This document shows, piece by piece, positions 1-47,057 of a stretch of 47,057 bases of DNA. The notes below the pieces were generated by a model. It did not search any database. It was not told where the DNA came from and saw only the letters and a list, made by a program, of their open reading frames with translations. How positions within the stretch are numbered: the stretch's first letter is position 1; each line of letters starts with the position of its first letter. A program made the translations under genes and the position numbers. Origin of the DNA: Candidatus Termititenax aidoneus (GTDB taxonomy: Bacteria; Margulisbacteria; Termititenacia; Termititenacales; Termititenacaceae); contig BGZN01000007.1 of the NCBI GenBank assembly GCA_003864455.1, forward strand, positions 1 to 47,057, given 5' to 3'.

Positions 1-1
1 G

Positions 2-199
2 GGCGTCAAGCAACTGGTAAATTCTGGCGATATAGTGAGTCTCTCGGTGAGCAACGGCAGCGTAACTATCAAGACCAGCGCGAAGGCTTTGCAGCATGGG
101 CTTTTGGGCGACAAGATACTTGTGCAGGTGCAAAATGATAAAAAACGCGTTTTGCAGGCGGAAATTACCGGCAGCGGCGAATGCCGGCTGGCGCTTTAA
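2..199 (+). CDS. flgA: FlgA C-terminal end (P-ring assembly chaperone), partial
   Basis: The window opens inside a reading frame whose last 65 codons end at a TAA at 197-199. The translation (VKQLVNSGDIVSLSVSNG, then ALQHGLLGDKILVQ) matches the C-terminal SAF-type domain of FlgA, the periplasmic chaperone that helps FlgI polymerise into the P-ring. Typical FlgA marks are the G-D-x-V-x-L stretch, the A-L-x-x-G-x-x-G-D-x-I-x-V motif and a final short strand ending in a leucine. It sits directly upstream of flgH and flgI, the classic neighbourhood. The 5' part lies outside the window, so signal peptide and full length cannot be judged. Confidence 0.8.
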   Translation, partial: GVKQLVNSGDIVSLSVSNGSVTIKTSAKALQHGLLGDKILVQVQNDKKRVLQAEITGSGECRLAL

Positions 200-206
200 A
201 TCTGGT

Positions 207-235
207 TTGATAATCCTAATTTATTATATTATAAT
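207..235 (+). promoter_or_regulatory. Sigma-70-type promoter between flgA and flgH
   Basis: A -35 box TTGATA (207-212) and a perfect -10 box TATAAT (230-235) are separated by exactly 17 nt in the AT-rich gap after flgA. Transcription would start about 30 nt before the flgH start codon. This suggests flgH and the genes behind it can be transcribed independently of flgA. Inference from consensus match only. Confidence 0.55.
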
Positions 236-275
236 TTTATACTAAGGGTTAAAAGAACAAGTAGGGCGGGGAAAA

Positions 276-890
276 ATGCGAAAATATTTTGGGGTATACC
301 TTGGGATTATCCTGCTGGCGGGATTTAGTTCAGCTACTTCGCTGTGGACTATGGATTCAAAATCACCGCTGGCCAAAGCATCTAAATTTGCGGTGGGCGA
401 TACGATCACAATAGTGATCGAGGAAAGTCTGTCCGCCGCGCAGTCCGGCACGACACGCGCTCAAAAAGGTTCGAACACTACATTCAGTCTGTCCAACAGT
501 TTACAGGACAATCAGACTCCGGCCAGCGGCCTGGCCAGCAAAAGTTCCGGCGACACGCGTTTGAACACCTTGTTCAACGGCGCCAGCAATTATACCGGCA
601 CCGGAAGCACCCAGCGCACAACTTCGCTGAAAACGACAATTACCGCGACAGTCGTGGATGTGCAGCCCAACGGTAATCTTTTTGTGCTCGGCCAGCGCTC
701 GATCCGTGTCAATGAAGAGGTGGAGACTGTCGAAGTTTCCGGCATTGTGAATGCCGCCAAGCTTTCGGACGACAACTCGATTAATTCCACGCAAATCGCC
801 AATGCCAAGATCACGATACGCGGCGCCGGCGCGGTGTCCACGACGCAGCAGCCCGGTATTTTATCCTCGATGTTTAACTGGCTGTTTTAA
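276..890 (+). CDS. flgH: Flagellar L-ring protein FlgH
   Basis: FlgH forms the L-ring that guides the flagellar rod through the outer membrane, so it implies a diderm envelope. The 204-residue protein has an N-terminal hydrophobic signal (about residues 1-20), then the FlgH core with F-A-V-G-D-T-I-T-I-V-I-E-E and the conserved N-G-N-L-F-V-L-G-Q-R region, and a C-terminal I-R-G-A-G-A-V segment. Length is close to the usual 220. The signal region ends LLAGFSSA and has no lipobox cysteine, whereas most FlgH proteins are lipoproteins, so anchoring may differ here. GGGCGGGG at 265-272 may act as ribosome-binding site. The gene is followed 14 nt later by flgI. Confidence 0.9.
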   Translation: MRKYFGVYLGIILLAGFSSATSLWTMDSKSPLAKASKFAVGDTITIVIEESLSAAQSGTTRAQKGSNTTFSLSNSLQDNQTPASGLASKSSGDTRLNTLFNGASNYTGTGSTQRTTSLKTTITATVVDVQPNGNLFVLGQRSIRVNEEVETVEVSGIVNAAKLSDDNSINSTQIANAKITIRGAGAVSTTQQPGILSSMFNWLF

Positions 891-904
891 TAAAAGGGGG
901 CGCG

Positions 905-1996
905 ATGCGGAAATATTTACTGCTGATAGTTTTGATTTGTTTGGGAGTGGCTGAGTCGCCGGCTGTGCGCATCAAAGACATTGCCACGATTTCAGGCGTG
1001 CGCTCCAATCAGCTTATGGGCGTGGGTTTGGTGGCCGGTTTGAAAGGCACGGGCGACACCGGCTCCAAAGTAACCGACAAAGCTCTGACCAATTTGCTGG
1101 TCAATATGGGCGTAACCAACCGCCAGGATTTGTATCATAGTAAAAATATCGCGGTGGTCATGGTTACCGCCGAACTGCCGGCTTTCGTGAAGCCCGGACA
1201 AAAAATCGACGTTTTTGTTTCGTCAATCGGCGACGCCACGTCTTTGCGCGACGGCAATCTGCTGATGACGCCGATCAAAGGCGCTGACGATCAGGTTTAC
1301 GCGGTGGCGCAGGGACCGATAATTTTGGGCGGACGCGGCGCCGCTAACCGCAGCGAAACAGTGTGCAAAGTCGTGGAGGGCGCTATCGTCGAGCAGTCTG
1401 TGCCCATGGAGATTGCCGGCAAGAGCAGCATCGCGCTCAATTTAAACAAATCGGATTTCAGCACGGCCACCCGGGTAGCCGAAGCGCTGGACCGCGCAGG
1501 TTATTCCGGCACGCGCGCTATAGACCCCTCGACTGTGGAGATACCTATCGAAGCGGAAGACCGCGAGGGGCTGGTGTCGTTCATCGCGCGGGTGCAGGAT
1601 TTTATGGTAGTGCCTGACGCGGTGGCCAAAGTGGTCATCAATCAGCGCACCGGCACGGTGGTCATCGGCGAAAATGTGCGTCTGTCGCCGGTGGCGATCT
1701 CGCACGGCGATGTGGAGATACATATCGAAAGCGGGAGCGAAGGCGGAGAAGAAGGGGAGGGCGAGGGTTTGGACGACGCGCTGCTGGCCATGAATCAAGC
1801 AACGGCCGGCGGCGATCAAGCCGCGCAGCAGCAGAAAGAAAAAGTTATCAAATTGGTGCAGCTGCGCGAAGGCTCTACCTTGAGCAGTTTGGTCAAAGCG
1901 CTGAACTCGGTCGGCACTTCACCGCAGGATTTGATTGCTATTTTGCAAGGGCTGAAAACCGCCGGCGCATTGGCGGCCGAAATAGAGGTTATTTAA
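905..1996 (+). CDS. flgI: Flagellar P-ring protein FlgI
   Basis: FlgI builds the periplasmic P-ring around the rod in peptidoglycan. The 363-residue product begins with a Sec signal (MRKYLLLIVLICLGVAES), followed by the hallmark I-K-D-I-A-T-I-S-G-V-R-x-N-Q-L-M-G-V-G-L-V-x-G-L-x-G-T-G-D region. It ends with the typical L-V-K-A-L-N-S-V-G-T-S-P-Q-D-L-I-A-I-L segment and A-A-E-I-E-V-I terminus, so it is complete. Around residues 275-320 there is an acidic, Gly/Glu- and Gln-rich insertion (GSEGGEEGEGEG, later QAAQQQKEK) in the place of a normally variable loop. It lies between flgH and the flgJ-like gene with 3 nt to the next start. Confidence 0.93.
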   Translation: MRKYLLLIVLICLGVAESPAVRIKDIATISGVRSNQLMGVGLVAGLKGTGDTGSKVTDKALTNLLVNMGVTNRQDLYHSKNIAVVMVTAELPAFVKPGQKIDVFVSSIGDATSLRDGNLLMTPIKGADDQVYAVAQGPIILGGRGAANRSETVCKVVEGAIVEQSVPMEIAGKSSIALNLNKSDFSTATRVAEALDRAGYSGTRAIDPSTVEIPIEAEDREGLVSFIARVQDFMVVPDAVAKVVINQRTGTVVIGENVRLSPVAISHGDVEIHIESGSEGGEEGEGEGLDDALLAMNQATAGGDQAAQQQKEKVIKLVQLREGSTLSSLVKALNSVGTSPQDLIAILQGLKTAGALAAEIEVI

Positions 1997-1999
1997 GCG

Positions 2000-2353
2000 A
2001 TGCGGAAAATTTATTTTTTGCTGCTGCTCCTGACTTTGGCGTGGGCGGCGCAGTCTGTCGTGCCGGTCAACCCAGCGGAGTTTATGAGCGACATTGTTGT
2101 CAAAGAAGGTATGCGCCGGCAGCCCACGGACAACGCCGGCCGGCAAAGCGCTTTCCGGCAAATGCTGCTGGAAGAAGTTTTTTTGCGCGATATGTTTAAC
2201 AATGAAAACAGTATTTACAAACCGGAAAAAGACGATGAAGACAGCCTGGTTTTTAGCGGTTTGTCGAGCATTTATGGAGATTACGCGCGCAAAGAACTGG
2301 CCGCTTATTTGGTCGAGCAGGGCTTTTTACAGGAAGGTTTGGAGCAGCAATGA
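2000..2353 (+). CDS. flgJ: FlgJ N-terminal-like rod-binding protein with signal peptide
   Basis: A 117-residue protein placed directly after flgI, where FlgJ normally sits. FlgJ's N-terminal domain caps the growing rod; the muramidase domain found in enterobacterial FlgJ is absent, as in many phyla. The sequence has a clear Sec-type signal (MRKIYFLLLLLTLAWAA), then a segment with F-R-Q-M-L-L-E-E-V-F-L-R-D-M-F and a late F-S-G-L-S-S-I-Y-G-D-Y-A-R-K-E-L-A-A-Y-L region resembling the rod-binding domain. Canonical FlgJ goes through the flagellar type III apparatus without a Sec signal, so this N-terminus is unusual. Its stop overlaps the fliA start as ATGA. Assignment rests on position and weak similarity. 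Confidence 0.6.
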   Translation: MRKIYFLLLLLTLAWAAQSVVPVNPAEFMSDIVVKEGMRRQPTDNAGRQSAFRQMLLEEVFLRDMFNNENSIYKPEKDDEDSLVFSGLSSIYGDYARKELAAYLVEQGFLQEGLEQQ

Positions 2354-3168
2354 CAGTTAAGCGCGTTAACCCAAATCCGCCGAAAAAATCCGCCAGGACA
2401 CTGGAAAAGAAGCCGGTGCCGGTAAATATGCACGCGCATTTGTACAAATCCGAGGAAGACCTGGAAGACAATGTGGATTTTAAAGATAAAAATTCGGTGG
2501 TTACAGCTTTTACGCCGCTGGTGCAGATCATCGCCGCCAATATCACCGCCGCGGGCAAACTGCCGCCCAATATTCATTTTGACGATCTGATAAGTTACGG
2601 CACAAGCGGCTTGATCAAAGCCTGGGAAAATTTTGACAAAACGAAAAATGTGAAATTTAAAGTGTACGCGTCTTACCGGATTCGCGGCGAGATGCTGGAC
2701 AAGATCCGCAAAGAATGGAAATACCAAAATCCGGGCGGTTACAAATCAGTCAGCCGCGTTGAGGCCAAAGTAGCGCAGGCGGCAATCGACACCAAAGGCA
2801 CGAACACCGGCGACGAGGAAGAAAACATCAAGAATATCGCGGCTAATTCATCGGTGGCTTATCTGCTGTCTTTTGAGGACACGCAGTCGGCTGGTGACAG
2901 CGTGGCGGACAACGGTTTGCAGTTGGAAGAGTCGGTAACCAGCCAAATCGATTTTGCCGAGGAAAAAAAAGCGCTCTGGGACGCGGTCAAGACTTTGGCC
3001 GAGGACGAAAAAAAAATTGTCAAAATGTTTTATATCGACGACCGCTCGCAAAAAGAAATCGCCGACGAACTGGGGTATTCCAAGAGCAAGATCAGCCGTA
3101 TTCACTCGCAGGTTTTGAGCAAGCTGCGTTTGCGCATTCAAAGGAAATTAAATTATGATTACGATTAA
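2350..3168 (+). CDS. fliA: RNA polymerase sigma factor for flagellar genes (FliA/WhiG type)
   Basis: Sigma-28-type factor that directs RNA polymerase to late flagellar promoters. The 272-residue protein shows region 2 (F-D-D-L-I-S-Y-G-T-S-G-L-I-K-A-W-E-N-F-D, then V-Y-A-S-Y-R-I-R-G-E-M-L-D), which is diagnostic for FliA/WhiG. It also has region 4 with a helix-turn-helix (Q-K-E-I-A-D-E-L-G-Y-S-K-S-K-I-S-R-I-H-S). It is slightly longer than the usual 240 because of an N-terminal lysine/proline-rich extension. It starts with ATG overlapping the flgJ-like stop, and its 3' end overlaps the flgB start by 14 nt, so the genes are translationally coupled. Confidence 0.9.
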   Translation: MTVKRVNPNPPKKSARTLEKKPVPVNMHAHLYKSEEDLEDNVDFKDKNSVVTAFTPLVQIIAANITAAGKLPPNIHFDDLISYGTSGLIKAWENFDKTKNVKFKVYASYRIRGEMLDKIRKEWKYQNPGGYKSVSRVEAKVAQAAIDTKGTNTGDEEENIKNIAANSSVAYLLSFEDTQSAGDSVADNGLQLEESVTSQIDFAEEKKALWDAVKTLAEDEKKIVKMFYIDDRSQKEIADELGYSKSKISRIHSQVLSKLRLRIQRKLNYDYD

Positions 3169-3523
3169 AAAAATTATTTTGGCCGGCTTGTTTTTGAACG
3201 CGGTCTTGCCGGCGGCGGTGGAAAATATTTTGTTTGATGATGTAACCATGCGCCTGGAAAGAGACATTCAGGAAGCGACGCGGCGGCAGGCGATCATCGC
3301 GCACAATGTGGCCAATGCCGAGGTGGAAGGTTTTAAGCCGATCCGTTTTAAAGAGGAATTAAAAGCTTTGCAGGGAAAACCCGGCGGCGTGTCGGCTGAC
3401 CGCGTGGTCGTGGAAGAAGAAATGGTTAAAATGGCCAAAAACAGGCTGCGGCATCAAACATTGTTAAAGCTCTACACGATGAAAACTTCGACGGTTAAAA
3501 CAGTTTTGAGTCAGGGCAAGTAA
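3155..3523 (+). CDS. flgB: Flagellar rod protein FlgB with an N-terminal signal peptide
   Basis: FlgB is a proximal rod subunit. The conserved core is visible: N-I-L-F-D-D, then R-R-Q-A-I-I-A-H-N-V-A-N-A-E-V-E-G-F-K, matching the family pattern RQ-x-x-I-A-x-N-I-A-N-x-x-T-P-G-Y. In front of it sit about 23 extra residues (MITIKKIILAGLFLNAVLPA) that form a classic Sec signal peptide; canonical FlgB begins directly at the L-F-D region. AAGGAAAT eight nt before the ATG supports this start, which overlaps the end of fliA. The protein (122 residues) is otherwise near normal length. The signal peptide suggests export through Sec rather than the flagellar type III channel, which would be atypical. 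Confidence 0.85.
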   Translation: MITIKKIILAGLFLNAVLPAAVENILFDDVTMRLERDIQEATRRQAIIAHNVANAEVEGFKPIRFKEELKALQGKPGGVSADRVVVEEEMVKMAKNRLRHQTLLKLYTMKTSTVKTVLSQGK

Positions 3524-3534
3524 AGGAGGTTTTT

Positions 3535-4029
3535 ATGCGAAAAATTTTTGGCGCGGCGGTTTTGATTTGGCTTAGCTGGTGTTTGGGCGCGGTGGCCGGT
3601 CTGGAAAACGCTCTGGATATTAGCGCTTCGGGGGCGATAGCGCAGCGCACGCGGGCGCAGGTGGCCGCGGAGAATATTGCCAATATAGACACGACCAAGA
3701 CTTCCGACGGACTGCCTTACCGCCGCAAAGTGGTGATCCTGCGTCCGGCGGAAAATTTCAAATCACGCAGCCGCGCCGGTCAGCCGGTGATGAACGGCGT
3801 GTCGGTGGTGTCGGTCGGGCCGGAAAAAGACGCTGAGAAAAAGTTTCGGCGCGTGTACCAGCCCAATCATCCCGATGCTGACGAAAGCGGTTTTGTGCTG
3901 TATCCTAATGTAAATATTACCGAGGAGTTGATCCAGCTTTCGGAGATCAGCGGCGCGTTTGAAAACAATGTGGTGGTTTTTAACAACACCAAAGCGATGA
4001 TGCAGGCCAGTTTGGAATTGGCGCAATAG
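3535..4029 (+). CDS. flgC: Flagellar rod protein FlgC with an N-terminal signal peptide
   Basis: FlgC is another proximal rod subunit. The FlgC core begins around residue 23: L-E-N-A-L-D-I-S-A-S-G-A-I-A-Q-R-T-R-A-Q-V-A-A-E-N-I-A-N, followed by T-T-K-T-S-D-G-L-P-Y-R-R-K. The C-terminus carries N-V-N-I-T-E-E-L-I-Q-L-S-E-I-S-G-A-F-E-N-N-V and a final A-S-L-E-L-A-Q, as expected for axial proteins. Ahead of the core lie about 22 hydrophobic residues (MRKIFGAAVLIWLSWCLGA). The start is beyond doubt because an excellent AAAGGAGG site precedes it by six nt. FlgC normally has no cleavable signal, so this is the second rod protein here with a Sec-like leader. Length is 164 versus about 135-150. Confidence 0.9.
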   Translation: MRKIFGAAVLIWLSWCLGAVAGLENALDISASGAIAQRTRAQVAAENIANIDTTKTSDGLPYRRKVVILRPAENFKSRSRAGQPVMNGVSVVSVGPEKDAEKKFRRVYQPNHPDADESGFVLYPNVNITEELIQLSEISGAFENNVVVFNNTKAMMQASLELAQ

Positions 4030-4062
4030 CGGCGGATAAAATAAAATAGGGAGGTAAAATTT

Positions 4063-4377
4063 ATGGCGGAAGGAATAACAGCGGTCGGCGGTTTGAATCC
4101 GGTGCAGACCGGCGCGAATACGATAGTGTCTCCGGTTAATGTGCAAAACACTTCGCCGTTTCAAGTGATGCTGGACGCGGCGATCAGCGGTCTGCAGGAT
4201 GTGAGCGCAGCGGAGGAAAAAGCCAACGCCTACATCGCGCAGTATTCGCTGGGGCGTGTCAGCATGGAAGAGGCGCTGATCGAAGTGCAAAAAATGACTA
4301 TGGCCGTGCAAATGGCGACAACTGTGGTCAATCAAGTGGTGTCGACCTTTAAAGAAATAGAGCAGATACCGGTTTAA
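4063..4377 (+). CDS. fliE: Flagellar hook-basal body protein FliE
   Basis: FliE joins the MS-ring (FliF) to the rod. The 104-residue product matches in length and in its two helical halves: S-P-F-Q-V-M-L-D-A-A-I-S-G-L-Q-D-V near the middle, and S-M-E-E-A-L-I-E-V-Q-K-M-T-M-A-V-Q-M-A-T-T-V-V-N-Q-V at the end, the strongly conserved FliE C-terminal helix. Unlike FlgB and FlgC upstream, it has no signal peptide. AGGGAGGT seven to eight nt before the ATG is a strong ribosome-binding site. It sits between flgC and fliF as in most flagellar clusters. Confidence 0.88.
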   Translation: MAEGITAVGGLNPVQTGANTIVSPVNVQNTSPFQVMLDAAISGLQDVSAAEEKANAYIAQYSLGRVSMEEALIEVQKMTMAVQMATTVVNQVVSTFKEIEQIPV

Positions 4378-4414
4378 GTTTAGAAATTTTTTAAGAAAGG
4401 AAAAATAAAATCCT

Positions 4415-6133
4415 GTGGGCGAACAAATAGGCGCAGGCTCTAGGTCCGGCGGCGGTAAAACGATTTTTATTATTATAGGCGTGGTGATTATCGTCGCGCT
4501 GGCGGTTTTGTTTTTTCTCTACCGCCCATCTTTGGCCGGCGCTGTCAAGATCGGCAGCGGCTCTCTGCCGTCATTCACGCAAAAAAAAGAGCCGGCCGGC
4601 TATTCGGTGCTGTTTAAAAATCTGGACTACACAGAAGCCGCGCTGATCGTGGATTCGCTGAAAACACAGGGCGTGAAAGATTATCGGCTAGAGGATGACG
4701 GCCGTACGATATTAGTGCCGACCAAAAAACGCACGGATATAGTTTTGACCATCGCCCAAGAAGGCATTATGCCCAACGGCGGGGCGGTGGGTTTTGAGAT
4801 TTTTGACAAAGGCAGCGCGCTGGGCGCGTCGGAGTTTGACCAAAACGTGAAATTTTCCCGCGCGATCAGCGGCGAGATGGCGCGCAGCGTGGCGCGGATC
4901 AACGGCATCGAAGAAGCGCGGGTGATCGTGGTCATACCGGCCAAACAGCTTTTTTCCACAGTGCAAAATCCGGTGCAGGCTTCGGTCATGGTCAAGATCG
5001 TGGAGGGCGAGCTGCTCTCTCCGTCGCAGGTGCAGGCGATCATTGCGTTGGTTTCCGCATCGGTGGAAGGCCTGCAAAAAGAAAATATCACAGTGGTGGA
5101 TTATCACGGCCGGGTTTTGAGTTCTGAGGAGTATGCCAAAGATTATGACCGGCTAGCCGCGCTGCTGGCTATGCAAAAAGCGCAGTCCGGCGGCCGCAAT
5201 GTGTCGACGGCGGCTTTGATGGATTCTACGGAGATTCCGCTGGAGGCTTCTGAAAAGGCCGACGAAAGTTCTATTTTTGAGATGTATTACAATATCGACA
5301 ACAACAAGATGAACAGGCAGCAAAGAAGTTCGGTCAGAGGCTTGCGGCTGGATGCCAACGCCAGCGCGGAAGAGGCTTACGCGGCCAAGATGAAATTCAA
5401 GGAGCGCTACGAAAATCTGCTGGAGCGCAATGTCAAACAAATGGCCAATCAGTTTTTCCCCAAAAAAGCCACGACGGTCAAAGTCAATGTGGAACTGAAC
5501 GACCGGCCTTTTGACGCGGTAACGCCAAATTCTATGATCGCGCGGATCACCAGCATGATCCTGCTGGATCAAAACAACAAAGATGTGGTCCTGACTCCGG
5601 AAGTGCGCGAGGCTTTCATGAAATCAATTGCCGCGGCGACGAGTTATGTCAAAGGCCGCGACCGCATCGACCTGCGCTGGTCGCCAAATACTAATGAACA
5701 CAACAAAGGCAATTTATTCAGCGGTTTGAGCAGCGGTCAGGACAAAAAGACGGAAAAAACAGCTCCCAAGGTAACGCCTGTACCGCCTGCGCCGCAGACG
5801 GGCAAAGATCAGCCGGTGATAGATTTATCTAAATTGCAGTCCAAGCCGGAAGTCTTTTGGACATGGAATAATATTCTATATTTAGGCTGCGGACTTTTCG
5901 GCGTGCTGCTCTTGATCATAGTCTTGCGGCCAAGGCATGCCCGCCGAGTTACCGCGGAAAAAGGCGGCAAGAAAAGCTCGGTTTTTGACGAGCCGCCGGA
6001 AGACAAAGAAGGTTTTGCAGACCTTGCCGCTCCCTCGACAGACGCGATCCGCGAGCTGGCCGCGCAAAGCCCGGACAAAGTCGCGGCGGTTTTGGAAAAA
6101 TGGTTTCAGGAAGACGCTGCGGCGCAGAAATAA
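4415..6133 (+). CDS. fliF: Flagellar MS-ring protein FliF
   Basis: FliF forms the membrane-embedded MS-ring, the base on which the export apparatus and rod assemble. The 572-residue protein begins at a GTG with AAGAAAGG about 14 nt upstream. It has two transmembrane segments, near residues 15-35 (FIIIGVVIIVALAVLFFLY) and near residues 490-505 (LGCGLFGVLLLIIVL). Between them lies the ring-building YscJ/FliF domain (Y-S-V-L-F-K-N-L-D-Y-T-E-A, I-M-P-N-G-G-A-V-G-F-E-I-F-D, A-R-V-I-V-V-I-P). The cytoplasmic tail ends with the FliG-binding motif (A-I-R-E-L-A-A-Q-S-P-D-K-V-A-A-V-L-E-K-W-F). All expected parts are present, so an MS-ring with a FliG docking site is predicted. Confidence 0.93.
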   Translation: MGEQIGAGSRSGGGKTIFIIIGVVIIVALAVLFFLYRPSLAGAVKIGSGSLPSFTQKKEPAGYSVLFKNLDYTEAALIVDSLKTQGVKDYRLEDDGRTILVPTKKRTDIVLTIAQEGIMPNGGAVGFEIFDKGSALGASEFDQNVKFSRAISGEMARSVARINGIEEARVIVVIPAKQLFSTVQNPVQASVMVKIVEGELLSPSQVQAIIALVSASVEGLQKENITVVDYHGRVLSSEEYAKDYDRLAALLAMQKAQSGGRNVSTAALMDSTEIPLEASEKADESSIFEMYYNIDNNKMNRQQRSSVRGLRLDANASAEEAYAAKMKFKERYENLLERNVKQMANQFFPKKATTVKVNVELNDRPFDAVTPNSMIARITSMILLDQNNKDVVLTPEVREAFMKSIAAATSYVKGRDRIDLRWSPNTNEHNKGNLFSGLSSGQDKKTEKTAPKVTPVPPAPQTGKDQPVIDLSKLQSKPEVFWTWNNILYLGCGLFGVLLLIIVLRPRHARRVTAEKGGKKSSVFDEPPEDKEGFADLAAPSTDAIRELAAQSPDKVAAVLEKWFQEDAAAQK

Positions 6134-6151
6134 ATGAGGAGATTTTAAAAT

Positions 6152-6640
6152 ATGGTGGCAATGCAGTTAAAGGGCCGTGAAAAAGCGCTGATTTTTCTTT
6201 CCGCGCTGGGCGATGAAGTGTCCGGCAAAGTGCTGGACTGTCTGCCGGAAAGCCTCGCGCTCAAGATCACGCGGGAATTAAATAATTTCAAAAAACCTTC
6301 GCCGGAAGCGGTGGCTTTTGTGCTGAAAGAGTTGACGCGCTTTGCGCTGAATCAGCCGCCCGAAACGCCGCGGCTCAAAGAACCGGAGGTTGATCCAGCT
6401 GACGCGGCGAGCGAGGTCGGCCGCAAGCCCCTGCCGGAATTGGCGGCTTTGCTGCAAAATGAAATACCGCAAACCGCAGCTTTTGTTTTGAGTTATATGA
6501 GCGCAGGGCGGCAGAAAGATTATTATGAAATACTTTCGCCCGGCCGCCGCAGCGATGTCAAACAATGCGCGGTCGAAAAGCTGCCTTGGTCAGACAGTTT
6601 GTTTGCTTTGCTCAATGAGCAGGTCAAGGCGCGGGGGTAA
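6152..6640 (+). CDS. fliG: Short FliG-like switch protein lacking the C-terminal torque domain
   Basis: Placed between fliF and fliH, exactly where fliG belongs, but only 162 residues versus about 330. The N-terminal domain is recognisable (K-G-R-E-K-A-L-I-F-L-S-A-L-G-D-E-V, residues about 8-24), as is the start of the middle domain: L-P-E-L-A-A-L-L-Q-N-E-I-P-Q-T-A-A-F-V-L-S-Y, where the FliM-binding EHPQ motif reads EIPQ. The frame stops (TAA 6638-6640) at the end of the middle domain. The charged C-terminal domain that contacts MotA is not found in the next frames, because fliH begins nine nt later. A GAGGAG site supports the start. Either the motor part is encoded elsewhere, or this basal body does not rotate. 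Confidence 0.75.
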   Translation: MVAMQLKGREKALIFLSALGDEVSGKVLDCLPESLALKITRELNNFKKPSPEAVAFVLKELTRFALNQPPETPRLKEPEVDPADAASEVGRKPLPELAALLQNEIPQTAAFVLSYMSAGRQKDYYEILSPGRRSDVKQCAVEKLPWSDSLFALLNEQVKARG

Positions 6641-6648
6641 AAGTTTAT

Positions 6649-7656
6649 ATGCCGCTGCTAAAAAAACATACTCTGCGTCTGGGCGAGCAGCTCGTGCACA
6701 TGGGTTTGCCTGAGCCTGACGGCGCGGAATCAAGCGAGGAGGAATCCTTTAACAGCACGCCGAATGTTTCGCCGGTCGAGATGTTGTATACCGAACCGGT
6801 CGAGCCGGCTGAGCCTTTGGTCAGCGAAGCAGAGCGCGAACAACTGATCCAGAATATTTTGCAGGAAGGCAAAGCGCAGGCAGACGCGGCGGCGGCGGAG
6901 ATTAAACAAAAAGCCGAGGAAGAAGCGCGGCAGATTATTGACGCCGCGGAGCACAAAGCCAGAGAGTTGCTGGAAAAAGAAATTGCCAAAGGCGTGGAAG
7001 AAGGCCGGCAAAAGATTTATGAACAGCTCAAAGGGCATATCGCCGAAGCGCAAAATGTGCTGAGGCAGGCCAACGCGCAAAAAAACACGATTATCAAATC
7101 CGCAGTGCCGGAAGTTATGAAGCTGTCTACGCGCATTGCCGCACAGGTTGTCCGCAATGAGCTGGCGCAAAGCCAGGATATTGTGATGGATATAGTCAAG
7201 GACGCTATCGAAAAAATCTCTGACAACGAGCAGGTGGTTATCAAAGTGGCGGCGCAGGATTTGCAGACCGTGCGCAATGAAAAAGATTTGATTATCGATC
7301 TGGTCGAAGCCAAAAATTTGAGTATTGTGCCCGACAAACATTGCGCGGAAGGCGGCTGCCTGATCGAGACCAAACTGGGCTTTATTGACGCCAAAGTGGT
7401 TACCAAACTGGACATGATCCAGACCGCGCTGCTGGGTGTTTATCAAGAGGAAAAAGTTAAGCGCGAAACGGCTTTAAAAGAAGCGGTGGAGCGCGGCGAA
7501 GAGGTCGATCTGGCCGCCGAGGAACAAAAAGACATCGAAGAACTGATGCAGGTAACTTCGCTGGAAGAGATCCGCGAGCAGGAAAAGAAAATGCTGGAAG
7601 AGCAGCAGGAAAAAGCCAAGGCGGAAGGCGGCGTGGAAGGAGCGCCGGAGTTGTAG
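6649..7656 (+). CDS. fliH: Flagellar export regulator FliH (V-ATPase E-like) with a long acidic tail
   Basis: FliH forms the peripheral stalk of the flagellar export ATPase and holds FliI. The 335-residue sequence has a charged, alanine-rich coiled coil (about residues 65-150), then the FliH/V-ATPase-E globular domain (A-A-Q-V-V-R-N-E-L-A, V-V-I-K-V-A-A-Q-D-L, G-G-C-L-I-E-T-K-L-G-F-I-D-A-K-V). The last pair of motifs is typical of FliH and HrpE. After the domain comes an unusual tail of about 75 residues, rich in Glu, Lys and Gln, which is not part of standard FliH. The next gene is fliI, two nt downstream. Confidence 0.8.
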   Translation: MPLLKKHTLRLGEQLVHMGLPEPDGAESSEEESFNSTPNVSPVEMLYTEPVEPAEPLVSEAEREQLIQNILQEGKAQADAAAAEIKQKAEEEARQIIDAAEHKARELLEKEIAKGVEEGRQKIYEQLKGHIAEAQNVLRQANAQKNTIIKSAVPEVMKLSTRIAAQVVRNELAQSQDIVMDIVKDAIEKISDNEQVVIKVAAQDLQTVRNEKDLIIDLVEAKNLSIVPDKHCAEGGCLIETKLGFIDAKVVTKLDMIQTALLGVYQEEKVKRETALKEAVERGEEVDLAAEEQKDIEELMQVTSLEEIREQEKKMLEEQQEKAKAEGGVEGAPEL

Positions 7657-7658
7657 TT

Positions 7659-8975
7659 ATGGTCGTCAAAGATTTAACCAAATATTTGCAGGCAATCGAC
7701 AACACCGAGCATGTTAAAGTGATTGGCAAAGTTTTGCAGGCGGTCGGCTTGGTGATCGAAGCACAGGTTACCGGTGTGGCCAATGGCGAACTGTGCACGA
7801 TTTTTCTGGAAGGTGAAGATCCGCATCCGGTTTATGCGGAAGTTACCGGCTTCAAAGGCGACAATGTGCTGCTGATGCCGCTGGGACTGACCACCGGTAT
7901 TGCGCCGGGCTGCAAAATCGTGCCGACCGGCCACCCTTTGCGCGTCGGCGTGGGCAATCAGTTGCTGGGACGCGTGTTGGACGGCTTGGGACGGCCGATG
8001 GACGGCAAAGGCGCGATTGTAACGGACACCTTTTATCCGTTTGACCGCGATCCGCCGGACGCGACCAAACGGCCGCGCATCAAAAATCATTTGGCAACCA
8101 GCGTCAAAGCTTTTGACGGCTTGTTGACGCTCGGACAGGGGCAGCGCATCGGCATTTTTGCCGGCTCTGGCGTGGGCAAATCGACCCTGATGGGCATGCT
8201 GGCGCGCGGCACTGAGGCGGAAGTCAACGTGATCGCGTTGGTCGGCGAGCGCGGACGTGAAGTGCGCGATTTTATCGAGGAGTCGCTGGGCGAAGAAGGC
8301 TTGCGCAAATCCGTGGTGGTCTGCGCGACATCGGATCAGCCGCCGATGATCCGTTTGAAAGGCGCGATGGCCGGCACCGCTATTGCCGAATATTTCCGCG
8401 ATCAGGGCAAAAAAGTTTTGTTTATGATGGACTCTGTAACGCGCTTTGCCATGGCGCAGCGTGAGATTGGCCTGGCTGTCGGCGAACCGCCCACCACCAA
8501 AGGCTACACGCCTTCGGTTTTTGCGATGATCCCGCGCTTGATGGAACGCGCCGGCACTTCGGAAAAAGGCTCGATTACGGCGATTTACACTGTGCTGGTG
8601 GACGGCGGCGATATGGATGAGCCAATCGCGGACACAGCGCGCGGTGTGCTGGACGGCCACGTGATTCTTTCGCGCGACTTGGCCGCCAAAAATCATTATC
8701 CCTGCATTGAGGTCGGCCCGAGTGTCAGCCGTCTGATGTCGGAAATCTGCACGCCGGAGCACAAGGCCGCCGCCGGCAAACTGCGCGAGGTGCTGGCGCG
8801 CTACACTGAGGCCGAAGACCTCATCAATATCGGCGCTTACGTCAAAGGCAGCAATCCAAAAATCGACAATGCCATTGAAAAAATAGACGCGGTGAATGAA
8901 TTTTTGTGCCAGGCCACCGATGAGAAATTTGATTTTGACGAAACAGTGGCGCGGCTGGAAAATATTTTTGCGTAA
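7659..8975 (+). CDS. fliI: Flagellum-specific export ATPase FliI
   Basis: Hexameric ATPase related to the F1 beta subunit that powers unloading of flagellar type III substrates. The 438-residue protein carries the P-loop G-I-F-A-G-S-G-V-G-K-S-T-L-M (about residues 165-178), the G-E-R-G-R-E-V-R-D-F segment, the Walker B region with L-F-M-M-D-S-V-T-R-F-A-M-A-Q-R-E-I-G, and the family signature P-P-T-T-K-G-Y-T-P-S-V-F. The length and all catalytic features are intact, so the export ATPase should be functional even though the motor protein FliG is short. It overlaps the normal cluster order fliH-fliI-fliJ. Confidence 0.95.
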   Translation: MVVKDLTKYLQAIDNTEHVKVIGKVLQAVGLVIEAQVTGVANGELCTIFLEGEDPHPVYAEVTGFKGDNVLLMPLGLTTGIAPGCKIVPTGHPLRVGVGNQLLGRVLDGLGRPMDGKGAIVTDTFYPFDRDPPDATKRPRIKNHLATSVKAFDGLLTLGQGQRIGIFAGSGVGKSTLMGMLARGTEAEVNVIALVGERGREVRDFIEESLGEEGLRKSVVVCATSDQPPMIRLKGAMAGTAIAEYFRDQGKKVLFMMDSVTRFAMAQREIGLAVGEPPTTKGYTPSVFAMIPRLMERAGTSEKGSITAIYTVLVDGGDMDEPIADTARGVLDGHVILSRDLAAKNHYPCIEVGPSVSRLMSEICTPEHKAAAGKLREVLARYTEAEDLINIGAYVKGSNPKIDNAIEKIDAVNEFLCQATDEKFDFDETVARLENIFA

Positions 8976-8994
8976 GTAGGCGCAGGGGGGAGTT

Positions 8995-9498
8995 ATGAAA
9001 AAGCCGAAAAAATCTAAAAAATTCCAGTACAATCTCAAAACAGTTTTAAAAGTCCGCGAGATTTACGAGAAACTGGAAAAAGAAAAATTTGCCGAAGCCC
9101 AGCGCAAATATCTGGAGGAGCTGGAGCGCGAAAGAAAAATGAAAGATTATGAAATGCAGCAGCAGCGCACACTGAAAGGCGGCTTGCAGGGCAATCTTGA
9201 TTTTGCCAGCATTATGCACCGCCAGAATTTTCTCAAGAAATACAAGATCGATGTAAATGAGCAGGAAAATAAAACCAAAGAAGCCGACCAGCGCAAAGAG
9301 GAGCAACGCGAGCGTCTGGTGAAATCCATGAAAGACCGCAAGATTTTGGAAAAAGACCGCGAGCATAAAAAACAAGCCTGGAAGCGCTTAATGGACCGCG
9401 AGGCGACCAAATTTTTGGACGAAATTTCCACTTCTAAATATTTCCGCAATATGGAGGAACGGCTCAAAGAGGAGCGCCTGCGGGCGGGGCTGCGGTAA
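8995..9498 (+). CDS. fliJ: Flagellar export protein FliJ
   Basis: FliJ is the coiled-coil central stalk of the export ATPase and a chaperone escort. This 167-residue protein is almost entirely helical, Lys/Glu-rich and cysteine-free. It has F-Q-Y-N-L-K-T-V-L-K-V-R-E near the start, matching the FliJ pattern F-x-(F/Y)-x-L-x-x-V-L-x-x-R-E. A strong GGGGGGAG site lies just before the ATG. It is the last gene of the flagellar run; the next gene is on the other strand six nt away, and I see no clear terminator between them. Confidence 0.82.
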   Translation: MKKPKKSKKFQYNLKTVLKVREIYEKLEKEKFAEAQRKYLEELERERKMKDYEMQQQRTLKGGLQGNLDFASIMHRQNFLKKYKIDVNEQENKTKEADQRKEEQRERLVKSMKDRKILEKDREHKKQAWKRLMDREATKFLDEISTSKYFRNMEERLKEERLRAGLR

Positions 9499-9504
9499 GC
9501 GGCT

Positions 9505-9828
9505 CTAGTATTTCTGCAAAACTTTCTGCGTGGCCGCGGTTACTCTTTTTAGCAAATCTTTTTTTAAAGTTTCCGGCAAAAATGAAAAATCCCGCGGCGT
9601 TGTCCGGCGCGGTGCGCGCGGCTGATCCGCAAAGAGCAGTTGCGGCTGGACTTGCAGAGCCGCGGCGATTTTTTCGATCATCTCTATTGATGGAAAGCGG
9701 CGGCCGATCTCGATCTCGCCGATGTAGCTGGGCGCGGTATTGCAGTGAAAGGCCAATTGCATTTGGGACAGGCCGGCCGCTCTCCGGATTTTACGCAGAT
9801 TGGCGATGAATATTTGCTTTAAGCCCAT
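9505..9828 (-). CDS. XRE-family helix-turn-helix transcriptional regulator
   Basis: A 107-residue protein with an N-terminal XRE/Cro-type DNA-binding domain: I-A-N-L-R-K-I-R-R-A-A-G-L-S-Q-M-Q-L-A-F-H-C, then A-P-S-Y-I-G-E-I-E-I-G-R-R-F-P-S-I-E-M-I-E-K-I-A-A-A-L (about residues 8-60). A short basic C-terminal tail of about 40 residues has no recognised domain. It is transcribed away from the second XRE gene's direction of interest, convergent with fliJ. The upstream region has -10-like boxes but no clear Shine-Dalgarno site. It may regulate the downstream cysteine-rich peptide system or itself; the target is not shown by the sequence. Confidence 0.85.
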   Translation of the reverse strand: MGLKQIFIANLRKIRRAAGLSQMQLAFHCNTAPSYIGEIEIGRRFPSIEMIEKIAAALQVQPQLLFADQPRAPRRTTPRDFSFLPETLKKDLLKRVTAATQKVLQKY

Positions 9829-9935
9829 GAGATTGTATATATACTTATAGCCAATGACTTGACTATTAGCAAATAGACACTATAATATTAGCATCAGCTA
9901 TTTGCTGATACAACAAACAAGGAGGTGTGCGGGCG
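9829..9935. promoter_or_regulatory. Intergenic control region with two-way promoters and inverted repeats
   Basis: On the plus strand TTGACT (9859-9864) and TATAAT (9881-9886) are 16 nt apart. On the minus strand TTGTAT and TAATAT lie 17 nt apart, and TTGCTA is followed after 17 nt by TATAAG closer to the XRE gene. TAGCAAATAG (9867-9876) and CTATTTGCTG (9898-9907) form a 9/10 inverted repeat around the plus-strand -10 box, a likely operator. A strong AAGGAGGTG Shine-Dalgarno-like site at 9920-9928 has no reading frame behind it. Transcription from the plus promoter would run antisense to the next XRE gene. Confidence 0.5.
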
Positions 9936-10130
9936 TTAAAATAATTTCTTGATGTTTTTACGCAGCGCCGCGGCGATTTTGGCCAGCATTAAGATTGTAG
10001 GGATACGCGAACCGTCCTCAATGCTCTGCACATAACGCAGAGAAATCCCCACCGTATCTGCTAGTCTTTCTTGGGTCATTCCGGACTGCTTGCGGAATTT
10101 CTTAACGTTTTTGCCTATTTGGAAATGCAT
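9936..10130 (-). CDS. Small XRE-family helix-turn-helix regulator, likely repressor of the CXXX-peptide operon
   Basis: A 64-residue protein consisting of little more than one XRE DNA-binding domain: I-G-K-N-V-K-K-F-R-K-Q-S-G-M-T-Q-E-R-L-A-D-T-V-G-I-S-L-R-Y-V-Q-S-I-E-D-G, then a helix ending in N-I-K-K-L-F. It is divergent from the cysteine-rich gene, with 123 nt between them. That gap contains a plus-strand promoter and a perfect 10-bp-arm palindrome placed right after the -10 box. The arrangement is the standard one for an autoregulated repressor controlling its divergent neighbour. Regulation of the peptide operon is inference from layout. Confidence 0.85.
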   Translation of the reverse strand: MHFQIGKNVKKFRKQSGMTQERLADTVGISLRYVQSIEDGSRIPTILMLAKIAAALRKNIKKLF

Positions 10131-10132
10131 AC

Positions 10133-10160
10133 TTGCAATATTAACTATATCTGTTATAAT
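10133..10160 (+). promoter_or_regulatory. Promoter of the CXXX-repeat peptide operon
   Basis: TTGCAA (10133-10138) and a perfect TATAAT (10155-10160) are separated by 16 nt, and the -10 is preceded by TGT, an extended -10 element. The predicted start lies inside the palindrome at 10164-10184, leaving a leader of about 85 nt before the cysteine-rich gene. AAAAAGGGGG about 7 nt before the ATG at 10254 gives a ribosome-binding site. Confidence 0.65.
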
Positions 10161-10163
10161 TTA

Positions 10164-10184
10164 TTACGAACTAATAGTTCGTAA
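10164..10184. promoter_or_regulatory. Perfect 21-bp palindromic operator candidate
   Basis: Arms TTACGAACTA and TAGTTCGTAA are perfectly complementary (10 bp each) around a single central A. The site begins four nt after the -10 box of the promoter of the cysteine-rich gene and also lies upstream of the divergent XRE gene, so one bound dimer could block both. As RNA it would form a hairpin only with a very tight loop, so a DNA-binding site is the simpler reading. Confidence 0.65.
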
Positions 10185-10253
10185 GAGATTTTTGGGAAAG
10201 TATGGAGTAGAAGCCGGCTTTATTGCCGTGAATCTTAAAAAGGGGGTATATCT

Positions 10254-12257
10254 ATGGCACGCTACACATATAAATTACCGGACGGGGAGACAGCGGCGGG
10301 CGCAACACCGACGACTAACACGGTTCTAGCTGTAAAACAAAATTATTTGTCTGGCAAAGAAGCCTATGCAGCGGATTACAATCAGACAGTGGAGAATCTC
10401 AAAAAAGAGCGGACAAAACGCGGCATCTCAGCTGATGCAGGTTTGTCTGCGGTTACGGCCAAAGCGTCCAAAATAGAGGCCAGCCAGATCAAAGCTTTGC
10501 AAGAAGCGACCAGAGGTTTGGTGGCCTATAACAGCAATGATATTTTTTCATATAGCACAATAGGTATCGGCACGAGGCTTTTAGCCAAACATTTAGAAGA
10601 AGTGCGGCAGGTGGTGGACGACGCGCTGAACAGCGCAAGATGCGGCATCACATGTTCATCGGACTGCGCGCGCAGCTGCGGGACGGGCTGCGCTACCGCG
10701 GCCTGCATCGGGCAATGCGGAGACACTTGCGGAGGCGGGTGCAGCTCGGCTTGCAGCCGGGGCTGCGGTAATGATTGTACGGGGCATTGCGGGACGACAT
10801 GCAGCGGCGGCTGCGGCGAGGCCACTTGCACAGGTTCTTGCGGCGCGGATTGCGCTAACGGCTGCGGCGCGTCAGCCTGTGAGAGCGCTTGCGGCGGAAA
10901 TTGTGAGGGAGGCTGCGGTACGGCTAGCTGTATAGGTGTTTGCGGCAACGCTTGTGAAGGCGGCTGTGGCAGCGGCTGCGAAGGCACTTGTGGTACTGTT
11001 TGTTCCGGTGGTGGTTGTGGCAATAATGCTTGCACCGGTACTTGTGGCGGAAGTTGTGAAGGAGGCTGCGGTGGCAACTGCACGGCTACTTGTGGCGGTG
11101 GTTGTGATAACGACTGTGGGGATGGCTGTAAAGGCGGTTGCAGTCTTGTGTGTGTTGCTGGGTGTGGCAATACATGCAGTGTTGGTTGTGCTAGTTGTAC
11201 TGGCGGATGCAGCACAGCCTGTACTGGTACTTGTGCTAGTGATTGTAATGTTTCTTGCGGAAGTGATTGTGGAGATAATTGTAGTACAAACGGATTTAGT
11301 GGTTCGAATTGTTCCAACTGTGCTTGGAATTGTATTGAAAACTGTGCTAATGGTTGTGGAACTGGCTATTGTAAAGGTGGCTGTCATTCAAATTGTGGAA
11401 GTGATAGTTGTTCTAAGGCGTGTGGTAGCAGCTGCGGTGGAAATTGTGCCAAGGTTTGCAGTGGGTCAAAATGTAATGGTGTCTGCGGTGCTTGTGGGAA
11501 TGCCTGTTATGCTAATTGTACAAGCTCTTGTGGTAGTTCTTGCGGTGGTGGTAGCTGTAAAGCAATTTGTCAAAGCACTTGTGGTGATAGTTGCGGTAAC
11601 GGCTGTGTAGAAGCTTGCAAAAAAGTCTGCGGCGGCTGCACTACATCCTGCGGTGGTAGTTGTAGTAATGGTTGTCAGAATACTACTTGTAAAAATGGTT
11701 GTTATGCTGGTTGCAATAACGGTTGTTCTAGTGATACTTGCAAAGATGGTTGTTATACCGGCTGCAACAATGGTTGTTCTGCTGAAGCATGTAGAAGTGG
11801 CTGTGCCAGCGGCTGCGGCGGAGGCTGTTCCGCTACTGCTTGTGAAAATGGCTGTACCAACGGCTGCGGAGGCGGTTGTTCGGCTACAACCTGCCAGGGT
11901 GGTTGTTACACTGGCTGCAACAACGGCTGCAGCAGTGATTCCTGTGTGAGTGGCTGCCGCGGAGAATGTACCGGCGTTTGTGGCAATGCCGCCTGTGAAA
12001 ACGATTGTCATAGCGCTTGCCATATAGTGTGCAGCGCTGACTGCACTACCGGCTGCGCTTCCAGCTGCAAGGACGGTTGCGGCGAAACCTGCAAGGATGT
12101 TTGTATCAATAATTGTTCCAATTCCTGTATGGCCGGTTGTCTAGATGGCTGCGCGCAGACCAGCCGTTACGGGACAGACCCCGCCGGCACAAATGACCCG
12201 CGTCCGGTTACAGGGAGTTTTAGCGGCAAATTTTCCTATGGATATGGCGAGGGGTAA
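10254..12257 (+). CDS. Giant cysteine-rich CXXX-repeat protein, likely radical SAM target
   Basis: A 667-residue protein with three parts. Residues 1-129 are a cysteine-free, charged N-terminal region that could be a leader; no signal peptide is seen. Residues 130-633 contain 122 cysteines by my count, almost all spaced C-x3-C, with seventeen C-x4-C steps, four C-x2-C steps and one ten-residue break near residue 350. A 34-residue Cys-free tail ends in a Gly/Tyr/Ser-rich stretch (SGKFSYGYGEG). Fillers are mostly Gly, Ser, Ala, Asn and Thr. CXXX-repeat targets of radical SAM maturases are a known class, and a matching maturase lies downstream, which supports that reading. A metal-binding or disulfide-linked structural protein is the alternative. 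The gene sits behind a promoter and palindrome, and its stop is four nt before the next gene. Confidence 0.8.
   Translation: MARYTYKLPDGETAAGATPTTNTVLAVKQNYLSGKEAYAADYNQTVENLKKERTKRGISADAGLSAVTAKASKIEASQIKALQEATRGLVAYNSNDIFSYSTIGIGTRLLAKHLEEVRQVVDDALNSARCGITCSSDCARSCGTGCATAACIGQCGDTCGGGCSSACSRGCGNDCTGHCGTTCSGGCGEATCTGSCGADCANGCGASACESACGGNCEGGCGTASCIGVCGNACEGGCGSGCEGTCGTVCSGGGCGNNACTGTCGGSCEGGCGGNCTATCGGGCDNDCGDGCKGGCSLVCVAGCGNTCSVGCASCTGGCSTACTGTCASDCNVSCGSDCGDNCSTNGFSGSNCSNCAWNCIENCANGCGTGYCKGGCHSNCGSDSCSKACGSSCGGNCAKVCSGSKCNGVCGACGNACYANCTSSCGSSCGGGSCKAICQSTCGDSCGNGCVEACKKVCGGCTTSCGGSCSNGCQNTTCKNGCYAGCNNGCSSDTCKDGCYTGCNNGCSAEACRSGCASGCGGGCSATACENGCTNGCGGGCSATTCQGGCYTGCNNGCSSDSCVSGCRGECTGVCGNAACENDCHSACHIVCSADCTTGCASSCKDGCGETCKDVCINNCSNSCMAGCLDGCAQTSRYGTDPAGTNDPRPVTGSFSGKFSYGYGEG
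11674..11943 (+). repeat. Tandem 51-bp repeats (17-residue units) within the cysteine-rich gene
   Basis: Here the protein settles into a regular higher-order unit of 17 residues with cysteine spacing 3-3-3-4. Successive units read CKNGCYAGCNNGCSSDT, CKDGCYTGCNNGCSAEA, CRSGCASGCGGGCSATA, CENGCTNGCGGGCSATT and CQGGCYTGCNNGCSSDS. At DNA level these are 51-bp repeats that have diverged mostly at third positions. The unit is visible but looser elsewhere in the gene. Confidence 0.8.
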
Positions 12258-12261
12258 AGTC

Positions 12262-12549
12262 ATGAAAATTATAACCACACTTTCTAAAGATGAGCGGGAT
12301 AGTTATGAAGTGATTTACAATAAAATCAGCTGCGCTAAACAAGCGCTGCGCGCGAACGCGATACCGCCATACGCGCCGGTTCAAGCAGCGGACAGATATT
12401 TCCGGGAGGCGATCTTTGCGTATGCGGACGCGCAATATTTGCAGGAGTATTTCTGGCGGGAATTGGCGCGGCGGTACGGAGTGGAACAAAAATATATGGA
12501 CAGGCTGCAGGTGGATTTTGATACGAATAAGTTGTTTGTGAAAGATTGA
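12262..12549 (+). CDS. Small accessory protein of the CXXX-peptide system (copy 1)
   Basis: A 95-residue protein starting at ATG 12262, four nt after the stop of the cysteine-rich gene, with GAGGGG about seven nt upstream; a longer in-frame start at 12145 would overlap that gene and is rejected. It is mostly helical, with an aromatic patch (QYLQEYFWRELARRY) followed by a short C-terminal strand motif LQVDFDTNKLFV. The same layout, W-rich helix then V-D-F-D-T, is found in the protein at 14359-14745, so the two are paralogues. I recall a small family of CXXX-repeat peptide modification proteins with a similar helix-plus-strand end, but could not check it. A role in binding the precursor or the maturase is inference. 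Confidence 0.7.
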   Translation: MKIITTLSKDERDSYEVIYNKISCAKQALRANAIPPYAPVQAADRYFREAIFAYADAQYLQEYFWRELARRYGVEQKYMDRLQVDFDTNKLFVKD

Positions 12550-12582
12550 GTAGAGGCGTTGCAGGCGGAGAGATTGCGCGAG

Positions 12583-12597
12583 GGCGAATATTTTGCC
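12583..12597. repeat. Short palindromic repeat, copy a
   Basis: GGCGAATATTTTGCC, one of five related sites with the pattern GGCAAAnnnTTTGCC in the intergenic parts of the peptide island (others at 12685-12700, 12772-12787, 14100-14114 and 14193-14209). Most are preceded or followed by GCGCG. Confidence 0.5.
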
Positions 12598-12630
12598 GTA
12601 AGCGCGTCTGGCCATTGGTCTGCGACGCGA

Positions 12631-12680
12631 ACTTAACAAGGCTACAAAGTAGCCGACGTTAAGTGAGAGTCCACCACGCG
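12631..12680 (+). repeat. Two-hairpin dispersed repeat, copy 1 (second hairpin disrupted)
   Basis: Hairpin 1: outer stem ACTTAAC (12631-12637) with GTTAAGT (12658-12664), internal loop AAG opposite CGAC, inner stem GCTAC/GTAGC with loop AAA. The spacer GAGAGTC follows, then CCACCACGCGCGG, where the second hairpin of the other copies is broken and replaced by a different palindromic repeat. Confidence 0.65.
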
Positions 12681-12684
12681 CGGC

Positions 12685-12700
12685 GGCAAAGATATTCGCC
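12685..12700. repeat. Short palindromic repeat, copy b
   Basis: GGCAAAGATATTCGCC. It is followed by CTGCGGAATGG. Same family as the sites at 12583 and 12772. Confidence 0.45.
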
Positions 12701-12729
12701 CTGCGGAATGGACGGAGTGTTTAGGCAAA

Positions 12730-12790
12730 GTCGCTTCGACACAGCTCAGCGACCGGTTGTTACAGTGCGCGGGCAAAGATATTTGCCTTG
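12730..12790. repeat. Composite repeat upstream of the radical SAM gene
   Basis: Two modules. 12730-12761 is a palindromic element with outer stem GTCGCT/AGCGAC followed by CGGTTGTT; it resembles a palindrome found between genes in many unrelated bacteria. About 10 nt later comes GGCAAAGATATTTGCC (12772-12787). The same two modules in the same order lie at 14150-14210, just after the radical SAM gene. Confidence 0.65.
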
Positions 12791-12816
12791 CAAGAAAACA
12801 GGGAGAATTTTAGAAC

Positions 12817-14016
12817 ATGATACCAGCTATCAAGAATTATGAGGGATTGAGTGTTACGTTCCAGGTAACGGAGGATTGTAATTTAAGGTGTAAGTATTGT
12901 TATGAAGTGGATAAGAAGCCTGGGGATTTGCCATTTGAATACGCTAAAAAGTTTGTAGACATAATCTTAGAGGATGAAGACCCGATAAACGCCAAAGGCA
13001 CGGATAGCGAGTGGATATTGAAGCAGGGGTTGATTATAGATTTTATCGGCGGAGACGCTTTAATGGTGCCGGAATTGCTGGATAAAATACTGACGTATTA
13101 TCAATACAGGGCAATAACAATGAATCACAAATGGGCGTACCGCTGGAGAGCGAGTATTTCCAGCAATGGGACATTGTTTGAAGACCCAAAAGTAAGAGAT
13201 TTCATGATGAAGTATAAAGACAATCTTTCGATAGGCGTATCGGTAGACGGCTGTCCGGAGATACACGATAAGAACCGCATACATAAAGACGGCAGGGGGA
13301 CGATGAAAGATATACAGAAGTGGTGGGATTGGTATTTAGAGTGGCACGGAATAGACAGCGTGGCCACAAAAGCGACGTGTAATAGAGACACAATACCTTA
13401 TCTGGCCAAATCCATAAAGTTCTTGCACGAGGAGATGAGATTAAAGCATATAAATATAAATTTTATCTTTGAGGATATGCGCCTGACGGAAGCAGACCTG
13501 AAACAGCTAGATGAGGAAATGGAGAAATCCGTAATGTATATACTGGAACACAGGCATGATCTGCATGTCTCAATGTTCGATAAAGGCTTTGGCATAGGTG
13601 AACCCATGAAAGACCCGGACAAGGGTTGGTGCGGTTCAGGATCAATGCCGTGCTTGAGCATAAACGGAAGAATATACCCGTGTTTCAGATTCAGTCCGAA
13701 CACGATGCACAACCGCAAGTTGGATTTTTATGTAGGGGACATTTGGAATGGACTTAACCATAAAGAACGATTTGAGATAGTGAGGCAGCAAACACGCAAA
13801 AAGATTTCACCACAGAAGTGCTTAGAATGCCCTGTAGAGAGCGCGTGCGCGTGGTGTATAGGGGGAGCATTTGCGGAGAAAGGGGAATTTTACCGGCAGA
13901 CGAATATTTGCGAGGTGCATAAACTTCAATCCAAATGGAGCAGGAGATACTGGGAGGAATACGATAAATTAGAAGGTACAAGAAGTTTTGATGATGCTGG
14001 AAAAGTTATTTTGTAG
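12817..14016 (+). CDS. Radical SAM/SPASM peptide maturase of the CXXX-repeat target type
   Basis: A 399-residue enzyme with the radical SAM cluster motif C21-x3-C25-x2-C28 (TEDCNLRCKYCYE). Further conserved features are I-G-G-D-A (GGE-like SAM contact) near residue 80 and S-S-N-G-T-L. A C-terminal SPASM region has cysteines at about 272, 279, 289, 335, 338, 344, 347 and 365 (WCGSGSMPC, YPC, KCLECPVESACAWC, ICEVHK), enough for two auxiliary iron-sulfur clusters. Such enzymes install thioether or related crosslinks on ribosomal peptides. The adjacent cysteine-repeat protein is the obvious substrate. Codon use differs from the neighbours, with many ATA and AGA codons, and the gene is flanked by similar composite repeats, so it may have been acquired. 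GGGAG about 11 nt before the ATG is the ribosome-binding site. Confidence 0.88.
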   Translation: MIPAIKNYEGLSVTFQVTEDCNLRCKYCYEVDKKPGDLPFEYAKKFVDIILEDEDPINAKGTDSEWILKQGLIIDFIGGDALMVPELLDKILTYYQYRAITMNHKWAYRWRASISSNGTLFEDPKVRDFMMKYKDNLSIGVSVDGCPEIHDKNRIHKDGRGTMKDIQKWWDWYLEWHGIDSVATKATCNRDTIPYLAKSIKFLHEEMRLKHININFIFEDMRLTEADLKQLDEEMEKSVMYILEHRHDLHVSMFDKGFGIGEPMKDPDKGWCGSGSMPCLSINGRIYPCFRFSPNTMHNRKLDFYVGDIWNGLNHKERFEIVRQQTRKKISPQKCLECPVESACAWCIGGAFAEKGEFYRQTNICEVHKLQSKWSRRYWEEYDKLEGTRSFDDAGKVIL

Positions 14017-14149
14017 GTAGATGCGTTGCAGGCAACGCATCTATGCTCTGCAAGACCGATATGTTGAAGAGCGAAGAGATAAAGGTAGTAGTTTAGTCCG
14101 GCAAATACTTTGCCAAAGCGCGTGGTAAAACAAAGGGAGAACATGTTGT

Positions 14150-14210
14150 GTCGCTTCGACTCCGCTCAGCGACCGGTTGTTGCGATACGCGAGGGTAAAG
14201 GTATTTGCTG
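14150..14210. repeat. Composite repeat downstream of the radical SAM gene
   Basis: 14150-14181 matches 12730-12761 in 29 of 32 positions (outer stem GTCGCT/AGCGAC, then CGGTTGTT). Ten nt later follows GGGTAAAGGTATTTGCT, a looser form of the second module. The two composites lie in the same orientation on either side of the maturase. Confidence 0.65.
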
Positions 14211-14221
14211 GACGTGAATGG

Positions 14222-14300
14222 CCTCCCCTTGGCAAGGGGAGGCGGCTAAAAATTTGCCACAGGCAAATTTTTGGCGGAGGGGTGTTTTGCGGAGCAAAAC
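14222..14300. repeat. CCTCCCC-type intergenic multi-hairpin repeat
   Basis: Three adjacent hairpins: CCTCCCCTT-GGC-AAGGGGAGG (14222-14242), AAAAATTTGCC-ACA-GGCAAATTTTT (14248-14272) followed by GGCGGAGGGG, and GTTTTGC-GGA-GCAAAAC (14284-14300). Elements starting CCTCCCCTT and ending GGAGGGGT occur between genes in many Firmicutes and other genomes; this copy has that architecture. Confidence 0.6.
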
Positions 14301-14358
14301 ATTGGTTCATGTAAGGTTATTATACGAGAAGCAAAAAAAATAAAAAGGAGGAAAGATT

Positions 14359-14745
14359 ATGACAAAGAACAATGGGAACGGAGAGGCTAAAGAAGCAAAA
14401 GAAACAAAGCCGGAGGTGTGCCCGATCTGCGGGAAAGTGCATCCGCAAAGGGAGGACTTGAATATTAAAGCGACGCGCGATGAGGTGGAAAGCCTGATCT
14501 TAATAAACAACCGCGTGAACGTGGCGGAACAGGCGGCGCGGCCGACGGCTCTACAGCAGGGGGTTACACAGGAGCAAGTGCAGGTGTTTGTAAATGCGGC
14601 TCTGAATGCGAAAGCTGAGGCCATGAATTTACAGCGGCAATGGTGGAATGAAATATTCGCCAAGTATCCGCAATTGCCGAGAGACAAGAATGTGTTTGTG
14701 GATTTCGATACGTGTGATTTCTACTTGAACTTAACGAGCAGCTAG
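14359..14745 (+). CDS. Accessory protein of the CXXX-peptide system (copy 2, with zinc-ribbon-like motif)
   Basis: A 128-residue protein with a superb ribosome-binding site (AAAAAGGAGG). The N-terminus is Lys/Glu-rich and holds C-P-I-C-G-K-V-H, a half zinc ribbon (about residues 21-28). The rest aligns with the 95-residue protein at 12262-12549: R-D-E-V-E-S against K-D-E-R-D-S, the alanine-rich middle helix, then LQRQWWNEIFAKY against LQEYFWRELARRY, and finally V-D-F-D-T in both. The last residues N-L-T-S-S and the stop are encoded by the first bases of a two-hairpin repeat (14729-14792), so the repeat has entered or trimmed the gene's end. The function is unknown; position supports a role in maturation. 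Confidence 0.7.
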   Translation: MTKNNGNGEAKEAKETKPEVCPICGKVHPQREDLNIKATRDEVESLILINNRVNVAEQAARPTALQQGVTQEQVQVFVNAALNAKAEAMNLQRQWWNEIFAKYPQLPRDKNVFVDFDTCDFYLNLTSS

Positions 14746-14792
14746 GCTGCGAAGTTAAGTGAGAGCCACAAGGCCGCGCAGCGGCCGACGTG
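14729..14792 (+). repeat. Two-hairpin dispersed repeat, copy 2
   Basis: Hairpin 1: ACTTAAC/GTTAAGT, GAG opposite CGAA, inner CAGC/GCTG. Spacer GAGAGC. Hairpin 2: CAC/GTG, AAG opposite CGAC, inner GCCGC/GCGGC with loop GCA. The first 17 nt overlap the coding end of the accessory gene, including its TAG stop. Confidence 0.7.
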
Positions 14793-14828
14793 ATAAGGTC
14801 GGAGAAATAACAAATGATATAAAGGCAG

Positions 14829-14846
14829 CCACTTGTGAAGTTCGAC
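14829..14846 (-). repeat. Partial two-hairpin repeat in reverse orientation
   Basis: Read on the minus strand this is GTCGAACTTCACAAGTGG, matching the 5' end of copy 4 (from 31935) including the AAG after the outer-stem arm. The rest of the element is missing. Confidence 0.45.
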
Positions 14847-14851
14847 ACAAA

Positions 14852-14914
14852 ACTAACAAGCAGCTAAGCTGCGAAGTTAAGTGAAAGTCACAAGCCGCTG
14901 AAAGCGGCGAAGTG
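14852..14914 (+). repeat. Two-hairpin dispersed repeat, copy 3
   Basis: Hairpin 1: ACTAAC (one T short) with GTTAAGT, AAG opposite CGAA, inner CAGC/GCTG. Spacer GAAAGT. Hairpin 2: CAC/GTG, AAG opposite CGAA, inner CCGC/GCGG. It lies about 60 nt after copy 2 in the same orientation. Confidence 0.65.
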
Positions 14915-14979
14915 CTAGTGCAAATAGAGCAGTAACGGAGTTAAATAAACGCGGCGGTTTCTGCAGGTTGAGCAGTAGC

Positions 14980-15522
14980 TTACTCCACCGCGTCTATGCA
15001 TTCGATCAATTCGCTGGCGTAGCCGTCCTGACCGTATTTTTCAAAGAACTCCACTTCTTCCTCGGCGGTCTCCGTGTCGCCCAGCGCCACGCAGCATTTG
15101 CCCAAAGTCAGCCGCGCGTCATATTGGTATTTGTCCAGCTCGATAGCCTGACGCGCATACAGCATGGCGCGCCAGTAATCTTTTTTTTCATAGCACCACT
15201 CGGACAAAACTGTCCGCGCGTCGATATACTTGCTGTCCAGTTCGGCGGCAGCCTGCATGTAACGCAAGGCTAGTTCAGGCTGATCTAGCATGTGATATGC
15301 CCAGCCCAGACGAAAATTAAAAAGCGCATTGTCCGGCTCACGGCGCACAATTTTGCGCAAAACTTTGGCACATTCCCAAAAGCGGTTGTTGTCATAAGCC
15401 AGATTAGCTTTGGCCAGCAGCGCGTCGGTTTGATTGTTGGCGATTAGGGTGAATAACAAATCGTATACCATAAAACAGCCAACGCCGAGTAAAATGCCAA
15501 GCACCAGCGGATTGTCAAACAT
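14980..15522 (-). CDS. Membrane-anchored tetratricopeptide-repeat protein
   Basis: A 180-residue protein with one N-terminal transmembrane segment (about residues 5-28, LVLGILLGVGCFMVYDLLFTL). It is followed by three to four TPR units: L-A-Y-D-N-N-R-F-W-E-C-A, F-R-L-G-W-A-Y-H-M-L-D-Q-P-E-L-A-L, and L-G-K-C-C-V-A-L-G-D-T-E-T-A. TPRs mediate protein-protein contacts, and the partner cannot be inferred. An AAAGGA site lies seven nt before the start, with TAAAAT further upstream. It is divergent from rmuC, the upstream regions sharing 80 nt. Confidence 0.8.
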   Translation of the reverse strand: MFDNPLVLGILLGVGCFMVYDLLFTLIANNQTDALLAKANLAYDNNRFWECAKVLRKIVRREPDNALFNFRLGWAYHMLDQPELALRYMQAAAELDSKYIDARTVLSEWCYEKKDYWRAMLYARQAIELDKYQYDARLTLGKCCVALGDTETAEEEVEFFEKYGQDGYASELIECIDAVE

Positions 15523-15590
15523 AGAGTGTCCTTTCTCTAAAGTATTTTACTCTAAAAACCGCGATCTGCCACTATTGTTTAGCGGCGTGC

Positions 15591-15596
15591 TAAAAT
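15591..15596 (+). promoter_or_regulatory. Extended -10 box immediately before rmuC
   Basis: TGC-TAAAAT ends six nt before the rmuC ATG at 15603, and there is no Shine-Dalgarno site between. The transcript would start at or within one or two nt of the start codon, so it may be leaderless. Confidence 0.45.
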
Positions 15597-15602
15597 GCCA
15601 CT

Positions 15603-16817
15603 ATGGAAATGGCGGCGCTGATTTTAATTTGTTCGGTTTTTCTTCTGGCGGCCGCGCTGTTTTGGCCGAGAATTTTCGGTAAAAAAGAAAATACGGCGGA
15701 TTTTCTGGCGCCAAAATTAGCCGATATAGACAAATTGATCCGCGATGAATTTAGCCGCAATCGCCAGGAAATGAATGCTGCGGCCAAAGACACGCGCGAG
15801 GAATTGGCCAAATCTCTGCGCTTATTCGCCGACAGTTTGGAAAAAATCCGCGCGGCTGTGGAGAACAAATTGCGGGATATTCAGACCGACAACAATAATA
15901 AGCTGGAACAAATGCGCGCGACTGTCGACGAGAAACTGCATCAGACGCTGGAAACCAGGCTGGGCGAGTCTTTCAAGCTGGTGAGCGAGAGATTGGAGCT
16001 GGTGCAAAAAGGTTTGGGCGAGATGCAGAGTCTGGCCGCGGGAGTCGGCGATTTGAAAAAGGTTTTGTCCAATGTCAAAACGAAAGGTGTGCTGGGCGAG
16101 TATCAGCTTGGCGGCATTTTGGAGCAAATCCTTTCGCCGAGCCAATACGCGCAAAATGTGAAGATCAAGCCGGGCAGCCGCGAGCTGGTGGAGTTTGCCG
16201 TAAAAATTCCAAGCAAGGCGGATTCCGCAAAAATTGTCTGGCTGCCGATCGACGCCAAGTTTCCCACGGAAGATTATGACCGCCTGCTCTCCGCTTATGA
16301 CAGCGGCGATTTGGGAGAAATCGAGTTGCACAAAAAAGAGCTGGAAAAAAAGCTCAAAACTTTTGCCAGAGACATTGCGGAAAAATATATTGACCCGCCG
16401 CAGACTACAGATTTTGCCCTGCTGTTTTTGCCTTTTGAGGGGTTGTACGCCGAAGTGCTGAGAATTCCGAATTTGTTTGAAAGCTTGCAGCGCGATTATA
16501 AAATCGTGATTACCGGCCCGACGACAATTTCGGCGTTTCTCAATAGCCTGCAGATCGGTTTTCGCAGCCTGGCGGTGGAAAAAAGAACCAGCGAGATTTG
16601 GGATTTGCTTGGCGCGGTGCGCACGGAGTTCGGCAAATTTGGCGACGTGCTACAAAAGACCAAAGACAAATTGGACGCGGCCAGCAGCGAGATCGAAAAA
16701 GCCGGCGCGCGTTCCCGCGCGATAGAACGCAAGCTGCGCGATGTGCAGGAACTGCCGGAAACCGCGGCGCAAAAACTGCTGGGCGATTTGAGCGCGGCGG
16801 AGGCTGCCGCGGATTAA
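15603..16817 (+). CDS. rmuC: DNA recombination protein RmuC family
   Basis: RmuC limits inversions at short inverted repeats in E. coli; the family couples a coiled coil to a restriction-like endonuclease fold. The 404-residue product has an N-terminal membrane helix (LILICSVFLLAAALFW), a coiled coil over residues 30-150, then the conserved core: G-V-L-G-E-Y-Q-L-G-G-I-L-E, W-L-P-I-D-A-K-F-P-T-E-D-Y, F-A-L-L-F-L-P-F-E-G-L-Y-A-E. The motif D-A-K-F-P is typical of RmuC. Its 3' end overlaps the convergent holA end by four nt. No ribosome-binding site precedes the start. Confidence 0.9.
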   Translation: MEMAALILICSVFLLAAALFWPRIFGKKENTADFLAPKLADIDKLIRDEFSRNRQEMNAAAKDTREELAKSLRLFADSLEKIRAAVENKLRDIQTDNNNKLEQMRATVDEKLHQTLETRLGESFKLVSERLELVQKGLGEMQSLAAGVGDLKKVLSNVKTKGVLGEYQLGGILEQILSPSQYAQNVKIKPGSRELVEFAVKIPSKADSAKIVWLPIDAKFPTEDYDRLLSAYDSGDLGEIELHKKELEKKLKTFARDIAEKYIDPPQTTDFALLFLPFEGLYAEVLRIPNLFESLQRDYKIVITGPTTISAFLNSLQIGFRSLAVEKRTSEIWDLLGAVRTEFGKFGDVLQKTKDKLDAASSEIEKAGARSRAIERKLRDVQELPETAAQKLLGDLSAAEAAAD

Positions 16818-17854
16818 TCTAATTCAGCCAGCGCGCAAGGCAGCGCTTTGTCCGCCGCTAATTGGCCGGTCTTGATTTGATAATCAGCATTTTGCAAGGC
16901 GGCATAAACAGTTTTTAATTTCTGATAATCGTGCTTCTGGAGCGGCGGCAAAATATTTTTTTCTAAATTCCAGGCGTTCATTTTTAGCAGACCGGCTATT
17001 TCGTGGACATTCAGGCGCTGGATCTGCAATTCTTTGATTTGCAGCAGGACGCGCAATTGTCCGGCTATATAGCCGAGCAGCATTTGCGGCGCTTCGCCGT
17101 CTTTGAGCAGCGCGCTGACCAGCCGCAAAATTTCCGGCAGGTCTTTACGGCGCAGAGCTTCGCCCAGAGCATAAGCCTGCAGTCCGCCCGCGCTGGCCAG
17201 CGCTTGGACGTCCTGAATATTTAATTTGTTTTTGCCGGACGCGTAGACCAGCAATTTATCGGCTTCGTTGGCCAGCGCGCCGAGCGACAAGCCGGTGGTT
17301 GCCACTAAAAACTCCGCGGCTGTCCGGTCTATCGCGCAATTTTTTTCGCGCAAATAATTGCTGATCCAGTCCGCCGCTTTGTCCTGCTCCCACGGCTTGA
17401 ACGGGTCAAAAATTTTAGTCTCGCCGTTTTTTTGAAAAAACTTGAAAAATTTCCGCCGTTGGTCAACCGGACCATTGACGATGAAAGCTGCGCTCACGCC
17501 GTCCGGCAGATTTTCCAGCGCGGCAAAGAGGCGTGCTTCCGCGCGCTCGTCCAGAGCGCTTTTTTCGGCTTCACCGGCTCCCGCCTCCGCATCGTCCGTT
17601 TCAGTGTTCTTTTTTTTCTTGCCGCTTTTGAGGAAAAACGGATCGTACACCAGCACCAAACGCGTCGGTGAAAAAGTCGGAATAGTTTGCAGCGAATTGA
17701 TAATTCTGTTTAGGTCTTTTTCTTCCGGCGGGATAATGTCCAGCGCGAAAGCCGCCAGAGCTTGATCAATGTGTTTTTTCTGGAGCGCGCGGGCAGTCTG
17801 CTCGACCAAAAACTGTTCTTCGCCGCCGATGAGATAGAGTTTAGCGTCCGCCAT
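16814..17854 (-). CDS. holA: DNA polymerase III subunit delta
   Basis: The delta subunit of the clamp loader opens the sliding clamp. The 346-residue protein begins M-A-D-A-K-L-Y-L-I-G-G-E-E-Q-F-L-V-E, matching the family start (x-Y-L-I-x-G-x-E-x-F-L). It contains the S-P-T-R-L-V-L-V-Y-D-P-F-F-L region and the C-terminal A-Y-A-L-G-E-A-L-R-R-K-D-L-P-E and L-G-Y-I-A-G-Q-L-R-V-L-L-Q segments. I set the start at 17854; an in-frame extension upstream would run through the hydrolase gene. Its start overlaps the upstream hydrolase stop by 14 nt, part of a run of overlapping genes dnaB-lptD-hydrolase-holA. Confidence 0.88.
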   Translation of the reverse strand: MADAKLYLIGGEEQFLVEQTARALQKKHIDQALAAFALDIIPPEEKDLNRIINSLQTIPTFSPTRLVLVYDPFFLKSGKKKKNTETDDAEAGAGEAEKSALDERAEARLFAALENLPDGVSAAFIVNGPVDQRRKFFKFFQKNGETKIFDPFKPWEQDKAADWISNYLREKNCAIDRTAAEFLVATTGLSLGALANEADKLLVYASGKNKLNIQDVQALASAGGLQAYALGEALRRKDLPEILRLVSALLKDGEAPQMLLGYIAGQLRVLLQIKELQIQRLNVHEIAGLLKMNAWNLEKNILPPLQKHDYQKLKTVYAALQNADYQIKTGQLAADKALPCALAELD

Positions 17855-18428
17855 AAAAACCGCGTTCCTGCCCGATGGTGGTGGATTCCTCATGCCCGGG
17901 CCAGACAATAATACTGTCGTCCAGCGCCAGCAGTTTTTGCAGGGATTTTTGCATATCCGCCGCGCTGCCGCCCGGAAAATCCGTGCGCCCCAGACAGCCG
18001 CTGGCGAACATTGTGTCGCCGCTGAACAAATGATTTTCCAGCAGCAGACAGCTCGAGCCCGGCGTGTGCCCCGGTGTGGCAATGACCTGTGCCGGCAGGT
18101 CGAGATTTAATTTGTCTGTATACCACTGATCGACGGGCAATTCGCCAATGTGATAATAATCTTTTTCTTTTTCGATTAGCCATTGGTCGGCGGCCGGCGC
18201 CAGCAGCGGGATTTGGTACTCTTGTTTGATAGCTGTGTCAGCCATGATGTGATCCCAATGACCATGCGTGTTGAGAACTGCAATAGGCCGGAGCTGGAGT
18301 TCTTTTATTTTCGCGCTGATCTTGGCGGCTTCGGCGCCAGGGTCGATGATCAGCGTCTGCCCGTTGAAAGTAACGAGATAACAGTTGGTGTGAATCGGTC
18401 CGACGACTACGCTATTTACAGTTATCAT
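17841..18428 (-). CDS. Metallo-beta-lactamase-fold hydrolase (glyoxalase II-like)
   Basis: A 195-residue MBL-fold enzyme with metal-binding T-H-G-H-W-D-H (about residues 54-60), T-P-G-H-T-P-G-S, F-S-G-D-T-M-F and a late P-G-H-E. It resembles small hydroxyacylglutathione-hydrolase-like proteins, which cleave thioesters, but substrate is uncertain for this subgroup. The start ATG at 18428 overlaps the lptD stop as ATGA, and M-I-T-V-N-S-V-V-V-G-P-I-H-T-N-C-Y is the usual N-terminus of the family, so a longer start at 18497 is not used. Confidence 0.88.
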   Translation of the reverse strand: MITVNSVVVGPIHTNCYLVTFNGQTLIIDPGAEAAKISAKIKELQLRPIAVLNTHGHWDHIMADTAIKQEYQIPLLAPAADQWLIEKEKDYYHIGELPVDQWYTDKLNLDLPAQVIATPGHTPGSSCLLLENHLFSGDTMFASGCLGRTDFPGGSAADMQKSLQKLLALDDSIIVWPGHEESTTIGQERGFYGGR

Positions 18429-19981
18429 TGCAGGCTTACTCCAAAGGTGTATTGTTTGTAGTATTCCGAGCGGTTGATCGAAATATTCCAGTGGCACAAT
18501 TTAAATTCCAGGCCGTAAATTTGATCGCGGATTTTATGCTCGGTGATCGAATAGTGGCGCGTGTAATTTAGCTTTAGATTGTCCAGCGCCTGCCAGCCCA
18601 GGCCAAAATGATTTTCCTCGGAAGTGCCGGCGTCCAAGGTTTCTGAATTAAACGGCGAAATACCAAGCTCGTCCGGCGTATATTTGTAACCGGCGTTGAA
18701 ACTCAAACGCTGCCAGTTTTTCTTATAGTTAAGATTGTAGATTAGACGTTTCCAAAAGCCGGTCAACTGATTTTTTTCGTAATAAGCCGAACTGCTGTAA
18801 GTGGCGTCCGGCGTCAGCTCGCCAAAAGCGCCCAGCCCAAATTTGCGTTCGACTTTGCCTTCCCAATTGTGCTGCCAATATTCGCGCGTGCCAGGCTGGA
18901 ATTTCAATCTGTCCAAATCAACGCTATCCCAGGGCAGTTCGACATCTTCTTCGCGGATCTGCGCGGCGAAACCGCTGAAAGAAAAATCTAAACCCAGCGG
19001 CGCGCTATAAACTGGTGTGGTCAGTCCGAGTTTAGGCCGATAACTGACCCATTGGTAACTGGACATTTCGCGGTTGGTCAAAGTGAAAGTCAGCTCTGGA
19101 TAAGTTTCGCTGCTGGGCGGCATAACGCCGCTGAAAAATTCGTCAATAATCTGGCTGCGCTCTTTTTGCGGCACACCGAGCAGCATGCTGTGCTGAAAGC
19201 CGTAGGAAGTCCGGCCGCCCAGTCCGGTCAAATAATGCAGGCGCAGTTGACCGCGGTGATCCTGACTCAATTTGTATTTATTCGTGAAGCCGACCCGCGC
19301 GCCGAGATTGGCCAAATAATGCAGGTCCAGAGTGCCGGTTAGTTTTTCGTTGCGGTAATAACTCAATCCGGCCTTGGCATAAGCGCCTTCCACCGGATTG
19401 TAGCCGAGCTGCGGTATGGCGCTGTACATGCTGTCCAGATTGCCGCTCAAGTCGGACACATTATTTGGCACATACATGACCGGCAGGAAGAAAAAATAAA
19501 TCACGGCATGGTCGTTGACCACGTCGCCCCATTCTGGATAAATGCTCAGACGCCGCGAGGTGATGTGATTGCAGGGATCAGGCTGGTCGCAGGTGGTTTG
19601 AGAAGCGTGCTCCACAACTATCGAATCTTCACGGATAGTAACATTTTGGCCGTGGATTTTATTTTTGCGTATAGTTAGAGTGATGTTTTCGCCGTACGCT
19701 TCATTTTTTTGATAATCGTATTGCAGCGAATCGCCGGTCACCTGCTGCTGGTCGCGGTTAAAAACAAAGCCGTCATTGGCGGACAGTTGTTTTTGTTCGA
19801 GATTGACCGTTGTGGAGTCGGCTTGCAGTTTGATATTGCCATTGATGACGACTACATTGCCGCTGGCGCGGACAAATTGATTTTCGCCGGCATAATTTAT
19901 ATTGTCGGCTTCGATGGAGATTTCTGCCGCCGCAGCCAGGCCGCAAAACAGCAGCGCGGTGAATAGTTTAGATCTGCACAT
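18425..19981 (-). CDS. lptD: LptD-like outer-membrane LPS/organic solvent tolerance protein
   Basis: LptD is the outer-membrane barrel that inserts lipopolysaccharide. The 518-residue protein has a signal peptide (FTALLFCGLAAAA), an LptA/OstA-type N-terminal jellyroll (I-S-I-E-A-D-N-I-N-Y, T-T-V-N-L-E-Q-K-Q-L-S-A-N-D-G) and the typical D-P-C-N-H-I-T-S-R-R-L-S-I-Y-P region. The long C-terminal part is rich in alternating aromatic and polar residues and ends with Y-T-F-G-V-S-L-Q. It is shorter than proteobacterial LptD (about 750-800), as in many other phyla. It supports a diderm cell with LPS or a similar glycolipid. The start overlaps the dnaB stop by 14 nt. Confidence 0.78.
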   Translation of the reverse strand: MCRSKLFTALLFCGLAAAAEISIEADNINYAGENQFVRASGNVVVINGNIKLQADSTTVNLEQKQLSANDGFVFNRDQQQVTGDSLQYDYQKNEAYGENITLTIRKNKIHGQNVTIREDSIVVEHASQTTCDQPDPCNHITSRRLSIYPEWGDVVNDHAVIYFFFLPVMYVPNNVSDLSGNLDSMYSAIPQLGYNPVEGAYAKAGLSYYRNEKLTGTLDLHYLANLGARVGFTNKYKLSQDHRGQLRLHYLTGLGGRTSYGFQHSMLLGVPQKERSQIIDEFFSGVMPPSSETYPELTFTLTNREMSSYQWVSYRPKLGLTTPVYSAPLGLDFSFSGFAAQIREEDVELPWDSVDLDRLKFQPGTREYWQHNWEGKVERKFGLGAFGELTPDATYSSSAYYEKNQLTGFWKRLIYNLNYKKNWQRLSFNAGYKYTPDELGISPFNSETLDAGTSEENHFGLGWQALDNLKLNYTRHYSITEHKIRDQIYGLEFKLCHWNISINRSEYYKQYTFGVSLQ

Positions 19982-21374
19982 CTAACGGCACGCTCGTTCT
20001 TTCTTTGCGTTCAAATCTTGTGAAAGCTTTCAAGAAAACCAGTTCCGCTTTGCCGGTCGGACCATTGCGGTTTTTGGCGACAATGAGCTGCACTGTGTTA
20101 TCTTCCGGGCCGCCCGCGTTATCATATTCCTGATAACTCAAGCGGTGGATCAGCAGAACGACATCGGCCACCTGCTCGATCTCGCCGGAATCGCGCAGGT
20201 CGGACATTCTGGGCGGACGCGAACCGCGGCTGCTGGATTTATTTTCACCGGAGCTGCTGAAACCAAAGCTGTGTTTTTCCACTTCGCGGTTGAGCTGCGC
20301 GATGACAATGACCGGAATATTCAATTCTTTGGCCAGATTTTTCAAGGCGCGCGCCCAGTTGGACACCTCCAAATAGCGGCTTTCCTGCCGTCCGGCTGTG
20401 CTGGTGATCAGCGTCAAAAAATCGACCACGATCAGCTGAATATCTTTTTCTATTTTGAGCCGGCGCGCCTTGGTCTGGATTTGCAGTATCGTGTTCGGCG
20501 AATCGTCGATATAGATCGGCGCGTTGCTCAGATTGGCCAGGGATTGGGATAATTTTTTCTGGTCGTCGGTGGATAGATTGCCGGTTTTGATGCTGTGCGC
20601 GTTGAGCTTGGCGTCAGTGGTCAGCAGACGGGTCGCCAGCTCTTCCTGGGACATTTCCAGCGAAAAAATTCCCACCGGCACACTGCGCTTTAAGGCGACA
20701 TTGGCGGCGATGTTCAAAGCCAGCGCGGTTTTGCCGACGGACGGCCGCGCCGCGATGACGATCATATTGGCGTTTTGCAGGCCGCCGGTGATTTGATCCA
20801 GTTCGTCATAGCCGGTCAGCAAGCCGCCGGCTTCGGGATTGGCGCTTTTGCGGGTGAGATCGTCGTAAGCAATATCCAGAGGCACGCGCAAATGCTGAAA
20901 GCCCTGTTTGATATTGCGCTGCGCCAGCTCAAAAACCATTTTTTGCGCGCTCTCCACGATCTCGTCGGGATTGCCGTCCGGCTGATAGGCTTCGGAGGCC
21001 ATGCCGTGTCCGGCCTCGATAATGCTGCGCATCACGTAATTGCGCTCGACTATTTCCGCGTACTCTCCGGCGTGCGCCGGCGTAACCACTGTGTTGGCCA
21101 GATCAGCCAGATAAGCGCGTCCGCCTTCCGGCAGAGCGTTCTTTTGTTTCAGCTCCTCCGCGACGGTAAGCAGGTCGATCTTTTTGTTCTGCGCGGCCAG
21201 ATTTTGCACGGCCTGATAAATATTTTGATGCGCCGGCAGATAAAAACTTTCCGGCTGCAGGCGGTCGATGACTTTGAGCACGGCGTCCTGGTCTATGAGC
21301 AGCGCACCCAACAGATTTTGTTCGGCTTCGAGATTTTGCGGCGGGACTCTTTCTTCTGGCATAGGGTTATTCAT
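19968..21374 (-). CDS. dnaB: Replicative DNA helicase DnaB
   Basis: Hexameric helicase of the replication fork. The 468-residue protein starts with the N-terminal domain (P-P-Q-N-L-E-A-E-Q-N-L-L-G-A-L-L-I-D). The RecA-like domain carries Walker A R-P-S-V-G-K-T-A-L-A, F-S-L-E-M-S, the Walker B strand L-I-V-V-D-F-L-T-L-I, Q-L-N-R-E-V-E and the arginine finger region. The C-terminus ends in A-K-N-R-N-G-P-T-G and F-L-K-A-F-T-R-F. Full length, no intein. It heads the minus-strand run dnaB-lptD-hydrolase-holA. Confidence 0.97.
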   Translation of the reverse strand: MNNPMPEERVPPQNLEAEQNLLGALLIDQDAVLKVIDRLQPESFYLPAHQNIYQAVQNLAAQNKKIDLLTVAEELKQKNALPEGGRAYLADLANTVVTPAHAGEYAEIVERNYVMRSIIEAGHGMASEAYQPDGNPDEIVESAQKMVFELAQRNIKQGFQHLRVPLDIAYDDLTRKSANPEAGGLLTGYDELDQITGGLQNANMIVIAARPSVGKTALALNIAANVALKRSVPVGIFSLEMSQEELATRLLTTDAKLNAHSIKTGNLSTDDQKKLSQSLANLSNAPIYIDDSPNTILQIQTKARRLKIEKDIQLIVVDFLTLITSTAGRQESRYLEVSNWARALKNLAKELNIPVIVIAQLNREVEKHSFGFSSSGENKSSSRGSRPPRMSDLRDSGEIEQVADVVLLIHRLSYQEYDNAGGPEDNTVQLIVAKNRNGPTGKAELVFLKAFTRFERKERTSVPLDVQI

Positions 21375-21407
21375 TGTAAAGGATAGACAGGGCTTTAGGC
21401 AATATTT

Positions 21408-24485
<3,078 letters not shown>

Positions 24486-24655
24486 TGCTTTTATTCCTTT
24501 TTAAAAGAGGTATATATCTATCGTCAGCGGCAGCCAAAAATTGCAAATTTTTTGCCGCAGGGTGGGGGAAAGCGGGAATAATGAGGCAGCGGCCGGAATT
24601 CAAGGAAATAAGGACATTAAATCATGTTAGAATACGACAGAGGATATTACATTAA

Positions 24656-25672
24656 ATGACAGAATTATTAGACTTAAATAACGTCACGGAAAAAATAAAA
24701 ATTTTAATGGCGCAAGCCCGCCTGAAAGTTGCCAAGGAAGTAAATCAACATTTGGTAAAAACCTACTGGGAAGTTGGACGTATTATTGTGGAGCATGAAC
24801 AGCAAGGTGATATTAAAGCGCAATACGGAACGCGCCTATTGCAAGATTTATCTAAAAGTTTGATTAAAGATTTAGGGACAGGGTTTTCTGTGTCAAATTT
24901 ACAGTTTATGCGGCGCTTTTTCTTGGAATACCCGATTCAACAGACACTGTCTGTTAAATTGTCTTGGTCGCACATTTGCGAACTTTTAATTATTTCTGAT
25001 AAGGATAAACGGGCTTTTTATGAACAGGAATGTATAAATTCCGGCTGGTCTGTCCGTGAATTGCGTCGGCAAATAGGAACATCTTTATTTGAAAGGCTTT
25101 TGTTATCAGACGGCCAGACCAACAAAGAAACAGTGTTGGCCTTGTCTAAACAAGGGATTGTTATCGACAAGCCGCAGGATATTTTAAAAGACCCGTATGT
25201 ATTTGAGTTTCTGGGTGTCCGCGAGGAAAAACCTATATTGGAAAAGGATTTAGAATGCAAGTTAATCCGGCATATTGAGGATTTCTTGCTGGAGCTTGGA
25301 CGTGGTTTTATGTTTGTGGGCAGTCAACAGAGAATAACACTTGGCGGCACGCATTATTACGTGGATATGGTGTTTTATAACAAAATTTTGAAAGCTTATG
25401 TGCTGATTGATTTGAAAACCGGGCATTTAACGCCGGAGCATGTAGGGCAGATGAATATGTATTTGAATTATTATAATTCCGAAGTTAACGAAACTGATGA
25501 CCAAAAAGCGATTGGTATAGTGCTTTGCGCTGATAAACATGATGTTATGGCAGAGTTTGCTTTGGGTGGCTTAGAGAATAATATATTTGCATCGCGGTAT
25601 ACTTACTATATCCCAGATAAGGAACAGTTGATCAGCGAAGTTAAAGCTTTGTTGGCACACGAGAATGCATAG
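24656..25672 (+). CDS. DUF1016/YhcG-type PDDEXK nuclease-domain protein
   Basis: A 338-residue protein of the YhcG family. The N-terminal DUF1016 domain shows V-K-T-Y-W-E-V-G-R-I-I-V-E, G-T-G-F-S-V-S-N-L-Q-F-M-R-R-F and L-S-W-S-H-I-C-E-L-L. The C-terminal domain holds a PD-(D/E)xK nuclease motif, with D at about residue 237 (Y-Y-V-D-M-V-F-Y) and D252-x-K254 (L-I-D-L-K-T-G). These proteins occur widely near mobile elements and restriction systems. The gene is more AT-rich than its neighbours, which fits transfer. TAGAAT at 24628-24633 may be its -10 box; no clear Shine-Dalgarno site precedes the ATG. Confidence 0.9.
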   Translation: MTELLDLNNVTEKIKILMAQARLKVAKEVNQHLVKTYWEVGRIIVEHEQQGDIKAQYGTRLLQDLSKSLIKDLGTGFSVSNLQFMRRFFLEYPIQQTLSVKLSWSHICELLIISDKDKRAFYEQECINSGWSVRELRRQIGTSLFERLLLSDGQTNKETVLALSKQGIVIDKPQDILKDPYVFEFLGVREEKPILEKDLECKLIRHIEDFLLELGRGFMFVGSQQRITLGGTHYYVDMVFYNKILKAYVLIDLKTGHLTPEHVGQMNMYLNYYNSEVNETDDQKAIGIVLCADKHDVMAEFALGGLENNIFASRYTYYIPDKEQLISEVKALLAHENA

Positions 25673-25697
25673 GATGCCTTTTTCGCCCGAAAGGTGG

Positions 25698-25703
25698 TAT
25701 AAT
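25698..25703 (+). promoter_or_regulatory. Extended -10 promoter element before the 25736 gene
   Basis: TGG-TATAAT matches the extended -10 consensus, located 32 nt before the start codon of the hypothetical gene. No good -35 box is present. Confidence 0.4.
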
Positions 25704-25735
25704 CAAGGTAATATTGTCTATGTCGCGGGGGATTT

Positions 25736-26209
25736 ATGGCGGTTAATTTTAACCAAAATAACAGTCGGGTTTTTTCGGAAGCGGCGCAGGCTTCGGCGGT
25801 CTGGAGTCTGCTGAAAAAAGAAGAAAAGAAAAGCAACAAAAAAATCACTTCCGCGATTCGCAAATATCATCTGGCGCACGAGGCGGTCAAAAAAGAAATT
25901 GCCGAGGCTTTGAGTGAGTCGATGGGGCAAAGTATCAAGCCAGAAAGCGAAATGGTGGAAAACGCTATATTTTCACTGTCGCTGGGACGGATTTTTGAGA
26001 ACAATGACGGCGAGTCTGCCTTGCACCCCGAATTAAAAACAGAATTGCAGCGTTACGATTCGGAATCGCCGGAAGCCAAAAAAGCGGTCGCCCACCATTT
26101 GAGCCGCGGCAGCGAGCAGGAAGTGCCGGTCAGCGCCAGAGTTGTGGAAAAAGACATTGACGAAATATCGATACGCACGATTGAAAATCCAAATATTTTG
26201 TACTCCTAA
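25736..26209 (+). CDS. Hypothetical protein, charged and helical
   Basis: A 157-residue soluble protein that I do not recognise. It has no signal peptide, membrane segment or cysteine, and is rich in Glu, Ala, Lys and Ser. A basic helix around residues 28-50 (KKEEKKSNKKITSAIRKY) is followed by alternating acidic segments. GCGGGGG lies just before the ATG as ribosome-binding site and an extended -10 box lies upstream. Codon use resembles the housekeeping genes around it. It sits just before hisS and could be co-transcribed with it. Confidence 0.6.
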   Translation: MAVNFNQNNSRVFSEAAQASAVWSLLKKEEKKSNKKITSAIRKYHLAHEAVKKEIAEALSESMGQSIKPESEMVENAIFSLSLGRIFENNDGESALHPELKTELQRYDSESPEAKKAVAHHLSRGSEQEVPVSARVVEKDIDEISIRTIENPNILYS

Positions 26210-26226
26210 AAAAAACTAAATCAGGT

Positions 26227-26232
26227 TATAAT
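26227..26232 (+). promoter_or_regulatory. -10 box directly before hisS
   Basis: A perfect TATAAT ends six nt before the hisS ATG at 26239 with no Shine-Dalgarno site, so the message may be leaderless. No -35 box is evident. Confidence 0.45.
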
Positions 26233-26238
26233 CGCCCA

Positions 26239-27519
26239 ATGACCCAGTATACAGTTCCGCGCGGGACGCGCGATATTCTGCCGGAAGAAACGACCCTGTG
26301 GCAATTTGTTGAGCAAAAAGCCCGCGAAGTTTTTGCCCTGTATAATTTTCGGGAAATCCGCACGCCGGTTTTTGAACATACGGAATTGTTTTTGCGCGGC
26401 ATCGGCGAGAACACCGACATTATTTCCAAAGAAATGTACACTTTTCAAGACCGCAAAGGCCGCAATCTGACGCTGCGTCCCGAAGGCACGGCGGCGGTCG
26501 TGCGCGCCTATCTTGAGTCCAATCGCCGCAATCAAGAGCCGTTGAGCAAGCTCTGGTATCAGGGGCCGATGTTCCGCTACGAGCGGCCGCAAGCCGGACG
26601 CTACCGGCAGTTTCACCAGATCGGCTGCGAGGTTTTGGGCGCGGGCAACGCCTATCAAGACACCGAGGTGATCGCGATGGCGCAGCATTTTTTTACCGCG
26701 CTGGGGCTTAAAGATTTGGAAGTGCATATCAACAGCGTAGGCTGCAAAATTTGCCGGCCGGTGATTAAAGAAAGGCTGAAGTCTTTTCTCGGCGACAATC
26801 TCGACAATCTTTGCGAGGACTGCCGCAAGCGGTTTGAGACAAATCCGCTGCGTATACTCGACTGCAAAAATCCAAAATGCAACGATTTTTTTGTCGGCCT
26901 GCCGGATATTTCCAGCGTGCTGTGCGCGGACTGCAAATCGCATTTTCACGATGTGCAGGATTATCTAAATATTTTGCAGATAAAATTCAAGGTCAATCCG
27001 CGTCTGGTACGCGGCCTGGATTATTACACCAAGACGGTTTTTGAAGTGATTTCCGGTCAGCTTGGCGCGCAAAACGCGGTATGCGGCGGCGGCCGCTACG
27101 ACAATCTGGTGCAGGAGCTTGGCGGTCCGGCTCTGCCGGCGGTGGGTTTTGCTTTTGGCCTCGAGCGCGTGGTGCTGATTATGCAAAATCAAAACATCAC
27201 TGTTCCAGACGCGCGGCCGTATATTTTGCTGGCGCCGCTTGGTGAAAATGCTTGCGGACGCGCGGCGGTGTTTGCCGAGGCGCTGCGGCACAGCGGTGTT
27301 CCGGCCGAGATCGACGTATCCGCCAAAGGGTTAGGCGCGAAATTAAAATCCGCCAATAAACTCGGCGTGGCGTATGTTTATATACTCGGCGATGATGAAT
27401 TGCTGGAGAAATGCGGTCAGCTCAAAAACATGCTGACCGGCGCGCAGGAAAAAGTCGCTTTTACAGATTTTGCGGCGCGGCTGCAAAAAAATTATCAGCA
27501 AGACAGAGGAGAAAAATAA
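26239..27519 (+). CDS. hisS: Histidine--tRNA ligase
   Basis: Class II synthetase that charges tRNA-His. The 426-residue protein has all family motifs: Y-T-V-P-R-G-T-R-D-I-L-P at the start, motif 2 with R-Y-E-R-P-Q-A-G-R-Y-R-Q-F-H-Q, histidine-specific R-G-L-D-Y-Y-T-K-T-V-F-E, motif 3 G-F-A-F-G-L-E-R-V, and a C-terminal anticodon-binding domain. A cluster of cysteines (C-x2-C, later C-x2-C and C-x4-C) between motifs 2 and 3 could bind a metal, as in many bacterial HisS. The stop overlaps the aspS start by one nt (TAATG). Confidence 0.96.
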   Translation: MTQYTVPRGTRDILPEETTLWQFVEQKAREVFALYNFREIRTPVFEHTELFLRGIGENTDIISKEMYTFQDRKGRNLTLRPEGTAAVVRAYLESNRRNQEPLSKLWYQGPMFRYERPQAGRYRQFHQIGCEVLGAGNAYQDTEVIAMAQHFFTALGLKDLEVHINSVGCKICRPVIKERLKSFLGDNLDNLCEDCRKRFETNPLRILDCKNPKCNDFFVGLPDISSVLCADCKSHFHDVQDYLNILQIKFKVNPRLVRGLDYYTKTVFEVISGQLGAQNAVCGGGRYDNLVQELGGPALPAVGFAFGLERVVLIMQNQNITVPDARPYILLAPLGENACGRAAVFAEALRHSGVPAEIDVSAKGLGAKLKSANKLGVAYVYILGDDELLEKCGQLKNMLTGAQEKVAFTDFAARLQKNYQQDRGEK

Positions 27520-29249
27520 TGTTGAGAAAATGCGGCTCTTTGCGAAGAACAGACCTCGGCCAGGAAATACAACTGCGCGGCTGGGTCAACAGGCGGCGTG
27601 ACCACGGCGGCGTGATTTTTGTGGATTTGCGCGACCGCAGCGGTCTGGCGCAGATCACTTTCAGCGCCGAGCTGGACGCCCAGCTGCACAAACTGGCCGA
27701 TGAACTGCGTTCGGAATATGTCGTGTCGCTGACCGGCAAGGTGATTGCCCGCAGCGCGGAAAATATCAATCCCAATATGCCGACCGGCGAGGTGGAAGTC
27801 GAAGGCCAGACGCTGACGATTTTAAATACGGCCAAGACGCCGCCAATCTCGGTTTGTGACGAGCAGGACGTGGACGAGTCGATCAAATTACGTTACCGTT
27901 ACATTGATTTGCGCCGTGAAAATTTGCAAAATAATCTTATTTTGCGTTCGGAGATTGCGCGAGTGGCGCGCGAATATTTGTACGCGCAGGATTTTTTGGA
28001 GATCGAAACGCCGCTCCTGACCAGGTCTACGCCGGAGGGCGCGCGTGATTATTTAGTGCCGAGCCGCGTGAAGCCGGGCAAGTTTTACGCGCTACCGCAG
28101 TCACCGCAGTTATTTAAACAACTGCTGATGGTTTCCGGCTACGAAAAATATTTTCAAATCGCCAAATGTTTCCGCGATGAGGATTTACGGGCTGACCGCC
28201 AGCCGGAATTTACGCAAATCGATATGGAAATGTCTTTTGCGGACGAAAAAGAAATCAGGCGGCTGGTGGACGGACTGCTAGCACAAATCCTGCCGCTGAC
28301 TGGCCGAAAATATCCCGAACAAACGCCGGAAATCACTTACGCGGACGCGGTCAATTTTTACGGCTCGGACGCGCCAGACCTGCGTTTTGACTTAAAGTTG
28401 ATCGATATTTCGGATATCGCGGCGCAGTCCCAGTTAAAAGTTTTCAAAGAGGTGGTCGACCGCGGCGGCATAGTCAAGGCGATCAATGTGAAAAACTCCG
28501 ACGGCAAATTGTCGCGCGGCGCGCTTGACGCCTACAAAGATTTTGTTGGCAAATTTGGCGCGAAAGGCCTGGCCTGGATTACGATCCGCCAAAATGAACT
28601 CAATTCGCCGATCGCCAAGTTTTTTAGCAAAGAACAGTTGGACGCGATCATCGCGCGCTTGCAGGGCGAAGTTGGCGATATATTATTGTTTGTCGCGGAC
28701 AGCAAAAAAATTGTACATGACGCTCTGGGCAAACTGCGCTGCGCTATTGCCCGGGACCTTAAACTTTATGATCCGCAGGAGTTTAAATTTTGCTGGGTTG
28801 TTAAATTTCCGTTATTCGAACGCAACTCCGAGGGCAAACTCACGTCCACGCATCACCCTTTTACCAAGCCGCTGGACGAAAATTACAATGAAAACACTTT
28901 GGCGGCTGCTTACGATATTGTGCTCAACGGCGTGGAATTAGGCGGCGGCTCGCTGCGTATTTACAAGCCCGAGGAGCAGCAAAAAGTTTTTGAGACTCTG
29001 GGCATTGGCGCCGCGGAGGCACGGGAGAAATTCGGCTTCTTGCTCGACGCTTTTCAATACGGCGCGCCGCCGCACGGCGGACTAGCTCTCGGACTAGACC
29101 GGCTGGTTATGCTTTTGGCCGGCGCGGAGTCGATACGCGACGTGATCGCTTTTCCCAAAACAAAATCCGCGGAATGTCTGCTGACCGAGGCTCCAGCGGC
29201 AGTCGCGCCGGAGCAGTTGCAGGAACTGGGTTTGAAAACCGCCGAATGA
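27519..29249 (+). CDS. aspS: Aspartate--tRNA ligase, bacterial type
   Basis: A 576-residue class II synthetase with an N-terminal OB-fold (R-G-W-V-N-R-R-R-D-H-G-G-V-I-F-V-D-L-R-D), motif 2 (F-R-D-E-D-L-R-A-D-R-Q-P-E-F-T-Q-I-D), the bacterial GAD insertion domain, and motif 3 (A-L-G-L-D-R-L-V-M-L). I start it at 27519, where AGAGGAG lies nine nt upstream; an in-frame extension from 27411 would overlap hisS and is not used. Whether it also charges tRNA-Asn cannot be told from sequence alone. The hisS-aspS pair is a common operon. Confidence 0.96.
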   Translation: MLRKCGSLRRTDLGQEIQLRGWVNRRRDHGGVIFVDLRDRSGLAQITFSAELDAQLHKLADELRSEYVVSLTGKVIARSAENINPNMPTGEVEVEGQTLTILNTAKTPPISVCDEQDVDESIKLRYRYIDLRRENLQNNLILRSEIARVAREYLYAQDFLEIETPLLTRSTPEGARDYLVPSRVKPGKFYALPQSPQLFKQLLMVSGYEKYFQIAKCFRDEDLRADRQPEFTQIDMEMSFADEKEIRRLVDGLLAQILPLTGRKYPEQTPEITYADAVNFYGSDAPDLRFDLKLIDISDIAAQSQLKVFKEVVDRGGIVKAINVKNSDGKLSRGALDAYKDFVGKFGAKGLAWITIRQNELNSPIAKFFSKEQLDAIIARLQGEVGDILLFVADSKKIVHDALGKLRCAIARDLKLYDPQEFKFCWVVKFPLFERNSEGKLTSTHHPFTKPLDENYNENTLAAAYDIVLNGVELGGGSLRIYKPEEQQKVFETLGIGAAEAREKFGFLLDAFQYGAPPHGGLALGLDRLVMLLAGAESIRDVIAFPKTKSAECLLTEAPAAVAPEQLQELGLKTAE

Positions 29250-31642
29250 TGAAAAAGCTTTTGACAATAATTTTATTTTGTCTGGCCGTGTCCGCGGCGG
29301 ACACCACGCTGGATATTTTGCGGCGCGATTCCGGCGTACGCGCGCTGGGCATGGGCGGCGCGTTTACCGGCACGGCTGCGGATACTTCCGCTCTGTATTA
29401 CAATCCTGCCGGTCTAGCGCGCCCGGGCATGCAATTCACTTACAGTGAGGACGATTTGTCCGGCTTGAAATACACCACAGGAATTGACGCGGCTCTCAAA
29501 TTTGGCAATACGGCTTTTGGCCGCCGCAGGTTTGTAGACCGAGATTCTTATTTTGTCGACGCGCAGTCTATCGGTTATGGCGTGCAGACTTCCAGCGGCA
29601 TTGATTACGGCCTGGTTTACCGCAGTCTGGCGCGTGAAACTCCGGAAGCTGTCGGCTCGGCCTGGACTGTGGACGGGGGGCTGCTGTTTAATTTTTGGCC
29701 TGAGCTGCGGCTGGGTTTGAATATTCAGAATATCGCCCGGCAGGGGCTTGACGCTGACACGCAGGCGCGGCTGGGGTTGGCTTATGAACCGGGCGATTTT
29801 TTATTTTCGGCGGACAGCGGCGAACATTACGGTCTGGAATGGCGTATGTCCGACGGCTTTGCTTTGCGCGGCGGCTACAACAAAGATAATCCAACAGTCG
29901 GTTTTAGTTTTGGCCTCGGCGATCTGACCTGGGAATACGCGCTGGAGCGCACCAACGAGGGGTATATTTACCGCTGGGCGGCCAAGCTCGGCAATGAGTT
30001 GTATCCCAAAGTCCGCAAATATTCGATAGTGCCGCAAAAAGAAATTTTGCTGCTGGAGCTGAATTCCAATTTAATTGCCGGCCAGTCGGACGCTTCGATT
30101 TTTGGCGGCAGTAATCTCGGCCTCGATGTTTTGCTGCAAAAAATCCGCGTGGCCGCCGACGACAAAAGCGTCGCGGCGATCATGGTGCGTATTCAGGATC
30201 TGTCCAACAGTGTTTCTTACGCGGCGGTGCTGGAGGAACTGCGCGCGGAACTGCTGAAATTTCGGCGCAAGGGGAAATACGTCGTCGTATATATAGAAGA
30301 CCAGCTTTCCGCCAACTCTTATTATCTGGCGACCGCGGCGGATAAGATCGTCATGCCCTCGCTGGGCGCGCTGACTCCGGCTGGCCGCGCGCTGACCGTG
30401 ACGCGCTACAAAGGTTTGCTGGAAAAACTCGGCCTGACGCCGCTGGTGATCCACACCGGCGAATACAAAGACGCGCTCAATCCCTGGAACGCCGGTTTTA
30501 CGGACAAACAACGCGAGCATCTCGAGCAGTTAGTCAAAGACATCAACGACGAATTATCCGCTTCGCTCAAAAATGCGCGTCAGATTTCCACGCAAAATAT
30601 GGCTGACATTGCTGACGGCGGGATTATCACCGCTCAAGAAGCGCTGGATTACCGCTTGGTCGACGCGTTGGGTTATTACGATGAGGCGGAAAAACAAATG
30701 CACGCGCTGCTCAAACTGGCCACGCCAAATGCCGACGATTTTTCCGACGATTTGCACTACATCAGTCCTGGCGAACTGGTCAGTTTCGAGGAAAATAATT
30801 TTATTATTCCTGATTTCCGCACGATTGCGGTGGTGGACATTGACGGCGAGTTGATCGACGGCGTTTCATATTCCGATACTTTATTCGGCGGCAAACGCTC
30901 CGGCGCTGATACGCTAGTGGCGGAATTGCGTGAGATTCGCCAGCAGGATTATGTCAAAGCCGTGGTGCTGCGCATCAATTCGCCGGGCGGCTCGCCTTTT
31001 GCGGCAGACCGTATCTATAAAGAAGTGCAAAAACTGCGCGACAAGAAAAAATATGTGGTGGCCTCAGTGGGGAATATTGCCGCGTCGGGCGGCTACTATA
31101 TCGCGGCCGCGGCCAATGAGATCTATGCCAATCCCAGCGCGCTGGTCGGCAGCATCGGTGTGATCGGCCAGACTTTGAAAGCCGGCAAGCTGTACGAAGA
31201 GTGGGGCATCAAAGAAGACACGATCAAGACGGCCGAACATGCGGATATGAACGCTCCGGGGCGCGAGCTTACCGGAGAAGAAATGACTATGCTCCTGCGT
31301 TATCAGGCGGTGGTTTATGATCAATTCAAGCTGGCGGTCGCGTTGGGACGCAATCTGCATGTTGATGAAGTTGAGCCGCTGGCGCAGGGTAAAATTTACA
31401 CCGCCAAACGTGCCCAGACTTTGCGCTTGGTGGACAAGCTCGGCACGTTTAGCGATGCGCTGGAAGCCGCGAAAAAAGGCGCGAAAATAACCGGCCGCGC
31501 GCGCATTGTCCGCAATGTGCCGGCCGCGAACGGCTGGGCGCAATTCCGTTACAATCTGGCCGTGGCGCTGGGCTTGGACAAATTGTCTTTTAATGCGCTG
31601 CTCAAAAGCGAGCCGGTTTTGTTGAAATCATATATCTATTAA
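29246..31642 (+). CDS. Fusion of a PorV-like outer-membrane domain to signal peptide peptidase SppA
   Basis: About 798 residues. After a signal peptide (KKLLTIILFCLAVSAA) comes a PorV/UPF0164-like segment, residues about 25-260: R-A-L-G-M-G-G-A-F-T-G-T-A-A-D-T-S-A-L-Y-Y-N-P-A-G-L-A and many aromatic beta strands. From about residue 270 it is an S49 peptidase of the tandem SppA type, with the catalytic lysine in G-E-Y-K-D-A-L-N-P-W (K408) and the catalytic serine in N-I-A-A-S-G-G-Y-Y (S614), plus L-R-I-N-S-P-G-G. SppA normally degrades cleaved signal peptides at the inner membrane, so a fused outer-membrane barrel-like domain is unusual. The start overlaps the aspS stop (ATGA). Frame is open throughout, so a read-through artefact is unlikely. 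Confidence 0.85.
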   Translation: MMKKLLTIILFCLAVSAADTTLDILRRDSGVRALGMGGAFTGTAADTSALYYNPAGLARPGMQFTYSEDDLSGLKYTTGIDAALKFGNTAFGRRRFVDRDSYFVDAQSIGYGVQTSSGIDYGLVYRSLARETPEAVGSAWTVDGGLLFNFWPELRLGLNIQNIARQGLDADTQARLGLAYEPGDFLFSADSGEHYGLEWRMSDGFALRGGYNKDNPTVGFSFGLGDLTWEYALERTNEGYIYRWAAKLGNELYPKVRKYSIVPQKEILLLELNSNLIAGQSDASIFGGSNLGLDVLLQKIRVAADDKSVAAIMVRIQDLSNSVSYAAVLEELRAELLKFRRKGKYVVVYIEDQLSANSYYLATAADKIVMPSLGALTPAGRALTVTRYKGLLEKLGLTPLVIHTGEYKDALNPWNAGFTDKQREHLEQLVKDINDELSASLKNARQISTQNMADIADGGIITAQEALDYRLVDALGYYDEAEKQMHALLKLATPNADDFSDDLHYISPGELVSFEENNFIIPDFRTIAVVDIDGELIDGVSYSDTLFGGKRSGADTLVAELREIRQQDYVKAVVLRINSPGGSPFAADRIYKEVQKLRDKKKYVVASVGNIAASGGYYIAAAANEIYANPSALVGSIGVIGQTLKAGKLYEEWGIKEDTIKTAEHADMNAPGRELTGEEMTMLLRYQAVVYDQFKLAVALGRNLHVDEVEPLAQGKIYTAKRAQTLRLVDKLGTFSDALEAAKKGAKITGRARIVRNVPAANGWAQFRYNLAVALGLDKLSFNALLKSEPVLLKSYIY

Positions 31643-31648
31643 AGGGAA

Positions 31649-31684
31649 AGCCGGAATAGATCGGGGGAGAAATCCATTCCGGCT
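31649..31684. terminator. Hairpin between convergent genes
   Basis: Perfect 9-bp arms AGCCGGAAT (31649-31657) and ATTCCGGCT (31676-31684) with an 18-nt loop lie between the protease gene and the convergent small peptide gene. The T-run is weak on both sides, so it may be a poor or Rho-assisted terminator. Confidence 0.45.
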
Positions 31685-31696
31685 GTTATGTTAAGG

Positions 31697-31822
31697 TTAC
31701 GCGATTATTTCAATCGTCGGGGTCATCAGTTCTTCCGCGAGATTAAGCGTCGGAGTTTCTTCGACAGCGGCCGCAGTTCCCAGCGCCATGACGATCAGCG
31801 AAATCAGGAATATTTTTTTCAT
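31697..31822 (-). CDS. Small secreted or membrane peptide, 41 residues
   Basis: A short gene too small for usual cut-offs but well supported: start ATG at 31822 with a perfect AAAGGAG site eight nt upstream, TAA stop at 31697. The peptide begins with a textbook signal sequence (MKKIFLISLIVMALGTAAA), followed by a 22-residue acidic mature part (VEETPTLNLAEELMTPTIEI). No family is recognised. It could be a secreted peptide, a membrane microprotein or a small lipoprotein-like factor without the cysteine. It converges with the SppA fusion gene. Confidence 0.65.
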   Translation of the reverse strand: MKKIFLISLIVMALGTAAAVEETPTLNLAEELMTPTIEIIA

Positions 31823-31891
31823 AACTATCAGCTCCTTTCTTAGATTGGTAACTACATAAAGAATTCGCAAGTTATTTAAAAAAAATGCAGC

Positions 31892-32030
31892 GATATTTTG
31901 TGTTGTATTGTTTGTAGTAAAATCTGTGCAGCGAGTCGAACTTCACAAGCGTAGCGACGTGAAGTGAGACCCACAAGCGCCACAGGCGCGACGTGATATT
32001 TTCTGTTGTATTGTTTGTAGTAAAAACTGT
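31892..32030. repeat. 36-bp direct repeats flanking a two-hairpin element
   Basis: 31892-31927 and 31995-32030 are 36-nt direct repeats differing at two positions; each contains TGTTGTATTGTTTGTAGT. Between them lies the two-hairpin repeat copy 4, so either the element inserted with duplication of its target, or a 103-bp unit was duplicated. Confidence 0.75.
31940..31995 (+). repeat. Two-hairpin dispersed repeat, copy 4
   Basis: Hairpin 1: ACTTCAC/GTGAAGT, AAG opposite CGAC. Spacer GAGACC. Hairpin 2: CAC/GTG, AAG opposite CGAC, inner CGCC/GGCG with loop ACA. Compared with the other copies, the outer stem changes A-T to C-G on both sides (ACTTCAC against ACTTAAC), keeping pairing. Confidence 0.72.
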
Positions 32031-32052
32031 TCTTTTTTTAATCTTTTGAGAT

Positions 32053-32058
32053 TAAAAT
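32053..32058 (+). promoter_or_regulatory. -10-like box before tilS
   Basis: TAAAAT ends five nt before the tilS ATG and no Shine-Dalgarno site is present, the same arrangement as at hisS, rmuC and xseA. Confidence 0.35.
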
Positions 32059-32063
32059 AAACT

Positions 32064-32993
32064 ATGTTTTTCAACGCCGCTTTATTTGCCGCGCCAAACA
32101 AAGTGCTGGCCGCTGTTTCCGGCGGCGTGGATTCTGTTGTCCTGCTGGACTTGCTTTGTGATTTAAAAAAATCTCTCGGCTTCACTCTGGCTGTCGCGCA
32201 TCTCAATCATCAGATCCGCCAATCCGCCGCCGAACGCGACGCGGATTTTGTGGAAAATCTGGCCGCTAAATACGATCTGCCTTTTCATCTGAGTGTTAAA
32301 AATGTGCCGGCTCTGGCCAAGCAGTCCGGCCTCTCGCTGGAAGATGCCGGCCGAAAAGCGCGTTATGAATTTTTTTTCCAAGAAGCGCAGCTGCATCAAT
32401 ACGACACTCTGGCGCTGGCGCATCATGCCGACGATCAGGCGGAGACGATACTGTTTAGATTGCTGCGCGGGGCGGCGGCGAAAGGTCTGTCCGGCATAAC
32501 GCCGGAGCGCCGCGAACAAGGGGTGCGTCTGGTACGGCCTTTGCTGCAAGCCGCTAAACAGGAAATCCTCGCGTACGCCGCCGCGCACGCTCTGACTTTT
32601 CAGGAAGACGAGACCAATGCGGACACCGCTTACACGCGCAATAAGCTGCGCCTGGAAATTTTGCCGCAGCTCAAAGAAATCAATCCCAATTATCAAGAAG
32701 GCCTGCGCCGCACGGCGGAAATCTTGCGCGCCGATGACGAGTATCTGGATACCGAGGCGCGGCGGCTGTATGCCGAGATCGTCGTGGGCGAAAATCCGGC
32801 GCGGATCAAACTAGACGCCGTGGCTTTGCAGGGCTGCCACCGCGCGCTGGCCAGACGTGTTGTCCGGCTGGCCATCGAGAAACTTTGCGGCGCGCTGAAT
32901 GACATCTCCCTTAGCTATATCGAAAACTTTTTGGACAACGGCCTGACCACCATCAGCCTGGATGAAAACGGGAAATTGCTGGTCAGTAAGTAA
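32064..32993 (+). CDS. tilS: tRNA(Ile)-lysidine synthase
   Basis: TilS converts the wobble cytidine of the AUA-reading tRNA-Ile to lysidine, which is essential for AUA decoding. The 309-residue protein has the N-type ATP pyrophosphatase P-loop S-G-G-V-D-S (residues about 18-23), A-H-L-N-H-Q-I-R, A-H-H-A-D-D-Q-A-E-T-I and R-P-L-L-Q-A-A-K-Q-E-I. It is close to the short form of the family that lacks the longest C-terminal domains. It converges on metK with 12 nt between ends. Confidence 0.93.
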   Translation: MFFNAALFAAPNKVLAAVSGGVDSVVLLDLLCDLKKSLGFTLAVAHLNHQIRQSAAERDADFVENLAAKYDLPFHLSVKNVPALAKQSGLSLEDAGRKARYEFFFQEAQLHQYDTLALAHHADDQAETILFRLLRGAAAKGLSGITPERREQGVRLVRPLLQAAKQEILAYAAAHALTFQEDETNADTAYTRNKLRLEILPQLKEINPNYQEGLRRTAEILRADDEYLDTEARRLYAEIVVGENPARIKLDAVALQGCHRALARRVVRLAIEKLCGALNDISLSYIENFLDNGLTTISLDENGKLLVSK

Positions 32994-33005
32994 TACGCCG
33001 TGCCG

Positions 33006-34172
33006 CTATTGCAAGATTTTTTGCAGCGCCGCCACGCGGTCAGTTTTTTCCCACGGGAAAATATCCCGTCCAAAATGTCCGTAGGCCGCGGTGTTTCGAT
33101 AGATCGGCCGTTTCAAATCCAGCGTCGTGATGATACCTTTGGGCGTCAGGTCAAAAACTTCAGGCAGCGCCGCGGCAATTTTTTCTTCGGCAACTTTGCC
33201 CGTGCCGTAAGTGTCCACATTTATCGAGAGCGGCTGCGCGTAGCCGATAGCGTAAGCCAGCTGCACTTCGCATTTTTCAGCTAAGCCGGCGGCTACTATA
33301 TTTTTCGCAATATAACGCCCCATGTATGCAGCCGAGCGGTCGACTTTGGAAGGGTCTTTGCCGGAAAAAGCGCCGCCGCCGTGCGAGCCGACGCCGCCGT
33401 AACTGTCCGCGATTATTTTGCGCCCGGTCAGCCCTGTGTCGCCGGCCGGTCCGCCCAGCTCAAAACGGCCGGTCGGATTGATAAGTATCTTGCAGTCTTT
33501 GCTGCGTTTGTCCGCCGGTATGATCGGATCGATAACCAGCTCGGCGATGTCTTTGCGCAACTGCTCGTTGCTCACTTCGGCGTCATGCTGATGCGACACG
33601 ACTATCGCGGTGACTTTGCCGGGCTTGCCATCGTCGTATTCCACGGTGACCTGCGACTTGCTGTCCGGCCGCAGATATTTTATTTTTCCGGCCTTGCGCA
33701 GTTCGGCGGCTTTCAGCACCAGCGCGTGCGCCAAATCCAGCGTCAGCGGCAGGTAATTTTCTGTCTCGGCTGTGGCGTACCCGAACATCATGCCCTGATC
33801 GCCGGCGCCCTGTTCTTTAAATTCGCCCTGGCCTTCGGTCACGCCCTGCGCAATGTCCGGCGACTGCTGATGAATATGCACTTCGACCCGGCAGGTCACG
33901 GCGTTAAATCCGTACTCGTCTTTGTTGTAGCCGATGTCGTCGATGACCTGCCGCGCGATTTTTTCGTAATCAATTTTGGCGGTCGTGGTGATCTCTCCGG
34001 CTATGACCACGAGATTGGTCGTGACCAGCGTCTCACAGGCCACGCGCGAATTTTTGTCCTGCTCAAGGCAGGCGTCAAGTATCGCGTCAGAAATTTGGTC
34101 GGCGACCTTGTCCGGATGCCCCTCGGAAATCGATTCGGAAGTAAAAAAATGTCTGGACTTAATTTTGCTCAT
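33006..34172 (-). CDS. metK: S-adenosylmethionine synthase
   Basis: Makes SAM from methionine and ATP, the cofactor of the radical SAM maturase and the methyltransferase in this window. The 388-residue enzyme shows [17 protein letters not shown] near the start, [12 protein letters not shown], and the late [19 protein letters not shown] motif. AAAAAGGAG lies eight nt before the ATG. It has its own strong promoter (34216-34244), with a palindrome just after the -10 box. No SAM riboswitch was recognised in the leader. Confidence 0.97.
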
Positions 34173-34199
34173 CGGTAAACTCCTTTTTAATTTAATTCA

Positions 34200-34212
34200 T
34201 ACCTATTAGGTA
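34200..34212. promoter_or_regulatory. Palindrome at the metK transcription start
   Basis: TACCTA-T-TAGGTA, a perfect 6-bp-arm palindrome placed three nt after the metK -10 box, where a repressor dimer could block initiation. The regulator is unknown. Confidence 0.4.
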
Positions 34213-34215
34213 GGA

Positions 34216-34244
34216 ATTGTACGCTTGTTTTTCTTAAATGTCAA
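34216..34244 (-). promoter_or_regulatory. Sigma-70 promoter of metK
   Basis: On the minus strand a perfect TTGACA (34239-34244) and TACAAT (34216-34221) are separated by 17 nt. The start would fall near 34209, giving a leader of about 35-40 nt before the metK ATG. Confidence 0.8.
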
Positions 34245-34280
34245 TCTTTTCAAATTTTTTCTAACTTTTTTGCCTGCGGA

Positions 34281-34343
34281 ACTTAACAAGCGCATTAGCG
34301 CGAAGTTAAGTGACGCCTACAAGCACGCGAAGCGTGCGCCGTA
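34281..34343 (+). repeat. Two-hairpin dispersed repeat, copy 5
   Basis: Hairpin 1: ACTTAAC/GTTAAGT, AAG opposite CGAA, inner CGC/GCG with loop ATTA. Spacer GACGCC. Hairpin 2: TAC/GTA, AAG opposite CGCC, inner CACGC/GCGTG with loop GAA. The outer stem TAC/GTA replaces CAC/GTG of the other copies with pairing kept. It lies between metK and the sigma-54 promoter. Confidence 0.72.
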
Positions 34344-34380
34344 ACTGGCATTTTCTCAAAACCTCCAACATTTTTGCCAA

Positions 34381-34397
34381 CTGGCATAAATCTTGCA
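34381..34397 (+). promoter_or_regulatory. Sigma-54 (RpoN) promoter of the giant-protein operon
   Basis: CTGGCATAAATCTTGCA fits the consensus YTGGCAYRNNNNTTGCW at every defined position, with the -24 GG and -12 GC ten nt apart. Transcription would start near 34408 and run into the LolA-like gene at 34453 and the 3187-residue gene behind it. Activation by an enhancer-binding protein would be required. Confidence 0.75.
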
Positions 34398-34416
34398 GCA
34401 TACCTCTATAAAACTT

Positions 34417-34439
34417 GGCAAAAATTCCAAATTTTTGCC
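34417..34439 (+). promoter_or_regulatory. Leader hairpin next to the ribosome-binding site
   Basis: Arms GGCAAAAATT and AATTTTTGCC (10 bp) with a CCA loop end directly at the GGAGGAG Shine-Dalgarno site of the LolA-like gene. In the sigma-54 transcript this stem would sit near the 5' end and could stabilise the message or tune translation. Confidence 0.5.
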
Positions 34440-34452
34440 GGAGGAGCGGATT

Positions 34453-34914
34453 ATGAAAAAAACAGTTTTGTTCGGGATATTGCTGGGCGCGTTGCTGGCG
34501 GCGGAATTTTCCGCGGAAGCGGTTACTACTATAGAAAGTCCGCTGCTTGGCCGTCAGACGCTCACGCAAAACATCACGGAATGGCCGCGGCCGGAAAAGA
34601 TTTATCAGGACAAACTATTCACGGAATTTAATTTACAGACCGCCGAAACTCCGGCCGGATTGCAAATGACCGGCGCGCCGAAAGATCCGGACTCAAGTTT
34701 TTCCCGTCTGTTTATTCAGCTAGACCAGAATAAAAACCTTAGCGAATTGCGTCTTTACAACCGGGCGGAGCAAGAAGTGCTTTCGCTTAAAAATACTTAC
34801 GAGGAGCGGGACGGCGTTTTCCTGCCGGCGCGCGCCGAAGTGTTTTTAAGCGAGAGCAAACTCCGCGCCGTTACCGAATACCGCAATGTTCAATTCAATG
34901 GAGAAATAAAATGA
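34453..34914 (+). CDS. Secreted LolA-like protein upstream of the giant esterase gene
   Basis: A 153-residue exported protein starting at ATG 34453 with GGAGGAG upstream (an in-frame start at 34393 lies before the predicted transcription start and is not used). Signal peptide: MKKTVLFGILLGALLAAEFS. The mature part (F-N-L-Q-T-A-E-T-P-A-G-L-Q-M-T, later D-P-D-S-S-F-S-R-L-F-I-Q-L-D and E-V-F-L-S-E-S-K-L-R-A-V-T-E-Y-R-N-V-Q-F-N) resembles the half-barrel of LolA/LolB-type lipoprotein carriers, particularly at its C-terminus. The similarity is partial and the protein is short. Its stop overlaps the start of the giant gene (ATGA), so the two are translated together, and it may help deliver that product. 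Confidence 0.55.
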   Translation: MKKTVLFGILLGALLAAEFSAEAVTTIESPLLGRQTLTQNITEWPRPEKIYQDKLFTEFNLQTAETPAGLQMTGAPKDPDSSFSRLFIQLDQNKNLSELRLYNRAEQEVLSLKNTYEERDGVFLPARAEVFLSESKLRAVTEYRNVQFNGEIK

Positions 34915-37900
34915 AAAAAATATTTTTTCTTCTATTATTGTGCTGCGGACTAAGCGCCCGGCTGTCGGCGGAAATCCAGCCGGTAACTTTGCGCGGTTTG
35001 CCGGAGCACATGCGTTCTTACAAAAATTATCTTGTGGTTTTTGTGCATGGCATGGGCAGCGACGCCGAGGCCTGGACGGAATTAAAAGAGCGCCTGCCGG
35101 AATTAGTCGGTGATCCGGATTTTGCCGGACATCTATACGCCTATACTCTCGCCAATCCAAACGCCGCGTATTACGGCAACGCCGCCGAGTTGAAGAACTG
35201 GCTGGCCGCCGCCCGCCAAGAATTTATTGCCGCGCATCCGGATTGGCCGCTGGACAAAATCCCGAGCAAATTTATTCTGCTGACGCACAGTATGGGCGCG
35301 CTGTCCGCGCGGTCGTATATTTATTCCGAGGCGCTGGCGGCCGCGCGCGTCAACCCCAAAGCTTTTCCGCGCGGTTTTTATCAGGATGATGTGCAAAAAG
35401 CGGTTTTTCTCGCGCCGCCGCATCGTGGGTCGAGCATGGCGGATTTTATTTTTCATTATATGCTTTCCGACGAGGGTTATTACATCGGCGCTGCCGGCAT
35501 TTTGCGTCAGGCTTGGGATGTCTACCGGCAGTTGTCGCCGGTTTTGGATACGCTGGAAAAACTCGAAAAAGACGGCGTGAGTTTAAATTTTGATTTGCTG
35601 CCGGACTTGCGGAGATTCAGGGATGATTTTTACCGGATTTTTGAGGAATTTGAATTTAGTTTACAACTGACCGACGGAAATAAGTATTTGGCCTCTCTGC
35701 GCGATTTGCAAAATAAATTCACGCAGTTGGCCGCGCTGTACAATCCGCTCAATCGTTTATATCAAGTGTTTCTGGAATTGGATTCCGCGCCGCTGCTGGC
35801 TTTTCCGACGCTGAAAACTCTGGTGGAAGCCAATAATTATCTTGCCTCTGATTTAATTAAAGAACTGCTGGACACATTGCTTGAACAGCTTTTTTTGAAA
35901 CAGCAGATAGAGGAAGGCGCGGTGCGTTCTTTGTTAAGCCACAGTCCGGTAACGGCGGTTTTGAATAGAGCGTCTTTGCCGCCGGATCATGATCCGGTGC
36001 TGTACCGCAATATTATTCCGCGCGGGCTGGTCGCTTTTGACCGGCGGCACACGCAAGATTTTAATCAATCCTTTTACGGCAATTTGCCCGCGCTGCTCGG
36101 CTTTGCTAAAGAAACCGCTGATTTCACGCCGAATAATTTTATTTCCGGTCTGGCTGCTAACGCTTATCAGATTAAGCTGCTGTCCTCGCCGGAGTATCGG
36201 CGGCTGCCCTCGGGCGAAGCGCGTTTGCTGGCTTTGCTGATGAGTTACACGCGCGGCCTTTTTACTGTGGAAGGCGACGGCGCGGTGGACATAGACAGTC
36301 TGCGCGGCAAAGATATTCCCGGTCTGGCCGCCGCTAAAAATTATTACAAGAATTTTGCGCATGCTGATCTGTCTGATTATTTTGACCGGGGATTTTTGGA
36401 AGACACTGTCGAGGCTGAAGCTGCCTGCGTGGTGGTCGAGTTGGCTTTGAATGCGTTCGGCGGTACTACGCCCAAAGGTGTGCGCGGCGCGATCCGCGCC
36501 GCGCCGTTTTTCAATTTCATTTCTGTGGTCGCGCGGCGTCAGGAAGATCTGGCGCAGGATTTTTTCGCGCACAATAATATTTTGCAGCCGCAAAATTCCC
36601 TGCCGCTGATCGAGCAGTCTTTATATGACGCGCCGCTGCTGGTCTTGCAAAATATTTACACTGTATCCGGTGATGAGCAAATCGAACTGGCGGCTGACGC
36701 TTTGCAGGAACAAACCGCCGTTGAGCAGACTAATACCACTTTACCGCTGCGCCGCGGCGCCAAAACTTTTTATCTGCCGCTGGCCTACAATGTCAAAGCT
36801 CCGCAGGTGCGCTTGTCCGCCGAGCTTTACGATCTTGCGCCGCATCTGGCCAGTCTGGAATATTCTTTCAATTTCGCGCCGTACACTGCCGCTCCGGTCG
36901 ACAAATGGGGCGCGGTTGCTTTGCCGGATTTTTCCGTGGCGGAAGGTCAGAATATTATCGCTTTCCGCGCGGTCAACCGCGTCGGCCAGACTACAGAACA
37001 GTTTTTGCGTATCATTCGTTCCAGCACACCGCTGCTGGCTTCGGAGATTTCTCCCGAGCCTTTTGCCGCGGTCAATACCGGCAATTTGACGCTCAGCCTC
37101 ATTTTGTACAACGCGCAATTTGTGACTAACAATCTCGGCGTTTCCAGTATCGACGAAATAATTCTGGACGGGGAAAAATTGCGCTCTGATCAATATGTTT
37201 TGTCCCGCGGCTCTAATCACGCTTACCGCAATTATCTTAAACTGGACGCGCCGCTGACTTTAGGTGAAGGCCGGCATACGGTTTCACTTCAAGCGCATGA
37301 TACCTATGGCCACCACAATTCCACGCATTGGTTTTTTACCGTGGATACTACGCCGCCGGAGATAAATATAGAAGAGCTTTTACCAGCTGCGGCCGGACGA
37401 ATGCTAACCATTAATTACACGATCTCCGACAATTCAGCCGTCTTGAGCGATTTGCAAATAAATTTGCGCGATGCGGAGGAGGTTTTGAGCAGTAAAAATT
37501 ATGCGCTGGCCAGCGCTGGCCTGCAGCAGGAATTATTTGCGGTCGGCGACTGGCCGGACGGCGCGTATATTTTGGATATTGGCGCGGCGGATCAGGCCGG
37601 CAATCGCACTGTGCGTCAGGCGGCGGTTATTGTCGACAATCAGCCGCCGCAGATTTCCTGCCAAAAAAATGCCGCTGAATTTATTTTAACGTCCAGCGAG
37701 AAAATATCCGGCCAGGTCATTCTCGCGCACGAGCAGCTGCGCGTCCCGCTGCCGTTAAGTCTGGTTACGGAAAATATTTACGCCGCAAATTTTTCCGGAT
37801 TGCCGGACGGCGTTTATGCCGCGCGCGCCGAAATCAGCGATCTGGCCGGCAACGCGGTTGATTTGACTATGGACGATTTGCGCCTAGACACGCGCGGTCT

Positions 37901-40900
37901 GCAAATTGCCAGTCTGCGCGCCGAGCCGGTCATTTTGCATAGAGACAATTCTTACCGGACGAAAATTATTTGCGCCGCGCCGGATGCCGCGCGGGTAAAT
38001 GTGATTATCAAGCACAAATCTTCCGGCCAGGAAATAATTAACGCGCCATTAAGCGCGCAATCCGGTGTTTTCACAATGGAATGGTCGGCTGAACAATGTC
38101 CGCGCGGCGCTTATATCGCGCTGGTAACGGCGGTGGACAATTCCGGCCGGCAGACCGCGCGCGAGTGCGAGATTATTAAGGACGGTATCACTCCGGAAAT
38201 CATTTGGCCTGCGGCCGGAGGGCAGGTTGGGGGCGTTGTTTCGGTAACCGGCAAGGCTGTAGACCCGGACTGGAACAACGCTCTGGATTTCGATTTTTAT
38301 GCTCTGTACTGGGCTTACGGCTGGCAGCCGCTGCCGGAAGATTTGCGCAATATTGACAGGTCTGTCTGGCAGACGGCGGGTTTGGAAACTCCGCAGCTCA
38401 ATAGAGCGCCGGACGCGCCGCAAAATACTTCCGGTCGTCAGTCTTCCGCGGACGGCTTGTTGGCCTGGTGGGACACGCGCGCGCTGCCGGACGGCCGGTA
38501 TACTTTGCTTTTGCTGGCCGCGGAGCAAAATCCGGGTCTGGCGGCCGGCGCGGTGCGTGAAATACTAGTCGAGCCGCCGCTGGAAAATCAAGCAGATTTC
38601 CGTTTGAGCCGAGAACAGACCGCTTCGCAAAATATAGAGTTTACGATAGTCAATCTGGGCGGCACAGCCAATATCAGCGCGGAAATACTCGATAAATACG
38701 GCTGCGTAGTACGGCAGCATTTTTGGCCGGACGTGCCGGCTGCCGTTTATCTCGGCCGGCCGGAGATTTCCGCTGCCGGCGTTTATTTGTGGCAGGAAGA
38801 AAACTGGCATTTGCGTTTGGCCGCCGCGGAAAACTCTACTTTCAATATTTTGCTGGCCGGCGTCGGCGAGGCGCTGGCCGCCGATATTCCGTATGCGCTC
38901 AATTCCGGTCTTTTGCAAATTGAAGGATCGGCCGGCGGCGAAATCGTTTTTACTTTGCGGCCGCAAACGGATAGTTTATTTATCAACACTCAAGGCACTA
39001 TGCCGCTTTATATTGGAGCGGGCTGTTATCAGCCGCCGGCCAATGCTTACTGGCTGTCCGCCGGACAGTCGGCCGGCGCGTTAAATTTAGCTTGGGACGG
39101 CCGTTTGGCCGGCGGTGGATATTCTGATAGTGGAGAGTATTACTTTCAACTATCATGTTATGGCGCAGACGGCGGCTTCAAGCGCGAAACTATTACTTTC
39201 AATATAGAAACGCCTTTTGCCGCGCAGAACGGCGGTTTGACTCCGGCGGACGGCAGTTTCGACGCTTTTGGCGAATTAAACAAAATCACCCTGAGTTACA
39301 AAGTAAATAAAGACAGTTATTTGCGCGCGGCTGTGTTGGACGAGTTTGGCGTTACAGTTTCTGTGCTGCCGGAAGAAAAAATTTCAGGATCGGAACAGTT
39401 TAAATATTTGGACTGGAACGGCGCTTATCCAGATTTTGCCGGACGGCAGAGATTGGTCAGCGGCAATTACCGTATTCTGTTATTTTTGCGCGCCGGCGAC
39501 GGCTCTGCCGCACAGACTTTAATTTATGACCATATCAAAATCCAAAATAATATTTCCGGCGATTTGGCGCGCCTGGAGTCGCTCGGCGAACCTGTGCTTT
39601 TCAACGGCCGTACTGTGCAGGCTGTCAGCGGCTCGGCGCAGTATTACTGGTCGGCGCGCGGCGAAGGATTTTACACTGTGCCCCAGACTTTTAGTTACGA
39701 GCTGGAGCTGTCCGGTACGCAAGCCGTAACCGCTGCGCCTTTTGTGCCTTTTGCCGGGCTGTATCACCGCGGATTTAATAGAGTGAATCTGATAGTTGAG
39801 GTTGCTTATAAATGGAATGTTGATTACAAAAATGGCAGCGGCGCCAGTTGGAAAACAATGCAAGAAGGCTGGGAGGGCGACGATTTTTCGGTGTCGCTTA
39901 CTTTGCAAAATCAGGCGGTTGGCAATATTTCGGCGCGGAGCGACCACAGCAGCGGCTGGAAAATCACTAATCTGGATTATGCTTATGTTAATCCCGGGGC
40001 GGATTTTATTTCTGTGACGCTCAAAGATACCGCCGGAAATGTAATTTATTCCGGCGAAAGCAATGGCGGAGTGTTTGAAAACGCCAATTTCTGCAACGGT
40101 GCGTTTGATATCAAAGTGTCCACCGTGACTGGTTATGATAAAAAAAGCGGACGCTGTTATATATACAGCAAAATCGACCGGCTGAAACTTAAAGACGACA
40201 TCAAATATTCCCGTCTGACCAATCGCTACTATGCGTGGTATGGCTATGTCAACAAATATTATCCGCAGGAATTACAGTTTTCCGCAATGTGGAATGATCT
40301 GGGCAAATTAGGTTTTGTGCCGAGCAGTTATTTCCTGAACGGGCTGAATACAAACACCTTGAACACGCTTTTTAAAGAAACTTATCCGCAAGTCCTCAGC
40401 GGCGCGGCGGAACAGAATCAAAGCTTGATCGAGGCTTTGCAAAAAATAAATGTTTTGTACGAATCCATGCCTTGCACGGATAACAGCTATTATCATTATC
40501 TGGCTGATGAGTACTGTGAGTTTATTCCCATGACTTCCGGCCAGACTTATTTTACGCAGGAAAAATTGCCGTCAACCAATTTAGTGGTTAAAGCCGCGGT
40601 GTATACAGATTTTGTGGTGACCGCGAATATTCCCTGGCCGGCCAGCGAGAAATATATAGTAGGCGAGGAAAACAAAGCCAAACAATTAATTGAAGATTTG
40701 GCCGCGCGGCGAGAGATTGAATTAGTGGATTATTCAGAGCTGCCGCGGATTTTTGATAAACAGTCAATTGATTTTGGCGGCTTGAGTTTTAGCCGTTTAC
40801 CGGTGCAGGCCGCGCTTGGCAAAAACGGCCTGTATCAAAAAAGTTTGCTGGACATTACGGCGCGCCTGCCTAAAACAGTTGACCGAAATTCTTTGCGGGT

Positions 40901-43900
40901 GAAAATTGCCAACAATTCTCCTGAAACCACAGTCTGGCTGGACGGCGGCAATGTGCTGGCACAGTATTCCGGCGCAGGGTCTGCACAGACTTTTGCCTGG
41001 TCAACCGAGCAGGATTTTTTCCTGCGCCACGGCGTGATCGACAGCGCGGCTCTGTATTTCAACGCGCAAGGTTATGCGCCGCAGTCCGAGCCGCTTTATT
41101 TGTATGAAGCTTATTTCAATCCTTTGAACCGCCGCGCTGATTTACCGTCGCAAAATATCACGCCGGTCGATTATTATACTTTTTTGGCGCACGATTATTA
41201 TGACTCCGACTCCGGCTATGTTTTAAATCCCAATTTGGATTTCACGCGCTGGACTGTGCAGGTATACGATCAGACCGGTCGGCCAAATGAAGATTTTTCG
41301 GTTGCGGAAGTGAATTTGAGCAATGAGAATATTTGGCAAAATAATTTCCGGCTCAAGTTGAATCTCGACGCCGCGGAAAAACGCTATGTGGAAATTTGCG
41401 GTCAAGCGGCCGGCGCTTATGAACTGCTTTATTTTGACGGCGAGACCTGGCTGACGATTTGCACCGGCAATGCCACCAGCGGGCATTTGGGCTGGTGGGA
41501 TGTAACACAATTAAACGGCGCGCATACGCTGGCCTTAAAAGTGGCCGCGTCCGACGGCTGCTATTCTTTGGCTACACAGGAGATTTTTATTGGCCAGCTT
41601 TTGCGGTATGGCGACAGCAGCGAAACGAATAAAAAAGTCAGCAGTCCTTACCAGCGCGCGGAAGTTTTCTTTCACCCCCGGTCTTTTGCCGAGGATAAAT
41701 TTATTACTGTCGCGCCGGTCAAACTGCAGGATTTGACTTTGCAAAACCGGCCGGAACTTTACACGCTGGGGCCTGTTCTGGAAATTTTGCCGCACGGCTC
41801 GTCTTTTCCCGAGCCGGACAAACGTCCGACGGCGGTTTTCCGTTACAGCCATGACGATCTGGCCGAGCTGCGCGCTAGAGGCGTGGATTTAAGCAGGCTG
41901 GGTTTGTATTACATCAATGAGAGCGGCAATCTGGAGAACGCAAATAGCCAGATCACGCCGACAGAATACGGTGTGGAGATTTTGACAGTCTTGAATCATT
42001 TTTCGCCGTATACCGTGCTGGCCGGAGAAGTGCCGCCGCTGCCGACTTTTAACGTAGTTTTGAGCGATTTACACGGGCGCAGGCTAAAAGTTTTTGGCCT
42101 GGCTCAGCCGCAAAGCGCGCTGGAAATTTATCTCGATGACGATGAATTTTTCGGCGACAGCGACGGCGAGGATATTGTTTACAGCGTTACGGCGACGACT
42201 GACGCCGCGGCCTGGATTTTTGACCGCCGCGAGTGGAACGTTGATTATTTGGCCAAGCTTGATCCCGAACAAAAAGACAAAGCGCTGGCGGCCAGGCATT
42301 TATTGCAGGAAATGTACTGGTCGGCGCTGGCGGACAATCAAGCGGCTGAGCAGGATTACGCGCGGCAATACGCCGAACTGATCACCGCCGATCAGACCCA
42401 AGCGGAGTTGATCCGCGAGTTTTTGCTGGCGAATAATCAAGCTGGATTGTTGACGACAAATTCCGGTATTGCTTTGCAGGAACAGGTCGATTTGCGTCTA
42501 AATTTAACCGCGCCAACTTTGAATAACGTTTTGCCGGAAAGATTAGAAATAATTCTGCGCAAATCTTTTCCGCTTATTAGCGGCCGGCCGGCGGAAATAT
42601 TTAAAACAACCGCCGATGCCAAAGGCTATTTTGTCTGCGAACTGCCGCTGGAAAATCCGACTGCCAGTATTTTTGCGACTTATGAATTGACCGGCAATAT
42701 TCAAAATCGGCCGGTGGCGCGGCTGTATTTTGCCGAAGACCCTGAAGCGCCGCAGTTCTTGGCGGTAACTCTCTCCAGCGCGTATGCCAATCAAGAGCGG
42801 CCGGCGGTGGACGTTACCTTAAATTTGAGCGAAGCGGCCAAACTGCTGATCTCCGCTTACAATGCGCGCGGCGAATTGCTGGATTTGCAATATGAAAATG
42901 TGTTTTTGCCGGAGCATGTTTTGCAGTTTGCGCCGCCTGCGGAAGGAGAATTCTATTACACTGTGCAGGCTTTTGATCCGGCTGGCAATGCCGGCCAGCC
43001 GCTGGGTTTTACAGTTACGGCTGACTTCACGCCGCCGCTGCTGGCAGACCTGTACATACCGCAGCATATTAATCCGCAGAAAAATAATTTGTTAGACTTG
43101 ATTAGTTTTACGGAAAATATTGCGACCTATTCTATCGCGGTTACGGAAAATGAAAATTATGAATATTTTATCTCCGCGGCTGACGCGGCCGGCAATGCCG
43201 TAACTTTGAGCGGCGTGGTTTATGCGGACACTGAGCCGCCGGTGCTGGCGGATTTTAGTTTTGGACCGCAGGCGGAGCGCGGCGTGCGCGTGTACTGGCC
43301 GGAAAACGAAACCGCTAATTATATTCTGGAGGCCAGACGGCTTAACACGGATAGCGGCAGCGTTTACAATATCGCGGACAATTATTATTACGATCAGTCT
43401 GTCAGTCCGGATATTTTTTATGCCTATACTTTGTGCGCTGTGGACGCGGCCGGCAATACCAGCAATGCTTTAACCAAATTGATTTACACGGCGGACAATT
43501 CTGCTCAGGCTCTATCCGACGGCCGCGCGCTTGTTTACCAGGATATTCAGATTCAGGCAATCCCGCGGCAGCCGGACAGTTTATTTGTCGTGCAGAGACT
43601 GGCGCTGCCTGCCGGCCAAAACCGGGGCGACAAAATTCAATTGACGCCTTTTTATCGTTTTCTGGCCAGCGGACAGGAACATTTGAGCGAACCGCTGACA
43701 GTTACCTTGTCTTTTGCGCCGGAAAGTCTTGCGGAAAAATATGTCAGGCCGGACAGTTTGTTTATGGAACGCGGCGAATTGCTGGCCGTCGATTATCAAA
43801 CCGGCGAGGCGGTTTTCCGCGCGCCGGATTTTGGCGATTATGCTTTGTTCGGCGCGCCGGAATACCATTTATTTGACCATGAAGCGCCGGCGCTGCGTTT

Positions 43901-44474
43901 CTTGAATATCAAAAACGGCGATTATCTTGATCCGGCGGCGACTTTGAGCGCGGAAGTGCGGGAGACGGGCTCAGCGGTGAATACGCAAAACATGTATTTG
44001 CTGCTGGATAATGAGCGTTATATTTTGCCGCCGGAAAATCTGCGCGGCGAACGTTTGGAAATCAAACTCTCCACTCTCAGATATTTGCCGGACGGAGTGC
44101 ATGCTTTGAATTTGCTGGTCAGTGATTTGGCCGGCAATACCGCGAACGCAGCTTTGCAGTTTTCTACCGCACAAGGATTTCAAATCACCAAAATTTTGCC
44201 GGCGCCGAATCCTTTTGCGGAGGACGGGGTTTATTTTACCTATCAGCTTTCACGTCCGGCCGAGCGTCTTGAAATCCGGATTTACGACGCCAACGGCCGT
44301 TTGGTGCGCGAACTGAACAATTGCAGCAATCAGGCCGGATTCAACAGCACGCGCTGGGACGGCCGCGACCGCCGCGGCGCTTTTGTGGCCAACGATGTCT
44401 ATCTCTATGTGGTCAAGATCGAACAGGACGGAAAATCGGAAATTATTAAAGGCAAAGTCGCGGCTTTGCGCTGA
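34911..44474 (+). CDS. Giant secreted protein: N-terminal esterase, Ig-like repeats, C-terminal FlgD-Ig-like module
   Basis: A 3187-residue protein with a signal peptide (MKKIFFLLLLCCGLSARLSA). Residues about 35-490 form an alpha/beta-hydrolase esterase: F-V-H-G-M-G (46-49), the nucleophile elbow T-H-S-M-G (Ser127), A-P-P-H-R-G-S-S, E-G-D-G-A-V-D-I-D-S near 455 and the likely catalytic His484 in F-A-H-A-D-L. Then follow many beta-rich modules: Ig-like units with D-T-T-P-P-E and V-D-N-Q-P-P-Q joints, and WDG...G-x-Y modules (for example near residues 1390-1420 and 1500-1535). Most of the middle is unassigned. The last 95 residues are a FlgD-Ig-like module (P-A-P-N-P-F, W-D-G-R-D, N-D-V-Y-L-Y-V-V), a type also used as a sorting signal in type IX-secreting bacteria. 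Codon use matches the host. A surface adhesin-hydrolase is the best guess. Confidence 0.85.
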   Translation: MKKIFFLLLLCCGLSARLSAEIQPVTLRGLPEHMRSYKNYLVVFVHGMGSDAEAWTELKERLPELVGDPDFAGHLYAYTLANPNAAYYGNAAELKNWLAAARQEFIAAHPDWPLDKIPSKFILLTHSMGALSARSYIYSEALAAARVNPKAFPRGFYQDDVQKAVFLAPPHRGSSMADFIFHYMLSDEGYYIGAAGILRQAWDVYRQLSPVLDTLEKLEKDGVSLNFDLLPDLRRFRDDFYRIFEEFEFSLQLTDGNKYLASLRDLQNKFTQLAALYNPLNRLYQVFLELDSAPLLAFPTLKTLVEANNYLASDLIKELLDTLLEQLFLKQQIEEGAVRSLLSHSPVTAVLNRASLPPDHDPVLYRNIIPRGLVAFDRRHTQDFNQSFYGNLPALLGFAKETADFTPNNFISGLAANAYQIKLLSSPEYRRLPSGEARLLALLMSYTRGLFTVEGDGAVDIDSLRGKDIPGLAAAKNYYKNFAHADLSDYFDRGFLEDTVEAEAACVVVELALNAFGGTTPKGVRGAIRAAPFFNFISVVARRQEDLAQDFFAHNNILQPQNSLPLIEQSLYDAPLLVLQNIYTVSGDEQIELAADALQEQTAVEQTNTTLPLRRGAKTFYLPLAYNVKAPQVRLSAELYDLAPHLASLEYSFNFAPYTAAPVDKWGAVALPDFSVAEGQNIIAFRAVNRVGQTTEQFLRIIRSSTPLLASEISPEPFAAVNTGNLTLSLILYNAQFVTNNLGVSSIDEIILDGEKLRSDQYVLSRGSNHAYRNYLKLDAPLTLGEGRHTVSLQAHDTYGHHNSTHWFFTVDTTPPEINIEELLPAAAGRMLTINYTISDNSAVLSDLQINLRDAEEVLSSKNYALASAGLQQELFAVGDWPDGAYILDIGAADQAGNRTVRQAAVIVDNQPPQISCQKNAAEFILTSSEKISGQVILAHEQLRVPLPLSLVTENIYAANFSGLPDGVYAARAEISDLAGNAVDLTMDDLRLDTRGLQIASLRAEPVILHRDNSYRTKIICAAPDAARVNVIIKHKSSGQEIINAPLSAQSGVFTMEWSAEQCPRGAYIALVTAVDNSGRQTARECEIIKDGITPEIIWPAAGGQVGGVVSVTGKAVDPDWNNALDFDFYALYWAYGWQPLPEDLRNIDRSVWQTAGLETPQLNRAPDAPQNTSGRQSSADGLLAWWDTRALPDGRYTLLLLAAEQNPGLAAGAVREILVEPPLENQADFRLSREQTASQNIEFTIVNLGGTANISAEILDKYGCVVRQHFWPDVPAAVYLGRPEISAAGVYLWQEENWHLRLAAAENSTFNILLAGVGEALAADIPYALNSGLLQIEGSAGGEIVFTLRPQTDSLFINTQGTMPLYIGAGCYQPPANAYWLSAGQSAGALNLAWDGRLAGGGYSDSGEYYFQLSCYGADGGFKRETITFNIETPFAAQNGGLTPADGSFDAFGELNKITLSYKVNKDSYLRAAVLDEFGVTVSVLPEEKISGSEQFKYLDWNGAYPDFAGRQRLVSGNYRILLFLRAGDGSAAQTLIYDHIKIQNNISGDLARLESLGEPVLFNGRTVQAVSGSAQYYWSARGEGFYTVPQTFSYELELSGTQAVTAAPFVPFAGLYHRGFNRVNLIVEVAYKWNVDYKNGSGASWKTMQEGWEGDDFSVSLTLQNQAVGNISARSDHSSGWKITNLDYAYVNPGADFISVTLKDTAGNVIYSGESNGGVFENANFCNGAFDIKVSTVTGYDKKSGRCYIYSKIDRLKLKDDIKYSRLTNRYYAWYGYVNKYYPQELQFSAMWNDLGKLGFVPSSYFLNGLNTNTLNTLFKETYPQVLSGAAEQNQSLIEALQKINVLYESMPCTDNSYYHYLADEYCEFIPMTSGQTYFTQEKLPSTNLVVKAAVYTDFVVTANIPWPASEKYIVGEENKAKQLIEDLAARREIELVDYSELPRIFDKQSIDFGGLSFSRLPVQAALGKNGLYQKSLLDITARLPKTVDRNSLRVKIANNSPETTVWLDGGNVLAQYSGAGSAQTFAWSTEQDFFLRHGVIDSAALYFNAQGYAPQSEPLYLYEAYFNPLNRRADLPSQNITPVDYYTFLAHDYYDSDSGYVLNPNLDFTRWTVQVYDQTGRPNEDFSVAEVNLSNENIWQNNFRLKLNLDAAEKRYVEICGQAAGAYELLYFDGETWLTICTGNATSGHLGWWDVTQLNGAHTLALKVAASDGCYSLATQEIFIGQLLRYGDSSETNKKVSSPYQRAEVFFHPRSFAEDKFITVAPVKLQDLTLQNRPELYTLGPVLEILPHGSSFPEPDKRPTAVFRYSHDDLAELRARGVDLSRLGLYYINESGNLENANSQITPTEYGVEILTVLNHFSPYTVLAGEVPPLPTFNVVLSDLHGRRLKVFGLAQPQSALEIYLDDDEFFGDSDGEDIVYSVTATTDAAAWIFDRREWNVDYLAKLDPEQKDKALAARHLLQEMYWSALADNQAAEQDYARQYAELITADQTQAELIREFLLANNQAGLLTTNSGIALQEQVDLRLNLTAPTLNNVLPERLEIILRKSFPLISGRPAEIFKTTADAKGYFVCELPLENPTASIFATYELTGNIQNRPVARLYFAEDPEAPQFLAVTLSSAYANQERPAVDVTLNLSEAAKLLISAYNARGELLDLQYENVFLPEHVLQFAPPAEGEFYYTVQAFDPAGNAGQPLGFTVTADFTPPLLADLYIPQHINPQKNNLLDLISFTENIATYSIAVTENENYEYFISAADAAGNAVTLSGVVYADTEPPVLADFSFGPQAERGVRVYWPENETANYILEARRLNTDSGSVYNIADNYYYDQSVSPDIFYAYTLCAVDAAGNTSNALTKLIYTADNSAQALSDGRALVYQDIQIQAIPRQPDSLFVVQRLALPAGQNRGDKIQLTPFYRFLASGQEHLSEPLTVTLSFAPESLAEKYVRPDSLFMERGELLAVDYQTGEAVFRAPDFGDYALFGAPEYHLFDHEAPALRFLNIKNGDYLDPAATLSAEVRETGSAVNTQNMYLLLDNERYILPPENLRGERLEIKLSTLRYLPDGVHALNLLVSDLAGNTANAALQFSTAQGFQITKILPAPNPFAEDGVYFTYQLSRPAERLEIRIYDANGRLVRELNNCSNQAGFNSTRWDGRDRRGAFVANDVYLYVVKIEQDGKSEIIKGKVAALR

Positions 44475-44492
44475 CCAAAGAAAGGAGTTTTT

Positions 44493-45383
44493 ATGAAAAA
44501 AATTATTTTGGCGGTTTTGAGCGCGGCGCTGCTCTGGCCGGACAACAACGCGGCGGATTTTTTGCAAACCGGATTGAGCGCGCGCAGTCTAGCGCTCGGC
44601 AATGCGGTGACGGCGACCGGCGGTCATCTGGACACGGCTTTTAGCAATCCCGCCGCTCTGCAGGATGTGGAAGGCGAATTTTTCTCGGCGGCGCTGCATA
44701 ATTTTGATCTGGTCAACGGCCAAATGTTCGCCGCCGCCGGACGGATCTGGCCCGGGCGCAACCCGCTGGTGGTGGGCTTGGTTTACGCCGGTTCGGAAAT
44801 CAACAATATAGACAGGACGCTGCTGTCCGAGGACGGGCGTCCGGTGGAGATCGGCAGTTTTGATTCTTTTAAACACAATGGCTCTCTGCTGCTGGCTTAC
44901 CGGCTCAACCGCAATTTCTGGTCTGGTTTTAGTTTGCGCCGTTATTTTTATGCTCTCGACGAAGCGACGGCGGAAGCGACCGGTCTGGATCTGGGTTGGC
45001 GCTGGCAACTGCCGAACTGGAAAGGCAATCAGTTTTTTACCGGCGCGAGTCTGCGCAATCTTTTTCGGACAAAAGTTTCCTGGAGCACCGGACATTATGA
45101 CACTATGCCGCTGGGTCTAAATTCCGGCCTGGCCGCGCGGCGGAGAATTTGGGGGCATCCTCTGCTGGCCAGTCTGGACTGCGTCTGGCAGGAAGAACAG
45201 AATTTATTTTTCCGTTCCGGCCTGGAGTACGCTTTGGACTGGCTGGCTCTGCGTCTGGGCTGGGACGACGGCCTGACTTACGGATTGGGACTGCGCTGTT
45301 ACGCTTTGACTATCGACTACGCGCAGACTATGCATGCTGAATTGGGCTTGCAGCAAAGAGTGTCGCTGCTGTTTGAATTATAG
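44493..45383 (+). CDS. PorV/UPF0164-like outer-membrane beta-barrel protein
   Basis: A 296-residue protein with a signal peptide (MKKIILAVLSAALLWPD), then L-S-A-R-S-L-A-L-G-N-A-V-T-A-T-G-G-H-L-D-T-A-F-S-N-P-A-A-L, the PorV/UPF0164 signature (A-x-G-x-A, then N-P-A-x-L). The rest consists of alternating aromatic strands. PorV of type IX secretion is an outer-membrane shuttle for cargo that carries a C-terminal sorting domain. It lies 18 nt after the giant gene, which ends with such a domain, so a cargo-shuttle pair is plausible. AAAGGAG precedes the start. An in-frame match to a true barrel cannot be proved from sequence alone. Confidence 0.75.
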   Translation: MKKIILAVLSAALLWPDNNAADFLQTGLSARSLALGNAVTATGGHLDTAFSNPAALQDVEGEFFSAALHNFDLVNGQMFAAAGRIWPGRNPLVVGLVYAGSEINNIDRTLLSEDGRPVEIGSFDSFKHNGSLLLAYRLNRNFWSGFSLRRYFYALDEATAEATGLDLGWRWQLPNWKGNQFFTGASLRNLFRTKVSWSTGHYDTMPLGLNSGLAARRRIWGHPLLASLDCVWQEEQNLFFRSGLEYALDWLALRLGWDDGLTYGLGLRCYALTIDYAQTMHAELGLQQRVSLLFEL

Positions 45384-45419
45384 TAATACAAAAAGTATAC
45401 AAAAAGGAATATATATTGT

Positions 45420-45791
45420 ATGATATTTAATAGGTCATTTGAATGGGCGGAAAGTAAAGAAAGAGAAAATATTCGAAAGCACGGGGTTTATTTTAAAGAT
45501 GCTGGGCTGGTTTTTGATGATCCCTATTGCTTAAAAAGATATGATTGTAAACATAGTTTGAGTGAAAACAGGTATCAGCTTTTAGGCAGAGTTGGCAGGA
45601 TGTTGTTTGTAGTTTATACGCTGCGTAAAAATAAATGGATAAGAATTATTTCGGCCAGATTAGCTACTAAAAAAGAAAGGAAAATTTATTATGGACAGAC
45701 TGATAAGATCGAAATTACGGGTTGGCGCCAGGCCTACCAAGGCACAATTACAGAGGATTCGTGCCGCGGCGAAAAAACCAATAGTTTTTGA
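45420..45791 (+). CDS. brnT: BrnT-family toxin
   Basis: BrnT is a ribonuclease toxin of the RelE-like fold. The first 90 residues match the family: F-E-W-A-E-S-K-E-R-E-N-I-R-K-H-G-V-Y-F, V-F-D-D-P, L-S-E-N-R-Y-Q-L-L-G, and R-I-I-S-A-R-L-A-T-K-K-E-R. The frame then runs about 30 codons further than usual BrnT and overlaps the antitoxin gene by 101 nt. AAGGAA precedes the ATG. The AT-rich upstream strip has an ATAC-AAAAA-GTAT inverted repeat at 45386-45398, a candidate site for autoregulation by BrnA. Confidence 0.85.
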   Translation: MIFNRSFEWAESKERENIRKHGVYFKDAGLVFDDPYCLKRYDCKHSLSENRYQLLGRVGRMLFVVYTLRKNKWIRIISARLATKKERKIYYGQTDKIEITGWRQAYQGTITEDSCRGEKTNSF

Positions 45792-46008
45792 TGAGGATTG
45801 TCCAGAACTGACCGATGAGGAGTTGGCGGAATTTGCTGAGCTGGCCAGAAAAAGAGACGCGCTCCGCAAAAAATCAGTGCTGTCTTTGCGCGTGTCCCCG
45901 GAAACAGTACAGATCGGCCAAACGCTGGGCAAAGGCTGGACCGGCATTATGGGCAGACTGCTGGATTTAGCAGTGCGGGACCCGCTCCTTTTAAAAAGAG
46001 CGCTTTAG
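45691..46008 (+). CDS. brnA: BrnA-family antitoxin
   Basis: A 105-residue partner of BrnT. The C-terminal ribbon-helix-helix-like part (L-S-L-R-V-S-P-E-T-V-Q-I-G-Q-T-L-G-K-G-W-T-G-I-M-G-R-L-L) is typical of BrnA. Ahead of it lies the acidic, flexible region that wraps the toxin (V-F-D-E-D-C-P-E-L-T-D-E-E). Start ATG at 45691 with AAAGGA upstream, inside the long BrnT frame. Toxin-first order and autoregulation are typical of the brnTA type. Its 3' end overlaps the convergent methyltransferase gene by four nt. Confidence 0.82.
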   Translation: MDRLIRSKLRVGARPTKAQLQRIRAAAKKPIVFDEDCPELTDEELAEFAELARKRDALRKKSVLSLRVSPETVQIGQTLGKGWTGIMGRLLDLAVRDPLLLKRAL

Positions 46009-46718
46009 CGTTTTTTAGCGACGATGAATAAATAGCCGATCTGGTCTAAGTCCTTGCGCTTGTAAAAAAAACTCATTTCTTTGTTGAGCGAGGCGCGGAT
46101 GTTTTTGGCGGAAAAGAAACCTTTGCGGTTTTTCAAATTTTGCTTGATGTTTTCATAATACATTTCCCAGTACTGCCGCGCGATGTAAGAGCAAAAAACT
46201 ATCTCAAAGCCGTTAACTTTGAGCAGCGTGCGGTAGCTTTCTTCTGTTTCCAGATCAAGATCGTTGAGGCCGCTCAAAAAAATATCTTTGGCTTCGCGGC
46301 TCAAACGTTTGCCGCGCAGAATAAGATCGGAAATCTCAATGTAGCCGTTTTTTTTGAGCAGGAAACGCGCGCGCTTCAGGCCGGAATCGCGGCCGATATA
46401 GGAAAGCGCGCCGCCTTCCGCGATGATCATGTCAAAAGAATTGGCGGCAAATTTTTGTTTGTTGAAATCGCCGGCGATGAATCTGATCCGGCTGTTTATT
46501 TTTTCGCGGACAGCGGCGGCTTGGCCGGCCTTGATAAAACTTTCTTCGATGTCCACGGCGGTGGCCTGACAGCCAAATTTCTTGACGAGATTGAGCGAGG
46601 CCGCGCCGTGTCCGCAGGCAATGTCCAAAATTTTGGCGTTTTTATTCAAACCGGCCAGTTGGCCGGCTGTCAGCGTATACTCTTTGCCGCCTGGCGCGAG
46701 GTAATTTTCATTGCTCAT
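46005..46718 (-). CDS. SAM-dependent methyltransferase, class I
   Basis: A protein of about 237 residues from the start at 46718 (an upstream in-frame start at 46754 would overlap xseA). The Rossmann SAM-binding motif I-L-D-I-A-C-G-H-G-A-A-S (about residues 28-39) is followed by A-V-D-I-E-E-S-F, G-D-F-N-K-Q and D-M-I-I-A-E-G-G. The substrate is not identifiable; similar small-molecule methyltransferases are common. The start has no Shine-Dalgarno site but a good promoter right before it (TTGCAT, 17 nt, TAAAAT), so the mRNA may be leaderless. No link to the peptide system is implied by position. Confidence 0.8.
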   Translation of the reverse strand: MSNENYLAPGGKEYTLTAGQLAGLNKNAKILDIACGHGAASLNLVKKFGCQATAVDIEESFIKAGQAAAVREKINSRIRFIAGDFNKQKFAANSFDMIIAEGGALSYIGRDSGLKRARFLLKKNGYIEISDLILRGKRLSREAKDIFLSGLNDLDLETEESYRTLLKVNGFEIVFCSYIARQYWEMYYENIKQNLKNRKGFFSAKNIRASLNKEMSFFYKRKDLDQIGYLFIVAKKR

Positions 46719-46725
46719 GGCTAAG

Positions 46726-46754
46726 ATTTTAGATGTTATAATTTTTGTATGCAA
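46726..46754 (-). promoter_or_regulatory. Promoter of the methyltransferase gene, overlapping the xseA start
   Basis: On the minus strand TTGCAT (46749-46754) and TAAAAT (46726-46731) have 17 nt between them, and the -10 ends seven nt before the methyltransferase ATG. The -35 box covers the xseA start codon, so the two divergent promoters are interleaved. Confidence 0.55.
46737..46742 (+). promoter_or_regulatory. Extended -10 box before xseA
   Basis: TGT-TATAAT ends six nt before the xseA ATG at 46749, with no Shine-Dalgarno sequence. A leaderless transcript is predicted. Confidence 0.45.
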
Positions 46755-47057
46755 GCATTGACCGTTTCCGCGCTGAACGATTATCTCAAAGATTTGGTTG
46801 ACACGGATATTGTGCTCAACAATTTAATTGTCGAGGGCGAAATTTCCAATTTCAAAAAAAGCACAACCGGCGGCCACTGGTATTTCACGCTGAAAGACAC
46901 GTCCGCGCAGGTGTCCTGCGTGGTTTTTGCGAATTTTGCCGCGCGGCTCAAATACGCGCCGCAGGACGGCGATCTGGCGCAGGCGCGCGGCAAACTGGCG
47001 GTTTTCAACAAACGCGGTACTTATAGTTTGCAGGTTTATTTTTTGGAACAGGCGGGT
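46749..47057 (+). CDS. xseA: Exodeoxyribonuclease VII large subunit, 5' part
   Basis: The first 103 codons of XseA run off the window end. The N-terminal OB-fold is clear: L-T-V-S-A-L-N-D-Y-L-K-D-L, L-I-V-E-G-E-I-S-N-F-K, G-H-W-Y-F-T-L-K-D, V-V-F-A-N-F-A-A-R-L, and G-K-L-A-V-F-N-K-R-G-T-Y-S-L-Q-V. XseA and XseB degrade single-stranded DNA. The G-H-W-Y-F-T-L-K-D segment is a family hallmark, so the call is firm despite truncation. The gene is divergent from the methyltransferase. Confidence 0.93.
   Translation, partial: MQALTVSALNDYLKDLVDTDIVLNNLIVEGEISNFKKSTTGGHWYFTLKDTSAQVSCVVFANFAARLKYAPQDGDLAQARGKLAVFNKRGTYSLQVYFLEQAG

Follow-up and report, generated by a model that had tools for sequence, protein, structure and literature searches.

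In a clade that makes up about half of the phylum Margulisiibacteriota, the flagellar proximal-rod protein FlgC carries an N-terminal signal peptide, joined by FlgB and FlgF in most of the clade and by FlgJ in part of it; the signal-bearing FlgC have lost the motif that targets early subunits to the type III export gate, and the machine to which they belong lacks genes for the filament, the stator and the torque domain of FliG. Taken as a whole, we consider it quite likely that these are working Sec signals delivering rod subunits to the periplasm, that FliE, FlgG and the hook would be exported by the type III route, and that the product is a filament-less, probably non-rotating secretion apparatus. 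Flagellar axial proteins are as a rule taken to travel through the flagellum's own channel. If the above is true, the rule is broken for exactly the proximal rod, so that the base of the rod can be built from outside, and 'needs the channel' could be told apart from 'needs the partner'.

The window, that is, the whole stretch of 47,057 nucleotides analysed here, is contig C7 of a 2.26 Mb genome (G000) that is 93% complete. Its flgI is 88–91% identical to those of two termite-gut Margulisiibacteriota genomes and 60% identical to that of Candidatus Termititenax persephonae. The left end of the window has the gene order flgA (end)-flgH-flgI-flgJ-fliA-flgB-flgC-fliE-fliF-fliG-fliH-fliI-fliJ, and the features are listed in Table 1. 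Contig C94 has flgG-flgA at one of its ends and probably joins the left end of the window. Contig C1 carries fliK, a FlgD-like gene, a flgE-like gene, fliM, fliN, a fliO-like gene, fliP, fliQ and fliR, the FlgD-like and FliO-like labels being given by position only. Profile matches identified FliP, FliQ, FliR, FliH, FliI and FliJ of the export apparatus in G000; FlhA is missing from this assembly and is full-length in G001, G002 and G005. The rest of the type III export apparatus is conserved across the signal-bearing clade (SP clade), the operon is syntenic across families, and flgB always lies directly upstream of flgC.

Table 1. Flagellar genes and predicted signal peptides at the left end of the window.
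Feature	Position	Strand	Evidence
flgA, 3' end (remainder on contig C94)	2..199	+	HMM 7e-19
flgH, L-ring protein, expected signal peptide present	276..890	+	PF02107 3.7e-45
flgI, P-ring protein, expected signal peptide present	905..1996	+	PF02119 1.6e-107
flgJ-like, rod-cap protein, signal-like start at about residues 1–16/17	2000..2353	+	PF10135 matches of syntenic relatives
fliA-type sigma factor	2350..3168	+	NF005413 8.4e-37
FlgB predicted signal peptide, codons 1–21 (putative cleavage site)	3155..3217	+	
flgB, proximal rod	3155..3523	+	TIGR01396 1.6e-10 (below cut-off); PDB fold matches
FlgC predicted signal peptide, codons 1–21, predicted site AVA/G	3535..3597	+	
flgC, proximal rod	3535..4029	+	TIGR01395 125.8 bits; fold match 7cg0
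fliE, rod base, without signal peptide	4063..4377	+	PF02049 4.7e-10; hydropathy
fliF, MS ring	4415..6133	+	PF01514 7.3e-53
fliG, 162 aa, without C-terminal torque domain	6152..6640	+	N and middle domain matches only
fliH	6649..7656	+	PF02108 7e-15
fliI, export ATPase	7659..8975	+	HMM 5e-248
fliJ	8995..9498	+	PF02050 7.2e-9

Three large proteins were also seen in these contigs. Downstream of fliJ, a 667-aa protein (window 10254-12257, +) gave zero Pfam matches; it may be secreted by the machine or act as its partner. An open frame of 3187 aa (window 34911-44474, +) has a weak FlgD-like match (4e-5), which might reflect an Ig-like domain for sorting or adhesion in a giant surface protein. Directly upstream of fliK on contig C1, a 1305-aa protein (L006:9289-13206, −) has a signal-like start and, judged by eye, S-layer-homology-like repeats.

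The signal-like starts read MRKIFGAAVLIWLSWCLGAVA followed by GLENALDIS in FlgC, MITIKKIILAGLFLNAVLPAA followed by VENILF in FlgB and MRKIYFLLLLLTLAWAAQSVVPVNP in the FlgJ-like protein. They have the features of Sec and signal peptidase I substrates (a basic n-region, a hydrophobic core and small residues at −3 and −1), and they resemble the signals of FlgH and FlgI from the same operons. FlgC scored 125.8 bits against TIGR01395 (cut-off 102.1), matching model positions 2–137 of 137 from its residue 25 onwards. In an alignment with a solved FlgC (12du_W), its residue 22 falls opposite residue 2 of that protein, so that the extra piece is 21 residues long and cleavage after A21 (AVA/G) would leave the canonical protein minus its Met. 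The predicted fold matched the Salmonella proximal rod (7cg0_p) with an E-value of 4.4e-11 and a TM-score of 0.89 on the target, and mature FlgC keeps the full rod fold, both D0 helices included. FlgB reached 41.3 bits against TIGR01396, under the cut-off of 59.05, and its identity therefore rests on its fold, on gene order and on PF00460, which scored over its own cut-off; its ten best PDB matches are all proximal-rod or rod-export-gate entries, with E-values from 2.1e-3 to 7e-2, weaker than those of FlgC. The FlgJ-like protein itself gave zero matches to PF10135 (Rod-binding), a domain matched by 4 of 11 syntenic relatives (best 7.9e-5). No signal-like start was present in FliE, FlgG or the FlgE-like protein of G000, according to their N-termini and hydropathy. 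The initial annotation had thus correctly described extensions on FlgB (about 23 residues), FlgC (about 22, here refined to 21) and the FlgJ-like protein, and their absence from FliE. It had also credited FlgB and FlgC with a strong ribosome-binding site, a description that suits FlgC best (a 9-base AAAGGAGGT match upstream); the site of FlgB is moderate (AAAGGA), and that of FlgJ is weaker (GAGGTT, far upstream).

A signal-peptidase site that leaves 25–28 residues before the core motif was found in 21 of 22 sequences (2000 shuffles gave a mean of 9.5 and a maximum of 18), and in signal-less FlgC the distance from Met to the core motif is 26 residues, except for one protein with 32. Among four Termititenax genomes, pN/pS was 0.40 and 0.26 in the signals of FlgC and FlgB, respectively, and 0.08 and 0.06 in their mature parts; substitutions in the signals are constrained yet looser than in the mature parts, as expected for signal peptides. 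It must be noted that the hydropathy scan also flags FliG of the sister clade (about 2.0–2.2), its score alone being non-specific, and for this reason the argument draws jointly on where the segments lie, on their recurrence, on the cleavage site and on the loss of the motif. A wrong start codon was rejected because different families share the frame, the start and the position of cleavage, and because the ribosome-binding site of FlgC fits; a single-genome artefact or contamination was rejected given that the extension is present in five more genomes of the family. In window FlgC no acceptable lipobox was seen (Trp precedes Cys), and a twin arginine of the Tat type was not seen by eye. A second, signal-less FlgB or FlgC was not found elsewhere in G000.

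The structure is not a flagellum for motility: flagellin, FliD, a recognisable MotA and the torque domain of FliG are missing. Flagellin (PF00669) is absent from G000 and from all 8 family members, MotA_N was not found in G000, and window FliG has no FliG_C match. Eight genomes (G008, G010, G013, G015, G018, G021, G023 and G026) have two FlgC copies and two or more FlhA matches each, and only these have flagellin, or FliD above the cut-off. Their flagellar FlgC copies that were read, those of G008 and G010 included, have no signal, while the second copies read (7 of 8) have one. The two flagella that were read have a FliG of 333–339 aa, against mostly 150–230 aa in system 2; MotA_N scored over the cut-off only in 4 of the 8 flagellated genomes and in G025. 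Given the second FlgC copies, the pattern of flagellin, FliD and MotA, and the short FliG, we regard system 2 as a second, flagellin-less and probably motor-less machine. G025, where the MotA_N match lies at C41:23077-23337, has neither flagellin nor a FlgC match. The FliG of L130 (G043), at 362 aa, is unlike the truncated form elsewhere in system 2, which could stem from a fusion or a wrongly set start. The sister clade (L101, L115-L129 and L134; families f3, f5, f8, f11, f14, f17 and f21) has the same flagellin-less operon and truncated FliG, and no Sec signals on the rod. In this phylum, a flagellar machine without a filament seems to be the usual case.

Of the 55 genomes of the phylum, 51 yielded a FlgC. 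Every system-2 FlgC read in the SP clade (families f1, f2, f4, f6, f7, f9, f10, f12, f13, f15, f16, f18, f19 and f20) has a signal-like start, with a basic end, a hydrophobic core and a small-residue end in all sequences examined; that of G032 (f15) is longer and less typical. None of the 17 FlgC of the sister clade has a signal. Chance does not account for a pattern shared by all related FlgC of one clade. In the tree of four operon proteins, which was built without f13 and f20 (no fliF), the SP clade forms one branch, separated from the sister clade with a FastTree support of 1.000. Outside the phylum, no signal was seen in Marinobacter or in a set of roughly 25 FlgC drawn from an unrelated phylum and other groups; Planctomycetota, the one outside phylum sampled in number, gave zero signal-bearing FlgC among the loci read.

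The other signals are less evenly spread, and they are confined to FlgB, FlgC, FlgF and FlgJ, never appearing on FliE or true FlgG. Among the SP-clade families, f1, f6, f9, f10, f12, f13, f16, f18 and f19 have the signal on FlgB, and f2, f4, f7 and f20 lack it. FlgF, where present, has one in f4, f9, f10, f13, f16, f18 and f20 and, from the open frames read, probably also in f6, f12 and f19. FlgJ has one in some members of the clade only; even in the Termititenax family it is present in G000, G005 and Pcl387 and absent from G002 (T. persephonae) and G007 (MSGIVPVNPAEFM vs MRKIYFLLLLLTLAWAAQSVVPVNPAEFM), a patchiness that looks like recent graft or loss. Homologues in relatives, to which the initial annotation had pointed as a check, thus have the signals in the case of FlgB and FlgC and give a mixed result for FlgJ. 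Its further question about other axial proteins is answered positively by FlgF in relatives and negatively by FlgG and the FlgE-like protein. The lineages would form an evolutionary series of changes in export route: no signals, FlgC only, FlgC and FlgF, FlgB and FlgC, and these plus FlgJ. Directly upstream of flgF, most system-2 loci have a short FlhB-like reading frame (L086:3469, L095:3111, L101:3660 and others), perhaps a stand-alone C-terminal domain of FlhB.

The gate recognition motif, which we take to read FxxxPhi, separates the two kinds of FlgC across the phylum: it follows the PYRR segment in all 17 signal-less proteins and in none of the 19 that bear a signal. Early flagellar subunits dock at FlhB via a gate recognition motif (PMC8983047, PMC10936197). 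In Salmonella, F45 of FlgB is essential for type III export, and the Phe of FlgC (F49) is dispensable for secretion (PMC9307174). All 22 signal-less FlgB retain the F45-equivalent, as against 6 of the 14 with a signal, Termititenax being among the six; the window has no FxxxPhi in FlgC and retains the F45-equivalent (F65) in FlgB. The association of motif and signal gave Fisher p-values of 1e-10 for FlgC and 1e-4 for FlgB, relatedness being ignored, and the loss in FlgC may be one event inherited by the whole SP clade. FxxxPhi is present in the signal-less FlgG of all testable members of both clades, and most signal-bearing FlgF are without the FPLEL motif found in signal-less FlgF. From this distribution, the proteins that gained a Sec signal are those that lost, or are losing, type III targeting; judged by the motifs, the loss is complete for FlgC and incomplete for FlgB. 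As a separate observation, FliE is enlarged (about 160–250 aa vs about 105) in f6, f9, f10, f12, f13, f18 and f19 (L092, L093, L095, L097, L102-L105, L130, L132 and L133), and several of these families are also without the F45-equivalent of FlgB.

The segments could also be uncleaved membrane anchors, inserted by Sec and tethering FlgB and FlgC to the inner membrane, perhaps in a collar close to the MS ring, so that a free rod would no longer be formed. The length of their hydrophobic cores would fit this, and in some of them, for instance the FlgC of G012, the c-region offers either several good sites or none where cleavage is expected; nevertheless, the signal-peptidase site falls at the canonical N-terminus in 21 of 22, the mature FlgC retains both D0 helices within a full rod fold, and the packing of rod helices is expected to need a free canonical N-terminus. 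For these reasons we regard an anchor as unlikely. Early rod and hook subunits do require a hydrophobic N-terminal signal (PMC8983047), and with the remaining export apparatus conserved in the SP clade, the segment might be an enlarged version of this gate-opening signal, export still being of type III. Such a signal, however, works jointly with the gate recognition motif, which is missing from the signal-bearing FlgC; moreover, FliE and FlgG gained no such segments, and those observed resemble the signals of FlgH and FlgI. We give this reading very little credence.

It could further be argued that the machine, having lost its filament, is in decay and that the extensions are neutral by-products or mis-called starts, since the flagellin-less genomes are also without FliD and, with one exception, MotA above the cut-offs, and FliG is truncated. 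The conservation of the system speaks against decay: purifying selection on the mature proteins is strong (pN/pS 0.06–0.08) and the signals are moderately constrained, the operon remains syntenic across families, frame, start and cleavage position are preserved over deep divergence, and zero frameshifts or stop codons were seen in the signals. Decay is thus highly improbable.

Returning to Sec delivery, the most likely course of assembly can be outlined. FliE would seat on the export gate through type III export, while FlgB, FlgC, FlgF where present and, in some lineages, FlgJ would be secreted into the periplasm via Sec and cut back there by signal peptidase I, so as to expose the canonical mature N-terminus. 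FlgB, FlgC and FlgF would then enter the mouth of the MS ring from the periplasm and assemble onto FliE, for which they would need access to the FliE base through the top of the ring, and FlgJ would cap the rod after them. FlgG and the hook parts would then pass via the channel, with FlgD, the FlgE-like protein and FliK also using the type III gate. The early place of FliE and the use of the channel by FlgG are suggested by motif retention. The initial annotation had proposed that the proximal rod is built from the periplasm after Sec export, in a different assembly order. Comparison supports the export route well (clade-wide signals, their position exactly at the canonical N-terminus, loss of the gate motif that is complete in FlgC and under way in FlgB), while the changed order goes beyond the evidence. 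It seems to us rather more probable than otherwise that, in a large clade of Margulisiibacteriota, the proximal rod and rod cap are made of Sec-delivered periplasmic subunits, that the type III gate serves only FliE, the distal rod and the hook, and that axial proteins switched route one by one (FlgC, then FlgB and FlgF, then FlgJ). Termititenax attaches to spirochaetes in the termite gut, and this attachment is a possible context for secretion by the machine.

Like the basal body of Salmonella and E. coli, the system has the same genes for rod, rings, export ATPase and gate, in an order that can be recognised, and its FlgC agrees in fold with the proximal rod of Salmonella. In that basal body, type III export serves all of the early substrates, FlgB, FlgC, FlgD, FlgE, FlgF, FlgG, FliE, FlgJ and FliK (PMC10936197), whereas here FlgB, FlgC, FlgF and FlgJ have Sec signals, and the filament, the stator and the torque domain of FliG are missing. 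Sec-delivered periplasmic flagellar parts are represented in the same operon by FlgI, FlgH and FlgA, with the same type of signal; FlgI and FlgH, however, form rings around the rod, outside the export channel, and are not axial subunits. Buchnera, a proteobacterial endosymbiont, has retained the hook-basal body without flagellin. We know of no Sec signals on its rod proteins. In contrast to that case, the Margulisiibacteriota system spans most of a phylum, one related to Cyanobacteria, and is an apparently undescribed flagellin-less machine; flagella are unmentioned in the paper on Margulisbacteria and Saganbacteria genomes (PMC6349859). Non-flagellar type III systems (injectisomes and the Myxococcus type) are likewise flagellum-related secretion machines without filament or motor. 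In these systems flgB, flgC and fliE have no counterparts (Abby and Rocha, PMC3459982), while all three are present in the window, and the machine described here retains the rod, the P ring and the L ring.

Follow-up and report, generated by a model that had tools for sequence, protein, structure and literature searches.

Radical SAM cassettes with CXXX-repeat targets in Termititenax, and their phage relatives near tail fibre genes, suggest a chemically stapled protein fibre of an undescribed kind

What is made by a locus that encodes a protein with 122 Cys next to a radical SAM/SPASM enzyme? To address this question, we focused on a 47,057-nucleotide stretch of contig BGZN01000007.1 from Candidatus Termititenax aidoneus (hereafter, the window) and compared the locus with its copies in the family and with its relatives in viral contigs. 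The cassette has a divergent XRE regulator followed by the genes for the target, accessory protein 1 (acc1), the maturase and accessory protein 2 (acc2).

9505..9828, minus strand: HTH regulator of the XRE family, transcribed away from the operon (Pfam HTH_3, 1e-11)
9936..10130, minus strand: second small XRE-family HTH protein, between the regulator and the target (Pfam HTH_3, 3e-14)
10254..12257, plus strand: target protein, 667 aa, 122 Cys (19 homologues compared)
10254..10640, plus strand: N-terminal leader of the target, residues 1-129, Cys-free, ending ...HLEEVRQVVDDALNSAR (kept in 16 aligned Termititenax and two phage targets)
10641..12152, plus strand: CXXX array, residues 130-633 (8-residue superperiod CGxxCxxx in the family)
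12153..12254, plus strand: C-terminal tail without Cys, SRYGTDPAG-type motif (C-tail listing; phage targets end similarly, SRxGxDxGSY-type)
12262..12549, plus strand: acc1, 95 aa, TIGR04116-like (E = 4e-4, 20.5 of 50 bits)
12550..12816, plus strand: spacer with repeat elements, acc1 to maturase (repeat comparison)
12817..14016, plus strand: radical SAM/SPASM maturase, 399 aa, without a fused RRE (TIGR04115, 1.1e-81; CteB 5wgg, 2.5e-23)
14017..14358, plus strand: spacer with the same repeat elements as 12550..12816 (repeat comparison)
14359..14745, plus strand: acc2, 128 aa, TIGR04116-like, with an N-terminal CPICGKVHP (2.4e-5, 24.4 of 50 bits)

The target, its maturase and the accessory proteins

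The 122 Cys of the target lie in residues 130-633, a span of 504 residues. Among the 121 Cys-Cys spacings, 99 are of 4 residues, 17 of 5 and four of 3; strict CxxxC occurs 99 times, whereas 2000 residue shuffles gave 12.7 on average and never more than 26. Cys makes up 24% of the array, next to Gly, Ser and Asp. The Cys codons are mixed (68 TGT and 54 TGC), and the array is thus no young DNA satellite. No X position of the CXXX array is invariant, and the residue at i+4 is mostly Cys. The 8-residue alternation is weak in the window target by itself (lag-2 value of 0.32); as a feature common with the phage targets it was dropped, being weak in those too. Array size in the Termititenax homologues ranges from 55 to 137 Cys, and the C-terminal tail is conserved right to its end in the 19 homologues compared. 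As the first-pass annotation had reported, there is no signal peptide (Sec or Tat) in the target and no transporter or export signal in the cassette; a hydrophobic segment is also absent from the leader. An AF2 model of the leader was discarded (pLDDT just 62, with a meaningless Foldseek outcome).

The maturase carries CX3CX2C at residues 21, 25 and 28 and ten more Cys. In 11 aligned, diverse bacterial and phage homologues the invariant Cys are C21, C25, C28, C272, C289, C335, C338, C344, C347 and C365, including seven of the ten extra Cys, and the SPASM pattern is matched. The CX3CX2C, the auxiliary-cluster Cys and a match to CteB, the best among solved structures (PDB 5wgg, 2.5e-23, residues 14-364), place it in the radical SAM and SPASM superfamily. 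TIGR04115 was the best among 62 families at 275.1 bits (E of 1.1e-81), under its 350-bit cut-off, which was not exceeded in any genome of the phylum sample; as that family calls for, a CXXX-repeat target adjoins the gene. The PapB model came second (147.7 of 340 bits). The ranthipeptide motif of the PapB type, CX3D/E, does not describe the array, where 99 of the 121 spacings place a Cys at +4. No fused RRE (a PqqD-like winged helix) was found in the maturase, and with the first radical SAM Cys at residue 21 there is no room for one. Overall, these matches support the maturase as a SPASM radical SAM protein of the kind that modifies CXXX-type peptide targets, a membership on which the first-pass annotation had staked its reading beforehand.

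The start of acc1 at 12262 lies four nucleotides past the target stop, and a mechanical ORF list starts it earlier, at 12145. In several other cassette copies, the acc1 gene is followed directly, or almost directly, by the maturase gene. Acc1 and acc2 are homologues of one another and, judged by profile scores below the 50-bit cut-off, are distant relatives of TIGR04116 (CXXX_rpt_assoc), which was matched by 21 of 29 accessory homologues (best E of 2.4e-5). In acc2, C21, C24 and H28 are invariant in 18 homologues, and CPICGKVHP is a putative zinc knuckle. The AF2 model of acc1 (pLDDT of 94) has a strand-helix-long helix-two-strand fold without a PDB match below E 1; against BFVD it returned just two weak hits to small phage proteins (E of 0.1, probability of 0.97), which were unused as evidence. 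On this predicted fold, of a long-helix type, acc1 and acc2 were rejected as candidate RREs. The block described in the first-pass annotation, that is, a 122-Cys CXXX target, a small accessory four nucleotides behind it, a radical SAM/SPASM enzyme with extra Cys and a second accessory, was recovered in full. The acc1-acc2 homology, the two divergent XRE genes, the repetition of the cassette and the viral origin of the closest relatives found were absent from it.

Cassette copies in Termititenax and relatives in viruses

The locus had been taken for a single unusual one. We found the same gene order at at least seven loci in the window's genome and throughout the family (Termititenax, Margulisbacteria), and it is a multi-copy cassette. 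The mean maturase identity is 86%, and maturase dN/dS is 0.02-0.06 for the pairs with measurable dS. A small divergent ORF lies upstream in 20 of the 23 cassettes compared and is HTH-like in nearly all, the XRE regulators being of several types, and target versions are shuffled among chromosomal positions. The sampled cassettes adjoin housekeeping genes (RlmN, LepA, PurF-like, PheS and RmuC).

Relatives of the maturase are encoded on 158 viral contigs. A CXXX array was detected within 4 kb at 57 of 63 distinct viral loci and at none of the 63 farther out (331 kb), and at one of 35 control radical SAM loci; maturase homologues almost always adjoin CXXX proteins, the second point on which the first-pass annotation was to be judged. 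The viral loci have tail fibre, tail or baseplate genes upstream and an endolysin downstream, whereas the Termititenax loci lie among housekeeping genes, outside this setting. The phage targets carry 12-160 Cys, and the long array, which had seemed unusual, is not unique.

Two phage contigs (G055 and G056) bear terminase, portal and other virion genes, and their cassettes, the closest among the phages, have the leader, array, C-terminal tail and accessory in common with those of Termititenax (accessory matches of 2e-26 and 2e-15). In the maturase tree, the Termititenax clade (support of 100/99) is sister to phage G056 (98/86, and 97/96 after adding 12 more bacterial sequences), and it is nested in phage maturases, a nesting that may be exaggerated as the viral collections are sampled more deeply than the bacterial ones. 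Together with the leader and accessory in common, this placement assigns the cassette to a phage CXXX cassette lineage. The Termititenax leaders could not be shown to be homologous to the leader family common among the more distant phage targets, as no significant alignment was obtained (hhalign probability of 15%), and leader searches in annotated phages gave no match. Small CXXX peptides adjoin related enzymes in Verrucomicrobia, and a fecal contig encodes a CXXX target with a Tat signal.

Comparison with known systems

The cassette resembles the TIGR04115/TIGR04116 systems of NCBIfam in its enzyme type, adjoining CXXX-repeat target and small accessory, and scores under both cut-offs (275 of 350 bits, and at most about 24 of 50). 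It differs from them in having two homologous accessories, a much longer target, a divergent XRE regulator, many copies and phage relatives. The PapB/freyrasin ranthipeptides (CX3D) also depend on a SPASM radical SAM enzyme, by which Cys is linked to the residue four positions on, with six links per chain (PMC9413430). In the array, i+4 is Cys rather than Asp or Glu, the maturase has no fused RRE that we could find, and Termititenax targets carry up to 137 Cys as opposed to six motifs. The match to the thioether maturase CteB of SCIFF peptides starts at CteB residue 100, the N-terminal part of CteB being absent from the maturase, and the target is no small SCIFF peptide. SPN3US-like jumbo phages encode a distant maturase relative beside two CXXX proteins; unlike the cassette, they have two radical SAM genes, two small targets (about 133 aa, 20-21 Cys) and no clear accessory protein that we found. 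Among the papers searched, none was found on CXXX-repeat systems or on phage CXXX-radical SAM pairs.

A possible stapled fibre and the alternatives

The cassettes and the tail fibre neighbours of their phage relatives suggest a chemically stapled protein fibre. The leader, perhaps with acc1 and acc2, would bring the target to the maturase, which would travel along the CXXX array and join many of its Cys sulfurs to carbons close by, in the backbone or in side chains, through thioether bonds or the like. A floppy Gly/Ser/Cys chain would thereby be turned, by covalent stapling, into a stiff rod. The corresponding product of phages would most likely be a component of the tail fibre apparatus or be attached to it. 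A phage lineage appears to have been the source of the Termititenax cassette, which was then multiplied, each copy presumably under its own XRE repressor, and the product in Termititenax is probably a fibre or adhesive filament for an attached lifestyle. For this explanation as a whole, from maturation cassette and serial crosslinks to phage tail component and phage-derived, amplified Termititenax fibre, we consider the chances about even. A long crosslinked fibre had been proposed, as one possibility, in the first-pass annotation; the fibre is indirectly supported because the phage relatives occupy the tail fibre region, and the crosslinks we infer. The genome encodes TatC, and contractile (tailocin/eCIS) export of the product was considered and set aside, as no phage sheath gene was found in the genome.

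It is unlikely, in our view, that the array serves, with little or no modification, as a metallothionein-like store of metal, Fe-S or thiol, which the maturase merely primes or repairs. Its Cys content, with Gly, Ser and Asp, could bind many metals, and the zinc-knuckle-like motif of acc2 would fit, but a dedicated SPASM enzyme with seven conserved auxiliary-cluster Cys accompanies arrays at the seven or more loci and in phages, the regular CXXX/8-residue period and the phage tail-region location would be unexpected for a store, and no metal-handling gene consistently adjoins the cassettes beside their housekeeping neighbours. Cleavage of a giant RiPP into secreted crosslinked peptides, acting as bacteriocin or signal, is an unlikely explanation: protease, exporter and immunity genes are absent from every cassette copy, no constant cut site was seen in the arrays of 55-137 Cys, and conservation of the C-terminal tail reaches its very end. 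These points stand against a leader-core layout and a maturase that resemble ranthipeptide and sactipeptide systems, and against the Verrucomicrobia peptides and the fecal Tat-signal target.

The target without a signal peptide or hydrophobic leader segment would also suit an intracellular scaffold or storage filament that is never exported, as phage proteins of such kind are put together in the cytoplasm. We judge this quite unlikely, given that there are no conserved compartment-making partner genes and that the nearest relatives belong to virion tail modules. The many copies, the several types of divergent XRE regulators and the shuffled target versions could point to a repeat cassette that is selfish or linked to defence, its copies spreading and being retained not for a structure but for recombination or conflict; this is very improbable, as no integrase or transposase was recognised beside the sampled cassettes, their neighbours are housekeeping genes, and the maturase is under strong purifying selection.

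The stapled-fibre explanation may be taken further. Radical-SAM-stapled CXXX fibres could be a general though overlooked structural element of tailed-phage tails, and Termititenax could have domesticated this viral material and amplified it, in versions that recombine and are regulated separately, into crosslinked filaments with as many as 137 Cys, which would aid attachment to a spirochaete partner; we advance this extension tentatively, as possible but less likely than not. If true, serial enzyme-made thioether stapling would join disulfides and isopeptides as a route to tough protein fibres, the CXXX-repeat radical SAM family, so far a curated model, would gain a probable role, and the cassette product would be a candidate molecule for the attached lifestyle of Termititenax. 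Many phages, the genetic model SPN3US included, would then encode, close to the tail genes, a modified protein that has gone unrecognised, and because SPN3US can be grown, the question is directly testable there. In this Salmonella phage, we found two overlooked CXXX ORFs, at 5085-5484 and 5497-5899 of the SPN3US record in L231, which are incorrectly annotated or unrecognised in GenBank.

Cassette genes, families and copies

The first-pass annotation described a 667-residue target with 122 cysteines, and this description was borne out: the Cys-Cys spacing is exactly four in 99 of 121 cases, compared with a mean CxxxC count of 12.7 (maximum 26) after the array residues were shuffled.

10254-12257, + strand: target, 667 residues, 122 cysteines within residues 130-633
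12262-12549: acc1, accessory protein behind the target, 95 aa, distant TIGR04116 relative
12817-14016: maturase, 399 aa, best curated family TIGR04115
14359-14745: acc2, accessory protein, 128 aa, distant TIGR04116 relative

The maturase matched TIGR04115, the radical SAM peptide maturase of CXXX-repeat targets, with an E-value of 1.1e-81 and 275 bits (cut-off 350). The closest solved structure is the thioether-forming CteB (5wgg, 2.5e-23), with the alignment starting at CteB residue 100. In the maturase the first radical SAM cysteine already lies at residue 21, which precludes a fused RRE. The two accessory proteins are homologous to each other. The cassette is a variant within the CXXX-repeat radical SAM kind, set apart by giant targets present in multiple copies, by a duplicated accessory protein and by XRE regulators of its own. 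Short dispersed repeats occupy its spacers (12730-12771 and 14150-14191; 12654-12671, 14750-14767 and 14872-14889), apparently as insertions at gene junctions that have no gap in several other copies.

The genome is a 2.26-Mb Margulisbacteria draft, near Candidatus Termititenax and with T. persephonae among its close relatives. It encodes seven maturases of this type (contigs C7, C5, C111, C16, C9 with two, and C40) and an additional target on contig C19; C19 and C40 could hold halves of one cassette, so seven cassettes is the minimum. Several more were found in relatives from the same genus and a sister genus, and all copy numbers are minima because several contigs end inside or beside a cassette. 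In G007, a genome rated complete, only leaders and accessory genes were detected, near contig ends. The order target, acc1, maturase, acc2 holds at every cassette whose contig is long enough, and a small divergent ORF lies directly upstream in 20 of the 23 cassettes compared, HTH-like in nearly all and of several subtypes. The Termititenax targets contain 55 to 137 cysteines. Within the phylum, leader and accessory profile matches, and CXXX arrays exceeding the background of the pattern, are confined to the Termititenax family. Sampled cassettes neighbor housekeeping genes (RlmN, LepA, a PurF-like protein, PheS, RmuC), with no mobile elements among these neighbors. An orphan acc2-like gene, accompanied by neither a target nor a maturase (G000:C1:93450-93788, in the window's genome), adjoins a ParA-like ATPase there and is conserved in three other genomes (G001, G003, G004).

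Array periodicity, selection and recombination

Across 19 Termititenax targets, about a third of units have Gly directly after Cys, in an alternating pattern. The second unit after a CG unit was itself CG with a frequency of 0.60 (shuffled mean 0.34, maximum 0.39), and the very next unit with a frequency of only 0.15 (shuffled minimum 0.28). Across the family, the true repeat unit is therefore CGxxCxxx, eight residues long; in the window target taken alone, the lag-2 effect is weak (0.32). No fixed X position was found in the array units, so nothing points to a specific acceptor like the Asp in PapB substrates (PMC9413430), and the acceptor is possibly the alpha-carbon or another permissive one.

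The maturase paralogues carry many synonymous and few amino-acid changes, with dN/dS of 0.02-0.06 in the four pairs with calculable dS (the remaining four pairs had saturated synonymous sites). The ratio was 0.03-0.21 for acc2, 0.1-0.2 for the leader and 0.19-0.38 for acc1. The copies tested have therefore been retained as functional proteins, and the cassette is real, conserved and, by selection, functional. Targets at one chromosomal position across species are often no closer than paralogues elsewhere, as for the FliJ-flanked targets of the window's genome and G003, and cassette flanks have been re-joined between genomes, so cassette versions recombine between sites.

Phage relatives and proposed origin of the maturase

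Scanning viral contigs with the maturase alignment revealed two relatives (54-56% identity), both accompanied by a long CXXX target. A wider scan detected a maturase relative on 158 viral contigs, with a CXXX ORF within 4 kb in 73 of the best 80. With duplicates removed and a stricter five-cysteine pattern, an array lay within 4 kb at 57 of 63 viral loci, compared with 1 of 35 control radical SAM loci; farther out at the same 63 loci, the pattern was absent from 331 kb. The commonest PHROG families just upstream of the maturase-CXXX pair are tail fibre, tail and baseplate, and just downstream endolysins. Unexpectedly, and as a general result, CXXX-repeat radical SAM systems prove to be widespread among tailed phages, clustering where tail-fibre genes meet lysis genes.

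Phage contig G056 encodes terminase, portal and DNA polymerase, and its acc1-target-maturase set adjoins proteins without PHROG match that carry DHTQY motifs, known from phage fibres. Phage contig G055 has terminase, portal, major head protein, minor tail protein and a weak tape-measure match, and its set follows two very large proteins. Both share the leader motif and C-tail with the Termititenax targets, and an accessory protein (E 2e-26 and 2e-15). On a 185-kb phage contig, a CXXX-type maturase (L127:5914-7210) is open only when TAG is read as Gln, with five in-frame TAG codons.

The Salmonella jumbo phage SPN3US and Erwinia phage Caitlin each encode two tandem CXXX proteins (~130 aa, 20-21 cysteines), with two radical SAM genes and an annotated virion structural protein nearby. 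Public annotation either lacks these CXXX ORFs or gives them in the wrong frame.

L231:5085-5484 and 5497-5899: SPN3US CXXX ORFs
L232:2092-2482 and 2424-2886: Caitlin CXXX ORFs

In the SPN3US record, nothing is annotated at the first ORF, and one hypothetical CDS (5570-5905) overlaps the second, offset from its frame. Both gp168 and gp171 belong to the SPN3US tail, and gp168 has a phiKZ relative located at the periphery of the baseplate (PMC5105663); the two may be encoded beside the CXXX ORFs, depending on how the gene numbers convert.

The Termititenax maturases form a single clade (100/99 support) with G056 as sister (98/86) and three further phage sequences next. This placement was unchanged (97/96) after 12 Verrucomicrobia homologues were added to a tree already holding two other non-viral sequences. 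Among the Verrucomicrobia loci examined, about half have small CXXX peptides (7-11 cysteines) resembling short precursors of the ordinary type. Read most simply, the tree suggests that a phage lineage passed the cassette to an ancestor of Termititenax, where it was then duplicated, a direction that is tentative given the limited bacterial sampling. Two viral contigs of 284 and 159 kb (L150, L152) have maturases near the Termititenax clade and differing targets (73 and only 12 cysteines).

Proposed working and other cysteine-rich loci

The maturase would cleave SAM reductively, abstract hydrogen atoms and join Cys sulfurs to nearby carbons, one link after another along the array, presumably guided by the leader and assisted by acc1 and acc2. 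The matured array would be a rigid, reduction-resistant rod. Beside phage tail fibres, such a rod, produced in the cytoplasm with no signal peptide, may serve as the shaft of a fibre, as a spike or as a connector. Termititenax members reportedly (Utami et al. 2019) live attached to spirochaetes that are ectosymbionts of termite-gut protists, and given this lifestyle a surface filament is an attractive possibility. No export route is visible: the target has no signal peptide, hydrophobic segment or Tat motif, although TatC is present in the genome, and no phage sheath gene was found in the Termititenax genome.

Elsewhere in the window, 34911-44474 encodes what looks like a large surface protein of 3187 aa; it contains Ig-like domains, has a FlgD-Ig domain at the C-terminus and weakly matches alpha/beta-hydrolase. 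On contig C24 of the same genome, a Cys-rich protein of a second kind, 274 aa long with 35 cysteines in CxCxxxCxC-like spacing (L116:12840-13662), adjoins radical SAM genes, and further radical SAM clusters lie on contigs C13 and C8. In G018, from another Margulisbacteria family, a 10-Cys protein (L027, minus strand, ~3.2-3.9 kb) adjoins a TIGR04115-like enzyme; with its apparent signal peptide and leader-like 'xRxAHxNELRxAI' motifs, it may be a secreted cousin. The fecal contig MT837480 encodes a 32-Cys CXXX protein with a twin-arginine (Tat-like) signal (L130:2222-2746), directly followed by a TIGR04115-type maturase and a second SPASM-like protein.
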